From: a virus
DNA: 64,000 nucleotides
Virus record (IMG/VR): IMGVR_UViG_3300020595_000016
Span: 42,856 to 106,855 of that record
Reading direction: 5' to 3' (one strand)
The position numbers and the translations under genes are program-made. The notes beneath the pieces are model-generated. The model had not been told where the DNA came from. It made no database searches and saw only the letters and a list, made by a program, of their open reading frames with translations. Below, piece by piece: positions 1-64,000 of the stretch; within the stretch, counting starts at the first letter, position 1, and each line of letters starts with the position of its first letter.

Positions 1-1399
1 GCGAATAATTAGCCGTTTTAACAGCTACTGGGTATCTTACGGATCCGCTCAGATGAGTTGTTCCGTTAACCGAGAAAGTATTAGCTGGGGTTGCTGTATT
101 TATTCCAACTTTCTCAGTACCGCCATCAACAAACAACATGTGTGTGTTGTTATTGCTTTCAACTCTAAAATCGACTAAAGAGTCTGACCCTTGGTTAACT
201 ACCACTTCGGGTACAGCCCCATCAATCCGAAGGCCCTCGCGCAATGTGCCGGCATCACTCGCTTTAAAGACGATATGTTTGTTTATCGTACTATTTTGAA
301 TAAGTATGTTGTCCGAAGAGTTGATCCCAATTTGTCCTAAATTGGCACCAGCACTTGAACTAAAGTGTATTGTAGGTTCGATACTGTTGAGAGTGAGTGA
401 GCCAGAAAGATATGCTTTTCCACTTCCGCTTACAGCAAAAACGTTACCTCTGCTGCTTTTAAGTGACAGAAGCTTGTCTGTATCTGAGCCGGTAACGTTG
501 AGCTTGGCATCAACTAACGCTCCACCAACTGCCACACGACCAGAACCGGTTACCGCCAAGATTGAATCGTGAAGCGGAGATTTAAAAATTGCAACAAGGC
601 CATTTGTTGGTGCTCTGACATATAGTGTTGTCGTCGTTGTGTTCTCAGGACCCAGAGAGAGTGATGTAAGAGAGCCATGGCTACCAGATATAGAGCCAGT
701 AACACCCAATGTTGTGGCGATTTGTACATTGTTTGATGCGTCTAAGGTGGTAACCTTTGCTAGATTTTGTGTCGAGCCACCAATTACAACGTTGTCCAAT
801 GTACCGCCATTAATATCTGCGGTAGTTACACTACCCAGGTTGGCGACGGTCCTACCAGCGTTAGTCCAATTGGTATTGAAAGATGAGATTGCAAGCTGGC
901 CGGCATTTGTTAGACCGTAGGCACCCATGCGTAGTGAGCTTCCCGTTATACCGGACGCTGCAGAAAGATGAATAGCGTTTACCTGGCCGGTTCCGCTGTA
1001 GATAACTGCTTTGTTGTTTACAACTGTGCCGGCTGAAGTGCCATCAACCAAGTTTAGCTCGCCGGCGTTTGAAGTTATAGCGGTACCTCCGAGTGTCAAA
1101 GATGAAATAGCAAATTTGCCATCGTTAGTTAATCCATAGGCACCCACTCGCAACGAACTGCCTGTTATGCCTGTCGATGCGGAAACACTCGTGCCGCGAA
1201 AAGTGTGACCGTAAACGTCGTAAGAACCGGAGAAAACAACAGATGATGTAACCGCAGAAGCGGAGACAATGAGCCTTTGCACTCCATTCGTCTTAAGTGC
1301 GACTAAATCATTCTCAAAATCAATCTGGGTGTCGTTTGGATCACCTTCATATTGTATGTCACCGCTGTGCTGATTTCCTTTCTGGGAATTATACGCCAT
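1..1399 (-). CDS. Tail fibre protein, 3' end cut off by the window edge
   Basis: The reading frame is open from an ATG at 1399 to the left edge (about 466 residues), so the C-terminus is missing. It starts MAYNSQKG, the same MAY-x(4)-G opening as the next two upstream fibre genes and a third one further on. A strong Shine-Dalgarno (AAGGAG) precedes the start. Two copies of a module of the form ITSNAGELNLVDGTSAGTVV followed by VIYSGTGQVN and SGITGSSL occur in the first half. Modules of this form also appear in the fibre at 2706-4280 and are typical of marine phage fibres. The later part is rich in short beta-strand phrases such as SGSGKAYLSGSLTL. The inferred role is a virion fibre for host binding. 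The family is clear from composition and context; the receptor is not known. Confidence 0.75.
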   Translation of the reverse strand, partial: MAYNSQKGNQHSGDIQYEGDPNDTQIDFENDLVALKTNGVQRLIVSASAVTSSVVFSGSYDVYGHTFRGTSVSASTGITGSSLRVGAYGLTNDGKFAISSLTLGGTAITSNAGELNLVDGTSAGTVVNNKAVIYSGTGQVNAIHLSAASGITGSSLRMGAYGLTNAGQLAISSFNTNWTNAGRTVANLGSVTTADINGGTLDNVVIGGSTQNLAKVTTLDASNNVQIATTLGVTGSISGSHGSLTSLSLGPENTTTTTLYVRAPTNGLVAIFKSPLHDSILAVTGSGRVAVGGALVDAKLNVTGSDTDKLLSLKSSRGNVFAVSGSGKAYLSGSLTLNSIEPTIHFSSSAGANLGQIGINSSDNILIQNSTINKHIVFKASDAGTLREGLRIDGAVPEVVVNQGSDSLVDFRVESNNNTHMLFVDGGTEKVGINTATPANTFSVNGTTHLSGSVRYPVAVKTANYS

Positions 1400-1430
1400 T
1401 TATACTTTCTCCTTGATATATTTGTTAATG

Positions 1431-1437
1431 TAAATAG
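1431..1437 (-). promoter_or_regulatory. CTATTTA element upstream of a fibre gene
   Basis: On the coding strand the gap reads AACTATTTACATTAAC, about 32-38 bases before the ATG at 1399. It is one of six CTATTTA copies found in the few non-coding gaps of the window. It is a candidate late-promoter or leader element; the function is inferred. Confidence 0.35.
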
Positions 1438-1450
1438 TTGTAGCTTTCCG

Positions 1451-2581
1451 CTAGCTACCTAATGTTCCGATAATCCACCAGTTTTCTCCATCTGACTGCA
1501 GTGTTCTTGACGAATAGTTCATTTTCATGGCGACTGTATCACGCAAATCTATATCGCCTTCTTCCACTTTTATCGTGACCGCATTTGAGTTTAACTTAAA
1601 TTTATCTGTATGTGTTTTTTTAATCACCAAAACCCTGCCTTTATTGTTGCAAGCAGGGGGGAGATTGACTGTAATCGGACTCTTAACTGAGTCGCACAAA
1701 ATTGTGTAATCGTTGGCTTCAACTTGATATTCTCTTGATACAATAGTTTTTATATTTTTTATAATGGCGCCGCGGCATGTTAGTGAATTTTCAACTTCTA
1801 CTTCGGTCGACTGTGTTTTGCCTTGTATTTTTAAAAGATTTTTATTGGCATCATAAGTTAAATTTGAAGAAGCTTCAAAACCTTTTCTGCCTTTAACTTG
1901 AATTTCATTAGGGGAACCAGCTGAATGTGGTATTTTATTTTTTATATAGCTTTCGTATAGGTTCGACAATGTAGTGTTGTATGTTTGGCCACGGGAAGTG
2001 TCAGACACCAAAAGCAAATCAGAATCACTTAAGTTTTGGCCATCACTTATGATGTCACTTGTTCTGGTTGGATCAATCACTAGATCATTGTTGGAATTAA
2101 CTGACAATCCGCTGGTGGAACTTAAAGATACTCCGAGACCCTCGTTACCTACTCTCAAACCATTTGTCGTCATTAGTTGTAGACTTCCTCTTATATCTCG
2201 GAAAGGTGGGCCTAGGGCAATTTGCTCCGCTTTTATCAAGCCGGCTAGTTGATACGCCTGTAGGTTCGTCAATTTTTCTCCCGAACCCATAAAATATTCA
2301 GCACGAACATTTTTGGCAGCTAAACAATTATCAGAAAAAGTTAAATTGTGGCTGCTTCGGGCGCCGGTAGGAGCATCGTAAATCAATAAAGCATCTTTAC
2401 TCCGACCCTTTATATCTCTGATCGCAACGTCTTTCAAAGTTGCACAAGGGCTCTGGGCATCTGTATCATAGAACACGCTAGCGCTGATGGTGTTCTTGAA
2501 TATCTTAATTCCATCGATTTCTTGATCGCCGTATTGGTCAACAGACCCTTCGACTGCACCTTTTAAAACATTATAAGCCAT
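1451..2581 (-). CDS. Tail fibre protein with shared tip domain
   Basis: A 376-residue fibre starting MAYNVLKGAVEG. The middle has the fibre phrase SSNLTYDANKNLLKIQG (about residues 240-256). The last 95 residues form a tip domain with YTILCD, ITVNLPPA, GRVLVIKK and a final NWWIIG. The same pattern (LPPP, GRLLVIKD, NWFVF) ends the 235-residue fibre at 5160-5867. The gene has its own CTATTTA element and follows a strong terminator, so it looks like an independently expressed fibre cassette. The inferred role is host recognition. Whether it is a long or short fibre, or a baseplate-attached one, cannot be told. Confidence 0.7.
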   Translation of the reverse strand: MAYNVLKGAVEGSVDQYGDQEIDGIKIFKNTISASVFYDTDAQSPCATLKDVAIRDIKGRSKDALLIYDAPTGARSSHNLTFSDNCLAAKNVRAEYFMGSGEKLTNLQAYQLAGLIKAEQIALGPPFRDIRGSLQLMTTNGLRVGNEGLGVSLSSTSGLSVNSNNDLVIDPTRTSDIISDGQNLSDSDLLLVSDTSRGQTYNTTLSNLYESYIKNKIPHSAGSPNEIQVKGRKGFEASSNLTYDANKNLLKIQGKTQSTEVEVENSLTCRGAIIKNIKTIVSREYQVEANDYTILCDSVKSPITVNLPPACNNKGRVLVIKKTHTDKFKLNSNAVTIKVEEGDIDLRDTVAMKMNYSSRTLQSDGENWWIIGTLGS

Positions 2582-2599
2582 TTTTTACCTCGCCAACAA

Positions 2600-2606
2600 T
2601 AAATAG
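2600..2606 (-). promoter_or_regulatory. CTATTTA element just after a terminator
   Basis: The coding strand reads AAGCTATTTATTGTTGG, 19-25 bases before the ATG at 2581 and just downstream of the terminator of the preceding gene. That placement is what a promoter for the next fibre gene would show. No classical -35 is visible. Confidence 0.45.
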
Positions 2607-2629
2607 CTTGGCTTTTATTTAACATCCAC

Positions 2630-2664
2630 AAAAAAGAGGATGCCCCCCGTAAAGAGAGGCATCC
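2630..2664 (-). terminator. Intrinsic terminator after the repeat-rich fibre gene
   Basis: On the minus strand GGATGCC (2664-2658) pairs with GGCATCC (2644-2638) around a 13-base loop. It is followed by TC and then six T residues. The 7-bp GC-containing stem plus T-run is a textbook intrinsic terminator, placed between two fibre genes. Confidence 0.85.
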
Positions 2665-2677
2665 AAGAATAAACAAG

Positions 2678-2699
2678 TTGTTTTGTCGAAACAAAACAA
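2678..2699 (-). other. Second hairpin upstream of the terminator
   Basis: TTGTTTTG (2678-2685) and CAAAACAA (2692-2699) form a perfect 8-bp stem with a 6-base loop, just after the fibre stop codon. It may stabilise the 3' end or act together with the terminator that follows. Confidence 0.4.
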
Positions 2700-2705
2700 G
2701 ATTGA

Positions 2706-4280
2706 TTAGATGATGTACCAGTGCTCGTTATTCATAGCAACCAAGGTAACAGCAGAACCGGTTGATTCAAGGAAAATTGAACCTGCGGCAACGCCGTCCT
2801 CAATGCAGTCGTTTGCAGCAGCTTTAAGGTTAACGTTCGCTTGTGAGCCCGAAAGCTTGACATGAAGAACTTTACCTTGAGTAGCCGATGGAAGTGTGTA
2901 GACCGCACCACCAAGACCGGTTGTAGAGCCAGACTTGATAAGAGCAAAGTCTGTTGAACTAGAAATGGTAGTTACGTACGGGGACGCACCATAGTGTCCA
3001 ACATCCAAAGTCGTATCTGCACCAACGATTTCATCAGCGTAGATTTTTCTCCAACGAAGAGTATCACTACCCAAGTCACTGGTCGAATCTTGTTTTGGAA
3101 TAAGACTCGAAGCAAAGCGGCCGGTTGCAGTGATATCATCACCAGTAGCGTTACCAAGAGTAACAGCACCGTTAAAGTTAGCTGCACCATCAACACCAAG
3201 ATCACCAATACCGATAATGTTTTCACCATCAGCATCTAACTCAATTGCGAGTTTAGGGATACTGACGTAGCCAGTGTTTGTTACACCAAAGGCAGCGATC
3301 TGAAGAGAACTACCTGTGATACCTGCCGAGCTGGATACTTTTGCGGTGGGCCCAACTGCCAAGTGTTGGGTACCTAAAAGGACTCCAGTGTTGGTGATTG
3401 TAGCACCTGTAGTACCAGCGAGACCGATTACAATTGAACTACCAGTAATACCAGTAGAAGCAGACAATGATGTTCCGTTAACCTGACCTGCAGCGCCGTA
3501 GATTACACCTTTGCTGTTAACAACTGTAGCGGCAGATGAGCCGTCGAGCAAGTTGAGTTCAGCAGCAGTTGAAGTAACTGCGCCGTCAGCAAGGTTAAGG
3601 CCACCAGCTTTAGCGACAGTTAAATCACTGTTCGCTTTCACAGTAACGTTAGCCGCACCAAGCACCAGCAAGTCAGCGTTAGTTGCGTTACCAACTTCAG
3701 CGTCGTCAGCACCCTTGAAGCCAGTACCTTGAACAATACCGCCAGCGCTGTAAATAACAGCCTTGCTATTGACAACTGTGCCAGCTACTGCAGTATCGAG
3801 CAAGTTAAGCTCTGCAGCAGTTGAAGTAACCGCAGCACCGCCGTAGTTGAAGCCACCGACTGTAGCAACCGAGAAATCAACACCATCTTTGACAGTGATT
3901 TCCGCAGCTGCGAAGTTCAATGCATCTGCATTGGTGGCGTTACCGATATCGAATCCATCTGGACCCTTGAAGTCGGTAGCTTGAATAATACCAGCATTGC
4001 TGTAGATTACAGCTTTGCTGTTGACAACTGTACCAGCGGCCGCGGTGTCGAGCAGGTTAAGCTCGGCTGCAGTCGATGTAACTACGTCGCCTCCGAGCAT
4101 AAGCCCGATAGTGCCGTTGTGTCGTGGGACGTCGACGTTACCGTCTTCCAAGACAACCAAGTTTTTCAACCTAGTGATTGTTGTGCCATCCGGACCTTTT
4201 CCGTTAAGGAATGTGATCTCGCCGGCTTGTTCAAGGGCACCTGATAGTGCTGCTTGACCGATTTGAAATTTATAAGCCAT
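2706..4280 (-). CDS. Tail fibre protein with 84-residue repeats
   Basis: A 524-residue fibre starting MAYKFQIGQAALSG. The motif VTSTAAELNLLD occurs at residues 67, 151 and 235, exactly 84 residues apart, each time followed by TVVNSK[AG]VIY. A run of ITGSS phrases follows. The last 100 residues (from LDVGHYGAS to HWYII) are nearly the same as the end of the fibre at 4491-5135, including FALIKSGSTTG, GKVLHVKLS and LESTGSAVTL. It carries a strong Shine-Dalgarno (GGAGGG) and ends at a strong terminator. It is a probable trimeric beta-structured fibre; the repeats could set shaft length. The receptor is unknown. Confidence 0.75.
   Translation of the reverse strand: MAYKFQIGQAALSGALEQAGEITFLNGKGPDGTTITRLKNLVVLEDGNVDVPRHNGTIGLMLGGDVVTSTAAELNLLDTAAAGTVVNSKAVIYSNAGIIQATDFKGPDGFDIGNATNADALNFAAAEITVKDGVDFSVATVGGFNYGGAAVTSTAAELNLLDTAVAGTVVNSKAVIYSAGGIVQGTGFKGADDAEVGNATNADLLVLGAANVTVKANSDLTVAKAGGLNLADGAVTSTAAELNLLDGSSAATVVNSKGVIYGAAGQVNGTSLSASTGITGSSIVIGLAGTTGATITNTGVLLGTQHLAVGPTAKVSSSAGITGSSLQIAAFGVTNTGYVSIPKLAIELDADGENIIGIGDLGVDGAANFNGAVTLGNATGDDITATGRFASSLIPKQDSTSDLGSDTLRWRKIYADEIVGADTTLDVGHYGASPYVTTISSSTDFALIKSGSTTGLGGAVYTLPSATQGKVLHVKLSGSQANVNLKAAANDCIEDGVAAGSIFLESTGSAVTLVAMNNEHWYII
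3465..4082 (-). repeat. Tandem 252-bp coding repeats (two full, one partial)
   Basis: Residues 67-150 and 151-234 of the fibre are two in-frame units of 252 bp. A third copy diverges after about residue 272. Related units lie in the partial fibre at 1-1399, so the unit could move between fibres by recombination. Confidence 0.8.
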
Positions 4281-4328
4281 TTATAAAAACCCTCCATATT
4301 TAAGTTTTTTAACTTAGACAAATATTAA

Positions 4329-4356
4329 ACAACACTGACTCACAAGTCAATGTTGT
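4329..4356 (-). other. Long hairpin in the gap before the repeat-rich fibre
   Basis: ACAACATTGACT and AGTCAGTGTTGT form a 12-bp stem with one G-T pair and a 4-base loop. On the minus strand it is followed by TTTAATATT. It lies in the 210-base gap 4281-4490. It could be a weak terminator for the fibre at 4491-5135 or a leader structure of the next one. The rest of the gap holds a CTATTTA element and a smaller TAAGTT/AACTTA palindrome near 4302-4317. Confidence 0.5.
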
Positions 4357-4378
4357 AAATTTAACGTTTGCCCACTCT

Positions 4379-4385
4379 TAAATAG
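4379..4385 (-). promoter_or_regulatory. CTATTTA element in the 210-base gap
   Basis: The coding strand reads GTGACTATTTAAGAGTGG. It lies about 100 bases before the ATG at 4280, further than the other copies. If it is a promoter, the transcript would begin with the long hairpin at 4329-4356. Confidence 0.3.
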
Positions 4386-4490
4386 TCACTTAGTCGCTGC
4401 TTTTGTCGTTTATATTATTGGTGTAAGCTAATACTGGCGTTACTTGTCATATCAGCACTAAATCTTATTATTTTTGATACAAGTCCAACG

Positions 4491-5135
4491 TCACAAGATC
4501 CACCAATCGCTAGTGTTATAAGCGATCAGGGTGACTGCAGAGCCAGTTGATTCTAGATAAATAGAGTTGGTAAGGGCCCCGCCTTCGATCCGATCTCCCG
4601 CTGCAGCTACTACAGAAACATTAGATACTGATGCAGATAATTTAACATGTAATACCTTGCCGGCTGAAGAAGCTGGCAGCGTGTATATCGCACCACCTAT
4701 TCCTGTTGTCGAGCCTGATTTGATGAGTGCAAAATCAGCCGACGAAGATATAGTCGTGCCAAGAGGGGCTGAGCCATATTGTTCAACATCAAGTGGGCCT
4801 CCTCCCCCGCCGCCGGATCCGGTAATACCGGTTAGTCGGCTACCATCTCCTTCGAAAAAGCTAGCTTTGATGCCGATACTCGCAGTTAGATCCCCCGTTA
4901 TACTAAGAGTATCTCCATCAAATAGTAAATTTGATTCACACGTTATCGTGTTTGCGTTTCCTCCAACATTGGTTATGAGTGAATTGTTGGTTGCGTTTGA
5001 CAAACGTGGAACATTTATAATAGAAGCACCATCGGAGGTACTTAAGTTGCCAGATACAATATTGCCAATTACGTGGCCGCCGGGCTGGTAAACTTGAGCG
5101 GCCAAAACTGAGCCGGATAGAATGTTATAAGCCAT
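4491..5135 (-). CDS. Short tail fibre protein
   Basis: A 214-residue fibre starting MAYNILSGSVLAAQ, with the MAY-x(4)-G opening of its neighbours. The middle has NLLFDGDTLSITGDL, the usual fibre phrase, then a glycine run (GSGGGGGG) acting as a hinge before the tip. The tip (about residues 118-214) is a close copy of the tip at 2706-4280, with FALIKSGSTTG, GKVLHVKLS and LESTGSAVTLIA, ending DWWIL. Shine-Dalgarno AAGGAG precedes it. It is therefore a short version of the neighbouring fibre: same attachment end and same tip with little shaft. The inferred role is host attachment. Confidence 0.72.
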   Translation of the reverse strand: MAYNILSGSVLAAQVYQPGGHVIGNIVSGNLSTSDGASIINVPRLSNATNNSLITNVGGNANTITCESNLLFDGDTLSITGDLTASIGIKASFFEGDGSRLTGITGSGGGGGGPLDVEQYGSAPLGTTISSSADFALIKSGSTTGIGGAIYTLPASSAGKVLHVKLSASVSNVSVVAAAGDRIEGGALTNSIYLESTGSAVTLIAYNTSDWWIL

Positions 5136-5159
5136 GCAGTGCTTGCTCCTTTACTTTAA

Positions 5160-5867
5160 TTAGAAGACAAACCAATTGCTTCCATTAGAATAAAGGTTAA
5201 TTGCTGGTAGCGAGCCAGTCATCACATATGAAGTACTATTGTCAATTTTTGCGGCGCCTGATGACAGTTTAATGTGAATACTACCGGTGCCGCGGCTGGG
5301 CATTTCATCTTTGATCACTAATAGGCGGCCGGTGTTTGAACCGGAGGGCGGAGGTAGTGACATCGTTGGATTGTTTGCTTTTACTATCCCTATAATATAA
5401 TCCGCCGATTGAATAACGTACGGAGTTGCGTTAACTTGGGTGTAATTGCCGCCAAATCCGCGTACGCGAACGGACTCGTCATGAGCCGATGCGCTTAAGA
5501 TGTAGCTGCCGGTACCAAAACCAACCTTTGAGACTGCCAAGCTACCGGTCCGAATATGGACATCGTCGTTTGTGTTACCGAAGAAGGTCGAACCTGTAGT
5601 GCCAATCTGGGTGATGTTTGCTATATGATAGCTGCTCGCTGAGATGGCGCCAGTAACGATGAGCGTGCCGGTTAAGTATAAGGTGTGACCAGAGCGGCCG
5701 GGCGTGCCTCCGGATGTAGAACCGGTATAATATGTCAAATAAGCGGAGCCAGTGGTGGCGCCACCTGATTCTGTAACGAACTGGATCGAGTGTGCCGGGC
5801 CGGCGGAGCCAGAACCCGAGCCTCCCTGATCTGAACAGTTTACATATGCCCAGCCGAACTGTGCCAT
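5160..5867 (-). CDS. Tail fibre protein, serine/glycine-rich
   Basis: A 235-residue protein starting MAQFGWAYVNCSDQGG. It opens with a Gly/Ser stretch and then SIQFVTESGG...GSAYLTY, a fibre phrase common in marine phages. The C-terminal 90 residues contain YVIQSADYIIG, LPPPSG, GRLLVIKDE and a final NWFVF. These align by eye with the tip of 1451-2581. The N-terminus lacks the MAY-x(4)-G signature, so it may attach differently or sit beneath the others. It starts two bases after the stop of the upstream 147-residue virion gene, so the two are probably cotranslated. The receptor is unknown. Confidence 0.68.
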   Translation of the reverse strand: MAQFGWAYVNCSDQGGSGSGSAGPAHSIQFVTESGGATTGSAYLTYYTGSTSGGTPGRSGHTLYLTGTLIVTGAISASSYHIANITQIGTTGSTFFGNTNDDVHIRTGSLAVSKVGFGTGSYILSASAHDESVRVRGFGGNYTQVNATPYVIQSADYIIGIVKANNPTMSLPPPSGSNTGRLLVIKDEMPSRGTGSIHIKLSSGAAKIDNSTSYVMTGSLPAINLYSNGSNWFVF

Positions 5868-5868
5868 A

Positions 5869-6312
5869 TTATCCTACCCCTAGCGAACCTGACCAACTGT
5901 GACCCAAACTACCGCTAGCGCTGCGAGGAAGAATGTTCGTGAGGCCGGCTACAACATGCATGTCATCTGAACCAGCAAGATAAAGATGAGACACTTTAAC
6001 TTGTATGCGTGCAACTCCGGGACCGCTGGAGCCTGACGCTGGGACCGAAAAATAATTCTTTCCAGTGTGAGCTATATTATCTGTTGCTGTGTTTTTGTAC
6101 GGCAAATTACCAACCCCAAGGTGTGAAAATCCAACTTTGCAATCATTTTCGTTATCGTAGTTATATACTTCGAGCCACTGAGTGACATAAGGAAACTCCA
6201 CCACCTGCGTAGCTGAGCTTGCATCGATATTTGCCTCGGCGAATGGTGCGCCACTGACTTGATACGCACCGACATGGTTGATGCCCGGTATCATGTTCCA
6301 ACTATTAGCCAT
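5869..6312 (-). CDS. Small virion structural protein, unknown role
   Basis: A 147-residue protein starting MANSWNMIPG with a strong Shine-Dalgarno (TTAGGAG). It is beta-rich with no membrane segment or cysteine pair, and ends GHSWSGSLGVG. The centre has strands such as QWLEVYNYDN and VKVSHLYLAG. I take it as a virion component because it heads the fibre operon and its composition matches. It could be a head or tail decoration protein or a fibre adaptor. Nothing in the sequence decides between these. Confidence 0.5.
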   Translation of the reverse strand: MANSWNMIPGINHVGAYQVSGAPFAEANIDASSATQVVEFPYVTQWLEVYNYDNENDCKVGFSHLGVGNLPYKNTATDNIAHTGKNYFSVPASGSSGPGVARIQVKVSHLYLAGSDDMHVVAGLTNILPRSASGSLGHSWSGSLGVG

Positions 6313-6344
6313 TAAAAATCTCCTAATTTTACGTTAATACAATA

Positions 6345-6351
6345 TAAATAG
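6345..6351 (-). promoter_or_regulatory. CTATTTATA element before the fibre operon
   Basis: The coding strand reads GAGACTATTTATATTG in the 42-base gap 6313-6354, about 33-39 bases before the ATG at 6312. It would start the transcript of the small virion gene and the first fibre. Confidence 0.45.
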
Positions 6352-6354
6352 TCT

Positions 6355-6606
6355 CTATTTTTTTCTATTGCGTCTTTCTTGTGCTCTTATTCTTTTTCGC
6401 TCTTCTCTCTTACGAAGTCTTTCTGCCTTAAGGCGCTTTTGTTTCTTCGCTTCTGAAGGCTTTTTGTATCTTTTGCGGTCTTTAATCTCTTCGACAATCT
6501 TTTCTTTTTTTGTTTTCTTGATAAACTTTCTTATCATCTTGTCGTGATTGCCTCGGCATTCCTTTGACTTGACGATTACGTTAGCTTTTTTTCTACTTTT
6601 AGCCAT
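6355..6606 (-). CDS. rpsU: Ribosomal protein bS21 homologue
   Basis: An 83-residue, strongly basic protein. Residues 10-75 align by eye with bacterial bS21. A VIVKSKE-like first strand is followed by MIRKFIKKTKKEKIVEEI (host: ALRRFKR..EKAGVLAEV). Then come a DRKRYKKPSEAKKQKR block (host: RREFYEKPTTERKRAK) and a long Arg/Lys helix. bS21 binds near the 3' end of 16S rRNA in the 30S subunit and takes part in initiation. Several marine and huge phages are known to carry bS21. It lies between a tagged head-region gene and the fibre genes; the leader shows only a weak Shine-Dalgarno. It could replace host bS21 during infection; that is inference. A generic basic DNA-binding protein is the alternative, made unlikely by the YKKPS block. 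Confidence 0.8.
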   Translation of the reverse strand: MAKSRKKANVIVKSKECRGNHDKMIRKFIKKTKKEKIVEEIKDRKRYKKPSEAKKQKRLKAERLRKREERKRIRAQERRNRKK

Positions 6607-6610
6607 TTTT

Positions 6611-7033
6611 CTATTTCATCGCTCGCCAGATCTTAGATGCGTCACCGACCAAAGAACTTATGTTTACACCCGAATCAGCCGGGTCGCCTAAGTCAACTGA
6701 ACCTGCTTTGGGAGATGCCGCTTCGTAGCTGTTCATCGGAGCTGTGCCTTCAAACAAGTCAACGCCGTTATACGCATCCGAACCAATCGAATCCATAAGT
6801 TGGCGTCGGTACTCATTTATTTGTTTTTTAGTGTTTTTGGCTGTAGCCACGCGGGACTCTTTTCTCACAACTGGTGTTGGGGCCGGTGTGCTCTCGGATA
6901 ACACTGAGGCGGCACTTAAGCCAGCGGCAACTTCACTTACCACACTAGAAAGCAGCCCTTCTTCTATCAATATTTCATTGATGCACTCTTTCACTAGTGG
7001 CTTTATAATCTTCTTTAAATCATTTTTTTTCAT
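6611..7033 (-). CDS. Head-region protein with divergent N-terminal tag
   Basis: A 140-residue protein starting MKKNDLKKIIKPLVKECINE. The amphipathic helix is a divergent form of the MKITKQQLKQIIKEE tag seen in other genes here. I-x-E occurs at residues 18-20 and L-I-E at 22-24, possible prohead-protease sites. An Ala/Ser/Pro-rich linker follows, then an ordered-looking half with AYNGVDLFEGT. It overlaps the prohead protease gene by 14 bases. In T4 the place after the protease belongs to scaffold and capsid genes, but this is far too short for a capsid protein. It is probably an internal or core component of the prohead. Confidence 0.5.
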   Translation of the reverse strand: MKKNDLKKIIKPLVKECINEILIEEGLLSSVVSEVAAGLSAASVLSESTPAPTPVVRKESRVATAKNTKKQINEYRRQLMDSIGSDAYNGVDLFEGTAPMNSYEAASPKAGSVDLGDPADSGVNISSLVGDASKIWRAMK

Positions 7034-7646
7034 CGTTCACCAGTTCATCAATTAAGATATCATTCATCAGACGGTTAATCTTATCTTCTTTCGTCATTAT
7101 TTTGTTTTGAAAGTTTTTGGATTCTTGCATCATAAATGCATTAGGTGTCGATGGTTCAGACACAAAATCAAAACATATGAGTTGAAAGTCATCTTCAACA
7201 ATGGTGACATCTTTTTCTTCTCTTACTGAACCCATGCCGCGGGATGAAATTCCCATTTTACAGCCACCAATAACTAATTCTTGCAAAATTTTGCCAGCTG
7301 GGGTATTCATTACTTGAACCTTGCCCATAGCCACATTGCCATCCATCCAAATCTCAGTGACTCGGTGGGACACTCTCTCCAAAGAAACAACATTGTTTTC
7401 GGGGTGGTCCAGTTCGCCCAGTGCTCGGTGTTCTGAAACTAATTTCTTATAGCTGTTTACTTCTCGTATGATAACTTCAGGCGGGTACATTCTACGGTTG
7501 CCGTTTACGACGCCACCTTCTTGAAGTTTGCCAGTCAAGATCATGCCACCTTCAGCAACAAACTTCTTCTCGGCTTCCGTTAGCAGATCTTGGCATACTC
7601 CGCCTTCACATAGCTCGTAATATTCTCTTAAAAGTTTCTGACCCAT
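7020..7646 (-). CDS. 21: Prohead core protease, T4 gp21-like
   Basis: A 208-residue serine protease of the T4 gp21 type. GKLQEGGVVNGNRRMYP near residues 40-55 matches the family's conserved start. LGELDHP (residues 77-82) holds the catalytic His81. GISSRGMGS (132-140) holds the catalytic serine (S134 or S135). The length matches T4 gp21 (about 212). In T4 this enzyme sits in the prohead core, activates itself, and cuts scaffold, capsid and internal proteins after [L/I]-x-E. That rule matters here because many neighbouring gene products carry [L/I]-x-E near the N-terminus. A good Shine-Dalgarno (AAGGGAAG) precedes the ATG. It follows the portal block with four small unknown genes between, as in T4, where 67 and 68 separate 20 from 21. 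Confidence 0.92.
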   Translation of the reverse strand: MGQKLLREYYELCEGGVCQDLLTEAEKKFVAEGGMILTGKLQEGGVVNGNRRMYPPEVIIREVNSYKKLVSEHRALGELDHPENNVVSLERVSHRVTEIWMDGNVAMGKVQVMNTPAGKILQELVIGGCKMGISSRGMGSVREEKDVTIVEDDFQLICFDFVSEPSTPNAFMMQESKNFQNKIMTKEDKINRLMNDILIDELVNDEKK

Positions 7647-7713
7647 AGCTAACTTCCCTTACAACAGTGGCGTACTGGTTGCAACATCCATTTGGTGATC
7701 CATATATCGATAT

Positions 7714-8061
7714 TCATTTTGTAGGCACCTCAGAGGTTTGAGAGCCCTGCCGTTGGACATCCTTAGAACGATTGCGGAACCTATTAGCAAAATCAAGATA
7801 AGTTCTGATTTTTTCAGACTGTGTAAAATCTTTCTCGTTTGCGTTCTCGATCATGGTGAGTACTCCCTCAAGAAAAGGAACTAATTCGCTATAGTCATCA
7901 AGTTGTTGTATTTGGGTCATAAGCATAGCCTGCATTCTTTCGAGCGTTACGGTTACAGTTTGTGGTACCTTGTTTTCGGGCGGTGGTTCTGGCGCTTCTT
8001 TTAAAGCCGTAGCGATCTCTTCGTTCAATATTTTTCTAAGTTCGGATTTTGTTATAATCAT
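7714..8061 (-). CDS. Tagged small protein, candidate internal head protein
   Basis: A 115-residue protein. I choose the ATG at 8061, in an ATGA overlap with the upstream stop and preceded by AGAGGT, rather than an upstream in-frame codon. It then starts MIITKSELRKILNEE, a clear member of the MKITKQQLKQIIKEE tag group with L-N-E at residues 12-14. A proline-rich linker (EAPEPPPENK) follows, then a helical domain with LERMQAMLMTQIQQL and a charged C-terminus. The helical make-up and position between portal and protease would fit a prohead core or internal protein; the function is unknown. Confidence 0.6.
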   Translation of the reverse strand: MIITKSELRKILNEEIATALKEAPEPPPENKVPQTVTVTLERMQAMLMTQIQQLDDYSELVPFLEGVLTMIENANEKDFTQSEKIRTYLDFANRFRNRSKDVQRQGSQTSEVPTK

Positions 8062-8384
8062 AATTTGTTTACCTCTGTTTTTTGAAAATTTATTCCTTCG
8101 TCGCCGAAGATTATGTTTAATACGTACGATGTTCCCGACGACAGCCACCCAAGAAGGAAGAAATTTAACACGGAAACGTCAAAATTAAATAGTTCTGTAA
8201 ATGGAGAAAGTAACATCAAAAGCCAGCCAACATGAAAACCCATGCACATGGGGCAGTGAAAAACCTTGCCATATCCGCCTGCTGCTTCTTTTGAGGGTCG
8301 TAGCCTGTTTAGCATCGGCATGTCGCTATATACTAGTATTTGAGTGAGCCCGTAAGCGCATAATATAAAAGTTATTAAGTCCAT
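8058..8384 (-). CDS. Small membrane protein with CPMC motif
   Basis: A 108-residue protein, starting MDLITFILCAYGLTQ at 8384, eight bases after the upstream stop. A longer in-frame start would overlap the upstream gene by 92 bases and is unlikely. It has an N-terminal hydrophobic segment, a middle FHCPMCMGFHVGW followed directly by a second hydrophobic segment, and a third (VLNFFLLGWLSSG). The Cys-x-x-Cys next to a membrane helix recalls the DUF1360 type of small membrane proteins; I am not certain of that link. A membrane protein inside the head block is unexpected. It could act at the inner membrane during infection or have a redox or metal role. Confidence 0.6.
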   Translation of the reverse strand: MDLITFILCAYGLTQILVYSDMPMLNRLRPSKEAAGGYGKVFHCPMCMGFHVGWLLMLLSPFTELFNFDVSVLNFFLLGWLSSGTSYVLNIIFGDEGINFQKTEVNKL

Positions 8385-8391
8385 TTTTTGC

Positions 8392-8931
8392 CTATATCGT
8401 ATACATGTAGTTAGATGAGTAAGTGTCTCGGATGTACCCGGGCTGTATCGAACCTTTCTTGGTGCTCTGTGGTACTTCGCCAAGCTCTGTAGAATGTGTG
8501 TTGTCGGGGTTAGCTAACGCACTATCATCCATTGCCACAATAGCCTCAAGAGATTCAAAGTATGGTCGCTCTTCGTCAATAAATTTAGAGATATTTAGGA
8601 GAGCCATCTTTGAAGGTAGAGCAGCTTCGTCCGTAGACGTTTCTAGGGTTGCCTCGAAGGCTCCGAAAAAAGAACCCCCTTGAATACTTTCCGGCACAAC
8701 GATGCCTTTGTTTTTGAGTCTCTCAAAGAGTCTATTTTGCGCTCCATATACCAAGTCATTTAAGGTAATTTTTGGAAAAGCTATAACTTTATTTTTTTCT
8801 GGTGAGACAATAATGTCGATGTCCCCATGATCAAAGATCATGAAATCCCCACTTAAGCTCTTTCTGATGTCGAGTTCCAACACAACTTCTTGTGGCTTGG
8901 ATTTTGAACCAATACTAATCTTTATTGACAT
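8392..8931 (-). CDS. Head-block protein of unknown function
   Basis: A 179-residue protein starting MSIKISIGSKSKPQEVVLEL and overlapping the upstream gene by 17 bases. The first 80 residues look like a compact mixed fold with DFMIFDHGDIDIIV and KNKVIAFPKITLNDLVY. The C-terminal third is polar and probably flexible, ending in a tyrosine-rich YIRDTYSSNYMYTI. The tight packing between portal and protease genes suggests a role in prohead assembly (the T4 gp67/gp68 position), but I recognise no family motif. Confidence 0.55.
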   Translation of the reverse strand: MSIKISIGSKSKPQEVVLELDIRKSLSGDFMIFDHGDIDIIVSPEKNKVIAFPKITLNDLVYGAQNRLFERLKNKGIVVPESIQGGSFFGAFEATLETSTDEAALPSKMALLNISKFIDEERPYFESLEAIVAMDDSALANPDNTHSTELGEVPQSTKKGSIQPGYIRDTYSSNYMYTI

Positions 8932-9754
8932 CTTCGTTAAGCTCCTTCACAAGTTTTTGAGTTTTCATTATAGTAATAAGGGTACTGTCCTCTAATTGAC
9001 AAAGCTTGAATTCTTCTAACTTGTTTAGTATTCTTTCGGCTTTGTCAGTCATGTTGGCATCGATGGTTGGCGCTTTGTCGGTAATTGCTTTGGATATTTC
9101 AGTTTTAAGCCTGGTAATTTCTTCATTTAGAAACACTTTTAGTTCTAATGCATTATCAGAAAAGGATGAAATATAAAACCCTAACAATTCTTTCTGCTCA
9201 TTGAGCAGGGTGCTATCATATTTATCATTAAATTTATTCAAAAAGATCTTAAAGGTAGATTCGTCTATAGTCTTTTGATCTGGGTTGCCTGCATCAACTT
9301 GTTTTGCGCTCATTGAATCAATCAATTGAGCTTCAAGCATTACTTGTCTTTTCGGACTTAAGTGACCAGAAAAAATTTGATCTATCGTAGCTAAATTTTT
9401 ATAATTTGGAACAAAATTGTTGAAGACCTCTGTGTCCACTTCCTTGTTGATATCAGATATCATTTCACTTTGTTTCTTAAAAAGATGATCGGGTGTGATC
9501 ATCTTTCTTCTGAACTTTGATTCTGTAATAATCCTTGCGCAAGTTTCTGGGCTAAGGTTTTGGTTTTCGTATAACGACCGATAGCAATCTAAATCTTTTC
9601 TTAGAATAGAATCTCCGTTAAAATACTTTTTAATTAAATCTACTACTTTTGTATGCTTATCGGTTTCATTTTTTAATATAGCAACAGTAGCTTCTTTAAT
9701 TAATGCTTCATAAACAAACGCGGTGTTGCGTTTTTTATTGTGTTTAGTCTTCAT
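8915..9754 (-). CDS. Helical head-block protein, unknown function
   Basis: A 279-residue, almost wholly helical, highly charged protein starting MKTKHNKKRNTAFVYEALIKE. It has long Lys/Glu/Leu-rich stretches and no membrane segment or cysteine motif. It overlaps the portal stop by 11 bases and is probably translated by coupling. Its position directly after the portal is that of the T4 core genes 67/68, and helicity fits a scaffold-like protein, so a core or scaffold role is my guess. No enzyme motif is visible. An alternative is a portal-associated chaperone. Confidence 0.55.
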   Translation of the reverse strand: MKTKHNKKRNTAFVYEALIKEATVAILKNETDKHTKVVDLIKKYFNGDSILRKDLDCYRSLYENQNLSPETCARIITESKFRRKMITPDHLFKKQSEMISDINKEVDTEVFNNFVPNYKNLATIDQIFSGHLSPKRQVMLEAQLIDSMSAKQVDAGNPDQKTIDESTFKIFLNKFNDKYDSTLLNEQKELLGFYISSFSDNALELKVFLNEEITRLKTEISKAITDKAPTIDANMTDKAERILNKLEEFKLCQLEDSTLITIMKTQKLVKELNEDVNKD

Positions 9755-11768
9755 TTTTTTGCTCCGTTATTGTGCTTGTCTTGGTTTCCAGTTCCAAAAT
9801 TAAATCTCTGACTGAGTGGTTGACTTCAAAAAGTTTATCTTCTTCTGTGCGTTCCCTCAAATTATAAATAGAAGGAACTTCGTTATAATCACTTTCCGTA
9901 GTTATACCGTTAGCATAGCCGGTGGTTTTTACTAGCGACATTATGTCACTAAGACCCGGCACTGTTTTTCTCGGATCATGGGTTCCTGCAGCTCTACTGA
10001 GGGATACCTTCCGGCGGCCTTTGTTATTGTAATTAGAACCATCACGCTTTGGAAAATATTCTTTCCCTTTATCATTGGGAGTTCTTTGGGCCTTATTCTT
10101 ACGGCGAAAGTCTCTGTTTCCAGGAGGGACAGCGACCAGTGCGGAGTCACTGCCCGAATCAGCAGGCGCGCCGGCTGCGTCAGGCGCGGAGGCGCTATTA
10201 TCGGGAAGCGCTGTGTCTGCCTCACCGGGCGTAATTTCCATTGGACCTCCACCGCCGGCGGGAGGCATGTCGGAGCCTAAGCCCATGTCGGCGCCGCCTG
10301 GGCCCATCGCGGTAGCTTCTGCAACTGCCTGGAGTGATGCGTCATGTTTTCTGTCGTAATACATTTCTCGCTGGTTTCTTGCAAACTCTTCGGTTGACAT
10401 ACCAAAAACATGATCTGCGACCCAACGTCGTGAAAAGTATCCTTCCGTCGCTGAGCCAGCAATATCAAATTTCTGTTTCCAATGCTCAAGTTCTTGAAGC
10501 TCAGCAATCTTGGAAGGGTTATTGAGCGCCAAATTAAAACTCAGTAAATCATCGCCGCGGAATCCAAGAGTATACAAATGAATGATTCCGATCTTAGTTA
10601 ACTCAGAAACCAACACTCGCTGCAGTCTTTGGATGGTGCGTGCGAACCTAATATCTTTTTGTGCAAGTGTTGTCTTATCTTCTTCCCCACCTTCACCCAT
10701 TGTTAAATACGACTGGGGAATCTTGAGAGCGGAAAACAATTTATCTCGAAGATATTTGACATCATCAATTTGGGTAGTGTTAGTGCCGCCGGCAAGGTTT
10801 TGGATATCGGTCACAGAGCCCGGGCGTACGGGAATAAAGTAATCTTCCTCGATGCTCATTGGATTATAGCGTAAGTCAACTCGACCGGTATCTTTGTTAA
10901 TAACTGAATGTCGCTTAAGTTGGGTTACAATTTTTTCCATATATTGTTCAACATCTTGGGGTGGTATGGCGCCAACATCGATTTTGAAAACGCGCCTCTC
11001 AGAAGACCGCACAACTCGATAAGCCATCATTGCATCTTCAGCCAACGTAAGTTGGCGCCAAATGCGGCGGGCAGGCTCTAAAATCGAAGTTCCATATGGC
11101 GCATATTTGTCATGCCCTAATATTCTAAAGTGTGCTATCTGCCAATTTTCAAAAGTCATGGCAGCAGAATTCCACTGATATTGTACATAATTTGGGTTGG
11201 TGGAATCTTGGCCTTCTAAACGCTCAATTTCTGGTGGAGGAAGTGCTATTACAGATTTGACACCAAACTTTTCGTCAATGTCGAGGTAAAGGAAAAAGTC
11301 CCCATACTTGCACATAGTTCGCGCCCAGCCAAATAAGTTATACTGTAAGTTTAAAATGTTGTCAAACAGTATATCTAGCACGGCTCGTATCTCTTCGTTT
11401 GCGCATTTAATCTTCAACATCGGACTAAGGCTTGAGAAGGTTGTCATCTCGTCTGCATAGATGTCCATGGCCGAAGCTATTTCCGGCATGTACTCCATTT
11501 GATCGAAATCGACATATCTTTCGTTTCTACGTTGACTTTGGATTGCATTTGTTGCAATTGTGTCTAATGGATTATAAAGGGTCTTTTTAAATTGCTGGCC
11601 CGAGGCGGACTTGAATCTAGCAGAAAATTTATCGAGGTGTTGTCTTCTAATTTTCCGACCGGTCTGCGAGCGGTAATTAATGATGGGGCCAGAGAACAAC
11701 CTAGTTAATCTTTTGAATAACTCTGATTGTCTGTTGGCTGGGTTGTTTTTGTTACTGGTAGGTGGCAT
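9744..11768 (-). CDS. 20: Portal vertex protein, T4 gp20-like
   Basis: A 674-residue portal. The N-terminal 60 residues are basic. DQMEYMPEIASAMDIYADEMTT (about 90-111) is the usual gp20-type block where the acidic and aromatic residues are conserved. RVVRSSERRVFKIDVG and KTTLAQKDIRFARTIQRLQ also match the family. The last third (about 480-600) is low in complexity, rich in Gly, Pro, Ala and Ser, and longer than I expect for T4 gp20 (about 524 residues). A conserved-looking short end follows. The portal forms the dodecameric ring at one capsid vertex, where DNA enters with the terminase next door. Confidence is high from sequence plus context. Confidence 0.9.
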   Translation of the reverse strand: MPPTSNKNNPANRQSELFKRLTRLFSGPIINYRSQTGRKIRRQHLDKFSARFKSASGQQFKKTLYNPLDTIATNAIQSQRRNERYVDFDQMEYMPEIASAMDIYADEMTTFSSLSPMLKIKCANEEIRAVLDILFDNILNLQYNLFGWARTMCKYGDFFLYLDIDEKFGVKSVIALPPPEIERLEGQDSTNPNYVQYQWNSAAMTFENWQIAHFRILGHDKYAPYGTSILEPARRIWRQLTLAEDAMMAYRVVRSSERRVFKIDVGAIPPQDVEQYMEKIVTQLKRHSVINKDTGRVDLRYNPMSIEEDYFIPVRPGSVTDIQNLAGGTNTTQIDDVKYLRDKLFSALKIPQSYLTMGEGGEEDKTTLAQKDIRFARTIQRLQRVLVSELTKIGIIHLYTLGFRGDDLLSFNLALNNPSKIAELQELEHWKQKFDIAGSATEGYFSRRWVADHVFGMSTEEFARNQREMYYDRKHDASLQAVAEATAMGPGGADMGLGSDMPPAGGGGPMEITPGEADTALPDNSASAPDAAGAPADSGSDSALVAVPPGNRDFRRKNKAQRTPNDKGKEYFPKRDGSNYNNKGRRKVSLSRAAGTHDPRKTVPGLSDIMSLVKTTGYANGITTESDYNEVPSIYNLRERTEEDKLFEVNHSVRDLILELETKTSTITEQKNED

Positions 11769-11782
11769 CTTCTTCTCTCTTA

Positions 11783-13366
11783 TTATTTAATAATCCACTT
11801 GTATTGGTCATACATATTCTTAGCTTCCGATATTTTATCAAATATATTATCTTTTTTGTAGCCCTCTTGACCTTTAATTTGTGTATTAAAGGAAGTTTTA
11901 GAGGTAACAATTGAATTTGCATATGCCATTTTATAATTTAACTCACGGGCGCTGTTTTGTATTGCGGTATCTCTCACCCAACAAGCGATTGCTAGCGCCA
12001 TGATGAGATCATCATGGTAGCCTTTCATAGCCTGTGGTTTTCCGTTTTTCCAAATAAAGGTCTTCATCTCGTTAGTTAAACGAGAAGAATATATGGTAAT
12101 TAGTTTATTTCTGATAAACTCTTCCAACTTGGCAACTATTAATGGGCGCGTCTTCATAGATGTAGTGAATCCTGGAACCGAATTTGAAAGATATTCTGCT
12201 TGATGTTGCTCTACAAATTCATGAGAAGTTTTTATGGAGTAATACAAATTAGGATATGCCAACTCTATTAGTTTATTTAAGACCGAATACCCAATATTGT
12301 TGTTTTCTACGACTAACAACGCGTTGCCAAACTCGTGGCCGGCTTGATTAAGTATTGTCGCATACATATCCAGGGCTGGCTTGCCCTGATATTCGGCCAC
12401 CGCTTCTAAGGTTTCTAATTTTATAACATGAAATGTGGAGTAATCAGCACCATCGCCGCGGGCAACATCGGCAACTAACAAATAATTGCATGTCGGGTCA
12501 TACTCTTCCCAGATCCAGAAATTTCTATCGAATCCGGTTCGATACTTGGGCTCTTTTACACCAGAAAATAACCACTCCAGACACTCGGGATCTACAACAG
12601 TCTCACCAGAAGTATTGAAATTGCACTGTAACTCTTGAGCAATTTGCCGTTTCGACATATTTCTGGTTTCTTTCTTGTACCACTCTTCATCTCTATCTGG
12701 GTGCACATCCCAAGGTAACGTAGTTAAATTAAAATTATTCGCGGATGCATCGGCGTCGGTGCACGTCTTGTGAAACCAGTTACCTACCCCATTTGGAGTT
12801 GAAAGGGCAATGCAGCGGCCACCGGTAGATAGCGTAGGATACAGGCCGGTCCACAGTTCTTCTAGACCATCAATGTGGGCGGCCTCATCAAGCACCAACA
12901 ACGACAGAGCCTCAGAACGGCCGGCATCGCCAGAGGTGGAAGTGGCTTTTATCGAAGATCCATTCGACAGCTCAAAAGAAGTCCGGTTGTCGACACTAAT
13001 GGTCGCAATCTTAAGCCAGTCAGGAAGGTTTCTCATGATGTTCTTGACTTTTTTAACTAAGTTTCCTGCTGTTGCAAACTTTGTGGCCATAACTAAGATG
13101 GCTTTATCCCGATGGAATAACATCATCCAAACAACATACCCGGCCGTAATCGTTGAAATCCCTAGCTGCCTTGCCTTAAGGATAACATTGAACCGGTAAT
13201 CATTGAAGTCTTTCAATAGGTCATCTTGAAACTCATATGTGTCGAAAAGAATTAACCCGTGCATCGGGTGGGATATACGGGCGTATGTCTTCAAAAAATA
13301 AGATGGGTCTTTACCGCATTTTAATATTTCTTTGACCTTTTGTTTTTTGTCTAGTTGAAAGCTCAT
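11783..13366 (-). CDS. 17: Terminase large subunit, T4 gp17-like
   Basis: A 527-residue packaging motor. The ATPase half has Walker A KARQLGIST (64-72), Walker B LLVLDEA (156-162) and the coupling motif ALSTPNG (187-193). The nuclease half has LLVADVARGDGADYS with Asp300, LLVVENNNIG with Glu354, and a last acidic pair in GYHDDLIMALAIA near residue 455. That completes the RNase-H-like metal site that cuts concatemers. It overlaps the upstream 182-residue tagged gene by four bases. In T4, gene 16 (small terminase) sits at this upstream place, but that gene here looks different. All catalytic residues appear intact. Confidence 0.95.
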   Translation of the reverse strand: MSFQLDKKQKVKEILKCGKDPSYFLKTYARISHPMHGLILFDTYEFQDDLLKDFNDYRFNVILKARQLGISTITAGYVVWMMLFHRDKAILVMATKFATAGNLVKKVKNIMRNLPDWLKIATISVDNRTSFELSNGSSIKATSTSGDAGRSEALSLLVLDEAAHIDGLEELWTGLYPTLSTGGRCIALSTPNGVGNWFHKTCTDADASANNFNLTTLPWDVHPDRDEEWYKKETRNMSKRQIAQELQCNFNTSGETVVDPECLEWLFSGVKEPKYRTGFDRNFWIWEEYDPTCNYLLVADVARGDGADYSTFHVIKLETLEAVAEYQGKPALDMYATILNQAGHEFGNALLVVENNNIGYSVLNKLIELAYPNLYYSIKTSHEFVEQHQAEYLSNSVPGFTTSMKTRPLIVAKLEEFIRNKLITIYSSRLTNEMKTFIWKNGKPQAMKGYHDDLIMALAIACWVRDTAIQNSARELNYKMAYANSIVTSKTSFNTQIKGQEGYKKDNIFDKISEAKNMYDQYKWIIK

Positions 13367-13911
13367 ACATTTTTAAGGTTATCTTCCTCTTTGATCACTT
13401 CGCGAATAAGGGCCATCAGGTCACCAAGTTCAAGTACCTCTCTGATACCGGCAATTCTACCTTGTCGTTGACGGAGTTCAAATTCTTCGCCGCCATATTC
13501 CGTAGAAGGTTTTGCGTCGGGCTCTTGTTGCTGCATTTCAATCCCAGGCAACATTTCAAACACATCCTGGAATAACCCCTGGACGTCCTCCGGTGACATA
13601 CCTTTTATTAGGGAGAATATCTGATCTTCTAGATGTGCGCCCGGGCGATCTTGGAAGCCGGAATATTCACTTTCTGGGGCATCGTCTGCTGGGATATCCA
13701 TAGGCATTGTATCTTCGTGGGGGAGACCTTTTCCTTTTGGTCGGGGTACTTCTGGTGGAGGCGGAATTGGCCTACTACCTTTACGATTACTTTTGATATT
13801 CTTCATCATCTGATCAAATTTTTCGGGAGAAAGGGCCTCTGTCTCGATACCCTCTTCTAACATAAACTCTTCTAAGACAATGCGTCTCAATTCTTGCTTA
13901 GAAATTTTCAT
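13363..13911 (-). CDS. Tagged acidic protein before the terminase
   Basis: A 182-residue protein starting MKISKQELRRIVLEEFMLEEG, a member of the MKITK-type tag group; candidate protease sites are L-E-E at 13-15 and 19-21. A proline-rich, probably disordered stretch (PIPPPPEVPRPKGKG) follows, then a helical domain with LEDQIFSLIKGMSPEDVQGLF and a C-terminal helix. It lies where T4 has the small terminase gene but shows no helix-turn-helix that I can see. It is either an internal or core protein carrying the tag or an unusual small-terminase equivalent. I favour the first because of the tag. Confidence 0.55.
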   Translation of the reverse strand: MKISKQELRRIVLEEFMLEEGIETEALSPEKFDQMMKNIKSNRKGSRPIPPPPEVPRPKGKGLPHEDTMPMDIPADDAPESEYSGFQDRPGAHLEDQIFSLIKGMSPEDVQGLFQDVFEMLPGIEMQQQEPDAKPSTEYGGEEFELRQRQGRIAGIREVLELGDLMALIREVIKEEDNLKNV

Positions 13912-13913
13912 TA

Positions 13914-14459
13914 TTATTGATCGCCGTTCTTAGTTCGCGTATCGTTGTCGGGGCGCTTACCCTTCCAGTCGCCAAGTTCAAGAAACTTTTTGTATCCATC
14001 TTGCAAAGAATCAGAGGAATATTGAGGAACTGTTGTTTCGGTACTCACATCCTCAATGATATAAGTGCGAACGGCTGTCACCCAAGTTCTTACTCGGCTG
14101 GTGGCTTCCACACGAATATCGGTCTCACCTTCCTGCTTCAGTGAGACACCATTTTTAGTAATCTTTTTATATTCTTTCTTTAAAAAAGAGGCTACATCGT
14201 TTAACGTACTGTCAATATTATCTTCAAAGCCGCCCCTGTAGACTTCTTTTAATTTGGTCTCCGAATGATATGCCAGAATCATTTTGTTTCCGAAAAACCT
14301 GACATTAAATCCATCTATTACCCGGCGATCAATAAGGGGATTTCCATCCTCCCGGTTCAAGCCGGCTAACACAGACTCACCTTCTTCGTTTAAAGCTCCG
14401 TCATAAGCATTTGCTGCTGCTTGCGAGAGACCTTGAATAATTTCATATACTGTAGCCAT
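13914..14459 (-). CDS. Conserved-looking head-block protein, unknown
   Basis: A 181-residue protein. I use the ATG at 14459 (MATVYEIIQGLSQAAANAYDG), just after the upstream stop; longer frames would overlap the zinc-ribbon gene by about 95 bases. Alternating strands and helices (RVIDGFNVRFFGNKMILAYHS) suggest a compact fold. FLKKEYKKITKNGVSL and RVRTWVTAVRTYIIEDV follow, with a polar tail. It stands between the lysis-like set and the packaging genes. It could be a neck or tail-completion protein, but there is no motif I can name. Confidence 0.55.
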   Translation of the reverse strand: MATVYEIIQGLSQAAANAYDGALNEEGESVLAGLNREDGNPLIDRRVIDGFNVRFFGNKMILAYHSETKLKEVYRGGFEDNIDSTLNDVASFLKKEYKKITKNGVSLKQEGETDIRVEATSRVRTWVTAVRTYIIEDVSTETTVPQYSSDSLQDGYKKFLELGDWKGKRPDNDTRTKNGDQ

Positions 14460-14463
14460 TTTT

Positions 14464-14856
14464 TTATTTATCCTTTTTAATTTCGGGGCGCCAACCGGTT
14501 GACCATCTTTTTTCTCTGTCTTCAACATATTTGTAGTAACAATAACTGCAACATTCAAATTTTACAAGACACACATCATCCAGTGATTTCTTAGGAAGAT
14601 TTCCGCAGACAGGACAATTTGCTAAAGATTCTCTACTAAGTAGTTTTTTTGACACTTTAACGCCATCAATGTCTATTTTTTCTTCCCAAGCATCGGACTT
14701 GCGACTTTTACTATAAAACACACCTAGCTGTTCTAAATACATTTTCTCTTTTTCCTCTGACCAATTTGTGTGAGGATTTTGAATTGCTTCATCTCCATAC
14801 TTTTCGCTGATGGCTTTTTCTATAGCTGCTATTTTATTTAAATTTTTGTTGGTCAT
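14464..14856 (-). CDS. Zinc-ribbon protein
   Basis: A 130-residue protein with an N-terminal helical part and a Cys-rich part. NCPVCGNLP (about residues 80-88) and FECCSYCYYKYVEDREKRW (about 100-118) give two Cys-x-x-Cys pairs for one zinc ion. Small zinc-ribbon proteins of this make-up are frequent in T4-like marine phages and uncharacterised as far as I know. It overlaps the upstream gene by four bases. It may bind nucleic acid or another protein. No enzyme residues are visible. Confidence 0.65.
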   Translation of the reverse strand: MTNKNLNKIAAIEKAISEKYGDEAIQNPHTNWSEEKEKMYLEQLGVFYSKSRKSDAWEEKIDIDGVKVSKKLLSRESLANCPVCGNLPKKSLDDVCLVKFECCSYCYYKYVEDREKRWSTGWRPEIKKDK

Positions 14857-15269
14857 TGTAGAGTCTTATAAGCGCCATACGAGGCGGCAGTGCCAATGAG
14901 GATTCCACCAGCAAAATACAACCATTTGTGGCGGGGGGAGGTTTTTTTTAAGGCGCTAGATAAAAGATTAATTTCTTTATCCTTCTGCATTATAAACAAA
15001 TCATACTCATCTGTTAAGGATTTATGTTCTATTTTTAAGTTTTTCAACTTAAAGTCATATTCTTCTCTTTGGATCTTTAATTGATAATCAGTTTTTATAT
15101 CGCATGAATACTTGTATATATCATAATCTGCCAGCATTTTAGCCATGGCCTTTTCGTCGAACAAAACTCCTGCGAATGGTGCTGGCGCCTTATATTCCAA
15201 GATGGTAAACTTGGCCGGCTCAACTGCATTCGCTGAAAGACTAAGCACTAAAAGCAGTTTAAGGAGCAT
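14853..15269 (-). CDS. Exported coiled-coil protein, possible spanin partner
   Basis: A 138-residue protein from the ATG at 15269; a TTG four codons upstream is less likely. MLLKLLLVLSLSANA is a signal peptide with an Ala-x-Ala cleavage site. The body is a charged helical stretch (about 40-110). The C-terminus has a membrane segment (WLYFAGGILIGTAASYG). It overlaps the upstream gene by 11 bases, an Rz/Rz1-like arrangement. There is no lipobox cysteine, so it is not a classical outer-membrane spanin. With a signal peptide and a C-terminal anchor, the coiled coil would lie in the periplasm. A lysis role is inferred from position. Confidence 0.5.
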   Translation of the reverse strand: MLLKLLLVLSLSANAVEPAKFTILEYKAPAPFAGVLFDEKAMAKMLADYDIYKYSCDIKTDYQLKIQREEYDFKLKNLKIEHKSLTDEYDLFIMQKDKEINLLSSALKKTSPRHKWLYFAGGILIGTAASYGAYKTLQ

Positions 15270-15642
15270 ATTGAATACCAAATCGGCTTTCTATGTCTTT
15301 AATTAGCTGCTCTCTATCTTGATTGAATTTATTTCTATATTCGCCCTTTTTATCCTCTCTCAATTGTTGAATCATTTCAAGGGCATTCTCATAATCTTCT
15401 TCGATTGCTGCTATTGACTCCATGTGTTCTTCCATTAGTTTTTGTTTTTCACGAATTTCTTGCTTATGTATTTCTTTCAAGCCTTCAATTTGTGCTTCAT
15501 GGGATTCTAGTTGGGTCTCATAGGCATCTTGCATCAGCCTATAATCGCGTGTATTCTTGAGGGCTATAACAGCCAAAAGCAACACTATTAGTATTGCCTT
15601 CCAATTCTTCAGAGTAAATTCTAGTATCTTTTGTTTAATCAT
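15259..15642 (-). CDS. Inner-membrane spanin-like coiled-coil protein
   Basis: A 127-residue protein with one N-terminal membrane segment (WKAILIVLLLAVIAL, about 14-28) followed by about 95 residues of charged coiled coil (heptad-like Glu/Lys/Leu from 35 to 120). This is the architecture of an inner-membrane spanin (Rz), which links the inner membrane to an outer-membrane partner in the last step of lysis. The neighbours fit: a holin-like gene overlaps its start and an exported coiled-coil gene overlaps its end. Rz proteins share little sequence, so this call rests on layout. Confidence 0.55.
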   Translation of the reverse strand: MIKQKILEFTLKNWKAILIVLLLAVIALKNTRDYRLMQDAYETQLESHEAQIEGLKEIHKQEIREKQKLMEEHMESIAAIEEDYENALEMIQQLREDKKGEYRNKFNQDREQLIKDIESRFGIQYAP

Positions 15643-15835
15643 TGTACCCTTTTAAACGAGCCAACCCATCAATAACAGTTTGGCCCCCAATATATATAGC
15701 GGAGATTAACACCCAGTCTTCGCTAGTAACATGCCCCGTAAAGGTTAGGCCGGTCGCTGTAAGCCACACCATCAGCTTGCGGGAAGTAAGTTTTGCCAAC
15801 CATGTATCCACGAAAGCTTTTGTTGCAGCTGCCAT
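15635..15835 (-). CDS. Holin-like small membrane protein
   Basis: A 66-residue protein, starting at the ATG at 15835 in a TGATG overlap with the upstream stop. A GTG one codon earlier is the alternative. Two hydrophobic segments, KLMVWLTATGLTFTG and WVLISAIYIGGQTVIDG, flank a short polar turn. The combination with a C-terminal basic end (LARLKGYND) is typical of small phage holins, which open the inner membrane at the end of infection. No endolysin gene is adjacent in this window; it may lie elsewhere. Confidence 0.6.
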   Translation of the reverse strand: MAAATKAFVDTWLAKLTSRKLMVWLTATGLTFTGHVTSEDWVLISAIYIGGQTVIDGLARLKGYND

Positions 15836-16248
15836 CACTTACCTCTCTTGGCTTTTGATATCTCCACTGCTGCGAGTTGGGCTTGAGCGCCTTTCTTTGT
15901 CTTTGGCTTTTTTGATAATGGTCTACCGCTCTTAGTGGTCGCCTTATATCCACCTTCAACTTCCTTGATCTTTTCTTCAAGGGATTCTTCGGAATTTTGA
16001 TAGTGATCTCTTAATGCTTGGTGGAGCGCCTGGATGACGCCGCCATTGAGGTGCGAGTAGCTTGGTGGGTCTTTGGTTGCATCATCGGCAGCCTCTTGTA
16101 ACATAACAGCTAATTTTCTTTTAACCCCCTCAACAGTCATAATGCCATAGCCCGGGATCTGAATTTCAGGACTGCGGGCTTCGCCGCGCGTGTAATCCTT
16201 TAACTCTTCCTTAATAATCTGCTTAAGTTGTTGTTTTGTAATCTTCAT
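15835..16248 (-). CDS. Tagged small protein, candidate internal head protein
   Basis: A 137-residue protein starting MKITKQQLKQIIKEELKDY. The first 15 residues equal those of the next two upstream genes; after that the proteins are unrelated. I-K-E lies at residues 12-14. The body has a helical part (GVKRKLAVMLQEAADDA) and a lysine-rich end resembling a DNA-binding tail (KSGRPLSKKPKTKKG). I choose the ATG at 16248, inside a conserved junction sequence, because a longer frame would translate the junction and overlap the upstream gene. The function is unknown. A basic tail would suit a protein packed with DNA. Confidence 0.6.
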   Translation of the reverse strand: MKITKQQLKQIIKEELKDYTRGEARSPEIQIPGYGIMTVEGVKRKLAVMLQEAADDATKDPPSYSHLNGGVIQALHQALRDHYQNSEESLEEKIKEVEGGYKATTKSGRPLSKKPKTKKGAQAQLAAVEISKAKRGK

Positions 16249-16264
16249 GTTGTTAATCCATTCC
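16246..16264 (-). repeat. Conserved gene-junction repeat, copy 1
   Basis: The coding strand reads GGAATGGATTAACAACATG and ends in the start codon of the tagged gene. It is the most diverged of four copies (others at 16484, 16757 and 17213). Confidence 0.6.
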
Positions 16265-16486
16265 TTCCACTGTGTCGGCGATACGTAAGGAGGTATTTTC
16301 AACAGCTTTAATAACGGATTGCGGAATCGCCCCCATCTCGAAAAACCCCTGATCCTCCATAAGACCGATGATTTCGTCGCGGATGATTTTGGTGATTGTA
16401 GATCGGCGCGTAAAGCTGCCGGCTTCCGGTAGTCCTTCTATCTCTTCCTTAATAATCTGTTTAAGTTGTTGTTTTGTAATCTTCAT
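16253..16486 (-). CDS. Tagged small protein, candidate internal head protein
   Basis: A 77-residue protein starting MKITKQQLKQIIKEEIEGL, identical to its two neighbours over 15 residues, with I-K-E at 12-14. The remainder (TRRSTITKIIRDEIIGLMED and a short end VEGMD) is a small helical domain with no known motif. The start at 16486 is fixed by the junction repeat that ends in this ATG. It is one of three tandem genes with the same tag and different bodies, so the tag was duplicated and the bodies exchanged or diverged. The function is unknown. Confidence 0.58.
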   Translation of the reverse strand: MKITKQQLKQIIKEEIEGLPEAGSFTRRSTITKIIRDEIIGLMEDQGFFEMGAIPQSVIKAVENTSLRIADTVEGMD

Positions 16487-16508
16487 GTTGCTAATCCATT
16501 CATACTTA
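16484..16508 (-). repeat. Conserved gene-junction repeat, copy 2
   Basis: TAAGTATGAATGGATTAGCAACATG on the coding strand: it begins with the stop codon of the upstream gene and ends with the start codon of the next. Only one base differs from copy 4 over the whole unit. Confidence 0.75.
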
Positions 16509-16745
16509 TAGTTCGTTCTCAAAGTCAATAACCGCTTCTTCAGCAGTTTGTAAAAGTTCTAAAAGCTTTTGATCTTCTCTGTACGGTAGTCTGTTGCGTA
16601 TGTAATCTGCAAGAGCTTCTATTGCGGCGGTGTGTGGATCTGCTACGGAACTTGTGGAACCTCCCGGCACCCCTAATCCATATTGACCTACCTCGGCTAA
16701 TTCTTCTTTGATAATTTGTTTAAGCTGTTGTTTTGTAATTTTCAT
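16506..16745 (-). CDS. Tagged small protein, candidate internal head protein
   Basis: A 79-residue protein starting MKITKQQLKQIIKEELAEV. Of two adjacent ATG codons I take the second (16745), which is six bases from AGGAG; the first is too close. I-K-E lies at 12-14. The body has a glycine-rich linker (GQYGLGVPGGSTSS) then a helical domain (AAIEALADYIRNRLPY, LLELLQTAEEAVIDF). The tag's codons differ from the neighbours at several third positions although the peptide is the same, so selection acts on the peptide. The function is unknown. Confidence 0.58.
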   Translation of the reverse strand: MKITKQQLKQIIKEELAEVGQYGLGVPGGSTSSVADPHTAAIEALADYIRNRLPYREDQKLLELLQTAEEAVIDFENEL

Positions 16746-16756
16746 CATAATCTCCT

Positions 16757-16780
16757 ATGTTGCTAATCCATTCATACTTA
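16757..16780 (-). repeat. Conserved gene-junction repeat, copy 3
   Basis: TAAGTATGAATGGATTAGCAACAT on the coding strand, starting at the stop codon of the upstream gene. Here an AGGAGATT insertion follows, so the next start codon lies outside the repeat. Confidence 0.75.
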
Positions 16781-17215
16781 GTTTTCTGTTGGTATTTTAT
16801 TTGTTTTGTCCCAGTTCAATTCATCATGCGCTTCTAATACTCTCATAAATAAAAATTTCAAACCCTTGTCAAAAGTGGTTCGTCCTTTTTCCATATAACT
16901 GTAAAAGTCGTTGATTTCATGATCAATGACTTGAATCAGTTTTCTATACGCCTCATCTTTGTGATAATCGCCGGCGGATCGAAGAAAATAATCATCGAAA
17001 ATTTCTTCCATATAGCCGAATGTTCCTGAAGCTTCAGGTCCATCGATTGAATCTTCAAATTCTTGCTTAAGTTCATCGCCGTGTTTTTCAAGGAATGTAT
17101 TAAATTTTAATTCCGCTACTTCTTCAGGCGAGCGCGCAGGAGACATGTCAATCGCTAGCGATTGCTGCTCATCTTCTTTCAAATACCTGTTCCAATTTTC
17201 AAATAGTTGTTTCAT
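16778..17215 (-). CDS. Tagged acidic helical protein (second tag type)
   Basis: A 145-residue protein starting MKQLFENWNRYLKEDE at the ATG at 17215, which overlaps the FtsZ-like stop as ATGA. The tag is different from MKITKQQ but again has L-K-E at residues 12-14. The same tag type opens the 212-residue gene at 18366-19004. The body is helical and acidic with many aromatic residues (FGYMEEIFDDYFLRSAGDYH). It is a candidate internal head protein by the tag argument. I recognise no enzyme motif. Confidence 0.58.
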   Translation of the reverse strand: MKQLFENWNRYLKEDEQQSLAIDMSPARSPEEVAELKFNTFLEKHGDELKQEFEDSIDGPEASGTFGYMEEIFDDYFLRSAGDYHKDEAYRKLIQVIDHEINDFYSYMEKGRTTFDKGLKFLFMRVLEAHDELNWDKTNKIPTEN

Positions 17216-18354
17216 GTCGCTAATCCATTCATACTTAGTATCGCAATCAATCCAGGCACATTCTTTCGGACGTAAACGCCAGAGAAAAGTGTCTCGCATC
17301 GACCGCCGACATAAGCGATTGCCGACTCAATATTCTTACTGACTTTAGGGTCAGCCACCATCTCTTCCGAGACTACCAAAACCAATGAACCTGCCGCGGC
17401 CTTACCTTTCGGTGGGGGGCACGCTGACCTATTCATACAGTTATGGAGAATCACCGATCCAAGCTTAGCAGTATTTGGATCCTTTATCATAGTTGAGCCT
17501 AAGAAGGCACGACCGTCATTGCCCAAACATGTTTCCAAATCCTTGCTGTCAAAAGATTGAATCGGTGAATCCTCGGTGGAGAGCTTTAACACTTGGGCAA
17601 GTGACTTAGCAAAAGTTGTGTTGGCGACTGGGTACATGCCAAGCATGCCAATGCGGCCGCGCAGTAATCGTGTGGCTCGTTCATTGTCTAAAATGATATG
17701 CGGATACTTGGTGACGTCATTTGCCAGCGTCAACGCATTACGAGCGATTGTGGGGTTAAGATTTTCTTGTGCTGTTGGCCAAGAGACTATGTAAACGACC
17801 TTGCCACTCGATTGCACAGAGCGCATGTAACGCTCAAAGACAGGATGCAGAGCGGTAACACTACTACCGGTACCGCCGCCGCCGCCAGCAAGGACGAATA
17901 ACCAATCAACTTTACCGAGTTTGATACGCAGGGCATCTTCAACAATCGCGCCATTTTGACTTAAAACCTCTTTTCCATATTCAGTGTTCTTGCCGATTCC
18001 ATCAGAATCGGGGATAAGGACAACGTGGTCCTCTTCGACATTCTTTGGAATGTCTTTGCCTGTTGTATTGACAAGCAATGTTTTGTTGAAGCCAAGCTCA
18101 ATAAAAGCATTAGCCATTTTATTGCCTCCACCGCCGACACCGACAAAACCAACATTGATAGATGAGGGTGCTGTATTCTCGGGGAGTAAATCTTCATCAG
18201 AGTATTCCATCTGTAATCCGAAGTCTTCAACCATACCGAAATCTTCTGCATCTACTTCTTCGTGGTAACTGTCTTTTTCCTGCGCAAACGCGGGAGGTGG
18301 TTCTGCGGGAGGCAGAAAATCAAATTCGTTTTTATCTTCTTTTTCGTCTGACAT
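17212..18354 (-). CDS. FtsZ/tubulin-like GTPase
   Basis: A 380-residue protein with a 65-residue acidic N-terminal extension followed by a tubulin-superfamily GTPase fold. The first loop reads INVGFVGVGGGGNKMANAF (66-84). LLVNTTGKD (93-101) fits the FtsZ nucleotide strand. AGGGGGTGSS (156-165) is the tubulin signature. SFDSKD (267-272) aligns with the FtsZ T7 loop NVDFAD and keeps both acidic residues needed for GTP hydrolysis upon polymerisation. The C-terminal domain is short and there is no FtsA/ZipA-type tail. Phage tubulins such as PhuZ make filaments that centre the phage nucleus in jumbo phages; other roles are possible, including blocking host division. It sits among tagged genes but has no tag. 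The call is firm; the role is unknown. Confidence 0.88.
   Translation of the reverse strand: MSDEKEDKNEFDFLPPAEPPPAFAQEKDSYHEEVDAEDFGMVEDFGLQMEYSDEDLLPENTAPSSINVGFVGVGGGGNKMANAFIELGFNKTLLVNTTGKDIPKNVEEDHVVLIPDSDGIGKNTEYGKEVLSQNGAIVEDALRIKLGKVDWLFVLAGGGGGTGSSVTALHPVFERYMRSVQSSGKVVYIVSWPTAQENLNPTIARNALTLANDVTKYPHIILDNERATRLLRGRIGMLGMYPVANTTFAKSLAQVLKLSTEDSPIQSFDSKDLETCLGNDGRAFLGSTMIKDPNTAKLGSVILHNCMNRSACPPPKGKAAAGSLVLVVSEEMVADPKVSKNIESAIAYVGGRCETLFSGVYVRKNVPGLIAILSMNGLAT
17213..17237 (-). repeat. Conserved gene-junction repeat, copy 4
   Basis: TAAGTATGAATGGATTAGCGACATG on the coding strand. Here the unit is the last part of the FtsZ-like coding region (residues SMNGLAT) and the next start codon. 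This copy is probably the source of the other three. Confidence 0.75.
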
Positions 18355-18365
18355 TGTTAGTTTCC

Positions 18366-19004
18366 TTAAATTTTACCGTGCTTTACAAAGCCGTATCCCA
18401 TATCAACAGCATCTTGTTTACTGCCACGAATGCGATCTTCGGTAGTGTTGTATCTTTCTTTAACTTCTCGCATTGTTATTTCGGGAAGTTGCGGCGTTGG
18501 ATCACCGGGGTGAAAAGTCCAAACTTGCAGTTTTTCTTTATCTTCTCTAGATGGCCCAATGATTAAAGTTGTGTGCCTGACTTCACGGGCCGCAGCAGGA
18601 ATATCTGCAACAACCTCTGCCAAAACTTCTGGTTCACCAGTTTGCGGATTTGGCTCTTTAGTCATTGCTTTGCCACCGTGTGCTGGTTGAAACACAACTT
18701 CGTCTGGTGCTTCGTCAATATCAGCGATTCCTAACACACCGGGAATTGCGGCCTTAAACCCAATGGCTCCAATAGATGTGTTTATTGCCGGATGAGGGTG
18801 TGGTTGCCAACCGGCTTGTATTAAATCTTGGATAGAAGTTGGACCGGAAAAAGTGCTACCAGCGGCGCCGGGGCCGGCTGTGCGGGTCGACAGAGTGTCT
18901 TCTAGATATTTCGGATCTGTATTCTGAAAAGCGGAAGCTACCATCGATGCGGCATTTTGTTTCTCGTTCAAAAACTTGTTCCAATTTTCTATTAACAGTT
19001 TCAT
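18366..19004 (-). CDS. Tagged protein with THHPG-like C-terminal domain
   Basis: A 212-residue protein starting MKLLIENWNKFLNEK, the second tag type, with L-N-E at 12-14. A Gly/Ala/Ser linker (TAGPGAAGSTFSGP) leads to a domain from about residue 55. Its C-terminal half reads HTTLIIGP, VWTFHPGDPTP, ITMREVKERY and DAVDMGYGFVKHG. The His, Thr-x-His-Pro-Gly and final Lys-His pattern looks like an enzyme or toxin-type domain, but I cannot name it. If the tag directs it into the capsid, this would be the best candidate in the set for an injected effector. The ATG lies one base before the stop of the upstream gene region. Confidence 0.6.
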   Translation of the reverse strand: MKLLIENWNKFLNEKQNAASMVASAFQNTDPKYLEDTLSTRTAGPGAAGSTFSGPTSIQDLIQAGWQPHPHPAINTSIGAIGFKAAIPGVLGIADIDEAPDEVVFQPAHGGKAMTKEPNPQTGEPEVLAEVVADIPAAAREVRHTTLIIGPSREDKEKLQVWTFHPGDPTPQLPEITMREVKERYNTTEDRIRGSKQDAVDMGYGFVKHGKI

Positions 19005-19005
19005 T

Positions 19006-20400
19006 TTAGTAATATGCCTTTCCGGTTTCCTCTGCTTCGAATCCGTTCATTTCTGCCCACATTTCAATATATGCCGGTGCCTGGCCGTTGACGATCATCT
19101 TCCATGGCTCACCATCAAACAAATCGATACTAAATTTAAAGGGTGGTTCGTCACCAAAGTCTAAGGTTTTGCCTTCTAATTCCTCTATCATTTGCTCAAA
19201 AGTTTTATCAATTCCCTCGACTTCTACCTTTGGTCCGCCATCAAATTCATCTTCGATAACTTTATATGTGAAACTTTTAGAGCGCTCATGGAGCACACTC
19301 GAAAGCTCTTCTTTGGTGATTCGTTCAATCGACTCTCTTGTAAATTGTGGCGGCTTATTGGATTTTTTCTTGGCGGTTTTTAAGTGGCCGCGTCGAGAGC
19401 CTGTCTTATTAGCCAACGCCAGTGCATCGACGAGAGAGTTAATTTGGCGGCCCAAGCGATCACCCTTGATAGCGTATTTTACATTATCCATATATTTTTC
19501 GAGAGAGCTGGTCCCGAATTCGGGGTCATACAGTCCTGCGTCTTCAAGAAATTGAGCTATCGCCGGCTTATCGAATACACTAAGATAGCCACCGGCTGCT
19601 TTCCATGCAGCTTTTTCTTGAGCGTTAGGTCTTCTTTCTTTACCCATCAAGTGCGCGCGTCCGGGGTGGGGTATCTTGGTAAATGTATCTTTAAATTTTC
19701 CACGAACCTTTGGTGGCACCATGTCGCGCATTCGGAAGGGTGAGTCGTCTCCAAACTCCTCTACCATGGCTGATACTTCTTCTTTGATAATATCTTCAAG
19801 TTGTGACCTTCTAATCTTCATTTTAGCAATTCCTTCTGTATATAAATTTGGCTGTCTTTCTTCAAGCGGCTTGAGTCCAGAATCCGGGTTTAGTCCGATG
19901 TATTTGTCTATTGTAAGCTTACATTTGACAAGCAGTGGGCCGTTACCGTCCGAGTTCACAATCATTGAACCATAAGACGACCTTGCGCGCGTTGGAGCTA
20001 AATATTGAAATGTGGTATTGGGATTGTAGCGACCATCATACTCGTCATCACCAACCCAGTCGGTAACGAGATTACTGACAGCGAAATAAAAATCTTCAGC
20101 CTGTTCCGATACAGGTCCATATTCTGGCCAATCTTTTTCAGCAAGATTAAAATCAATATCTCGCTCATTCTCGTGTCCGAACATAGCGCGGAGTATCTTT
20201 TGATTTCCACATTCGTTAATTAGGAATTGGCGAGTTGCCCTCATAGGTGCAGTTGCTTTGTTTGCGGCGCCTTGGGTGCGTTGGGCGGCCTTAGACGTTG
20301 TCGTGATCGACTGCATGTAATCATCAAAATCATCTTCAGTGATAAATTTATTGATTTCTTCTTTAATAATCTCCGTAAGTTCTAACTTTTTGATTTTCAC
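19006..20400 (-). CDS. Three-tag polyprotein-like protein
   Basis: A 464-residue protein starting with GTG at 20400 (AGGAG eight bases upstream). The MKITK-type tag appears three times in one frame: MKIKKLELTEIIKEE at 1-15, MKIRRSQLEDIIKEE at 194-208, and a diverged FTRESIERITKEELSS at 353-368 with L-H-E at 370-372. The three stretches of 95-180 residues after each tag are unrelated to one another. The bases before the second tag (GGAATTGCTAAAATG) resemble the gene junctions downstream, so separate tagged genes seem to have fused. Cleavage after [L/I]-x-E would release three proteins. The internal ATG at 19821 follows AAGGA at about nine bases and could also be an independent start. The functions of the parts are unknown. 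Confidence 0.65.
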   Translation of the reverse strand: MKIKKLELTEIIKEEINKFITEDDFDDYMQSITTTSKAAQRTQGAANKATAPMRATRQFLINECGNQKILRAMFGHENERDIDFNLAEKDWPEYGPVSEQAEDFYFAVSNLVTDWVGDDEYDGRYNPNTTFQYLAPTRARSSYGSMIVNSDGNGPLLVKCKLTIDKYIGLNPDSGLKPLEERQPNLYTEGIAKMKIRRSQLEDIIKEEVSAMVEEFGDDSPFRMRDMVPPKVRGKFKDTFTKIPHPGRAHLMGKERRPNAQEKAAWKAAGGYLSVFDKPAIAQFLEDAGLYDPEFGTSSLEKYMDNVKYAIKGDRLGRQINSLVDALALANKTGSRRGHLKTAKKKSNKPPQFTRESIERITKEELSSVLHERSKSFTYKVIEDEFDGGPKVEVEGIDKTFEQMIEELEGKTLDFGDEPPFKFSIDLFDGEPWKMIVNGQAPAYIEMWAEMNGFEAEETGKAYY

Positions 20401-20411
20401 AGCAGCTTCTC

Positions 20412-23400
20412 CTATTGATTTACTCTTGCGTATCCGTCTTTCTTTTCGATTACGATTTGCATATCAACACAATCTTTGAGTGAATCAAGGTGAGAGATCA
20501 ACAAAACGTTCTTGAAATATACCTTAATTAGTTCCAAAATCTGAATAAAACCCGACATATTATCTTCGTCTAGCGCAGTGCCAGGTTCGTCAAGTATGAA
20601 AATATCGCTGGTTGGCAGAGATGAGACACCTAAAAGTGCTAGACGGATAGCAATAGCTGCTAATGATTTTTCTGCACCCGAAGCCATTTCTATTGGCCTC
20701 TCATCGTACCGAGGATGCTTAATAAAAATATCAAATTTATTTCCAGTAGCTTCAAAGAAAACTTCAAAATCTACAACATTAGCCAATACCTTCGCTATTT
20801 CTTGATTAATAACCGGTATTTTCTTTTTGATAATATCATAAGCAATTCCGTTCGGATGCATAGCTCGCATATATAGATCGTAGGCAGCATATTCTCTCTG
20901 GAGATCTCTATATTCTTGCTTTTGTTCATTAACCCCCTCAATTTTTTGTTCGTATGAACCTACCAACTTAACAAACTCTAGTACCGATTGCTCACATGAA
21001 TTAATTTTATTCTTGGTTTGTTTAATTTCAACATTAAACTTGTTCAGCTGAGCTATCAGAGATTCTAAGTTTTCTATTGCTTCTTTGTTTTCTTCATATT
21101 CGTTTCGTTTTGCTACCAACTCGGCTAACTCTGTAGTTGTAACGTGAATCATGTTCTTGTTTCTTTCAACCTCCAAGTTCAAGTCGGCAATCGCAGAGGA
21201 GACAGCATGTTTATTCTTTTCTACTTTATAATATTTGCTTAATTGTGTTTCCACTTCTTCAGGGTTAAGTTCATTTATTTCCTGTGAAATTAAGCTTATC
21301 ATTTCCAGGGCAATCCTCTGGTCTGATTCAACTGCGCTCTTTAGGGCGACTGCAGAATGCGCTTCTTTGACGAACTCATTTTCACAACAATAGTTACAAT
21401 TTGGATCATATTCATGATCTTCCAACAGCTTTTCTTTTTTAATTATTTCATTGTGCTTGTCTAACAATTTGTTTAGTTCAGCTTCGTTTGTCTTCAAGAA
21501 CCTTCTTTTATCAGCGATTCTCTGACTTGCCAACTCAAATTCATCAAGCTCAAAGCCATCCAGAAAATCAACTATTTTTTTATACAAACCTTGCTTTGTC
21601 TTTAACGTCTCTTCATCTTCAAATATCTTCAGATTTAAGGATGTGATCTGGTTCTCTTGAGTCCTAATGTTTTTATTAATCTTAGAGATGTCAATAATTT
21701 CAGCCGGGATTGAATCGATCTTTGCTTCTGTTTCGATACAGTCCATCTCAAGAGACGCTAAATTACTTTTTAGTTTATCGCATGTGCGCTTTTTGGCGCG
21801 CATGTTTGAGCGGACGTCAGATAGATTCTCTGTAGCTGTTACTAGGTCATCGTCATAGTTTTTTTCTTCTAGCCTCTTGAGGGCGCCCTTGAGATCCACC
21901 GAATCTTCTTTGGCTAATTTAAATTTCTTTTCGAACAATTCAAGGTCTAAGAATTTGGCAATTATTTCTTTTCTACGGGTTGAGCCTTCATCGATAAACG
22001 ACAGAGCCCCATGTTGTGAGGACAGAGAGGATACCGAAAAGTCTTCAATCGAGCCAAACTGCTTACGAATATTGGCGTCAGTTTGCATCCGGGTCAGGCC
22101 ATTCAGAGAAATTATTTCATCCGAAACCATATCATATACTTCAAAATTTAAATCGGTCTTTGCTTCCAGGGTCTCTTCACCCTTCAGCCTCTTGATATAC
22201 TTGTCTGCCCTTCTTTCAACTGTAAAAACTCTTTCACCAATCTGAATTTCTACTTTGCCGCGGGCGTACCCTTGGTTCTGGTTAATAACATTGAGATTCT
22301 TGCGTTCATTTTTTGAGGTTGAATTAAAAAGAGTCCACAACACGCCGTCAACAATGCTACTCTTCCCAGAAAAGTTTTTACCAAAGATCCCGACAATCCC
22401 CCCAAGTTCACCAAAGTTAACATTGTTCTTTTCTCCATAGTTAAATAAGTTATCAAACTCAAAATTCTTCAATTTCCAATTGACATTTCTTGAAATGTCT
22501 TCGTCATTCTCGACAAGTTTGTTATATTTCTTATTTAAATCATAGACCTTTTCTAAGGTTTCATGTTGTATTTCATATCCTACAAGATACTCATCAATCA
22601 ACTCTTCTTGAATGCCTATGTCTCTTAAATTATCTACTTTCAACCCTTCGGTCAGTGCCTCGACAGAGCCCCTTTGGCCTGCAGCACGATTTAAAAACGA
22701 AATACTCTCAGGTACAAACCGGTGCTTTGCTATATCGACAGCGCGCTTCATGGTGTCTAACGGCAAATTGTTATTGCTAACGAGACGAAGACGAGCACCA
22801 GTCGGAATAGAAATATTCTTTGGCATTCTTCCTTTCTGTGTAAGCTCAATCGTAATAAAAGGCTTTGGATTTTCAAATACAATCGGATCAATTTCCCATT
22901 CATCTTTGTCTTCGATGTCCCATATTAAAATTCCTTTATCGTTTGTTTCTCCGTGATTCTGCTGAACTGTTGAGCCTGCGTACCATACACGGCCGTGCTC
23001 GTCCAGGAACTGGCGTCGGTGGATGTCACCAAGCATCGCAAAGTCGAAATCATCAAAAATAGATAGACTGTCTTCTCCATTCGTCATGGTCCAGTTCATA
23101 TCAGTCTTGCAATTGGAAATAGAACCGTGATACAAGGCAATATTAATTTTACTTGTGTCTACTGGCTTGATCCAATTGTCGCGATCGAACACAGAAAGTA
23201 CGTTAAGGCAAAACTTATCATCGATATGTGTTTCACCAGAGTCCTTGAGCATGTGCAAATCTGGTAGGTTTAGTGCTTCAGCGATAGGAGTGAGAGCGTC
23301 TTGACGGCTGCTGTTTTTTAAATTGCCGTCGTGGTTGCCCAAAATAATATATGTGGGTGCGATTTCAGCTAAGTTGCGAAAGAAATCAGAGCACATCTCC

Positions 23401-23570
23401 ACGAACTCTGGAGAGATCTGTGTTTTGGTATGTGCTATATCTCCGCAGTGGATTATATAATCCACCTCTTTCTCTCGTAACGTATCATATAATTGTTCAA
23501 AAATGACCTTATATTCGTAATGATACTTTAAATTTTTAATATGAGTATCACTTATGTGTGCAAACCTCAC
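20412..23570 (-). CDS. Fused gp47-gp46 (SbcD-SbcC, Mre11-Rad50) nuclease
   Basis: A 1052-residue fusion. Residues 1-340 are an Mre11/SbcD phosphoesterase: SDTH (7-10), CGD (42-44), GNHD (78-81) and later GDIHRRQ and AGSTVQQNHGE. From about 370 it is Rad50/SbcC: Walker A FGKNFSGKSS near 393, long coiled coils, a CNYC zinc hook near 722, signature ASGAEKSLAAIA near 960, Walker B IFILDEPGTALDE near 990 and LLISHLDSL near 1025. In T4 these are two genes (47, then 46) that process DNA ends and feed recombination-dependent replication. Here the order is kept but the chain is single. It starts with GTG behind GGAGG and a consensus sigma70 promoter. All catalytic motifs look intact. Confidence 0.93.
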   Translation of the reverse strand: MRFAHISDTHIKNLKYHYEYKVIFEQLYDTLREKEVDYIIHCGDIAHTKTQISPEFVEMCSDFFRNLAEIAPTYIILGNHDGNLKNSSRQDALTPIAEALNLPDLHMLKDSGETHIDDKFCLNVLSVFDRDNWIKPVDTSKINIALYHGSISNCKTDMNWTMTNGEDSLSIFDDFDFAMLGDIHRRQFLDEHGRVWYAGSTVQQNHGETNDKGILIWDIEDKDEWEIDPIVFENPKPFITIELTQKGRMPKNISIPTGARLRLVSNNNLPLDTMKRAVDIAKHRFVPESISFLNRAAGQRGSVEALTEGLKVDNLRDIGIQEELIDEYLVGYEIQHETLEKVYDLNKKYNKLVENDEDISRNVNWKLKNFEFDNLFNYGEKNNVNFGELGGIVGIFGKNFSGKSSIVDGVLWTLFNSTSKNERKNLNVINQNQGYARGKVEIQIGERVFTVERRADKYIKRLKGEETLEAKTDLNFEVYDMVSDEIISLNGLTRMQTDANIRKQFGSIEDFSVSSLSSQHGALSFIDEGSTRRKEIIAKFLDLELFEKKFKLAKEDSVDLKGALKRLEEKNYDDDLVTATENLSDVRSNMRAKKRTCDKLKSNLASLEMDCIETEAKIDSIPAEIIDISKINKNIRTQENQITSLNLKIFEDEETLKTKQGLYKKIVDFLDGFELDEFELASQRIADKRRFLKTNEAELNKLLDKHNEIIKKEKLLEDHEYDPNCNYCCENEFVKEAHSAVALKSAVESDQRIALEMISLISQEINELNPEEVETQLSKYYKVEKNKHAVSSAIADLNLEVERNKNMIHVTTTELAELVAKRNEYEENKEAIENLESLIAQLNKFNVEIKQTKNKINSCEQSVLEFVKLVGSYEQKIEGVNEQKQEYRDLQREYAAYDLYMRAMHPNGIAYDIIKKKIPVINQEIAKVLANVVDFEVFFEATGNKFDIFIKHPRYDERPIEMASGAEKSLAAIAIRLALLGVSSLPTSDIFILDEPGTALDEDNMSGFIQILELIKVYFKNVLLISHLDSLKDCVDMQIVIEKKDGYARVNQ

Positions 23571-23596
23571 GTGTCCTCCGGTGTGTGTTATATTAT

Positions 23597-23625
23597 ATTA
23601 TATCAAGTATGAGCGGTGCTGTCAA
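23597..23625 (-). promoter_or_regulatory. Sigma70-type promoter for the nuclease gene
   Basis: TTGACA (23625-23620), a 17-base spacer and TATAAT (23602-23597): a perfect consensus, 27 bases before the GTG start at 23570. It implies recognition by the unmodified host RNA polymerase and early expression. Confidence 0.9.
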
Positions 23626-23634
23626 GAGGAAACT

Positions 23635-23919
23635 TTAAAGTCCCAATATAACTTCGATTTCGCTTTGTGACTCAGACCAAAAATCTTTCATTGTGTCAGT
23701 CGCAGACCAAGTTATCGTACTTGGCTGTTCATCTTGCGTTGTTTTTTTTAAAAATTGAATATCAGTTAAATAACTCAGAGTGCTTCTAAAATCTGGTGGT
23801 TGGTTATCGACGTCAGATACATCTGAAATAAATTGCTGATCGACCATCATAATCCGGTATAACAGGCGTAAGTTGTACTCTTCAAAATCTATTCCCTGGA
23901 TGGTGTATTTCTGGCTCAT
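23635..23919 (-). CDS. Small unknown protein after the primase
   Basis: A 94-residue acidic protein starting MSQKYTIQGIDFEEYNLRLLYR, overlapping the primase stop by four bases (ATGA). It is a mix of helix and strand with no membrane segment, cysteine pair or recognisable motif. Coupled translation with the primase suggests a replication role, possibly as a small partner of the primase or helicase; the helicase gene is not in the window. The sigma70 promoter of the nuclease gene lies right after its stop codon. Confidence 0.55.
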   Translation of the reverse strand: MSQKYTIQGIDFEEYNLRLLYRIMMVDQQFISDVSDVDNQPPDFRSTLSYLTDIQFLKKTTQDEQPSTITWSATDTMKDFWSESQSEIEVILGL

Positions 23920-24857
23920 ATTGATTCTATCATATCCCTTAAAATATAGTCGTCTCTGTCGATATAAATAGCTTGTTCTTTTCTTTGTTGAAAGATATTT
24001 CTTGGCATTGTTCCGACATCTTCATAGCCTTCAACATCTATTTTATAAAGCTCAATATCGTATTTAAGAAGCATCTGAATAATCCTGCGTTCTTTCGTTG
24101 CGGCGTCAGGGTCAAGTGCGATGTAGACGGGTGTATCGTTTCGTACGATTTTCCGCAGTAATTTGGAGCCCGGGCGCAAGGTTGAGCCCAGTATAGGAAC
24201 GGAATTTCCGGCGACCAGTGCATCAAATATCCCCTCTACTAGAACCAAATCAGTGTTCCAATCAATAAATAGTTCATTAAATATAATATCTTTTGAGGCT
24301 TTTGGGTTCTTGTATTTATATGTGTCACCGTTATACGTGCGGGCTACAAAGTAGTTACAATCTCCGTCATCATCAAAAGACGGTATAATGATCCTGTTCC
24401 TATATTCGCCACTGAAACAGTACCCAATTTTCCATTTAAGTATATCTTCTTTGGAAATTCTCCTGCCTGAAAGATATCTATGGGCATATATTCCGGTGGC
24501 CGGAATATCTTTGTTAGTCAGGCTTATGAATTCTTCCGGGAGTTCAAGTTTCGTCTTGTCTTCTCTACGGACTGGCTCCATAAAGAGATCAGCAAATCTC
24601 TCAAGATCAGCCCGGTCTGAAGTTCCGTCCCATTTTTGTAATTGTGAATACGAACCAAAACGTCTAACAAGGCGCCTAATATTGCGACTGCGATAATCAC
24701 AAATCCAACAATGAAAAGCATTTTTATCCAAGTTAACAGCGAGCTTATACTTTCTGTGATTGCACGCAGGGCACCTGAAATAAAGTTCACTTTTGCCTGT
24801 TTGCCGGTAGTCCCCAATAACTTCATTTAAAATCTTTATCGCTTCTTTCTTGTTCAC
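23916..24857 (-). CDS. DNA primase, zinc-finger plus TOPRIM (gp61/DnaG type)
   Basis: A 313-residue primase. Cys29, Cys32, Cys50 and Cys53 (CPAC and CWIC) form the zinc-binding start that reads the template. RNRIIIPSFDDDG (153-165) is the usual RNA-polymerase-domain entry. LVLVEGIFDAL (204-214) with Glu208 and ALDPDA (247-252) with Asp249 and Asp251 form the TOPRIM metal site. In T4 the primase works with the gp41 helicase to make lagging-strand primers. It starts with GTG behind GAGG and follows a sigma70 promoter. The length is close to that of T4 gp61 (342). Confidence 0.9.
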   Translation of the reverse strand: MNKKEAIKILNEVIGDYRQTGKSELYFRCPACNHRKYKLAVNLDKNAFHCWICDYRSRNIRRLVRRFGSYSQLQKWDGTSDRADLERFADLFMEPVRREDKTKLELPEEFISLTNKDIPATGIYAHRYLSGRRISKEDILKWKIGYCFSGEYRNRIIIPSFDDDGDCNYFVARTYNGDTYKYKNPKASKDIIFNELFIDWNTDLVLVEGIFDALVAGNSVPILGSTLRPGSKLLRKIVRNDTPVYIALDPDAATKERRIIQMLLKYDIELYKIDVEGYEDVGTMPRNIFQQRKEQAIYIDRDDYILRDMIESI

Positions 24858-24871
24858 AAGACCTCAGTGAT

Positions 24872-24900
24872 AGTATAATAGATCAAAACCACAAAGTCAA
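24872..24900 (-). promoter_or_regulatory. Sigma70-type promoter for the primase operon
   Basis: TTGACT (24900-24895), a 17-base spacer and TATACT (24877-24872), 15 bases before the GTG of the primase. One mismatch to consensus in each box. It starts right after the terminator of the isomerase gene. Confidence 0.85.
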
Positions 24901-24901
24901 C

Positions 24902-24927
24902 AAAAAACGATCATTTAAGCGATCGTT
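24902..24927 (-). terminator. Intrinsic terminator after the isomerase gene
   Basis: On the minus strand AACGATC (24927-24921) and GATCGTT (24912-24906) form a 7-bp stem with an 8-base loop, running into six T residues. CAACAA/TTGTTG can extend the pairing. It separates the isomerase unit from the primase operon. Confidence 0.85.
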
Positions 24928-24949
24928 AATTGTTGACTGTTAGTTTTAA

Positions 24950-25519
24950 TTAAACACTAAGTGCGTCTATAATTTGGGCTTTAGTAGACTTTGTGTTTAC
25001 TGGGAGGCCCTGCTCTTTTGCTAGCTTAAGTAACTCTGCCTTCTTCATTGAAGCACTCCAATTGGCATTCACCGGTGCTGCATCGGTTGTGGCCCCTTCG
25101 ATTGAAACTAGCTCAATTTCGAAATTCAAGACCTGGCCAGCTAAGGGGTGATTGAAATCTAAGTTTACAATATCCTCTTCAACTGAATCAATCTTGGCAA
25201 CAAACGGGCCGCGCGGGCCATTTCCTTGTACCATTAAGCCGGCTTCAAAAACAAAGTCTTCGCCGAATGCATCCTTTGGAACTGGGCGTACGCCCTCCGG
25301 GTCGACCGGCCCATATGCTTCCTCTGGCTGTAGAGTGATAGTTTTGCTATCACCCTCAGTCATACCAAAAAGCGCGTCGGTAAAACCTCTAATGATGCGC
25401 GGTGAACCAACCTCAAAATCTAAAGTGTGTCCACGCGTGCGAGAATTGTCAAATTCGGTACCATCCTCTAAAGTACCTTTATAATGCACCTTTACATTGG
25501 TGCCAGTTTCTACTCTCAT
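24950..25519 (-). CDS. SlyD-like FKBP peptidyl-prolyl isomerase with C-terminal SAP/Rho-N-like end
   Basis: A 189-residue protein. VKVHYKGTLEDGTEFDNS (9-26) and PRIIRGFTDALFGMTEGD (40-57) form the FKBP core. The insert (about 65-120) and DFNHPLAGQVLNFEIELV match the SlyD/FkpB chaperone class. The last 35 residues (KKAELLKLAKEQGLPVNTKSTKAQIIDAL) look like a SAP or Rho N-terminal helix-turn-helix-like motif, not present in SlyD. The enzyme isomerises Xaa-Pro bonds and helps folding. The added end may hold it near nucleic acid or a partner; this is inference. It forms its own transcription unit: sigma70 promoter, strong Shine-Dalgarno CAGGAG and its own terminator. Confidence 0.88.
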   Translation of the reverse strand: MRVETGTNVKVHYKGTLEDGTEFDNSRTRGHTLDFEVGSPRIIRGFTDALFGMTEGDSKTITLQPEEAYGPVDPEGVRPVPKDAFGEDFVFEAGLMVQGNGPRGPFVAKIDSVEEDIVNLDFNHPLAGQVLNFEIELVSIEGATTDAAPVNANWSASMKKAELLKLAKEQGLPVNTKSTKAQIIDALSV

Positions 25520-25564
25520 TATTTCTCCTGTTAATTATGAAAGATGTTGTTGATTAACAACAGT

Positions 25565-25593
25565 ACTATAACATGCTCATTCTTGCATGTCAA
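25565..25593 (-). promoter_or_regulatory. Sigma70-type promoter for the isomerase gene
   Basis: TTGACA (25593-25588), a 17-base spacer and TATAGT (25570-25565). The -35 box lies inside the last codons of the resolvase gene. A GTTGTT-AATC-AACAAC inverted repeat between -10 and start could be a leader hairpin or operator. Confidence 0.82.
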
Positions 25594-26152
25594 ATTGTTT
25601 TTCTATTATATCACCAGCTTTTGCAACAATTATTGCGTCGGCTCGATCGTAAGATTCTGGCTTCGGGTTGCCAAACTTGGTGTATTCTACTTTGAATGCA
25701 CTCTCAGTATCTAAAAGGTGCTTTAAAACCACTTCTTTCGCCTTCTGGCCGCGTGGAATCTTTATTCCGCAGTGTTTCCGTGCCTGGGTTGCTAGAACGT
25801 ATTGTGGCTCAATTGAGAACATTTCATAAATAATCCAAGAAACTATCCCGTTAAACCTCTGAAGGGTAGCCATAGTTTTTGCTGAAGAACCCCCTGAGTT
25901 AAAAAACGTAAACGGTTGTTCAATGTATATTTTACTAATTGGAAAATCAGAGTGCCCGAAACGAAAGTCACTATCTGACTGATCTAATTGGTAATTCTCA
26001 TAAAGGTCTAAAAGATATTCGCTCAGTACTTCAGCTTTCTTAAAGATATTCTTGTGTTTGCGAAGATCAATCGAACTGTAGTGCAGTAACTGGCCATCCG
26101 CTACCACTGCAAATCCTGTAATACTTGTAGATACATCAACTCCTAGGATCAT
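25577..26152 (-). CDS. RuvC-like Holliday-junction resolvase
   Basis: A 191-residue RNase-H-fold nuclease. ILGVDVSTSITGFAV carries Asp6, YIEQP carries Glu78, and YDRADAIIVA carries Asp169 and Asp172. This is the usual four-acid metal site of the RuvC family. GIKIPRGQKAKEVVLKHL (130-147) is also typical of phage RuvC-like resolvases. T4 uses the unrelated endonuclease VII for this job, so RuvC-like use here is a lineage trait. It would resolve branched DNA before packaging, next to the recombination nuclease. It overlaps the upstream HExxH gene at a shared base. Confidence 0.85.
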   Translation of the reverse strand: MILGVDVSTSITGFAVVADGQLLHYSSIDLRKHKNIFKKAEVLSEYLLDLYENYQLDQSDSDFRFGHSDFPISKIYIEQPFTFFNSGGSSAKTMATLQRFNGIVSWIIYEMFSIEPQYVLATQARKHCGIKIPRGQKAKEVVLKHLLDTESAFKVEYTKFGNPKPESYDRADAIIVAKAGDIIEKQFDMQE

Positions 26153-26493
26153 TACACACTATATTTTTTCCAGTTGTTTCTGTCTCTTGTTTGGATATAT
26201 CCCAAATCATCTTCATTTGAGTAAGCCTCCTGCTCGAACCTGATTTTTCGATAAGCTTCTTCTTTGTCTTTATATTTTACCACACCTTTTAGGTAATCGT
26301 ATACGTATAAAAAATAAAATCCAACTAAATATAATTCTTTTTGTTGCTCAAAGTGAATTAATTCGTGATTCATCGTTAATTCATCTAAGTCCTCAGAAGA
26401 AACTATAAACGGGAATAAGGTAATTGCGTAAACACTTATCACCCACGAAGCCATCTTAGTGATAAATTTTGACTTTATAAGTATCGGATTCAT
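26152..26493 (-). CDS. Small HExxH metallopeptidase-like membrane protein
   Basis: A 113-residue protein. MNHELIHFEQQKEL (41-54) contains His43-Glu44-x-x-His47, the zinc peptidase motif. RFEQEAYSNEDDLG near residue 90 offers a possible third ligand (Glu). Hydrophobic stretches at about 13-33 and 57-65 suggest membrane contact. Such mini-gluzincin-type proteins exist in phages, with unknown substrates. It abuts the resolvase gene and follows a structural gene. It could process a virion or host membrane protein or be non-catalytic. Activity is not proven from sequence. Confidence 0.6.
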   Translation of the reverse strand: MNPILIKSKFITKMASWVISVYAITLFPFIVSSEDLDELTMNHELIHFEQQKELYLVGFYFLYVYDYLKGVVKYKDKEEAYRKIRFEQEAYSNEDDLGYIQTRDRNNWKKYSV

Positions 26494-26497
26494 GATA

Positions 26498-27904
26498 CTA
26501 AATATCTAATTTAATCTTAAACGTCATGTCTTGTGTTTCTTTTTTCAAAACCGGTGTCGCCAAAGAGGCAATTCCAATTAAGTTTTTAGAATCATCGTAA
26601 ATTGCAACTTTAGATATATAAACTTGGCGTTCAAAAGAAGCTGAGTGGGCCGCGTAACTTGAACTAACTGTGTTAAAGGTCATTCTTTCTGGGTTCTCTT
26701 CGTACAAGAAAGAAGACGTAACTCTTGTGAGTTCTTGGCCAAACTGTGCATATGTGGGGTTGTTCGAATAATTCGATTCTCCCTTGCCAGTTCGGGCAAA
26801 CATAGTCATGACTTGGGTATCAGTAGAACCTTCAAAATTCATAGAAAAGGCAGCGTTAAACAGTGATGAATGAGCAGTGCTCTTGTTAACTATATCTGCG
26901 GCAGCACCCGTTTCGTTGGCGCCGGCGGCCCAGTAAATCCATTTTGGATAATCTCTGGCGGCAGCTGGTAAAACACCGACCGTATCAGATTCAGCCAGGT
27001 TCCATGAACCGGTTAACATCACAAACCCTTGATCATAGAGTATGGTTCCAGCAACCGCGCCAATGTGGTTGCCACCTAACATGCCGCCTTGAGAGGACGA
27101 AAATGCGCCCGAGACCTGTATTAGCTCACCATTTCTTTTCGTGTCCCTAAGTTCTCCCAGAAGACTTCCAGTATAATACCACTTGAGTGAGACTGAACCG
27201 GGCTTTATGGTCTTGCCATAAAAAATTGAAGGAATGGATATTAAATTTAATTTTTGGCCCTCTTTATTAAACCCATTACAATCGTGGGCGCCTAGGCTAC
27301 CTACTGCGCCGCGGCCGCGACAACCATTTGAAGTAGGGTCGCTTGGTGTAACTGACGAACTAACTTTGTAATGGTAGCTTCTTATCGAATTGTATTCAAG
27401 TTTGTTTTTTAAAGAGTAAAAGTGACGGTGTTTAGGGGCGCAGGCTTCTAACTCAGAGCTGTCTAAAGCTTCATCAACTTTTTTACACCCGGGGCCGACA
27501 ACTTTTGCAATCGGATCGGGCATCCATTCTCTCGTAATCGATGCCGACAAGGGGTAGTTACTCGTAAGTATCGCCCCGACATCAGCGCCTGACCATTCAT
27601 TTGGCGCTGAGGCATCGCCAGCTGTCTTGAAGCTAGTCCTTGATGTGTTCTTGTTTATGTATGGGAACATAAAAGGGTTGCTTGATCCATTACGATCTAT
27701 GTTGTATTCGTAAAGGCTAATATAACCAGTGTACTTTTCGTTATGTCGACCAACGGACAATATCGTTTCTGGGTTGAACTGGCCTGCTCTCGTTGGCGTA
27801 TTATTGTAATAAACTTTTGCGTCATAAATAAAGAACTCACTTTTGGGGTGAGTCCTCATCGTGTTTATTATTATGTCTTTATTCTTGAACTTCTTGTAGG
27901 ACAT
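26498..27904 (-). CDS. Tail/baseplate structural protein (paralogue of next gene)
   Basis: A 468-residue beta-rich protein starting MSYKKFKNKDIIINTMRTHP. The C-terminal 130 residues have NYSNNPTYAQFG, QVYISKVAIYDDSKNLIGIASL and a final TFKIKLDI. The same pattern (NYTSNPTYV, TYITTVGLYSS, LLAIAKLSEP, RVRLDY) closes the neighbour at 27907-29037. The gene pair thus descends from a duplication at least in this domain. It stands at the end of the tail operon, so I infer a virion component of baseplate or tail; the position in the particle is unknown. Confidence 0.65.
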   Translation of the reverse strand: MSYKKFKNKDIIINTMRTHPKSEFFIYDAKVYYNNTPTRAGQFNPETILSVGRHNEKYTGYISLYEYNIDRNGSSNPFMFPYINKNTSRTSFKTAGDASAPNEWSGADVGAILTSNYPLSASITREWMPDPIAKVVGPGCKKVDEALDSSELEACAPKHRHFYSLKNKLEYNSIRSYHYKVSSSVTPSDPTSNGCRGRGAVGSLGAHDCNGFNKEGQKLNLISIPSIFYGKTIKPGSVSLKWYYTGSLLGELRDTKRNGELIQVSGAFSSSQGGMLGGNHIGAVAGTILYDQGFVMLTGSWNLAESDTVGVLPAAARDYPKWIYWAAGANETGAAADIVNKSTAHSSLFNAAFSMNFEGSTDTQVMTMFARTGKGESNYSNNPTYAQFGQELTRVTSSFLYEENPERMTFNTVSSSYAAHSASFERQVYISKVAIYDDSKNLIGIASLATPVLKKETQDMTFKIKLDI

Positions 27905-27906
27905 TT

Positions 27907-29037
27907 TTAATAGTCCAGTCTGACTCTCAGCGTAATCTCATTCGAAGGATCTTTCTTCAGAGGTTCAGAAAGCTTAGCAATCGCTAATAGTTCGTTAGCA
28001 GAACTATAAAGGCCAACAGTCGTTATATAAGTTTTGGGCTCATCGGCCGCGACATTCTTAACTACAATCTTGCTGCCACTCACGTATGTCGGATTAGACG
28101 TATAATTAAACTTGTTGTGTGGCGCACGACAGAAGTAAATTGTTGAATTAATTTCTGTGTTGTTGTTGAAGGAAATATTTCTAATTCTGCGCCTTATCGC
28201 ATTGCAACTGCCACTAATCGAGGCTGAGACATATGCGTTACCGATTCCTCTTTTTGTTCCATTCGATTCAATAAAGAAATCAGAATCTTTGTTCGAGAAA
28301 ACAGACGCGGTTAATACAACAATACCAGCTTGATAGAATACAACACCCTTGGCGATAGATCCCGTGCCTAAGCCGGTTTGGGCGGTACCTCCGCCGGCAG
28401 TCTGGAAAAGTACACCATAGTCTCCACCGTTGGAATTACCAGTTCCGGTTTCGGCTGACGAAGCCGAGACATCGGATAGTGTCATCGAAGATGTAAAAGC
28501 ACCTCCGCCGACAACCCCGAAAGGATCCGTCCAGGAACCGGTACCAAGAATCATGCTAAATGAACCTTTCTTGATTTGGTCTTTTACAAGTAATCTTGAG
28601 AAGTTAACAAACACTACTTCTTTCATTTGGTTGTTGTTATCAGCAAAATTTAAATCAGATTCAAAAATTTCTACTGTGTTAGCACTCCCTGTATAACCTA
28701 ATAAAACTTGTGCAAATTGATTGTACATATTTATCTTTTTAGAGTTTTGGACTCCAGGGTTTAAGCCGCCTGCAACTGCTGAAGCAGAAAAAGCTGACGA
28801 TTCGTCGTAGCCAACCGTAATATCAAAAATGTGGTTAGCGGATGAACTCAAGTAAGGATAATCGTATACCGACTGAAACATACCGTGCGAATAGTTTTTA
28901 ATATTGTGTTCGCTTCTATATGTCCCATACGTGCCGCTTACAATTGTTCCGGTTAGAGGGAGAGCTTCATGTAAAACAGTACGGGTAGTTGTGATATCTG
29001 TAGTTGTGTTTAAGGGTTCATAGTTAATTACTGGCAT
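27907..29037 (-). CDS. Tail/baseplate structural protein
   Basis: A 376-residue beta-rich protein starting MPVINYEPLNTTTDIT, with a very Gly/Ser/Thr-rich middle (for example GGGTAQTGLGTGSIAKG). The C-terminal domain is shared with the following gene at 26498-27904. It is two bases upstream of that gene, so the pair is probably cotranslated. There is no enzyme motif or signal peptide. Similar proteins are common in marine T4-like phages and are taken as virion proteins; I cannot assign a site in the particle. Confidence 0.65.
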   Translation of the reverse strand: MPVINYEPLNTTTDITTTRTVLHEALPLTGTIVSGTYGTYRSEHNIKNYSHGMFQSVYDYPYLSSSANHIFDITVGYDESSAFSASAVAGGLNPGVQNSKKINMYNQFAQVLLGYTGSANTVEIFESDLNFADNNNQMKEVVFVNFSRLLVKDQIKKGSFSMILGTGSWTDPFGVVGGGAFTSSMTLSDVSASSAETGTGNSNGGDYGVLFQTAGGGTAQTGLGTGSIAKGVVFYQAGIVVLTASVFSNKDSDFFIESNGTKRGIGNAYVSASISGSCNAIRRRIRNISFNNNTEINSTIYFCRAPHNKFNYTSNPTYVSGSKIVVKNVAADEPKTYITTVGLYSSANELLAIAKLSEPLKKDPSNEITLRVRLDY

Positions 29038-29050
29038 TTATTTACTCCGA

Positions 29051-30043
29051 TTATGATCCTGCGTATCTTATGATTCTTACTGGTATTTGCAGCTGAGCTG
29101 TAGTTGCTGAGCCGATGACATACACTTGTGTGTCAATGTAATCATACTTGTCCGAGCCACCAAAAATAGTCTGATCAGTCGAGCCAAATAAGCTGTATTT
29201 AGTACTTCTTGTACCAGTAGATGTAGCGGCCAACTCCCCTGTGACTGTTAGGCCCAAAGCGATTACGGTACCGCGGGGGCCTGAAATGGCCGAAAGCGCG
29301 GTGTCAGAGGTAGCTGTATCGTAAAAGTAGATTAAGTTCGCCAAGGCCCGGGCATTAAAGGTGCTATAGTTGTCAAGCACGGCTGTGGTACTAACGCTGG
29401 TTCCGGTTCTCAACGGAAACAAGTTAGATTCTAAAGCGCCGGCGGTGTTGTTTCTGAAAAAACCACTTGGATTGTTGCTTGAGATGCCACCGACAAAACG
29501 ATTATCAGCATATATCTGATAATTCTGGTCTAGAAGGTTAGTGTTGATTATATAAGTAGCTCTGTTGGTTGAGTCGCCTTTCAAGTCGACTGTGTTCAAG
29601 CCAGACTCAACGATAATTGCGTTGTCTGACGTTGCTCCCGATTCCATGCGATACTTTGTATCTCCAAACGTCGTGCTAAGCTTGGAAGTCGTTTCGCTGT
29701 TCGCTGCAAGATAGTAGACACTCCCGGTTGCGTGCACGGCGTTTTTAACTTTGTTGTTGATCTCCAGCTCTGGCAGATATAGTAAGTCCGTCCGAGTATA
29801 CGATAAAAGTCCGTAGTTGATATTTGCGTTCGTTTGAGTGAATGCTTCAAATACGGGCGTTTGCATGATTTCTAAATCAGTGTAAGCTGAGCCTGTGTTA
29901 AGGGTGTATAACCCATAGTCAATCTCGTCATCACCAAGTGCGAATTTTGTTATTCTGAATCTTCCTTGGGCCATTCTTCTGCGCCCTAAATCGGTTAATA
30001 CGGCGTCGAGAATGATGTCACCGGAATTATCTAAAAAAGCCAT
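29051..30043 (-). CDS. Virion structural protein, conserved N-terminus
   Basis: A 330-residue protein starting MAFLDNSGDIILDAVLTDLG, then GRRRMAQGRFRITKFALGDDEIDYG. This start is one I associate with structural proteins of marine myoviruses. The rest is beta-rich with repeated Ser/Thr and Asn, as in tail-associated proteins. The start codon follows a strong Shine-Dalgarno (AGGAGAGG) and a CTATTTA element in the 37-base gap. It is probably a baseplate or tail component. Confidence 0.65.
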   Translation of the reverse strand: MAFLDNSGDIILDAVLTDLGRRRMAQGRFRITKFALGDDEIDYGLYTLNTGSAYTDLEIMQTPVFEAFTQTNANINYGLLSYTRTDLLYLPELEINNKVKNAVHATGSVYYLAANSETTSKLSTTFGDTKYRMESGATSDNAIIVESGLNTVDLKGDSTNRATYIINTNLLDQNYQIYADNRFVGGISSNNPSGFFRNNTAGALESNLFPLRTGTSVSTTAVLDNYSTFNARALANLIYFYDTATSDTALSAISGPRGTVIALGLTVTGELAATSTGTRSTKYSLFGSTDQTIFGGSDKYDYIDTQVYVIGSATTAQLQIPVRIIRYAGS

Positions 30044-30060
30044 TAATTGTCCTCTCCTAT

Positions 30061-30067
30061 TAAATAG
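30061..30067 (-). promoter_or_regulatory. CTATTTA element before a structural gene
   Basis: The coding strand reads ATAACTATTTAATAGGAGAGG, 18-24 bases before the ATG at 30043, almost touching the Shine-Dalgarno. If it is a promoter, the leader is very short. Confidence 0.4.
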
Positions 30068-30080
30068 TTATATTTTTTGT

Positions 30081-32912
30081 TTATTCACTGTTCAAGTTAT
30101 AAGTAATGTTCAAATCTATTTTTTTGCTAGTTTTCTTGGAAGTTAACCTAAGCTTGAAGGTCTTGCCCCAAATTAAACTTTCCGCAGTTCCAATATTTAA
30201 ATTTCTTAATTGTGAATATGCATCTTTGTTAAAATCTATATTTTCAGTATCTAGGGCGATTTGGGATAAATTGGGTTGGATGTGTATCAACTTCTTTATA
30301 TTCTTTGAAGTATTAATATATATATCTTCTGATAAATCTTCTTCATACAAGGTGTTAAATACTGCATACTTATACCCACCGTCATCAACTAATTCAGCAG
30401 CATAAACTTCTGATACATGGCCAAAGGTGTTTTGCTCTGTAATCGCTCTAAACAAATAATAATATTTTTGATTCGTTTTAATCTTATCATAAAAATTCTC
30501 AGATGAGTAGGTTTGTTTTGTATTTTCTATTTTTAAATCTACCGTCTGGTGAAGTTTATCAGCAAAATCTCTATACGAGGTTGGACGTGTTTCGGTTCTA
30601 AATACCTGAAAGTATCTTATTCTTGAGATTGGCTCGGGTGTCACGACCTCATTCTCTAAAAGATCGTTGGAAGATAAATATGATTCTTTTTGTTGTGCGT
30701 CTGATTCTAAAATTATTTTTGGATATGCTGATTCAAGCTGAGTTTCGTAATTTATAAAGAAGCCAATTCTTTGAGAATCGTCCATTACTTGAAAAGGTGA
30801 GACGTCCAATATAGTAGCTGGGTTATCTTGCACTCTTATTTTTTTAGCAAAAATAGGAATTTCTTTAATTCGCACTGAAGGCTGTACGTTAAAACTACAG
30901 TCTGCAAGAAACTGGTTATAGTCTTTAATCTGGGCGCTCGTTCTAAATTCGTTGCCCATATCATCATTAATTTGAAAATCGCTTCCTTTCGCCTCATTGC
31001 TTAGAGGATCGAAAAACTCAATACAATATCTGTCATGCTCACCTTCATCGGTTAACGTAGTGCCAATTATTCTTGATATTTTTAAATTATCTACTTTGTA
31101 GCGATACCCAGTCACTGCCACATACGCATAGACTATATAAGTATAGTCCTCGCCGTATTTTACTTGCGTGTCAGTAAAATGGATTCCGCGGCCGCCGAAT
31201 TGTGTATCAAGTTCCTTTGAATTAATAAAAAAGAAGTTTTGTAATGCGGCGCGAGATGCATCGGCTGCTGCCGGATTGGAAGCTATTTTTTGTATTCGAT
31301 AGGCTATTGTTTCGTTGCTCTTTGGGTCTTGTGCGCTATTACAAAAGTTAACATAGTCTATCAGGTCTGTTCCGGTGCGCTCAGTATAATCTTCTCTGAG
31401 CGTATGAAGATATTTTTTTAATAACAACAATGAATTGTCAGTGTTTAGATATCTATACACTCCCAGTCCGTCTTTTACAACATCGTTTAGTTTAGTCTTG
31501 TCTCCCACAAAATATAAATTGTTGTTGAAAGAAGTATAATCTCTGTACGCATACAACATTAAATCTGAAAATTCACAGCACCTTAAATAAGAATTTGCTG
31601 ATTGTTCAAGCAAGGTGTCAACATTGCTAGCGGAGCCACTAAAATATTCAGTAGTTTTTATAAATTCGTGATTATAGATTGGAACTTCTGGGACATTATC
31701 CACAAAAGTTTCTTTTAAGACTTTTAGAAATTTCCTAGAAAAGTCTCCGTTGATTATTGTCTCAGTCAAAGGGAGCGCTTTTTTTCTCTGCTCGGGATTG
31801 GTGCCGGCATCAAACGTTGTTAACATTTCGGGATCGCTCATTCGATCGGCTTTGGTAACAATGGTGTTGCGGCCATTATCAGTAGGAAAGCTAATCTCCA
31901 CATAAAAAGGAAATTTGTTCCCTCTTGGAAAAGGGTTACTTTTTATGTACCTTTCGTTTGCCTTCTCATCAAAAAATATATTTTGTAGTGCATAAGTTAT
32001 CTGACCTTCGGTCTCGGATGACAAACGGTTTGTCAACAACGAAGACGTCAGGTATTCATTTAAATTTTTAGAAGGTAGTTCCAGCTCTGACGGGTTTTCA
32101 AAAAATTCCCCTGAATCATCCGTATAAGGTGTGAAGGAGCCGCCTTTTGTTGGATCATCCGAATAAGTCGTATCTAAAAGCGGATTCGGATCTATTTTTC
32201 TTTCGAGCGTTATAAAATCCCATACATAATTTTCTACACCAGCGGGATATTCATCAGTGTCGTGTTCAAAAGTTGTGGTCTCGTCATCAGAATCGCTAAA
32301 AGTGCTCATCATATAGCCATTGGGAATTAATAGTTCGCTTTTCGTACTTATAAAATTTTCATACAGTGGCAAATAAAATTTATATTTATAGTTTATATCT
32401 ATAATTTGGTCAATGTCTTCAGTTGAAATCAGTTTGGCTGATCTTCTTGAATAAGGTGCTTCGTAAGTAAAAGCATAATCTGCAAATTCTTTTTCTGTAA
32501 ATATACCCGGGTAAGCTACACCTTTGTGTACTCCACCGATTAGCAGAGAACGCCACTGTGTATCATCTTGTATCTTGTTTGAATTGCCCGCCAGCCTAAT
32601 TGGGTACTTTCGATTATATGATACGATATCCTCTCTTATTGGGACAATGATTGGTACATCGGCATATGCTTTTCTCATTTGGACATGCTTAAAGGCGCTT
32701 GATTCGTCGACGTCACGGCGCTTGTAGACGATATAGTCATCGCTGGTAGTACCGGGCACGGTTGGGGGGTTGATATCAACAAAATTAACGGTTTGGCCGC
32801 TATCAGTTGTTGCCACATCATAATATCCGCCGCCTAGAGATGTACGCAAGGTGTCGGAAGATCCCGAAAATAAATTTGTGTCTCTAAATGATATTGTTAT
32901 TTTCTTAGACAT
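30081..32912 (-). CDS. Large tail/baseplate structural protein
   Basis: A 943-residue protein starting MSKKITISFRDTNLFSGSSDT at a TGATG overlap with the upstream gene. It has a mixed fold, many Asp/Tyr/Phe, no low-complexity repeat and no membrane segment. Phrases such as YTYIVYAYVAVTGYRY and KYYYLFRAITEQNTFGHVSEVY look like fibronectin-type or similar beta-sandwich domains near residues 585-605 and 810-840. Its place in the baseplate operon supports a virion role. I recognise no specific family. Confidence 0.6.
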   Translation of the reverse strand: MSKKITISFRDTNLFSGSSDTLRTSLGGGYYDVATTDSGQTVNFVDINPPTVPGTTSDDYIVYKRRDVDESSAFKHVQMRKAYADVPIIVPIREDIVSYNRKYPIRLAGNSNKIQDDTQWRSLLIGGVHKGVAYPGIFTEKEFADYAFTYEAPYSRRSAKLISTEDIDQIIDINYKYKFYLPLYENFISTKSELLIPNGYMMSTFSDSDDETTTFEHDTDEYPAGVENYVWDFITLERKIDPNPLLDTTYSDDPTKGGSFTPYTDDSGEFFENPSELELPSKNLNEYLTSSLLTNRLSSETEGQITYALQNIFFDEKANERYIKSNPFPRGNKFPFYVEISFPTDNGRNTIVTKADRMSDPEMLTTFDAGTNPEQRKKALPLTETIINGDFSRKFLKVLKETFVDNVPEVPIYNHEFIKTTEYFSGSASNVDTLLEQSANSYLRCCEFSDLMLYAYRDYTSFNNNLYFVGDKTKLNDVVKDGLGVYRYLNTDNSLLLLKKYLHTLREDYTERTGTDLIDYVNFCNSAQDPKSNETIAYRIQKIASNPAAADASRAALQNFFFINSKELDTQFGGRGIHFTDTQVKYGEDYTYIVYAYVAVTGYRYKVDNLKISRIIGTTLTDEGEHDRYCIEFFDPLSNEAKGSDFQINDDMGNEFRTSAQIKDYNQFLADCSFNVQPSVRIKEIPIFAKKIRVQDNPATILDVSPFQVMDDSQRIGFFINYETQLESAYPKIILESDAQQKESYLSSNDLLENEVVTPEPISRIRYFQVFRTETRPTSYRDFADKLHQTVDLKIENTKQTYSSENFYDKIKTNQKYYYLFRAITEQNTFGHVSEVYAAELVDDGGYKYAVFNTLYEEDLSEDIYINTSKNIKKLIHIQPNLSQIALDTENIDFNKDAYSQLRNLNIGTAESLIWGKTFKLRLTSKKTSKKIDLNITYNLNSE

Positions 32913-34441
32913 CAGTAGCTATCCCCTCCACCGCCATCGCCGTCGCTACTCATTCCACCGGTGCCGCCGCCGGTACCCGGGCCGCCACCATCGGCGGTGG
33001 CAGTAGTACCTGCAGGTGGCGCAGCGTACTCACCTCTAGATGAGCCTTCCACCGTACCGCCGCCGCCGATGGCAACTATGCCCTCACCTCTACGGCCAGT
33101 GTCTGCTAGCCCAGAATAATCATCGCCCGGTCGCAAGCGAGTGAGGGCTGTGGCCAATGCTGAAATCATAGTATCTGCTGACGCATCGTCAGGCGTAATC
33201 GAAGAGGCAGCAATAGTGTTGATTTTTAAGTTTTCAGAACTTATTTGTGCGGGGAAAGCCTCAAAAGAATTTCTTTCGAGTATTGGGGTTCTTTTTCTAT
33301 TATATGTAAATGAATAGATTAAATTAGAAACTAACAAGTCTTCGCCAAGCGCGTCTATTTTATCGTTTATATAGTTAAAGCGGCGCTGGTTTCCTGTATA
33401 TTCTGCTGGAAATCCAAAAAGATATCGGAGACCTGCAGCTTCTTGTTCACTATAAGAGACGCTGAATTTTTTACCTTGGAAAGTTCGGCCGGCATCTACT
33501 CCAATGGCTGCGGCTGCGTCTCCTCGATATGTATAACTAAAATCAGTGTTAGTTGTAGATACTGTGGGCGCTATAAAATCAGAAATTGAGCCGTATAGCC
33601 AAAAATCATCTCCGCCTTCAGTCTCGTAAGGCTCTCTTGTGATAGACATAAAATTAGGCTGCAACTTTGCTATGAGCGAAGCATTGGTGGTAAACCTATG
33701 TTTCATTTGTTCCACATAGGGTTGGCCGTTCTTTTCACCAATAGTGTGAGTGGTTGTTCTTACACCAGATGACATGTCTGAAATACCATGGACCGCTCGA
33801 TATGTAGGATCGTAAGTTTCTAAAATTTCTGCCAACACTTCAGCTTCTTCTTCGGTCATCGCCCGTTCCGTTGCACCAGTACCGGTATCAGAGTAGCCAT
33901 CGCCGTCAACATCACAGTAAAACGAGCGACGAGGACTTAGATCGGTATTCTCCATGACCCACATGTTTATATACGGGTTCCACATCCAAGAACCAAACTC
34001 AGAGCCTTCCGTGTACCCGGATCCGATTGTCAGGTCCATGTGAAAGAAATAGTCTGGAATGGTGAGTCCGCCGGTTGCGGTCCTGGCCGCTGCAAAGATG
34101 TCGCGTACAAAGCTCCTGACTCCGGGCGAGACAACATCGCCGGACGGGGGCATCATCACCTTCCCGAAGGCATCGCTCGCATCTGAGGCGCCTAGGAATT
34201 CAAACAAATTTTCAAATCGCAAAAACGTGTTGCCCATCAGGTCATGCCGGCCATGGCCTGTCGTAGCTGCGATTAAGCCGCTGGTACCAGCGGCTGACAG
34301 TGTGTTCGGGCTCGTTTGGCATTTTTCTATTGGCCAAAAGTTACCCGAATTGCATGCAGATGCTGGGTGATCCGAAAATGAAGCAAACGTGCCAGAGTTT
34401 ACTTCACAGGCTGTTGCAATTGGATTTCCATCAGTAGACAT
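32912..34441 (-). CDS. Virion protein with glycine-rich C-terminus
   Basis: A 509-residue protein starting MSTDGNPIATACEVNSGT. CDVDGDGYSDTG near residues 172-183 is a calcium-binding Asp-x-Asp-x-Asp-Gly loop of the EF-hand or thrombospondin-3 type. The last 55 residues are almost wholly Gly, Ser, Ala and Asp and probably disordered. The body is not recognisable. Calcium loops are frequent in extracellular and virion proteins of marine phages. It shares one base with the next gene. Confidence 0.6.
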   Translation of the reverse strand: MSTDGNPIATACEVNSGTFASFSDHPASACNSGNFWPIEKCQTSPNTLSAAGTSGLIAATTGHGRHDLMGNTFLRFENLFEFLGASDASDAFGKVMMPPSGDVVSPGVRSFVRDIFAAARTATGGLTIPDYFFHMDLTIGSGYTEGSEFGSWMWNPYINMWVMENTDLSPRRSFYCDVDGDGYSDTGTGATERAMTEEEAEVLAEILETYDPTYRAVHGISDMSSGVRTTTHTIGEKNGQPYVEQMKHRFTTNASLIAKLQPNFMSITREPYETEGGDDFWLYGSISDFIAPTVSTTNTDFSYTYRGDAAAAIGVDAGRTFQGKKFSVSYSEQEAAGLRYLFGFPAEYTGNQRRFNYINDKIDALGEDLLVSNLIYSFTYNRKRTPILERNSFEAFPAQISSENLKINTIAASSITPDDASADTMISALATALTRLRPGDDYSGLADTGRRGEGIVAIGGGGTVEGSSRGEYAAPPAGTTATADGGGPGTGGGTGGMSSDGDGGGGDSY

Positions 34442-34473
34442 TATTTATATTTCCTAAAATTATAAGTTGCATT

Positions 34474-35025
34474 TTAAATATATTTCGAGCTTGAGCGAGA
34501 TCTCGATGTAGACATTCCGGTTACCAGACTAGAAAGTTCAGCCAAAGTTGGTGTGCGAACTACAGAAGGCACTGGGCTAGAATAGCTTTTATATCTTGAG
34601 ATCTGATCATCATGAACATAAAATGGGTCACCTTCTCCATATTGAATAGTCGGTGATATTTTTTCTGCCTTTGCAATAGAAAGTTGTGGGTCCTGTATAT
34701 TCGGGTTAGTCAGTGGTTCTTTATCAGTTTGATCTTGTAAAAGCGAATAGCTTGTTGGAATATTGACTATCGAACACCCCATTTCATTCAACATAACTTC
34801 GGATATTCGATTGATGTTGTTCACTGCAAATTTTGGATCAGTATCTCCGCTTGTAGCTGTTCTTATTTTCTTGTAAGAACGTAGAATGGATGTTAGGCCA
34901 TTAGAATTGCCAAGGTCAGTCTGGATGCCGCCAATGATAGTTGAATTGGAGCGTTTAATGTTTCTTCTTAAGATTTTTGCTCTGGTCCGGCCGTCGACGA
35001 GATCAGATTTTTTATATTTTTGCAT
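34474..35025 (-). CDS. Small virion-operon protein, unknown
   Basis: A 183-residue protein starting MQKYKKSDLVDGRTRAKILRR, with a basic N-terminal 50 residues and a polar, Ser/Pro-rich C-terminus (SYSSPVPSVVRTPTLAEL and a final SRSRSSSKYI). The ends are probably flexible; the middle (INRISEVMLNEMGCSIVNIP) is ordered. Its position among tail genes suggests a minor structural or assembly protein. There is no motif that names it. Confidence 0.55.
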   Translation of the reverse strand: MQKYKKSDLVDGRTRAKILRRNIKRSNSTIIGGIQTDLGNSNGLTSILRSYKKIRTATSGDTDPKFAVNNINRISEVMLNEMGCSIVNIPTSYSLLQDQTDKEPLTNPNIQDPQLSIAKAEKISPTIQYGEGDPFYVHDDQISRYKSYSSPVPSVVRTPTLAELSSLVTGMSTSRSRSSSKYI

Positions 35026-35063
35026 ATCCTATATATTCCTTTAAAATGATTTGTTGCGTAGAA

Positions 35064-38000
35064 TTAAGATCCTGTTGTTGGATCATACTCCCCACCAGTT
35101 TGTGCGATAAGCTCTAAGTAAGATACACCGTCAAATTGGCTTAAGCCTTGGTAGACAACATCGGCACTAGTAACTTCTGCTCCTTCAGATTCGTATGTTT
35201 CGTCAAATACGGAGCCGGCTAGGGCATTGGTTGCATATACCAGAGACTCCATACCCCTGAATCCTTCAACTTCTAGACCCAGCTCTGCCGCCGTGGCTGG
35301 AGTTCCGCCGCGAGTGTTGGTGATTATCAGTCTGTTTCTGGATCCAGCATCCGAAAATCCTCCTCCAAAACTATAGTTTGCATAGATGTGTCGTATGGCC
35401 GCGGCATAATACGCAACCTGGGCTGGTGTTCTGCCAATCAGACGCGACATTAAGAGGCCTTCTGCTTCAGCAGTGCCTGACGTATTGTCGTACGTAGCTT
35501 GAATCCTATCTCTCCAATCCCACCAAGAACGCTGACTGAATTGATAGTATTTGCCATCGATCGCGACGGCGCTGTCGGCATCGGCGGGTGACACGCTTAT
35601 AATTTGAATATCCTGGCCGGTTTGTTCTTGAATGCGATCGTAAACGGAGGAGGCGACGTAGCCGCCGCCGCCAGTGGTGCCTGCTTCAGCTATTCTTGCA
35701 TCGACATCCATAAGCGTGCTATCGTCATTTACCATATAGTTTTGTGACATGTTATATAGTTTCGCCATATTCAGAATTGCCTTGCCGCGGACCATCTGTT
35801 CCGGAGAGTTTAGCGCTCTTAACAATTTAGCGCCGCCATCAGAAGCTCTATCCAAGATGCCCCCATAAGCCTCATCGATTAAAGACCACTTGTAACTCTG
35901 CCAGACGGGTGCTAGCCCAATAACCCGGCGCTCCCCACCGGTGTCTTCGTAGATATAGCCGTCATCAGTACCATCCCGTTCGCGGTACGTCTCTAGTTCA
36001 GCTAAACTAGGGTAATCGTAAACAACTAATTGAACTGCATCATCTACGTTCATTCCCAACTCTGCCAAAGAAATTATTGACATTACCCACAGATCTCCTA
36101 AACAATAATTATCGTATCCGGCTGAAGTTCGAATATCGTTGCCGGTGCCCGAAGCTCGAATCAGATTCCTTAATACGTAATCCGGAACGTCCGAAATTTG
36201 AAGCTTTCCGAGATATTGCCAAACCGTTTCTGAACTTCCGGCCGGGGCGAAGGTCTGTTCTGCGGCGCCTGCGGCGCGCCAAATAATTCCGGGCATTAGA
36301 TCACCGGCCTTCAATACCGACCAATCCGTAAACCCGGTGACGCCGTCGAAGATGCCGGCTTCCCGGTGAATTAATTCAAAGTATTCTGCTAGATCCATTC
36401 TAACCCAACCTAATATGTCATCGATACCGGTACCGTCTGGATCGAAATCCATGTTTTCTATTTTTGGCAATTCTGAAATATCTGTTCCAAATACTAAATC
36501 TCGATTTCGGCCATATCTGGCTTGGATGTCTTTTGGTTTATCAGTTGAAAATCCTCCGGCTTCTATTGCATCGTTATCGGTATCAAAAATTGAGCCTATC
36601 CAAGCGCCACCTTCAGTGGGAGCAGTCTCAGTGCCATTGAAATTTGGCGCATCATACATCTCGCCCCACAAGGTGCGGAAGTCAAGCCAAAAAGCTTCCA
36701 GATCTGGTAAGTTGCCATTGTAAGGGTTTATGTTGTTCGCATGCTTTTTGGCAGTTGCCATAAGTCTGTCTACGTCTCCGGCATGAGAATTTCCTAATAA
36801 GTCTCTTTGTATTTCATAGACCAAAGGCGCCCTGATCCACGGAGCAGACTGGGGATTTCCAGCGTATAACGCATCCATTCCATTTGAGAAGAAATCATTA
36901 AACACGAATTCCCAATTATTGTAGGAACAGGCTTCTCGTGCAGCTTGCAGATAATTCCATAGATCATCTTTTGTTTCCTTCATCTGATATCTTACAGAGT
37001 TGTATACCTCCATAGTTTCATCATTGATGGTGACTTCGATTCTATAAAACTCTCTTACATCTGAAAAATCAGGATCTGGCTGAAATACTAAGCTTTCCAT
37101 GTTGTAATAATCCTGAAATTCAAATGCAGCGATTCTATAGAGGTTATCAGCTATGGCGCCGGCTGCAGATACAGGACCGCCAAGGGCTCGCAAAGTGAGA
37201 TATGACAAATCGCTAGCTTCATATGGGGTCCCATCAACTCCAACTTGCTTCATAATTCTCACACTTTCGTATCCGGTGTCACTATAGCCTGATGCATTGT
37301 TAGTTGTTTGAACGAGTTCATCTACTGTGGGGGTTTCTACACTGGTGCCTGTATCAAATTTTAAATTAAATCTTTTTAATAACTTTGAATCATCTCTCTG
37401 GTCCACGGTCGTCATAGTATCTTCTGAAAAAAAGCCTTCGTTGATAAATCGCCTATCCATTCTGACTTTTTTAAATTTAAATTGTGCATGCACCAACTGG
37501 CGTCCAAAATATTTGTACAGCTTGTCAATGTTGAGCACTTGGGCAATTGCTGATTCATTCCGGAGGGCTTTTTCAAAATCAAAAAACCAATAGCCAGAGG
37601 CGCGGATAAAATTATCTACCGTGCCAGAGCCTTCAACCCAAGCCCGAGTCATCAAAACTTCAGGAAAGTTTTCAGCGGTAGTGCGGCCGGTCTTGTTAAA
37701 GATATAGGGATTATCGGCTATGTAGCCAGTATTGCCGGGTGTAGTGATCGTGCTTAAATATCCAATATCCGTAAAATCAGCGCCTACTGAGTTGACGACT
37801 TTGTTGTTTGCTACGAATCTTCTAGATAGTTTTGATTTCGCGCCTTGATTACGTACAGTTACGTTTGCGTTGTACAAACGCCTTTTTAATCTTTCGTAGA
37901 GGCGCCCGACCCTAGTGGAAGTTGATTTATCTGGCCAAGTATGACGCAGACGATTCATATGTGGCAGGAAGGACTGATCCGCTCCATAGGTTTGTAATAA

Positions 38001-39659
38001 TGTTGATGTTTGCGCTATTATTTCCGCCAGGTCTCTATCTTTTTTTGCTGCTTCTTCGTACGAGTCTACCAAAGCTTTGATATCATCTACAATGTTTGTG
38101 AGGCTAACATCATCAGGCGCGTACAAATTGCCATCCAAGCTTTGAATTGGTTGAGCTGAGCATATAGAACCATCTTCTCGAACATATACTTGGTGTTCTG
38201 AAGTTGTTATATTCCCATTTACAAAAACATCTTCAACAGCAATATCACTAATAAACTGATTAACTAGCACTGGGGGCAAATTATCAAAAGTGTAGGCTTT
38301 TTTTATAATTGCTGGAGCTACTCGAACTTTGGAGGCCTTTGTACTTTGCGTGCCTAACACAGCAGACAAATCAGTTATTAAGTGCAACTTTTCATCTTTG
38401 TAGTTATCCGGATCGTAATCGTATATCGGAGTCAGTTCGTTATAAAAATCAGAAAATTGTTCAATACATTTTTCGCCCATATTGTTTTTGCTGTCATAAG
38501 TTGCTGTATAATCTTCCATCATTTCGGTTACATAATCATCTAACTCAAGCGGCATGTAGCCGAGCACAGTATCTTCTTGAAACGCCACCAGTTGTCTTAA
38601 GCTTGCTCGGCGGGCGGCGAGGGAGGTAGTAACTGCGCCGAATACATCGGTATATACGGCGCCACCCCTATCAAGCAAATCTCCCGACTCCGCTATTCTA
38701 GTTCCGGATATATCGTAAAAGTCAGCATCACGCGATGATTCCATACGTTCGCTGAGGCCACCACCTGTGGTACCATATAGATCCACTCTGGAAACACCAG
38801 TCGGAATTCTCATGTCTCCAGAAATCATCTCTGGTGAGAAACCACAGCGGGTTGGAAATTGTACGTAATGGGCAGGTTTCGTTCTTGATACGGGCAACTC
38901 GTCAATTACTCCGGTGTCTGCATTATATTTTCTATATATAACGCTGCCAGGAACCGTTGAGTCTTCGCCGTACGACGTCGGTGCAGCTAACTCAACTGCA
39001 TTTATATAAATTGGCGATGACCAAGCAATCAGTTTAAAGCTATCATACCTGAATCCATCATTTTTTAAATTTTGCTCTAGACTCGGAAGCGCTTGTCGGA
39101 ATGGACCAAACTTTTTACTGACAACCGCTAATCTCCCATCATCTGTTTCCGACACAGAGCTACTATCATCCCAGTCGGCCCCTGTTGCTGGTACACCAGT
39201 GTAGGAATCACTAAAAATTTCACTTTCATCATATGGCACAGTATATTTAAGTATTAAGTTTCCACTATCATCCCAAAATGGGCCCGGAAGCTTTTGGAAG
39301 TCTTCAAAGCGATAAGTACGCGAAGTAAATGTAAATTCGTCATTGAGCACTGAATTGTTTATTGGAACGGGCATAGCCTCTTTTTCCAATATTGGTAAAA
39401 GCCTAAAAATATCATCATTTTTGTAATTATTTAATATGCGGTGTGATGGCTCGTCCCAAACCGGACATGTATAATACGTTAAAGCGCGCAAATTATTTTC
39501 AATTAAGTCGATATCCGGATCGGCTGATAACGTATTTATCATTAGTGATAATTGGACAACCCAACCCTTTTCCTGGACCCATACTTTTTCAATGTACGGG
39601 CACGGCAGTAGCTCTCCAAAATTATCAATTGTATCTCCTCTATAAACTAATCCAGACAT
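35064..39659 (-). CDS. Giant tail/baseplate protein (1531 aa)
   Basis: A 1531-residue protein starting MSGLVYRGDTIDNFGELLPC and overlapping the upstream gene by 13 bases. The first 400 residues are beta-rich. The middle has long helical parts (YRIEVTINDETMEVYNSVRY, ETKDDLWNYLQAAREACSYN). The last third mixes Gly-rich turns with helices. It has no signal peptide, membrane segment or enzyme motif. Size and position fit a large baseplate-associated or fibre-base protein of marine myoviruses. I infer a virion role only from the operon. Confidence 0.6.
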   Translation of the reverse strand: MSGLVYRGDTIDNFGELLPCPYIEKVWVQEKGWVVQLSLMINTLSADPDIDLIENNLRALTYYTCPVWDEPSHRILNNYKNDDIFRLLPILEKEAMPVPINNSVLNDEFTFTSRTYRFEDFQKLPGPFWDDSGNLILKYTVPYDESEIFSDSYTGVPATGADWDDSSSVSETDDGRLAVVSKKFGPFRQALPSLEQNLKNDGFRYDSFKLIAWSSPIYINAVELAAPTSYGEDSTVPGSVIYRKYNADTGVIDELPVSRTKPAHYVQFPTRCGFSPEMISGDMRIPTGVSRVDLYGTTGGGLSERMESSRDADFYDISGTRIAESGDLLDRGGAVYTDVFGAVTTSLAARRASLRQLVAFQEDTVLGYMPLELDDYVTEMMEDYTATYDSKNNMGEKCIEQFSDFYNELTPIYDYDPDNYKDEKLHLITDLSAVLGTQSTKASKVRVAPAIIKKAYTFDNLPPVLVNQFISDIAVEDVFVNGNITTSEHQVYVREDGSICSAQPIQSLDGNLYAPDDVSLTNIVDDIKALVDSYEEAAKKDRDLAEIIAQTSTLLQTYGADQSFLPHMNRLRHTWPDKSTSTRVGRLYERLKRRLYNANVTVRNQGAKSKLSRRFVANNKVVNSVGADFTDIGYLSTITTPGNTGYIADNPYIFNKTGRTTAENFPEVLMTRAWVEGSGTVDNFIRASGYWFFDFEKALRNESAIAQVLNIDKLYKYFGRQLVHAQFKFKKVRMDRRFINEGFFSEDTMTTVDQRDDSKLLKRFNLKFDTGTSVETPTVDELVQTTNNASGYSDTGYESVRIMKQVGVDGTPYEASDLSYLTLRALGGPVSAAGAIADNLYRIAAFEFQDYYNMESLVFQPDPDFSDVREFYRIEVTINDETMEVYNSVRYQMKETKDDLWNYLQAAREACSYNNWEFVFNDFFSNGMDALYAGNPQSAPWIRAPLVYEIQRDLLGNSHAGDVDRLMATAKKHANNINPYNGNLPDLEAFWLDFRTLWGEMYDAPNFNGTETAPTEGGAWIGSIFDTDNDAIEAGGFSTDKPKDIQARYGRNRDLVFGTDISELPKIENMDFDPDGTGIDDILGWVRMDLAEYFELIHREAGIFDGVTGFTDWSVLKAGDLMPGIIWRAAGAAEQTFAPAGSSETVWQYLGKLQISDVPDYVLRNLIRASGTGNDIRTSAGYDNYCLGDLWVMSIISLAELGMNVDDAVQLVVYDYPSLAELETYRERDGTDDGYIYEDTGGERRVIGLAPVWQSYKWSLIDEAYGGILDRASDGGAKLLRALNSPEQMVRGKAILNMAKLYNMSQNYMVNDDSTLMDVDARIAEAGTTGGGGYVASSVYDRIQEQTGQDIQIISVSPADADSAVAIDGKYYQFSQRSWWDWRDRIQATYDNTSGTAEAEGLLMSRLIGRTPAQVAYYAAAIRHIYANYSFGGGFSDAGSRNRLIITNTRGGTPATAAELGLEVEGFRGMESLVYATNALAGSVFDETYESEGAEVTSADVVYQGLSQFDGVSYLELIAQTGGEYDPTTGS

Positions 39660-41233
39660 ATTTCAGGCTCCGTAACTTTTCCATAGATATCATAAAATGT
39701 AATACTATCGTCTTCCTCAGCGCATTCAAAATCAATGTCGATATAATACGAGGATTTATTAAACAATTCATTACCTTTACAAGCTAACGTGGGATCGATT
39801 TGCTCGTCAGTCAGTATATCAAAATAATATTCTACTGCGCCAGAAGTATAATTTTTATTATATCTTTCTTGGGGGGTGTCGTGTATCATATACCCATCTA
39901 CTATCTGTTCGATTTTATTTTCAAAATACTTTCTTTCCCATACTTGTGGTATATCTCTGCCGTTAACAAAAATGCTTTGACTGAAAGCCGCCGATGGGGA
40001 TGATTTAAATTCGAACAATGAATCCGACCTCGAAGCTAATCGGGCATCGGCCCCATTTCTAATAATAGTGTTTCCCGCGGCGCCTTTTACAAGCTGCTTT
40101 AGGACTAAGCGCTTGCCTGAACGACCTTCGGCTGATATTGCGAGAAAGTCTTTTATCGCATTTTGAAAAGCTTTTTCGATAAGCTCTACTAACTCTTCTT
40201 TAGCCTTCGAGCCACTCTTCGAAGCCATTGACGCGGTATTAACTCTAATGGCTATAGTATACGGCGGTAGATCGCTGCTACTGGATCCAAGAATATCCGC
40301 CAGGCCGGGCCTGGATGAATCAAAGCTTATCCTCGCGAGACTGCCGTTTCCATCAGTTAACTCTAATATAAATTCATCATAATCCGATGCAGTAGAGCTA
40401 ACTGGTAAAATAATCATTGATGCGTTGGTAGCCCCAACTTTTTGAATTTCTTCAAAAACTTCAATTTCAAAATTGTCATTCAACAATTCGGTATTTACTT
40501 CTTCAATATAAATAACCCCGTCTTGACGGTCTAAAACTATTTGCTTTTGATCGATAAATGTGCCTATTGTCGATTTTAATGATTGGATGTTTTTTGGATC
40601 GATAAGCGTAGTATAGTCTTGTGTCTTTTTAGTGTAGTTTAAAGCAACATTCACTTGTGGTATTGTTTCATCTGTTTGTGGATTATTATACGAGGAACTT
40701 AGTATTTCTCCGCCAAGCATGGCTATTTTCCAAGCTGGTAAAGCCTCTGAGGCGCCTTCAAAGCGTGCGTCACCAATAACAGAATTTAATCTAAATCTGT
40801 CGACTGCTGGATATATTTTGGTTGGCAAAACATCTATGGCGAACCAACGATCATTGCCGTTTTCAGTCAAGCCGGCCAGATCAGTATCTGTAAAGTCACT
40901 GGTCGGGTCGCCGGGGGCCGTGGAACCTTTTGCTCTTTCCACGTCATCGAAATGAGTAATTGTTTCAAGGTACTGTGTTTCTTGCTTAATTCTTTTGTGT
41001 ATTTCATTCTGCTGTTCTCCGACTACCGAGGTATTACTTAAAGAAGATTCTGTGGTTGTTGTTGGAGAATCATTCCTGTAATATACTTCGGCATACCTTT
41101 TGTCATAAAGAATATTATCGTCTAAAAAAGTATAATATTTTGGTTTGAAAGAACCTATAGACAATAAATAATGTCCATAGCTTGTAAGCTGGAGATCATA
41201 AACTTGTTCTTTCTTATTTAAAAATTTTGCCAT
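39647..41233 (-). CDS. Virion structural protein, conserved N-terminus
   Basis: A 528-residue protein starting MAKFLNKKEQVYDLQLTSYG, then HYLLSIGSFKPKYYTFLDDNILYD. I associate this opening with conserved structural proteins of marine T4-like phages. The C-terminal third has YKNYTSGAVEYYFDILTDEQ-like beta elements and ends CAEEDDSITFYDIYGK. The preceding gap contains a CTATTTATA element. It is probably a baseplate or tail protein; the precise site is unknown. Confidence 0.65.
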   Translation of the reverse strand: MAKFLNKKEQVYDLQLTSYGHYLLSIGSFKPKYYTFLDDNILYDKRYAEVYYRNDSPTTTTESSLSNTSVVGEQQNEIHKRIKQETQYLETITHFDDVERAKGSTAPGDPTSDFTDTDLAGLTENGNDRWFAIDVLPTKIYPAVDRFRLNSVIGDARFEGASEALPAWKIAMLGGEILSSSYNNPQTDETIPQVNVALNYTKKTQDYTTLIDPKNIQSLKSTIGTFIDQKQIVLDRQDGVIYIEEVNTELLNDNFEIEVFEEIQKVGATNASMIILPVSSTASDYDEFILELTDGNGSLARISFDSSRPGLADILGSSSSDLPPYTIAIRVNTASMASKSGSKAKEELVELIEKAFQNAIKDFLAISAEGRSGKRLVLKQLVKGAAGNTIIRNGADARLASRSDSLFEFKSSPSAAFSQSIFVNGRDIPQVWERKYFENKIEQIVDGYMIHDTPQERYNKNYTSGAVEYYFDILTDEQIDPTLACKGNELFNKSSYYIDIDFECAEEDDSITFYDIYGKVTEPEICLD

Positions 41234-41248
41234 TTTTTAACTCTGTTA

Positions 41249-41255
41249 TAAATAG
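41249..41255 (-). promoter_or_regulatory. CTATTTATA element before a structural gene
   Basis: The coding strand reads GAGTCTATTTATAACAGAG in the 38-base gap, 16-22 bases before the ATG at 41233. It is the best match to the copy at 6345-6351. A related ATATTTATAC stands near 56107-56116 before the gp25-like gene. Confidence 0.45.
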
Positions 41256-41271
41256 ACTCAAATACAATTTG

Positions 41272-44200
41272 TTAGTATCCAGTAGTCGCTGTTGGTATTC
41301 CGGTCATCCCGGGTGTCGCCATAGGCGTTGGAGTGGTGGCGGTAGCCAAAGTGGTCGACACGAGGCCGGAGATTGCTGATGCCAGCGCATCGGCGGGGCT
41401 TGGAGCTATTGTATCGCCGGGCCTGCTGCTTTTTGATTGAAGCATTATCTCTACATCCATTTTGATCATTTCGACAATTGAAACGTAATCATACGGCCAG
41501 TTATAGCCTAAATTATATCCCTCTTTCGTTTTCAGATCATCAAAGATCGCTTCGCCGGCGCTAGCTCCGGCTTGGTCTTGGACCTTGTTGTAGTAGTTAT
41601 CTTCAGCTTTTTGTTTGACCTTGAAGACCATCCATCTTAAATTTGGATTTTCGCTTAATATAGCGTCTGACAGCAGTTCAGTCGAACCTAGAGCATGAGC
41701 AGTTGATGAATGTTGGAATTTTAATTCTCTAAAGTTACGAGGCGCCACATTCTGCCAGATATACGACAAATCGTCTTTATCTAAATCATAACTAAATTCA
41801 AACATATACATAACCATTGGGTCAATATTTTTATTATTCATAAAGTCAACTTCTGGTGGTAACACATACCTTTGTGCCTTTTTCATCAACTTTCTGATTG
41901 AGAGGCCGGCTGCGGTCAAGCTGTCTGCAGTAGGACTGCCAATCTTTGATGGGTGAGTTGCATCGACCTTTTCTTTCGGAATGCTTATGAATTTTTTCTT
42001 TGTTTTCAGGATGCCATCAGACATTGTTGTAGAAGATATTCCGGGGGCAGTATAAATATCTTCTAACACGTACGGAATTGCGATTACTGCTTCATAAATT
42101 GTTTTCTTTTCTTTAAGTTCGCCTAGGCGCTTGCGGCTTGTCTTCCTTTGGAACCCAAATAAGTCGGAAAGAGAGCGCATGGTTTTATGTAATGTGGAAC
42201 CAGTAGCTTCTGGGCTAAAGTTATTGTATATTGAACCAGTCGACACGACATCGTAGTGGTATTTGAGCCACTGTGATGGTATATCACCAATGTCAAGAAA
42301 AATGCCTTTTTTCGAATCTGGTGGAACAACACCAAACTGATGCCACATTCCTCGGGGTACCGACGCCGTTGCATATAATGGTAGTGTCAGAGCACTATCA
42401 GAAGAAGATGACACTATTGGGTGAATACCCTTGTCGTTAAAGTTCAACATCGGAGTTTCAAATTTTGGTTGTATAACCCACTTCATGCCGGCAGTTTCGT
42501 TGCCAGATTCAGTAAGATTACCAAACTTGTCTCTTTTCTGTTTCAGTACTCTTTGGACTCCGAACAAGTTGAAGCTTGCACTTAATTGCATTGCATTACT
42601 ATTGATATTAAAACCTGAATACACTGGCTGTTCTTTATTAAATGATCCTGTTTTGGGGAACCCCTTCAATATTTTGTCGCTTGGTGGCGGGCCGCCGGCA
42701 ATTAACGAATTCATACCCGTATTTAAAACTGGGCCTGGGTCTACGCGCCAGAACTTGGTTTTCATTTCTGACAAAATTGTCTCAACATCATAAGTCTTTC
42801 CTGGATCTGGGGTGAAAATAAAGTCACACCAAGCTTGCCCGTGGTAATATGGCGGGGTATAGGCCCAGTTGTGACCTGTAAAGCAGTCCATCGTCCCTGA
42901 CATAGAAGCTGACAGCCACGGACTGCTGTTTAAATTGCCATTCGAGGCGGACATTGGCCGGCCGGATATTTCAGGACCAAACGCTGTAGGGCGACTGTAC
43001 ATCGTGAAAGTCTCTCTATACGCCTGCTGTGTTGATGTCCAGTCATATGTCGAAGAAGAAGCTTCGAGTAAATACCCTTTGGCTGGGTCTTGAGGGAGTG
43101 GGAACCATGCAGCATCAGGGCCAAAGGCACCATTATTGACTGCTCTTGCCCCAAATTGAGTGAACGGTAAGTTATTCCCAGTTGATCCAGATTCAAATAC
43201 ATAAGTCTTGAGACCCCGCATCGAACGCCCCAGCGTTAAGCGCGCGCCAAAGACTGTATTGGGTGGGAACTTTAGATCGTTCGCCACTACATCGCTTTCT
43301 AAACTTGTAAAATTATCATCTTTAAGGAAGAAATTTGGAACCTCGCCAAAAAAGTTTTTGGCCATTAGTTCGTATAAATCATCAGTGTCTGTTACTACCA
43401 TAGAGGCGGTAGTCATCAAGGACATCGATGGATGGGGCTCCAAATCTATAAATTTTACATTGTCGATATATTTTGTTGGCGTTATTAAAGTTTCAAAGGG
43501 TATTCTAAAATCGAAATACGGTCCACTAGAATAGCCTTCTAAGCTAGTAGCAACAAAGGTACTACTGGTAACTGTACTTGGATTCGGTACTATGGCGTAG
43601 TTATTTTCACTAAAGGTGGGGCCATCGGCTTGTGAAGGATTTGGGTATGTTCGAATTGAGGATGTGGCAGCACCACCATATTTGGCGCGCCAAACACGTG
43701 TAGAATCTAATACGGTCGGATAGTCGACAGCCATGCCAGATTTAATCGTGTTATACATCAAGCCTGGCGCAAAAAGCGCTTGCATCAGAGGGCGCGCGGC
43801 GCCGCCTTTGTTGTATAAGATCTCTCGACCATCAGCTTGAAGTCTCGTATAATCACCGGTAGCCGGAGTCGGAAAAGAATATTCCCACCAAGCCTGAAGA
43901 CCACTAGCGTATGATTTGGAGAATTGGGTGACAAGCTGAATTGTTCTTTGTGCTGGATAAAATCCCTTATAAGGGTTGAGCTTTATTGCTGCACTGCAGA
44001 CTAACCTAATTTGTGATCCAATTAGATGATTTCGAGATTTAACTCTCAAAAATTCTCCTAAGAATTCTGAATTTGAATAATCCTTATAAAAGGACGACGA
44101 CACGCTGGTTAAAATTGTACCTGGGATCTCATAAGTATCAGTTTTGGATGGATTGTTAATTCCATATTTAACATAGTCTTCTACATTTTCGCTTAATCTA

Positions 44201-47200
44201 AACTCTGGTACAATTGCATAATCTTTTGCTTGTAGTTTGACATCATACTTAAAATCATCGTAGTTGTTGAACCAAGGTGCTGATGGTTTTTTCCTGAATA
44301 CTGGTAGAGTCTTCAGGGTCTCACTCAGCCCAACGGCCGTATTTTTTTCTACTACGCCGGCTGTGGCCGCGGCGTCCCAGTGAGCTTCACCAGCATAAAG
44401 CGGAGCCGCGGCGGCGTCGTGGAAGTTCGTGTATTGTGGCCAAACTCCGGCGCGTGAGCCACCGTCATCCATTTGCTGGTACAAGTCAATCCCAGAAGGC
44501 GCGACGACGGACCATGGAGCAGCAACCGCGTGTTTTCTAGAGTATAGCGGCACTGGCATTAATGCACGTATAGCATAGTAGTTTTTATACTTGTGCGAAA
44601 TAGATGTATAGCCAGTATATTCAGACAAATACTCTGAGGCGCCAGTTATATAACTGCTGAATGAATTTTGTAGTATTCCCGCGGCGGTTCCAGATAGATT
44701 GCCTTTAAAAAATGCTGAGCCTTTTCCGGTGAAATTCGGATTTTTTGCACCGGTTTCACCATTATGTAGGTGCGGCAAGGGGGCTACGTGACTTCTAGTC
44801 AAAAAGCTCTGCGGAGCGCTCAGCGGCCAGACATCAAAAGATATGTTATTTGCAACATTACGTGGTGTGTGTGTCCACGGTGGATTAACAGGTGCGGCCC
44901 CACCATAATACCAATGCAGGGGCTTTGTTAATGCTATTCTCTGATCTTGCTGATCCCTCCAAAAGAAGTTATCATAGTTTAAGCGCTCGCGAACTGACGC
45001 GGAATACTCATTTCTAGAAGATGGGAAAATGTTCTGTGTGTATACAACCCAATTTAACAAGTAGTTGTTGCCATTAACTCCGACTATTCTCGTTATCTGA
45101 TCATAGGGAGTAGTCGGTCTTACGCTTCCATATAAGACTTGATCATTAAGTTCAACATCATTGAAACCAATTAGTTCGTTATCATGAGTTGCCTTTAAAG
45201 TAAACGGCACACCAGTTGTCTTGATTACACCACGATCGTTGTTATATGGACTGAGATTTATGAGCATTGGGCGGCCGCGCGTAGATACTGGACGCAGCTC
45301 ATAATGGCGTAAGTTTTGGTTACCCGACGTAATCATACTAATTTCGCCTCTCTTGCGCTCTTCTCTTAAGACTGGGTGGTTCTGCCTTCTATTAGCTTTC
45401 CAAGTCGGGTACCCATATGGTCCGTCGCGATGAAGTATAATTGAATTTAGCATACTCGCAACGCCTTGGCCATGGCTGCTTATTTTTCCACCTTGAGTTG
45501 AAAGGGCCCGGTATACATACTTGTGATTTACATAATTTACATAACCGCTAGCGGCTGTTGCGGTAAAGTCGACGTCAAGGGAAGCATAACCCAGGGTATT
45601 AGTAGAGGCAGAGACTGGTTCTCGAATATTAATGTTTAAGCCAGTGAAGTCAACGGGCACAAGCTGATCGCGGCCGCCGGGTGCTATGAGAGGGTTCGTC
45701 TTAGACCTTCCAAAGAAGCGGAGCCCACTACTATTATATGATACGGTATCACTTGCTGTTATGAACGTGTACGCCTCATCGTAACCGTCAAACCTACCAA
45801 GTGATTGACTGACCATAAAGTTGGCAGGGGGATGGCCATAGATATCGTTATCCGATAGTAAGGACGCGGAAATCCAACTATATTGGGTGTCGCTTCTTGG
45901 AATTGCATGTTGAACGAAGAAATTATCAAATTGCGATGAAGAGATTATAGTAGATCCCGAAAGCTTCAACCTTCTTATATTATTTCTGTGTGTTTTATGG
46001 AAACCAGGCAACTGGTTATATGATGCGCCGGGGGCTTGAAGTGCCTGAGCAATGCCGGGATCTGCTAAAGTACCTGTTTGCAATAATGAATCACGGCCGA
46101 ATTTGGCTGTATGTCTGGCATAATGGGAAGTGAGGCCGTAATCTCTCGTATGTATATCATATACTCTCATTCCGGGCACACCCTGGGCTGCTACCTGCGT
46201 TGTGGCGCCGAAGCCTTGTTCCCCTACACCAATGGATAAAGTGCCACTAGGGGCCTGGCCCGGGCGGATTACGGTAAGGTTTCTATAATTAACTGTATTG
46301 TAGACGGAGTATTCTGCGCCTCTTAAATCTTGGAAGCCTCGGGCCAGTGTTTCTGGCCCGCCCGGTGCGCTGAATCTTGAGATAAATATACTTTTGTTTT
46401 CGGATCCAGTAAATTGATTTGGTTTGTAATCTATATCATAATCAAAATGGGCGGCTTCTCCGCGGTGGATGTTGTGTATGAAATTGACTATATCTGTATA
46501 ATTCATTCCATATCTGCGGCTAGCTGACGGAATTAAAGGTTGTTCATCTACAAATCTTCTATTATTTATAAAAGCGCCATGGCTTTGCACAACTTCGTAA
46601 TTCTTTGTATAATTCCCTAAGCTGCTAATTGTCGGAGATCCTGGCTTAAGCTGTATATTTTTAAAGTTTACCGGGCGCTTCGCTATATAATCACGGTAGT
46701 ATACTGCTTTTTGAGAAGCGCTTACTGGGTAGGGCATTGGGCCTACTTTTATAACATCAGATATTTCAATGGTGCCGGTGAGCGAACTAAAGCCTATTGA
46801 CATTTCTATATCATAGCCACTAGACGCTACTGGTAAAAGTGATGCAGTACTAATTAAGTCTCTTACAATATTATTAGCTGAGATTACTGCGCTTGAGGCG
46901 GCGCCAGTATTTACAGCGTCAACAGTAGCTGATGTGCCTTCGCCCATTCTCCACCAAGCTGCCAGATATTCGTACTGAGGTGTTGAGCTGTGTGATAAGT
47001 TGGTGGGTACACCACCATTGTAAATGGCATAAACCTCATCGTTAGTTAATTGAGTGTTCCACACAGAAACCTCATCCATGTTGCCACCATATTCATGCGA
47101 ATTAGCTGAGTCGATCGTTCCTCCGAGTATAATTGGGCCGGCTAAATCTAGATCGGCGTGGCCGCGGAAATTATTCTCGGTGCTGCGGGCTGAAGGTAAA

Positions 47201-50200
47201 TGTTGTTTTGGTGTACTGGATGGACTAGTCGAACCATTCCAAGATTGGCTAACTCCATTAATATATAGCGTTGGTTTAATAGTTGTGGTAAGAGAGCCTA
47301 TAGTGCCTGTGACCGAGACTGCAATATGATTCCAACTGCCATTTGTTAAAGCACTAGCTGGTGTTTCCCACCAAGTAGACCGTTCGGCGCCGGAGCCGGC
47401 GTTGTCGCTTGTCCGTACCCGGTACCTAAGAGCTTCATCCCCTTCGATCGAGATTGTATGTATTTCATCTCCACTACCACCGCAACAACCAGCAGCCCAG
47501 ATATTACGGTCAGCATTCGAAGCGCTCGGATTAATCCAGCCGGAGAATGTCCAAGTTGGAAATTCGTTCGCAGAGCCGGTCATATTATTATCGAAAAGAA
47601 GAGCCCACGACGCATTGTTCGAATCTGAGCCTGTTGACGGGATGACTAGGCAGTTTCCTCGGTTATCTCCGCCGGCTGGATCGGGCCATACAATGCCCTT
47701 ATTATTAGTTAAGCCAGCTCTCGCTATTCTTGTGACCGATGTTCGATCGTCGTTAGCCTCCGGATATGGATAATCTGGACCTACCATACCTAACGAGCCA
47801 GTCTGCCTTATTCCATTAACACATCTTCCGACTAAGATTTTCCAAGCTTCTGGTCTGCTCAGCCAATTGTCTGAGCCAGTATTTAGTGAAATATGTCTAG
47901 ACTGGTGGCCACCTACGGCATAATTTGTAAAAGGACCTTGCAGTGGCACCTCTTGATCATCGCCATAAGTATCGTGATGCAAGTTTGTAAGTTCTAGTCC
48001 ACCGGTGAAATATGCTTTAATTTCATCGTTAAAACCACCACTAACCGAAGAGCTTATAATGTTGAATGGGAATGCATAAGAAGATTTAGTGTTCATATAT
48101 CCAAAACCGTCTTCCCAGTTTCTTCCATGGTGAACCTTAAAGTATCTTTTAACTTTTTTTCTTTTATTTAAAGTAGCTTTAAAATATTCAGGCAGTTCTA
48201 CGATTTCAGAAGCATGAGCCAGCAAGACATTTTTTGGAACGAAAGCTCCGTTATCTTGGTTAATTGGCCCTGCAGGGTGTAAGGCATCATAAGTAAAGTG
48301 AATATTTTTCTTTTCACGGAAGTTCGTTCCGCCTTTATACAAATAGCTTCCGGTACCTAGAGGGTTATCTACCGTGACATTAAACGGCATTGAAAGAGAT
48401 TTCATTGCAAATGTTGGGGCTTTATACGAAGCTCCAGCTAATGTCCTAAATGTAGGGATGGAAGAACTTTTGTGGGCTCTTGTCGCTACAATTGTTTTAA
48501 TTTTATCTCGAATGTCATCAAGTATGGGATCCCCAGACGTTAACTCTTCCGAAGATCTTTCGGCGCGCTCTTTCCAATATCTGACTGGGTATATATCCAC
48601 ACCTTCTTTCTTGTGCGCTTTACGTGGCGAACTTGGGAGCGGCGTTGATATGAGCCGATAGTCCGTCATTTTTTCTCCCAAGCCTAATAAAACAGCTTCA
48701 AGTGGCTGAGATAAGATGTTCAGTGTGGGATATTTTGTCTTATATTTGTTTCTTTCGAGTACATGGCTTTCGATCGTGTCTGTCACATCCGGGCGTGTAT
48801 CTGATGAAGCCGGCATTAATTGTTCTATAACGGTGATAATTGCGTCATCGAACCATTTATAATACTCAATATACCTTTCAACTTCAGTCACATTCGATAC
48901 TTTTTCAAAAAATATGTTACGTAAGTTATCCAATTCTTTGTAATTTCCGCGATAACGGTTTACTGGGTGACCTATAAGGTTATTGAAGTCTAGTATCCCA
49001 GCAAAAAAGTGCAGCATCTCTTCGGATATGGCAGCATACATACTTTTCTCGAAAGTATAATAAAAGCTAGGAACGTCTTGTGGAGTACCAAAGTAATAGT
49101 CAGTATCATCAACTATTTGAACCATATCTGAGGCTTGCACTAATTCGGGGTCTTGCGTCACAAAAGCGTTGACCTCTCTGACGTCGACAACCTCAGTCGA
49201 AGAAGTTATAAATCCATATCCGTATCCAGTGTGCTGATAGCCAGCCATGGCGCCGAGCCAGCCTCTGTTGTTCCTAATATTGGCGGATCCGGAACTTACA
49301 TCTATTGTATAGAAATTGCCGGCTGCGTCGGAGGTACTTACATTATCAAAGTTCCAGGCTAAGGCTAGCGTGTTTGTGTTTAAGATATCAACCTGATCTG
49401 AATTTGCATCTTTTGGAGATATGTTTTGGTATGATCCTGTTATTCCTAAATTATTTATGTCAGCGCTGTGCTGCAGCAGAGCGTTATCATCTACGTATTT
49501 TGACCAAACCTTAACGCTACTCACATTAATATCGCTCTTCATTGGAGTTGAAAGAGGCGTACCCGCGGGGCGGAATGAAGCCTCAGTGGCGCCAGTTAGG
49601 TTTATTCTGTAAGCACCAGTAGAAAGCCTCTTGCCCGCTTTGATAAAGTTTGAGCCAGATACTTGAGAAATTGATTCGGTTACTGCAAATGTGTTCTTTA
49701 CCGCTCCCAGTTCTGTGTTATAGCCCTGGAATATAAGATCAAAAGTATAAGTTCCAGAGCCGCTGACCATGTGTGAGTAAGGGTAGTTGCTGGGCTTAAG
49801 TCTAACGGACAGATTCCATGATGAGTTATCGTATACATCTAAAAACGTATCAGACTCTAATTTTGGAAACGGGCGAGTAGTACTATGTCGGCTATCTAAA
49901 ACAAACTTTACATTTCTGGAGGTAGGGTTGTCTCTTACTGCATAAACTTGGAAGTTAACATCGTCGTTAAGCAGCCAAGAGGTGTCTGCGGCAGTCATAG
50001 AGTTCGCGGCCGGCACGGTACCTGCCTCGACTGTAGCCGCATTAGTACCGCCGGCATTTCCAGTGTGTACCATTTGCATACCAAAGATCGCGACGTTCTT
50101 GAAAGTTCTTGTTATGACGTCATATTCGCTAGTAAAAGTAGGAAAGAATACGTTGGCCTCAGCAGTAAATCCATATCTATATTGGTGGCCGTCGACTTGG

Positions 50201-52296
50201 CCGGCGATATAGCCTCTACTCTCGTTGTTCTCGGGGTTTTGTTTTTGATATAGAACTGCGTCGGTATTTTCTAATTTGTCGAAGTTCAAACTCTTCTTGG
50301 TTAAAATTACTTGCTTTAAGTTATTTTTTACAGTATAAACTTGATTATTGGAATAGGTATTCATCTTTATCAGTCTATCGTCTACGTTAAAACACCTAAG
50401 CGCGTTTCTTATTGATTTTTCTGTTCCTTTAGCTTTATAGATTCCAGCTATGTTGTTGTATAAATTGGAGTAAATTAGATTTTTAGTATCGTTTAGGTCA
50501 CTTTCAAATTGAGAATTTTCATTTCTATTGCCAAACTTCTCCATTATAGTGCTGTCGATAAATATTTCTGGAGTTATTAAGCCTAGAGATTGCGGTAAGT
50601 GTTGCGCAAACGGAACGGGCTTATGTGAGCCACTTGTATATCCAGCATGCTTGAATTTTGGTACTGCTTCGATTTGCAAAAACAATTTATCAAAATACGT
50701 GCCCATTATGTGAGACATTAGTTGAAGATTATTATCTGTTTTCTGGTTTTCAGCTTGACTTTCGTGTTCTTCCAAAACCCAAGCCGGTAGCATACTAGCC
50801 AAATTAGAATTATTTTGAGAATCGTGGTACGAGCCGCTAGACAATAAACTAGCTTTTCGAGCTACAACATCGGGGTGGATCGACCTAATAATCGGCTCAA
50901 GAGGTTCGAAGGCCGCGGCGCTAGCCGACACCATGGCTGAGCCAGTATTTCTGGAAGTCGAAGAATAACCCGTCCATGTACCATTGCAGACTCGACCACC
51001 GTAATCAAGGACAATAGCATCAATGTAGCTTTCTCCAGTAATCCCTTCATTAAATTTGTAATACATTCCCAATTCAGCATTAGAAACATCGGTATTAACA
51101 CCACCATTGACCGGCACAAACCAATTGCGGCCAATTTCTTCTGGTGTTCTTCTTACTTTCCAAAATCTAAATTCGTCGATTGAACCATTTAGTTTGCCTC
51201 CGCCGCTAGCGCCGGCATAACTGGCAGATGGCTGTGTCAACAGAGAGCCAATTCGGCCTACCATATTTTTAGGGTTTAGGGCGCCTATACCTTGGCTATT
51301 AAACGTTTTTCTATCGTTGATCAGGCCGTTGACAAAAAAGTCTGCGCGTAAATCTGAACCTGAGTTGTAGAGAGTGACTGCATAATGGGCCCATGAACCT
51401 AATGACGAGCTACTGAAGTTTTTACCAATTGACGCTGTAAAGGCTCCGGGGGCTCCTTCAGCTTTCATGCCAGCGGTGGCGCCGATGCCACTACCTGACT
51501 GTACCGTTAATAAGAACGGGCTATCATTCCAGCCGTTTACATGTGTTCTGGATGCGTCTCCTTGATCAGCTCCCGTCAGCTCTATTGTAATTCTGCCATA
51601 CGCTTGACTAGAGGATGCTTCATTGTTCCACATATCGAAAACAACTTGTTTTAAGGTATCGTCGCCGCCGTCCATGGAACCTGTCTTGGCCCAAAATTCA
51701 ACTGTAACCCCTGTATCAAAATTAGATTTTAAGTTCGACTCTCGCGAGCCAGAGCCATACGTTGGTAGTAGGCCCTCGGTAGTGTAAATACTAGTATCAT
51801 AAATATTGTTGAACTGCCGTATATCAGAATAAGGATCCGGGCCTAATTGGGAGGATGCAGTGCCCGGGCCACCAAAAAAAGTAATGTATTCTTGACTATC
51901 TGGGATTCCATAGCCGCCCGAAACTGATGCTTGCGAACCCCAACCGGTTTGACTAATTGTCACGTAACCAGTAGAAGATGGGTAGACTTTTTCAAATATG
52001 TATTTTTCTATGTCTAGTGACTTATTATAGAACTCTGTTTTTTCTGCTGATGAGCCATCATACGGATAGTAGTTGTGGACTCTCTCGAACGCAGATTTAT
52101 AATATAAGTAGGCTGAGCCATAGCGAGCAAATTTCTCCGGATCAGAGTAATCTATTTGCGGAAGAAAGCTGTCTTGCTTTTCTTTTAAAGCAGCGACATT
52201 CCTCTGCGACTCAACACTCTTAAACGCTTCTTTTACATTTTTGTCGGTTAGGTAATTTCTATTATTTTCTGAATCAAAAAGTTTTTTAATACTCAT
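41272..52296 (-). CDS. Giant virion protein with two LamG-like domains (3674 aa)
   Basis: An 11-kb gene and the largest in the window. Residues about 190-420 are a LamG/concanavalin-like domain (TGVTVEFWAKTG, SWAHYAVTLYNSG, GSIDEFRFWKV). A second one lies at about 1555-1770 (FPTWTFSGWINPS, SWNHIAVSVTG, GGNMDEVSVWN). Such domains bind sugars or proteins outside cells. The rest is a long series of beta-rich, Tyr/Asn/Ser-rich segments with a helical end (KVKQKAEDNYYNKVQDQAG) and a Pro/Thr/Ala tail. It overlaps the upstream gene by 11 bases. The inferred role is a baseplate-anchored receptor-binding or side-fibre protein. No internal stop or frameshift was seen. Confidence 0.75.
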   Translation of the reverse strand: MSIKKLFDSENNRNYLTDKNVKEAFKSVESQRNVAALKEKQDSFLPQIDYSDPEKFARYGSAYLYYKSAFERVHNYYPYDGSSAEKTEFYNKSLDIEKYIFEKVYPSSTGYVTISQTGWGSQASVSGGYGIPDSQEYITFFGGPGTASSQLGPDPYSDIRQFNNIYDTSIYTTEGLLPTYGSGSRESNLKSNFDTGVTVEFWAKTGSMDGGDDTLKQVVFDMWNNEASSSQAYGRITIELTGADQGDASRTHVNGWNDSPFLLTVQSGSGIGATAGMKAEGAPGAFTASIGKNFSSSSLGSWAHYAVTLYNSGSDLRADFFVNGLINDRKTFNSQGIGALNPKNMVGRIGSLLTQPSASYAGASGGGKLNGSIDEFRFWKVRRTPEEIGRNWFVPVNGGVNTDVSNAELGMYYKFNEGITGESYIDAIVLDYGGRVCNGTWTGYSSTSRNTGSAMVSASAAAFEPLEPIIRSIHPDVVARKASLLSSGSYHDSQNNSNLASMLPAWVLEEHESQAENQKTDNNLQLMSHIMGTYFDKLFLQIEAVPKFKHAGYTSGSHKPVPFAQHLPQSLGLITPEIFIDSTIMEKFGNRNENSQFESDLNDTKNLIYSNLYNNIAGIYKAKGTEKSIRNALRCFNVDDRLIKMNTYSNNQVYTVKNNLKQVILTKKSLNFDKLENTDAVLYQKQNPENNESRGYIAGQVDGHQYRYGFTAEANVFFPTFTSEYDVITRTFKNVAIFGMQMVHTGNAGGTNAATVEAGTVPAANSMTAADTSWLLNDDVNFQVYAVRDNPTSRNVKFVLDSRHSTTRPFPKLESDTFLDVYDNSSWNLSVRLKPSNYPYSHMVSGSGTYTFDLIFQGYNTELGAVKNTFAVTESISQVSGSNFIKAGKRLSTGAYRINLTGATEASFRPAGTPLSTPMKSDINVSSVKVWSKYVDDNALLQHSADINNLGITGSYQNISPKDANSDQVDILNTNTLALAWNFDNVSTSDAAGNFYTIDVSSGSANIRNNRGWLGAMAGYQHTGYGYGFITSSTEVVDVREVNAFVTQDPELVQASDMVQIVDDTDYYFGTPQDVPSFYYTFEKSMYAAISEEMLHFFAGILDFNNLIGHPVNRYRGNYKELDNLRNIFFEKVSNVTEVERYIEYYKWFDDAIITVIEQLMPASSDTRPDVTDTIESHVLERNKYKTKYPTLNILSQPLEAVLLGLGEKMTDYRLISTPLPSSPRKAHKKEGVDIYPVRYWKERAERSSEELTSGDPILDDIRDKIKTIVATRAHKSSSIPTFRTLAGASYKAPTFAMKSLSMPFNVTVDNPLGTGSYLYKGGTNFREKKNIHFTYDALHPAGPINQDNGAFVPKNVLLAHASEIVELPEYFKATLNKRKKVKRYFKVHHGRNWEDGFGYMNTKSSYAFPFNIISSSVSGGFNDEIKAYFTGGLELTNLHHDTYGDDQEVPLQGPFTNYAVGGHQSRHISLNTGSDNWLSRPEAWKILVGRCVNGIRQTGSLGMVGPDYPYPEANDDRTSVTRIARAGLTNNKGIVWPDPAGGDNRGNCLVIPSTGSDSNNASWALLFDNNMTGSANEFPTWTFSGWINPSASNADRNIWAAGCCGGSGDEIHTISIEGDEALRYRVRTSDNAGSGAERSTWWETPASALTNGSWNHIAVSVTGTIGSLTTTIKPTLYINGVSQSWNGSTSPSSTPKQHLPSARSTENNFRGHADLDLAGPIILGGTIDSANSHEYGGNMDEVSVWNTQLTNDEVYAIYNGGVPTNLSHSSTPQYEYLAAWWRMGEGTSATVDAVNTGAASSAVISANNIVRDLISTASLLPVASSGYDIEMSIGFSSLTGTIEISDVIKVGPMPYPVSASQKAVYYRDYIAKRPVNFKNIQLKPGSPTISSLGNYTKNYEVVQSHGAFINNRRFVDEQPLIPSASRRYGMNYTDIVNFIHNIHRGEAAHFDYDIDYKPNQFTGSENKSIFISRFSAPGGPETLARGFQDLRGAEYSVYNTVNYRNLTVIRPGQAPSGTLSIGVGEQGFGATTQVAAQGVPGMRVYDIHTRDYGLTSHYARHTAKFGRDSLLQTGTLADPGIAQALQAPGASYNQLPGFHKTHRNNIRRLKLSGSTIISSSQFDNFFVQHAIPRSDTQYSWISASLLSDNDIYGHPPANFMVSQSLGRFDGYDEAYTFITASDTVSYNSSGLRFFGRSKTNPLIAPGGRDQLVPVDFTGLNINIREPVSASTNTLGYASLDVDFTATAASGYVNYVNHKYVYRALSTQGGKISSHGQGVASMLNSIILHRDGPYGYPTWKANRRQNHPVLREERKRGEISMITSGNQNLRHYELRPVSTRGRPMLINLSPYNNDRGVIKTTGVPFTLKATHDNELIGFNDVELNDQVLYGSVRPTTPYDQITRIVGVNGNNYLLNWVVYTQNIFPSSRNEYSASVRERLNYDNFFWRDQQDQRIALTKPLHWYYGGAAPVNPPWTHTPRNVANNISFDVWPLSAPQSFLTRSHVAPLPHLHNGETGAKNPNFTGKGSAFFKGNLSGTAAGILQNSFSSYITGASEYLSEYTGYTSISHKYKNYYAIRALMPVPLYSRKHAVAAPWSVVAPSGIDLYQQMDDGGSRAGVWPQYTNFHDAAAAPLYAGEAHWDAAATAGVVEKNTAVGLSETLKTLPVFRKKPSAPWFNNYDDFKYDVKLQAKDYAIVPEFRLSENVEDYVKYGINNPSKTDTYEIPGTILTSVSSSFYKDYSNSEFLGEFLRVKSRNHLIGSQIRLVCSAAIKLNPYKGFYPAQRTIQLVTQFSKSYASGLQAWWEYSFPTPATGDYTRLQADGREILYNKGGAARPLMQALFAPGLMYNTIKSGMAVDYPTVLDSTRVWRAKYGGAATSSIRTYPNPSQADGPTFSENNYAIVPNPSTVTSSTFVATSLEGYSSGPYFDFRIPFETLITPTKYIDNVKFIDLEPHPSMSLMTTASMVVTDTDDLYELMAKNFFGEVPNFFLKDDNFTSLESDVVANDLKFPPNTVFGARLTLGRSMRGLKTYVFESGSTGNNLPFTQFGARAVNNGAFGPDAAWFPLPQDPAKGYLLEASSSTYDWTSTQQAYRETFTMYSRPTAFGPEISGRPMSASNGNLNSSPWLSASMSGTMDCFTGHNWAYTPPYYHGQAWCDFIFTPDPGKTYDVETILSEMKTKFWRVDPGPVLNTGMNSLIAGGPPPSDKILKGFPKTGSFNKEQPVYSGFNINSNAMQLSASFNLFGVQRVLKQKRDKFGNLTESGNETAGMKWVIQPKFETPMLNFNDKGIHPIVSSSSDSALTLPLYATASVPRGMWHQFGVVPPDSKKGIFLDIGDIPSQWLKYHYDVVSTGSIYNNFSPEATGSTLHKTMRSLSDLFGFQRKTSRKRLGELKEKKTIYEAVIAIPYVLEDIYTAPGISSTTMSDGILKTKKKFISIPKEKVDATHPSKIGSPTADSLTAAGLSIRKLMKKAQRYVLPPEVDFMNNKNIDPMVMYMFEFSYDLDKDDLSYIWQNVAPRNFRELKFQHSSTAHALGSTELLSDAILSENPNLRWMVFKVKQKAEDNYYNKVQDQAGASAGEAIFDDLKTKEGYNLGYNWPYDYVSIVEMIKMDVEIMLQSKSSRPGDTIAPSPADALASAISGLVSTTLATATTPTPMATPGMTGIPTATTGY

Positions 52297-53908
52297 TATC
52301 TATAACTCTGAACTTGAATAGTTCTGGCTGCTCGCTCCAAGATGACATTGCACTATCATAGAATGAAAATTTAAATGCATATTCATATCCAGGATCCAAT
52401 AGTGACATATCAAAATCAAAATAATTGCCCGAAACATCGTGTGATAAAACCGTGTGAGCGTCGGAGCCGGTGCCGTATGATACAGCTTCCAAGGCGTCAA
52501 TTACTCTAAACACTCTATAAGATGCGCTGTGGATCGTTGTTGTTTCAACTGTTGAGTTCGCTACCGTATATATTGTTGGTGACCAATCTTTGTTTCTAAC
52601 AAACAAGTTAAATCTTGCTGTCTCGTTGGTAACGTACTGTCCTCTCAGATTTGTAATATTAATATAATAGACCGGCTTTGCAACAGTTTGGGACGCGCTT
52701 AGGTTGGTGGGTAGGATAGAAGCTGTTACATATTCAACACCTGTCCAGGGCTTGTTTTTACCCGTACCATCATGCCATACATCAAAAATCTTTGTAAGGG
52801 GTGCTCTAGCACCAGTTATAGCAAATGTAGCTTTATAGATGCCTGTTGAGACATGGGCACCGGTGACTACATATGGGTTGATACTTGAAACGTGGGTGTG
52901 CGGAAGTGTGGTTGGGAGCTGTATAGCCGCGCGGGTGGTGGCGCTAGACGAAGCTGCTTGGCCGCTAGGCTCAGAGTTATCGTCGGAGCCAGAATAAAAG
53001 CTGACATATATCGCGTTCGTGCCGATTGATGGAATATCTGACAGCCGGCCGCGGACATAGTTATATAAGTATATTGTATTTAAATTATCGTTTACTCCCG
53101 CTAGCGAGCTACTGTACATAACTTCGCCGCGCTCATCTTTTCGAGTTGAATCCCAGCGCGCTTCTATAACAGGCCTTTTGAAAAAATATTGAGTGCCTCT
53201 GGCGAAGAATCTTTTAGTGTAGTACGAGATAGTTGATCCGGTCGTGTTTTTCAAGACTCCGGTATCATAGTTACCATCTGAGGGATCATAGTGAGCTTCG
53301 TAGGCGCCGGAAAAATGAATGCCTAAACCATAATTGTCAAGTGTTTCCGCGCTCCAAAGCTCCACCATTTGTGTAATATCTATTTCGAAATCTTCCAATC
53401 CGGTGTAGAAAGTTTGACTAAACCATCTATAGGGATATGCTGCGTTAGCTGCCGTGATGTAATCGCCGCCAGGCTGTGTCCATGCAGCAGCATTGCTGGC
53501 TGACATCCAATTAGAACCTATGTTGCCGTGTGTTAAATCAGAATAAGATTCTAAATCTAATCCAAATCCTTCTTGCCAATTTTTTGAAAGTGGCTCAGCT
53601 ACCAAGCTAAAGGTACCAGAAGGTACAGTTTTAGAATTGGCTGCGTTGTATAATTTTAAATAGAACTTAACACTGCCGCTACCGGGTATTTTATTACTGC
53701 TTCTATCACTTGTTATTTGTGAAATCGGGAACTTAATTAGAATCCTAGAAAGCTCTGCCGAACCAGAGCTTTGGCGGCCGTAGATAGAAAAAGTCTCAAT
53801 CACGTCTGCTGCACCAGCATTTGAGCCGGTTCCTCTCGTCGTTAAATTTTCTTGATATGCATTAACTATAGTGTTATCAGCAGTTGCAACATACTTCTTA
53901 ATGGCCAT
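52286..53908 (-). CDS. Virion protein with DNRLRE-like adhesion domain
   Basis: A 540-residue protein starting MAIKKYVATADNTIVNAYQE. Residues 1-240 (for example RILIKFPISQI, VKFYLKLYNAAN, FEIDITQMVELW, NYGLGIHFSG) have the order of a DNRLRE-type beta-sandwich found in surface proteins. The second half has more beta domains (VYYINITNLRGQYV, EYAFKFSFYDSAM). It lies between the gp6-like wedge and the giant LamG protein, so it may connect that protein to the baseplate. The family call is by eye and moderate. Confidence 0.6.
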   Translation of the reverse strand: MAIKKYVATADNTIVNAYQENLTTRGTGSNAGAADVIETFSIYGRQSSGSAELSRILIKFPISQITSDRSSNKIPGSGSVKFYLKLYNAANSKTVPSGTFSLVAEPLSKNWQEGFGLDLESYSDLTHGNIGSNWMSASNAAAWTQPGGDYITAANAAYPYRWFSQTFYTGLEDFEIDITQMVELWSAETLDNYGLGIHFSGAYEAHYDPSDGNYDTGVLKNTTGSTISYYTKRFFARGTQYFFKRPVIEARWDSTRKDERGEVMYSSSLAGVNDNLNTIYLYNYVRGRLSDIPSIGTNAIYVSFYSGSDDNSEPSGQAASSSATTRAAIQLPTTLPHTHVSSINPYVVTGAHVSTGIYKATFAITGARAPLTKIFDVWHDGTGKNKPWTGVEYVTASILPTNLSASQTVAKPVYYINITNLRGQYVTNETARFNLFVRNKDWSPTIYTVANSTVETTTIHSASYRVFRVIDALEAVSYGTGSDAHTVLSHDVSGNYFDFDMSLLDPGYEYAFKFSFYDSAMSSWSEQPELFKFRVIDNEY

Positions 53909-55704
53909 TATCTAATTTTTCCTACTATGTCGACGTCCGGAAACTTGATTTCAAAAATTGCATTTTTTGGCGCGATCAAGTATGTTCCGTCAGGAGACAT
54001 GTTTTTGTTTATTTCTATTTCTGTTCCTGAATAATTCGGGCCCGACTGATTAGTCACTTTTACTTTCACGACGTCTAAGACGCCAGTGACTGATTTTAAA
54101 GTGTCAAAAACGTCAGTTATATACAGGGGCTCTCCAATAAAGTACGGAGTTGAATATTTTTGTTTTAAAGCAGCGATAGCTGTGTCCAGGAGTGTATATC
54201 GGTCGACACCAACATTGGGTCGAATTATAAAACTAATTCCAAGGTTTATAATATACGGATCTATTATATCTACCGTATCATTCATCATTCTATAATGATT
54301 TAGCCAAGTTTTTAAATTATTTTTTATTGTATTGTTAGTTTTAAGTAATTTTCCAAATTCATCTTCCGATACAACATACATATTTAAATTTCTTTTAGCA
54401 GAGTTTTGGTCTTGTTGCACGCTACATCTCTTAATAGAACCAAACTTTGCTGGCATTCTGTATGCTATATTTTCATAATCTGATTGGGTTACGGCGCGAT
54501 TCTGTGTTGGAAAAGTATCAAAAATTCTTCTTTTGATTTCGCCCGTTGATGGCAATGATACATCACCCATTATAGGTCGTTCATTTTCAACCTCAACAGA
54601 CGCGATTACCTCATTCACTTTTGACGACACTAGATCTTGACGATTTACAAAATCCATTAGCGCGCTTGAAACTGAGTTTAGCTTACTAACACTTAAGTTA
54701 GAATTAGCAGGATTAGTCGTACGATAAACAATAGACAGCGTAGTGTTCTCCGGCACTACACCAAGGTTTCTATTTTTAGACAGCCTAGAAGGATCAAAGG
54801 TCACGTCGCTAGTGTATGTTTTCGAATAAATTTCTGCTGCTACCGACTGCGGGTCAGCGATAACCCCAGTTTCGCCAGAGCGGCCGCTACCAAATTGTAA
54901 TGAAGTACCGAATGAGTCATATTCAACAACATATTTTCTAGATACTATCATTGGCTTTAATATCGATGGAACATTATCGTTAGCAAAATTTGTGTTTGAT
55001 AATTCTTTGAAAACTATGTCTTGTGCGAGATAGTCAACTTCAAAATATTCTTTACCTTCTGAGTCGTAAACAGAGACAACCTCGCTCACGTTTGAATCCC
55101 CTATCACGACTTTTTTAAATCTCTCGTAGCCTCCAACATTAATTTCTTTTCTTTTGAATTTTCCTGATACAACGTTGCCATAAGCCTTAATCGCATAGTA
55201 TGTTGGGGCGCCGGTATCAGTGTCTACGCGTGCTACTATTGTAACATTTTCGGGTTTTGAAAAATCAACATTTTCTGTTAACACATAGTTTAGTCCGGTT
55301 GTGCTTGTGAAAGAGGAGCCTCTTTTTAAAACTGGAATATATCCTGAGTCCGGGCCAATACCCGTTGACGACGCAGGCACTACTACGTATAAAGCCACAG
55401 AGCCGTATGTTGAGGGTCGGCCTTGGGACTTATAGCCAAGCGTTCTACCCTGCCTTATCACGTTTGAGTATTGGTAGGCCGTGTCTAAAAATGATTCATT
55501 AACGTTATAATCTAAATAAAATGAAAGCTGATCTGCCACATATGCGACTGAATCTATCATAAGCGAGCCGAAAGAGGCTTCACTAAAATCTTGAAACGTA
55601 TCCGGATAAAACCTTTCTGCTATATCTAGCAAATCGTCACGGATGGTTTCAAATTCTCTATTAGTATAATTTATTGGTACAATCTTTTTTTGTTGATCAC
55701 TCAT
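53908..55704 (-). CDS. 6: Baseplate wedge protein, T4 gp6-like (baseplate J family)
   Basis: A 598-residue protein starting MSDQQKKIVPINYTNREFET. It then has FYPDTFQDFSEASFGSLMID and YNVNESFLDTAYQYSNVIRQ, both typical of gp6-like wedge proteins. NRAVTQSDYENIAYRMPAKFG (about 385-410) is the usual baseplate-J signature. The T4 protein is 660 residues. In the particle gp6 dimers join neighbouring wedges into the inner baseplate ring and act in sheath contraction. It lies directly after the gp25-like gene, as in many contractile systems, which strongly supports a myovirus. Confidence 0.9.
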   Translation of the reverse strand: MSDQQKKIVPINYTNREFETIRDDLLDIAERFYPDTFQDFSEASFGSLMIDSVAYVADQLSFYLDYNVNESFLDTAYQYSNVIRQGRTLGYKSQGRPSTYGSVALYVVVPASSTGIGPDSGYIPVLKRGSSFTSTTGLNYVLTENVDFSKPENVTIVARVDTDTGAPTYYAIKAYGNVVSGKFKRKEINVGGYERFKKVVIGDSNVSEVVSVYDSEGKEYFEVDYLAQDIVFKELSNTNFANDNVPSILKPMIVSRKYVVEYDSFGTSLQFGSGRSGETGVIADPQSVAAEIYSKTYTSDVTFDPSRLSKNRNLGVVPENTTLSIVYRTTNPANSNLSVSKLNSVSSALMDFVNRQDLVSSKVNEVIASVEVENERPIMGDVSLPSTGEIKRRIFDTFPTQNRAVTQSDYENIAYRMPAKFGSIKRCSVQQDQNSAKRNLNMYVVSEDEFGKLLKTNNTIKNNLKTWLNHYRMMNDTVDIIDPYIINLGISFIIRPNVGVDRYTLLDTAIAALKQKYSTPYFIGEPLYITDVFDTLKSVTGVLDVVKVKVTNQSGPNYSGTEIEINKNMSPDGTYLIAPKNAIFEIKFPDVDIVGKIR

Positions 55705-55718
55705 TGAAGGCCCTCATG

Positions 55719-56093
55719 TTATATAGTTAAGTCCAGCAAATCTTCTACTCCTACATCGGGTACAGAATATATGATTCTGATGCCTAATGAATTTGTATCT
55801 TGCGCAGTGCTAGACGTGTCGAATTGAATATCTATCAAATCAATAATTGGCATAAATATTCTTACTTGCTCTCTGATTTTTGTGCTGATGACCACTGGAA
55901 CGTCTTCCCCAAAGTTGGTAAATAAATAATTTCTAAGGCCAACCCCGAAGTCCGGTTCCATTACTCTTTCGCCCGGGGCGGTTAAAATCAACATTTTGAG
56001 ATTTTGGCGCAATAGAGCCTTCAGGTTGCTAATCATTGCAAACCCATTAGTATCATCTAACATCAATGGTAGTTTCACACCCAGCGAAGCCAT
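55719..56093 (-). CDS. 25: Baseplate wedge protein, T4 gp25-like
   Basis: A 124-residue protein of the GPW/gp25 family. LILTAPGERVMEPDFGVGLR (35-54) then NYLFTN is the family signature around the conserved Pro-Gly-Glu-Arg and Asp-Phe-Gly. The length is close to T4 gp25 (132). gp25 sits at the inner baseplate and nucleates the sheath. Despite older naming, this fold is structural. A good Shine-Dalgarno (AGAGG) and an ATATTTATAC element precede the ATG. Confidence 0.93.
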   Translation of the reverse strand: MASLGVKLPLMLDDTNGFAMISNLKALLRQNLKMLILTAPGERVMEPDFGVGLRNYLFTNFGEDVPVVISTKIREQVRIFMPIIDLIDIQFDTSSTAQDTNSLGIRIIYSVPDVGVEDLLDLTI

Positions 56094-56142
56094 TTTTTTA
56101 CCTCTTGTATAAATATGCGCTAATTATATTTCTTGCTATTTC

Positions 56143-59100
56143 TTATTTTTTGCCTCTATCACACATCTTACCGTTCTTGTCGAAGGGGTTTGAGCGCAAC
56201 ATTGGCTTCTGCCACACACTAAGTAGTTTTTGGCCCGGGCTTGGGCGAAGTGATTCACGCATCCCTTTTACAAACGTTGAAGCTGCACTGGGAGCATCAT
56301 CAACCTGACTAAGATCAAAACTTCTGGTATTGTATGCGGATTTAAACATTCTTTTGATAATCGACGAAGTATTCCGCAGGGTAACCTGATCCCAATTGTC
56401 CCACTCAGTTACTCCCCACCCGCTAAAAGGACCTGGGATTCTATTCCCGATATAAGCCCAGCCGTCGACACCTGCAGTTTCAACACTTATGCTCCCATCA
56501 CCCAATAAACTTATTTGTGCTTGGCGGCCTGGCTTGTTTGACCAATCTTTATCCCACACCCCCTCTTTTCCTGGAGCTACAGTATTCTGGCCTATAGAAG
56601 CGAAAAGGCCCATATCGTTATAAATTGCAGTTGTTGATATTATTTTTTTCATTGGCAATATATAACGAGTTAACATTTTGAAATCCGCAGATTCTTTTAA
56701 CAGCTTCAGCGTGCAATATAGTAGCATGCTGTTAGCCTGCATAGGTGCCATTTGATTACAGGGCAGATCTAGGGCGTCGATCTCGCCGTGTGCAATTTCA
56801 TGTTTTTGATTATTAACCAGCATTGATAATTGTACACCATATTGTACTCCCAAGTTTCCAGTTAAACCGACAGCGCGGCCTTTATCGTCTCTTGCTATCT
56901 CAAGATCGCCGGGATAGACTTCAGAAATCAAAGCAGTGCCGTGGGTGCGGACCAATTCTCTACCATATATTGGTTCATGTTTCTGCCCGTTAACTCTGAT
57001 ATATTTTTCTATCATAAATGACTTTCCACTTGATAGTGCCGCTAGGCTAGTTTCTCCATATCCGGGCAAATCTCCGATTGGTACCGCAAGCTTATGAGCT
57101 AAAGGCTTCAACTCGGCATGAGCTTCAGCGGTGTGTCGAGAGCCCTCCATATATATATTAGCTTCGCGATCTTCGCTGTAGTGTACATGATATTCGCCAA
57201 TAAATTCTTTCCCAATATTCATTCCAGTTCCGTACGCAAACTCGTTACCACCGGTATAATAGCCCTCTCCTTCATTGGGCAGGTCCACCACTTGATACTC
57301 GATTTTTTTATCTATATCTAGACCATCTCCATTATAACAAAGATTTTCAATAAAGTAATAATCTATATCTGATACAGCCGGTGTCATCCCTAACACTTCA
57401 AGGTTCTCAATTAGATAGCCTGAGATCACTCCAAGTTGTTCTATAATAAATTCTTTAGCAATAGTTTTTGCATGCTCCTGGGTTTTTTGAACAAATTCTA
57501 AATTCTTTTCTTCTCTGTAATTTTTTAAGCTCTGGAAATTGCCGGCTTCGCCAGTTTCTGCTGCTATATCTAGATCGTTTTCATATGGGTATCGATATTT
57601 TTCTTGCCTGTCGTTTAGGCGGTCAAGTGCTTCTTGGACATGCGGGGGCGGTTCGGGGTACCCATTCGGAATGTCGTCTTCATCGCAACGGCGGCCATAA
57701 AGCTGTACACACTGCTCAAGAAAAGCATACCAAAATTCCACATCCTTAAAGGGATTAAACCATTCGGCAAAGTCGCCCTGGGCATCTTTAAACGAATCTT
57801 CCATTTTTTCAAGAATATAGGACGCGAATATATTGCTATATACATTATTGAAGTCAGGCTTAAACGTGGTAAAAGTTGCTATGGCCTTCATCACATGCAC
57901 ACTAGAAAAAGTTCTCATAGCCGCATATATCAGACCCTCAATATTAGCTTTTCCGTTTCTAGTTAATATTCGGTGATAAGGTTTTTCAACGACACATTCT
58001 TGAAGATTCTTAAGTCTCTGATCTTCAGGAATACCTTGATACTTCTGCGAAACTTTGTCAGCTATATCACCGAAGCCTACTAGGTCGCTTCTAGATGGTT
58101 TACACGGGCTTGACTCAGGGAATAGTACATCGATCATCCCAAGCCAGCCTTTATTGGGCGACGGGCTTATGTATACAGGTGGGTTAAAGTAGCGGCCGCC
58201 AAATTTTTGTGGATCCAAGTAAAATACTCGGTTTACACCAGCTTGCTGGCCCTTCTCAATCCTATATTGCATTCTACTGACTCCTAAAATACGATCAGCT
58301 TCATGCAATCTTTCAATTTCATAATCACCATCTGAATCGTAATGCCTTATTTCGGCTTCCCAGTACGGAGTTCCGCCAGGAGACTCGCACACCCCATCGG
58401 GAACGACGTATTCAATATCAGCGCCCGATATATTATCAAACTCTGCCCCATAGTTGAAGCCCGGGTCATTATTCGCTACGCTAGAGATTACATTATTTAA
58501 AAAGTCTTCGCCAAATTTGTCGTATACTGGCTTGATCGACGAGGCTGGCAATCCCAGCCACTCGCCCAAGAGTACCACTTGTGGGGTATAACTTTGTTTT
58601 TGTTCAAAAGTTTTTCTAAATTCGGGAAACCTCTGCATGTCAATATGGTCCATTCCATTATCTACTCCCAAAAACTCATAGGCCAAAGATTTCATTTCAG
58701 TGTTATCCTGAGTATTGTTATCTTCAATCTCCTCTTTCTGTTCTTCTGTTAATAATTGATATTCTGGGCCATACTGTCTGGCGCCCGGATTGAATACATT
58801 ATAAATCTTAATTCTGGCATTATCACTCGGGACATTGTTATAAATTCCTGTTTTCTGGGTACCTGTCGTTCCAGGAGAAGACATTAGATCAGAAATATAC
58901 AAGTTAACATCAAATCCATAAGAAAATTCGCCCGGGTCAAGTCGACTCCAGGTACCGTTTCCGCGGTTATTATCTCTAAATTTAAATATGCACTCTGGCA
59001 TCACCTTCCTACCGGCTCTCTCAAAAGTTATTAGCTCATCTTCGTAGTTTGCTCTCACCTTTATATTATAGTCAGGGTTGTCAACATCGATTAGATCGCC

Positions 59101-62100
59101 AGCATCAAACCAGCCAAACAGGCCTGTTCCCCAGCCCATTTCATCAAATGTTTTTCTATGACTTATCGGCCCAACAAAAAAGTTGTTACTACTAAATCTT
59201 ATTGGTTCTAGAGCGGTCGACTTTTTAACTAGATCATCCTGGAGCCATCCAGCAACGCGGACCGGGAATGACCCTCTTTGCTTTCTCATTGGCCCAAAGT
59301 CACCAACCAGATCTTCAGGACTGTAATCATCGTTGTTGTTTGCGATGTCGATGTAAAAGTCTACATAGTTATCGCTGCTATATGCTTTTCTGTAGTGTGC
59401 TGATAATGGGTTACCCATGGTATCCGACAAAACCATATCTAAGAATCCGCCGCGGCTAAGCATGTCGTTTGTATAACTAATTTTTATCTTCTTATAGTCG
59501 CCTTCAAAATTTCTGCGAGCTAAATCTAGCAAATCTTGTGATTCATATGGAAGTATCCCATCATCGCAGCCCGGCTCAGATACAATAGGCGGCAGCTGTC
59601 TTTGTATATACTGTGGAATACCTTCTTGCATAATCGAGCTTAGTTCGTCTAAATCTTCTAACGATTTATTTTGAAAGTTATCAAATAACCTTTCGCAATC
59701 TTCTTTTGTTGCTCGGCCTTCTAACAAGCTGCAACGTAAATCTTTAAAGTTTTCAAGGTCTTCTGGGGTAGCGCAAAGAGTGGGGTTAGCCGGCATTTCA
59801 TCGTCAGGATCCAGGTCGAAAAGTGCATTTTCCATTTGATCTCTAAATTCAAGCGGCATAAGGTTTCCAACATTTTTAAAGAAGCTAGATATCGCATGCC
59901 TATTTCTTAACCCATCCCGAAGCTCTGGATGATCAAATTCTACCAAATTGTCAACTGCCGAAAGGAATGTTTCTGTGGGTTCACCAGCTATAGCTTCTAA
60001 TAGCTCTCTTCTAGTGACTGACGCAGATAACTCTTCAGCGAAGGAGACAACTGCGTCTTTGTTTGCCAAGGCCGCTCCGCCTGAACCTAGAGTGTTATAC
60101 AACTCTTGCATGGTCACACCAATCTGCTCTTGATCTGCTTCGGGGCCACAAATAGAGTCTTTCAGAACGTCTCCAAAAGTTGTGCTGCCAGCAATCACCG
60201 AAGGTATGGCCGCGGCGAGAGCGCCTACTGTACCTAACGCTCGACAAATCGCATTACCAATAATCTCACATAGTTTAACCAGCAGTCTAATTAAGATCTG
60301 CATAACTATCATCATCAATACTTGTTTTAAAATCTCCCACAATATCTTAAATGGATCCGTCCAATGTGTGATCCAACCAAACGGATTAAACAGCATTGGC
60401 AATGTGATATCTTGAGTATTTCTACAGAAGGGCATCGCCAGATCTTTAATAAAATCCATTATAGTAGGATTAAACATTGGAGGGCGCGGGCAGTCAATTG
60501 CCGCTAACATGAAAGCAACAACGGGTGCGCCGGGGAACCTATTGAGCTTGTCAACCAATTCCAATAAGTTACCGGAATAATGTTCTATTAACGCAGCAAT
60601 ATACAATTGCATTATTGTATTTGGTGGTATTTGATCACTGCTGTCTGCCATTTGATCAAACTGCTGAGCTAAAGTTCTTTCTGACCTTTCAGACATTTGA
60701 GAAGCCGGCGGTTGGCCGGCGCGGCCGATGGGATTTCCTCCATCTCCGGGTCCCGATTCCATTGTAGCACCATAATCCCCTTGATATAAACCCTTGTCTT
60801 GGTCTTCACGAGTTTGTTCCCAAGGCTTGACCCACTTGACTTTTCCAATAAGTGGAGTCTTGCCCGGGCTTTTATCCCCTTCGACTCTATTTGACAATTG
60901 CTGGCCGCCCGAATAATCTGGGAAGATATCTCCCTCATCGAGCTTTTTCTGTACAGCTTTATCTAACTCAGCTTGCTTTTCTTCTGGTAAGCCGATAAAG
61001 AGCTGTCCAAAATTATCAACTCCCATCGTTTTGAGAGCATTTTTTAACATGACTGCTAATGCTTGTTCTAGAGTGAGCCCACCTAACAGACATCTTATTG
61101 CATCTGACATGATATCGAATAGGCCACAAATTTTGATCTTGTCAAGCCCACCTTCCCATAGAGCATCCAAAATGTCATCGCTGCCGGCGAAGACTTTAAT
61201 GCCCAAAAGACTGGCACATAACATTAGAAACGGCTGATTTTCAGACTGTAACTTTTTGAACGCCTGCTCGGAGGCCATGGCCATCATTGACGTTGGACCT
61301 CCGCCGCCGGCCGGATCGAACCTCAATCCAGATTTTTTTAAATCTTCTAACGTTTCGTCAGTGTTGCCGCGGCATATAGATTTATGCCACATGTATGCTA
61401 CTGCATCTCCGATGCTGAATACATCATCCAAGATATCTTGTGCTAACTCTTTTGTTTCGGCTTCTAGAGCGCCGGCAATACAACTACCTACATTTCTAGA
61501 ATTCATATCTTCATTTTCTTGCCAGTCAGCAATAGTATCAATAACTTCCGGATAAGTGTGTTTTTTAATAAACTCAAGCCATGGCATTGGTTGTCTTGCC
61601 GACAAATCGTTATCCATTTCTGCCATATTAGCAAAGTAGTTCATAGCTGTTTTATCTCTCCAAGCCGATTTAGCGCGGAGAGAACTTAAGCGTTTTCTGC
61701 CTATAATTTTTGCAAAGCGTGGACACTCTTCCGTCCAAACTTTCATTTTTTTAATTTTGTAATTTTTGTCCCAAGTAAATCCTAGCTTTACTACTTTTTC
61801 ATTTCCATTAAACAGCGGCCACATACTGCCGATTCCAGCTAAGTTGTAGCCTTGAGTGTTGAGATACTCGTCCAATTGCAGCATAGCTTCCGCTAACAAT
61901 CCACCAGGGAAAACACCGCTGTCACCATAATCTTCTAAATTAAATACTGCTTTTGTTTCTTTAAAAAGCACATTCCCTCTTTCGAGCGCACGAAAAACTT
62001 TTAAATATCTGTTATATAGATCGAGGCCTTTTCTAACTTTAATGTTTCTTGCTTTGATTTCTCCGGCGCGCATGACTCTTTTAGTATCTCCTCTTTCGGG

Positions 62101-62757
62101 AGGCTCTTCCAAGTCTCTTGCCTCATCTTCAGCTATACCTTCGATAACTTCGACAGGTACTGCATACAATAGCTTAAGTGTTGATGAAGCACGGGGGTCT
62201 AACTCATAATCTTTATATATCAGTGATTCTAGAACTATTCTTCTTGTTTCCGGGGTATTTTTTCTTTTAAGTGTAAACAAGATCATATCAGCCACTTCAT
62301 CAGAATAAATGTGGAATCTTGCGTTTAGCGCGGCGTCAGCTTTGTCACTATCCGGATTCAGCCAAGATGCGGTTCTTGTTAAAAAGGCTTCTTCTTCATC
62401 AGATTGACGAGCCATATATTTCTCTTCTTCGATCTGTTCGTTTCTGATATATCTAACTTTTCGCTTACCATATTGTTCACTATTTTGCCAGCCGCCCTCC
62501 GGTTCGTATTCTTCTAAAACACTTACTGGTATAGTGGTCTTATAACCAGTTGTAGCGGTGATATTATACTCACAGGTTTTTTCATTTAAATACGGCTCTG
62601 TGAACGCTCTTGTACGCCAATCAGGGACGGGGGCATCTGGATTTGGAATGCACGTAGGACAACGATTCGGCTCCGGAGGTATTATCTCTTCCGGGCAGTC
62701 ATCATGTATCTTGTCATTATTCTTATCTTGCCATTTTAAAAATTTAGATTCAGCCAT
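56143..62757 (-). CDS. Giant baseplate-region protein with hydrophobic centre (2204 aa)
   Basis: A 2204-residue protein starting MAESKFLKWQDKNNDKIHDD. A Cys-rich start (RCPTCIPNPDAPVPDW, about 32-47) looks like a conserved marine-phage block. Around residues 790-870 runs a very hydrophobic helical stretch (ILKQVLMMIVMQILIRLLVKL then GTVGALAAAIPSVIAG). Near 1850-1875 stands EYHVHYSEDREANIYMEGSRH, with a His-x-His pair that may bind metal. The second half is mainly beta. Its place before gp25- and gp6-like genes suggests a baseplate hub or tail-tip component. The hydrophobic stretch could enter the membrane on infection, as in some tail-tip or tape-measure proteins. The role is inferred. Confidence 0.6.
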   Translation of the reverse strand: MAESKFLKWQDKNNDKIHDDCPEEIIPPEPNRCPTCIPNPDAPVPDWRTRAFTEPYLNEKTCEYNITATTGYKTTIPVSVLEEYEPEGGWQNSEQYGKRKVRYIRNEQIEEEKYMARQSDEEEAFLTRTASWLNPDSDKADAALNARFHIYSDEVADMILFTLKRKNTPETRRIVLESLIYKDYELDPRASSTLKLLYAVPVEVIEGIAEDEARDLEEPPERGDTKRVMRAGEIKARNIKVRKGLDLYNRYLKVFRALERGNVLFKETKAVFNLEDYGDSGVFPGGLLAEAMLQLDEYLNTQGYNLAGIGSMWPLFNGNEKVVKLGFTWDKNYKIKKMKVWTEECPRFAKIIGRKRLSSLRAKSAWRDKTAMNYFANMAEMDNDLSARQPMPWLEFIKKHTYPEVIDTIADWQENEDMNSRNVGSCIAGALEAETKELAQDILDDVFSIGDAVAYMWHKSICRGNTDETLEDLKKSGLRFDPAGGGGPTSMMAMASEQAFKKLQSENQPFLMLCASLLGIKVFAGSDDILDALWEGGLDKIKICGLFDIMSDAIRCLLGGLTLEQALAVMLKNALKTMGVDNFGQLFIGLPEEKQAELDKAVQKKLDEGDIFPDYSGGQQLSNRVEGDKSPGKTPLIGKVKWVKPWEQTREDQDKGLYQGDYGATMESGPGDGGNPIGRAGQPPASQMSERSERTLAQQFDQMADSSDQIPPNTIMQLYIAALIEHYSGNLLELVDKLNRFPGAPVVAFMLAAIDCPRPPMFNPTIMDFIKDLAMPFCRNTQDITLPMLFNPFGWITHWTDPFKILWEILKQVLMMIVMQILIRLLVKLCEIIGNAICRALGTVGALAAAIPSVIAGSTTFGDVLKDSICGPEADQEQIGVTMQELYNTLGSGGAALANKDAVVSFAEELSASVTRRELLEAIAGEPTETFLSAVDNLVEFDHPELRDGLRNRHAISSFFKNVGNLMPLEFRDQMENALFDLDPDDEMPANPTLCATPEDLENFKDLRCSLLEGRATKEDCERLFDNFQNKSLEDLDELSSIMQEGIPQYIQRQLPPIVSEPGCDDGILPYESQDLLDLARRNFEGDYKKIKISYTNDMLSRGGFLDMVLSDTMGNPLSAHYRKAYSSDNYVDFYIDIANNNDDYSPEDLVGDFGPMRKQRGSFPVRVAGWLQDDLVKKSTALEPIRFSSNNFFVGPISHRKTFDEMGWGTGLFGWFDAGDLIDVDNPDYNIKVRANYEDELITFERAGRKVMPECIFKFRDNNRGNGTWSRLDPGEFSYGFDVNLYISDLMSSPGTTGTQKTGIYNNVPSDNARIKIYNVFNPGARQYGPEYQLLTEEQKEEIEDNNTQDNTEMKSLAYEFLGVDNGMDHIDMQRFPEFRKTFEQKQSYTPQVVLLGEWLGLPASSIKPVYDKFGEDFLNNVISSVANNDPGFNYGAEFDNISGADIEYVVPDGVCESPGGTPYWEAEIRHYDSDGDYEIERLHEADRILGVSRMQYRIEKGQQAGVNRVFYLDPQKFGGRYFNPPVYISPSPNKGWLGMIDVLFPESSPCKPSRSDLVGFGDIADKVSQKYQGIPEDQRLKNLQECVVEKPYHRILTRNGKANIEGLIYAAMRTFSSVHVMKAIATFTTFKPDFNNVYSNIFASYILEKMEDSFKDAQGDFAEWFNPFKDVEFWYAFLEQCVQLYGRRCDEDDIPNGYPEPPPHVQEALDRLNDRQEKYRYPYENDLDIAAETGEAGNFQSLKNYREEKNLEFVQKTQEHAKTIAKEFIIEQLGVISGYLIENLEVLGMTPAVSDIDYYFIENLCYNGDGLDIDKKIEYQVVDLPNEGEGYYTGGNEFAYGTGMNIGKEFIGEYHVHYSEDREANIYMEGSRHTAEAHAELKPLAHKLAVPIGDLPGYGETSLAALSSGKSFMIEKYIRVNGQKHEPIYGRELVRTHGTALISEVYPGDLEIARDDKGRAVGLTGNLGVQYGVQLSMLVNNQKHEIAHGEIDALDLPCNQMAPMQANSMLLYCTLKLLKESADFKMLTRYILPMKKIISTTAIYNDMGLFASIGQNTVAPGKEGVWDKDWSNKPGRQAQISLLGDGSISVETAGVDGWAYIGNRIPGPFSGWGVTEWDNWDQVTLRNTSSIIKRMFKSAYNTRSFDLSQVDDAPSAASTFVKGMRESLRPSPGQKLLSVWQKPMLRSNPFDKNGKMCDRGKK

Positions 62758-62768
62758 TTGTTGTTGTC

Positions 62769-63878
62769 CTATGTCGTCCTAACATTTCTGCTACATATGT
62801 ACTTGTTGCCAGTTGGCTTTAAGTAGTTCTGTTCCCACATAGTCCCATTAGTTCTATTATGGTACTGCGGATTAGCTGAGAATATTTGTTGCATCAGATT
62901 CATTATATTTCCTATAATCATATGAGACGGTGCATCAAGGGGCCATGTAGTTGTTGTTGAGGCAATGTTGGTAAGGCCCTGTGTTAACAAGAATGTCTGT
63001 AAACATTGCCAAATCGACGATACAATTTGCCACAAATCAGATAGAGCGTCTCTTAAATTCTTGCCCATCGGGATAGGTTGCAGTCTGTCAACAAACTCGA
63101 TCTTGGGGACTAGAGTTCCAGGCTTCATGTTTATAACCCACCGATCAGCAGTATTGTTACCAGCTATTAATTCAATAGGGCCCGCGGGCGGTAGTTTACC
63201 ACCAAGAGAGTTAGTTTCTCCTCGCCAGCCATAGCCTTCACAACCTCTGCATTTACCTGTAACTATCTTTACCGATTCACGACCAACAATCCGGATTTGA
63301 TCAGCTTTCATTCCGATACCAGATCGTGGACCAAGATACTCCCAATTGCCTTCAGCGAGTCCAAAGTTTTTATCGAGGTCAGTCATTTGGGACATATAGA
63401 TTCTAGCAGAATCAGCAGAAAAACTATTGTGGACTGTTGCGTCATCTGAGGCGCCTTTGCCCTTTCTGGCCGAGGACATACGACCCACCACCATATCGAT
63501 TGAGTTTGCCCTATTTCCGCCTTTGCCAGAGTATCCACTTTTTTCGTGGCTTGGTCTGTCTCCACCCAAGACGATATAACAGTTAGCATTGCGCTTACCT
63601 TGAATAACTTTTGCGTTATCAGAAGCAAAAAAGTTAACTTTCGGGTATTCGTCCACCGGAGTGTTCATAACTCCTCCGCCTGGAGGTACTTCTTTGAGGC
63701 CCGGATTTACATCTCCATCATCTCCAAAATCATATGAGCCGCCGGTGCCACTAGCAGGGGGGGCGCCCGATGCTAATTCAGCTTGTTGCTCATAAACCGT
63801 TTTGGGCCTATCTGGGTCCTTATTATTCTTTGTGGTGTTAAGTGGGGTCTTTTTAATAATCCCGTCATATTCGCTCAT
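62769..63878 (-). CDS. Baseplate hub/spike-region protein
   Basis: A 369-residue protein starting MSEYDGIIKKTPLNTTKNNK with a strong Shine-Dalgarno (CAGGAG). The first 90 residues are Pro/Gly-rich and flexible. The centre (ARIYMSQMTDLDKNFGLAEG, GIGMKADQIRIVGRESVKIV) reads like the beta-helical repeats of spike or hub proteins. A single CRGCEGYGW carries a Cys-x-x-Cys pair. The C-terminal half has helices (LRDALSDLWQIVSSIWQCLQ). The position before the wedge genes is consistent with a hub or spike. I do not see a lysozyme domain. Confidence 0.5.
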   Translation of the reverse strand: MSEYDGIIKKTPLNTTKNNKDPDRPKTVYEQQAELASGAPPASGTGGSYDFGDDGDVNPGLKEVPPGGGVMNTPVDEYPKVNFFASDNAKVIQGKRNANCYIVLGGDRPSHEKSGYSGKGGNRANSIDMVVGRMSSARKGKGASDDATVHNSFSADSARIYMSQMTDLDKNFGLAEGNWEYLGPRSGIGMKADQIRIVGRESVKIVTGKCRGCEGYGWRGETNSLGGKLPPAGPIELIAGNNTADRWVINMKPGTLVPKIEFVDRLQPIPMGKNLRDALSDLWQIVSSIWQCLQTFLLTQGLTNIASTTTTWPLDAPSHMIIGNIMNLMQQIFSANPQYHNRTNGTMWEQNYLKPTGNKYICSRNVRTT

Positions 63879-63909
63879 AGTTTCTCCTGCTACTAATTAA
63901 TTCTAACAG

Positions 63910-63927
63910 AAAAAAATGTACATTTTT
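63910..63927 (-). terminator. AT-rich palindrome with T-run, possible weak terminator
   Basis: AAAAATGTACATTTTT is a perfect 16-base palindrome and its minus strand runs on with two more T. It lies between the stop of the partial gene (63957) and the Shine-Dalgarno at about 63888. The stem is weak. Confidence 0.3.
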
Positions 63928-63956
63928 AATCATAGTTTTAAAATACTCTTGTTTTC

Positions 63957-64000
63957 TTATATCGATGGATCTGGCATATCGTTTGGATCTACGGTCGAGG
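63957..64000 (-). CDS. 3' end of an upstream gene (partial)
   Basis: The last 44 bases hold an open frame on the minus strand reading STVDPNDMPDPSI and then TAA. The acidic/Pro ending and the orientation fit a preceding gene of the baseplate operon. Too short to assign. Confidence 0.45.
   Translation of the reverse strand, partial: STVDPNDMPDPSI

Follow-up and report, generated by a model that had tools for sequence, protein, structure and literature searches.

Which phage proteins enter cells along with the DNA is mostly unknown. The internal proteins of T4 are basic, and what defines a capsid-targeting sequence (CTS) is its function rather than its sequence. The bodies of IPI, IPII and IPIII are unrelated, but all three begin with the same kind of short N-terminal propeptide, which ends in [L/I]xE. 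The three injected proteins of T4 have been shown to block different restriction enzymes (PMC12373910), and mutants place targeting by the T4 CTS mainly at residues 4 and 7 and processing at residues 8 and 10 (PMC9026906). T4 Alt has an ITE-6 propeptide, and in phiKZ and SPN3US many head proteins are cut after E by a gp21-related protease (PMC5694885). The propeptides of the phiKZ/SPN3US ejection proteins are mostly long (over 100 residues), with A-x-E or S-x-E motifs.

The system described here resembles the T4 set in its unrelated bodies, its propeptides ending in [L/I]xE, its S77 protease (gp21 in T4), its cut-site-poor bodies and its cut-rich scaffold gp22. It differs from T4 in having two interchangeable tag types, 14 rather than 10 residues long and of different sequence, hundreds of body families, as many as 31 tagged genes in one genome rather than 3, internal and C-terminal tag copies, and acidic bodies. 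The larger and more modular set than that of T4 predicted in a preliminary description of this DNA was supported, and we regard the system as a version of the T4 internal-protein system that is new, far larger and more modular. Both tags are read as capsid-targeting propeptides of a T4-type head, with a probability of about 0.86, in which docking, cutting, retention and injection are inferred. The protease of the system is a T4-type S77, and in phiKZ and SPN3US many unrelated bodies do not share one short tag; membership of the phiKZ/SPN3US type was rejected, as the new tags meet neither the A-x-E/S-x-E motif nor the mostly long propeptides.

Tagged genes and their neighbours

The window is the whole 64,000-nt stretch of DNA that was analysed. 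The nine genes first listed as tagged all exist, on the minus strand, as do the other genes given below, and eight of them begin with a tag of type A or type B. The ninth (6611..7033), taken earlier for a divergent type-A form, is untagged; this conserved head-region protein has the N-terminus of its own family, MKK-DLK--IKPLVKECI-EVLIEEG, with LxE at residues 22-24, as seen in the listed homologues (75 retrieved), and the family sits beside the protease. A weak PHROG S21 match was noted at 6355-6606. The identification of the gene at 7020..7646 as a gp21-like prohead protease held (Pfam Peptidase_S77, PF03420, E 3.4e-26; PHROG 207, E 4.8e-53).

Two type-A genes lie among the head genes. The gene at 7714..8061, with the type-A N-terminus MIITKSELRKILNEE (MIITKSELRKILNE followed by E; LNE at 12-14; tag profile score 26.5), is located between the protease and the gp20-type portal gene (9744..11768; PHROG 213, E 1.3e-70), the place of gp67/gp68 in T4. 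The gene at 13363..13911 (MKISKQELRRIVLE followed by E; score 31.8; VLE at 12-14, LEE at 13-15) adjoins the terminase large subunit gene (11783..13366; PHROG 2, E 4e-50) and is conserved there; its homologues keep the N-terminal tag, and a further tag-like segment stands close to its C-terminus. These two look like conserved head-core genes, not injected cargo; that some tagged genes are conserved, adjoin head genes and may encode core proteins counts against the capsid-cargo reading. It is possible, though we consider it unlikely, that this holds for most tagged proteins: their tags would still direct them to the prohead core and be cut, but the proteins would serve assembly or the core and be degraded or retained in the head, with few injected. 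The flanking of portal, protease and terminase by these conserved genes, with one in the gp67/gp68 place, fits such a role, and injection is only inferred; however, conservation and many cut sites would be expected of core proteins, whereas most bodies are singletons and avoid cut sites, and some are GNAT, guanylate-kinase, AAA_33/zeta-toxin-like or SAM-lyase-family domains, without an assembly role.

The remaining tagged genes are clustered. Type-A cargo genes were observed at 15835..16248, 16253..16486 and 16506..16745 (the last by tag profile and ORF), and type-B cargo genes, by tag profile, at 16778..17215 (MKQLFE/NWNRYLKE/D) and 18366..19004 (MKLLIE/NWNKFLNE/K; residues 12-14 checked), slashes standing after E6 and E14. 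The AlphaFold model of the 15835..16248 product was poor (pLDDT 59). Between the type-B genes lies a tubulin/FtsZ-like gene (17212..18354; Pfam Tubulin, E 1.8e-8), immediately upstream of the variable tag-gene island, and the ATG of the 16778..17215 gene overlaps its stop. This gene is a conserved anchor, with a median identity among relatives of 95% versus 65% for the protease, and in nearly all relatives tagged genes come after it. The adjacency of the island to so conserved a gene could be taken to mean that the tags direct proteins to some other structure that the phage builds in the infected cell, for instance a filament of the tubulin type. We hold this to be very improbable, as tags also occur far from the tubulin-like gene, beside protease and terminase, and as this idea would explain neither why the tag contains the protease motif and the bodies avoid it nor the positional match to the T4 CTS.

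The gene at 19006..20400 (GTG start) encodes a 464-aa protein composed of type-A tagged modules in a single frame, with in-frame internal copies that the preliminary description had missed. One, MKIRRSQLEDIIKEE, is at 19777..19821 (residues 194-208), scoring 26-31 with no match in shuffled bodies; a weaker tag-like segment ending in FTRESIERITKEE is at 19306..19350 (about residues 351-365) and has ITKE, which does not match [L/I]xE. T4 Alt is cut at both ends, and a second tag was found near the C-terminus of some tagged proteins.

Conserved positions and the cut motif

The profile search in relatives suggested earlier returned 613 type-A and 102 type-B matches across all loci, and no shuffled N-terminus exceeded the threshold among 95,877 candidate starts. 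The 80 relatives were picked by the protease alone. In the window, the claim that seven of the listed genes have [L/I]xE at residues 12-14 was exact; among untagged ORFs of the same genome the frequency was 2/78 (Fisher p about 2e-7). When tags were recognised from residues 2-10 only, in the protease-selected loci, 87 of 100 type-A tags had [L/I]xE at 12-14 (93 with [LIV]xE). Among 42 type-B tags, [LIV]xE was at 12-14 in 23 and at 13-15 in 10 more, and [LI]xE was at residues 4-6 in 37, the position that it has in the propeptides of T4 Alt, gp67 (MEGLIE), gp68 (MLLIPE) and gp24 (MAKINE); unlike the new tags, those are not a tag common to many cargo proteins. That the 12-14 site fits only about half of type B counts against the reading as capsid-targeting propeptides.

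The two tags are not as unlike as had been stated: in both, positions 8, 11 and 12 are hydrophobic and position 14 is E. Residue 8 was L in 64/69 type-A and W in 33/41 type-B tags; residue 11, I in 59/69 and F in 23/41; residue 12, I/V in 65/69 and V/L/I in 28/41; residue 14, E in 62/69 and 21/41. Conservation falls after residue 16 in type A and sooner in type B. Type-A E15 is as conserved as E14, which the capsid-targeting interpretation leaves unexplained. Aligned on the cut site, residues 4, 7, 8 and 10 of the T4 CTS (P7, P4, P3 and P1) correspond to residues 8, 11, 12 and 14 of the new tags, which have bulky hydrophobics at P7 and P4, as do the T4 residues needed for targeting. No sequence similarity to MKTYQEFIAE of T4 was found; as the match is in positional pattern only, homology is not claimed.

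Like this positional match and the tag swaps on homologous bodies, avoidance of the motif in the bodies provides independent support for targeting to the capsid. The observed/expected ratio of [LI]xE was 0.91 (95% 0.82-1.01) in tagged bodies versus 1.22 (1.16-1.29) in untagged ORFs, whereas [LI]xD/K/Q at the same spacing in tagged bodies gave 1.28-1.31, and other spacings showed no comparable drop. The scaffold gp22 of the lineage is rich in [L/I]xE (18 vs 8.6 expected), and in T4 ipII and ipIII have 0 and gp22 has 16 vs 5.7 expected. Further independent support comes from putative gp23 sites of the same kind, as judged from the alignment: the propeptide in this lineage ends in LLENQAKELLRE before SS, and the site is [L/I/V]xE in 28 aligned sequences.

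Exchange of bodies and tags

The exchangeable bodies proposed earlier were confirmed. Behind the two tags stand about 600 proteins, whose bodies group into about 360-400 unrelated families, and 300 of about 360 families are singletons; the size of a 125-member family is inflated by single linkage. One 306-kb phage contig carries 31 tagged genes, 22 of these in one 10.6-kb array. The same body was observed behind different tags in the pairs L167/L074 (62.6% identity, E 4e-50), L095/L136 (GNAT proteins) and L186/L142; the body domain of the 15835..16248 gene (tag A) occurs with tag B in L062 and in L078 (76% over 63 aa). Depending on the phage, the ATG overlapping the tubulin-gene stop begins either tag A or tag B. 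Tagged bodies are mostly acidic (median pI 4.8), which counts against the capsid-tag reading. Defence-system profiles run on 101 bodies gave only weak matches (best E 3e-4).

The neighbouring genes at 15835..16248 and 16253..16486 have unrelated bodies and near-identical leader and tag DNA (44/45 nt in the tag). This would be expected if the shared N-termini had no part in trafficking and were merely a translation-start segment that had been duplicated, or a small helix for dimerisation, an idea that is scarcely tenable: hundreds of other tags keep their amino acids while the DNA diverges, two unlike tags interchange on the same body with E14 retained in both, and some tags lie within proteins or close to C-termini.

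Distribution and linkage to the protease

Of 25 long viral records with tags, 18 contain S77. In the remaining seven, S77, gp23 and an intact portal are all missing, and a baseplate protein places six of them in the same lineage; they therefore look like fragments without the head module. The absence of S77 from these seven and from one MAG is counted against the capsid-targeting interpretation, as their being fragments is only argued. No tag was found in a record having a head module but no gp21-type protease, and the refuting condition set in the preliminary description, tags without such a protease, yielded no counterexample. Among 84,980 genomes of bacteria and archaea, only six stretches, from three MAGs, contained the type-A DNA pattern. 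The tag carriers are an uncultured, probably marine group of T4-like viruses of bacteria. Neither tag is present in the head region of Flavobacterium phage immuto, a relative in culture whose protease is 44% identical; tblastn of 20-residue tags against cultured phages gave no matches, which is not evidence of absence because queries of this length are only just detectable.

Proposed mechanism

The reading of the tags as capsid-targeting propeptides withstood every test run, with packaging, cutting and injection remaining inferences. In the proposed mechanism, the tag would form a short amphipathic segment at the N-terminus, by which an otherwise unrelated protein docks onto the core of the prohead. 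The gp21-type protease would cut after E14, freeing the body inside the head, probably with a second cut after E6 in type B. The freed body would stay with the DNA and, probably, pass with it into the next host, where it would act at once as an effector. Tag and body are separate modules: tags are swapped in front of bodies, and bodies behind the tag, in the proposed mechanism by recombination in the island adjoining the tubulin-like gene. On balance we favour, with some reserve, the broader view that widespread uncultured T4-like phages have a general cargo-loading platform, with tens of exchangeable effectors per phage, two interchangeable tags, in-frame multi-cargo polyproteins for cutting by the head protease, and a cargo-renewing recombination island anchored by the nearly invariant tubulin-like gene. 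If the mechanism is true, hundreds of candidates for injection could be listed from sequence alone by a simple signature at the N-terminus; the function of most of them is unknown, and counter-defence and host-takeover activities may be enriched among them. The tags would offer a natural, swappable means of loading foreign proteins into phage heads.

Derivation of type B from the gp23 propeptide is left as a suggestion only. Profile matches in random contigs fell on gp23 of GAP32-like jumbo phages, but the own-genome gp23 site is only the fifth-best non-tag match over all ORF positions, and GAP32 itself fits this origin poorly.

Tagged genes and head module in the window record

All nine genes described as tagged in the preliminary description were present on the minus strand of the window (bases 42,856-106,855 of the 106,855-b record), and eight of them began with tag A or tag B (MKxLxENWN[KR][FY]LxE). 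The ninth (6611-7033), previously taken as a divergent form, is a conserved gene adjoining the protease gene, with an N-terminus unlike either tag. The reported [L/I]xE at residues 12-14 was confirmed in seven of the nine; among the 78 ORFs of this genome that lack a tag, two have it. No tag was seen in the remaining 43 kb of the record outside the window. The protease noted in the region (7020-7646) indeed belongs to the gp21 family (Peptidase_S77, S77), and the record carries a T4-type head module of portal, terminase, gp22-like scaffold and gp23. LLTE and FVAE occur in the N-terminal part of this protease, at residues about 19-33 (QDLLTEAEKKFVAEGG), possibly as sites of self-cleavage or self-targeting.

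An 83-aa Lys/Arg-rich protein (6355-6606) adjoining the head genes weakly matched a ribosomal protein S21 PHROG (E 5e-4). Elsewhere in the window, the product of 24950-25519 resembled an FKBP-type prolyl isomerase, by eye only, and within the tail region one minus-strand open frame of 3674 residues spans 41272-52296.

Distribution of the tags and association with the S77 protease

In 80 IMG/VR loci chosen by the protease alone, with tags recognised on residues 2-10 only, type A was found in 47 and type B in 37 (shuffled null, 0-3), on the protease strand with one exception. About an equal amount of random viral DNA yielded no type-A matches and five type-B matches sharing one N-terminus, the single one compared with Pfam being gp23. 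The tag-A DNA pattern matched at least 120 stretches in viral contigs; across 84,980 genomes of bacteria and archaea it matched six, confined to three MAGs. One of these MAG contigs, NHDW01000006 (305,838 b; loci L368-L383), is, judging from its S77 and gp23 genes, a phage. It contains 31 tagged starts, and 22 of these form a tandem run at 183.5-194.0 kb; records of 190 kb and 186 kb contain 13 and 9 tagged starts, respectively. NHDW01000006 is filed under a Methylococcaceae MAG: the genome of a jumbo phage that was binned with bacterial sequence. No earlier description of these tags was found, searches on capsid targeting having yielded only T4, P1 and giant-phage work, and a text search for MKITK together with phage found no paper.

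Among long tag-bearing viral records, 18 of 25 had S77, as did two of the three MAGs (in the Halobacteriovorax MAG, on a different contig from the tags); for random long records the figure was 5 of 16. Seven viral records and one MAG had no S77; they also lacked gp23 and any portal match, apart from one record in which the portal is truncated by the contig boundary. Because six of the seven viral records match the baseplate protein of the window, and only that with the truncated portal has a terminase, they are best read as fragments; this remains undecided for the MAG and for one 99,413-b record.

Tag anatomy and the presumed cut site

In conservation profiles of tags recognised solely by the first 5-6 residues, conservation dropped beyond residue 16 in type A and sooner in type B. 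Outside the recognition residues, positions 8, 11, 12 and 14 (plus E15 in type A) were conserved, corresponding to P7, P4, P3 and P1 for a cut after E14. Suppressor mutants of the T4 IPIII tag, MKTYQEFIAE, showed that residues 4 and 7 are the main ones for targeting, and 8 and 10 for processing (PMC9026906); these are likewise P7, P4, P3 and P1. Type B carries [L/I]xE also at residues 4-6 (37/42), as do T4 gp67, gp68 and gp24 (T4 sequences read directly). The presumed propeptide of the lineage gp23 ends in LLRE|S or near variants among the sequences aligned. We conclude that these tags function in the manner of T4 capsid-targeting sequences, with packaging, cleavage and injection inferred; homology to the T4 tag was not shown.

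In gp23-type proteins of a GAP32/PA5oct-like jumbo lineage (loci L329, L333, L245, L271 and L348), M[SK]VILEN...[YH]L[KQ]E precedes the mature part. This motif resembles type-B tags, and a common origin of type-B tag and capsid-protein propeptide is possible.

Exchange of tags and bodies

Homologous bodies carried tag A or tag B depending on the phage. The bodies from loci L167 and L074 are 62.6% identical over 115 residues with tags that share little, and a GNAT pair and others were likewise found behind different tags. Window genes 16486 and 16248 (minus-strand starts; both tag A) are identical at 44 of 45 tag bases with body similarity at chance, and 16486 shares 21 of 22 leader bases with the tag-B gene 17215. 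Twelve ORFs contained a second in-frame tagged start. Four N-terminally tagged proteins (L099:4972-5511, L176:3080-3727, L188:2973-4088 and L033:9315-9998) also had a type-A-like segment 21-24 residues before the C-terminus, a pattern reminiscent of Alt, whose two ends are both cut.

The leader copies before tagged genes correspond to the 3' end of a tubulin/FtsZ-like gene (17212-18354, minus strand). This gene was followed by tagged genes throughout the loci examined, the exceptions being a locus for which only 82 bases were available and another whose tubulin-like homologue is 61% identical; the 34 first positions after it held 20 body families. Its median identity among relatives was 95%, vs 81% for terminase, 69% for portal and 65% for the protease; this unusually high conservation is unexplained.

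Body families and motif avoidance

About 600 tagged proteins fell into 360-399 body families, with 300 singletons. A minority of bodies matched Pfam domains, including GNAT, AAA_33/zeta toxin, leucine-rich repeats, guanylate kinase and SAM-lyase family PF23780; kinase and nucleotidase matches were weak, and all are sequence matches with activities untested. Since T4 internal proteins, among which only the leader is homologous, block different restriction enzymes (PMC12373910), counter-defence is, by analogy, our leading guess for many bodies.

The observed/expected ratio of [L/I]xE was 0.91 in tagged bodies vs 1.22 in untagged ORFs; [L/I]xD, [L/I]xK and [L/I]xQ were over-represented in the bodies, and other spacings were not depleted. 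Such avoidance would be the selection expected from exposure to an active head protease. The gp22 scaffold was enriched in [L/I]xE, and T4 ipII/ipIII and gp22 are split in the same manner.
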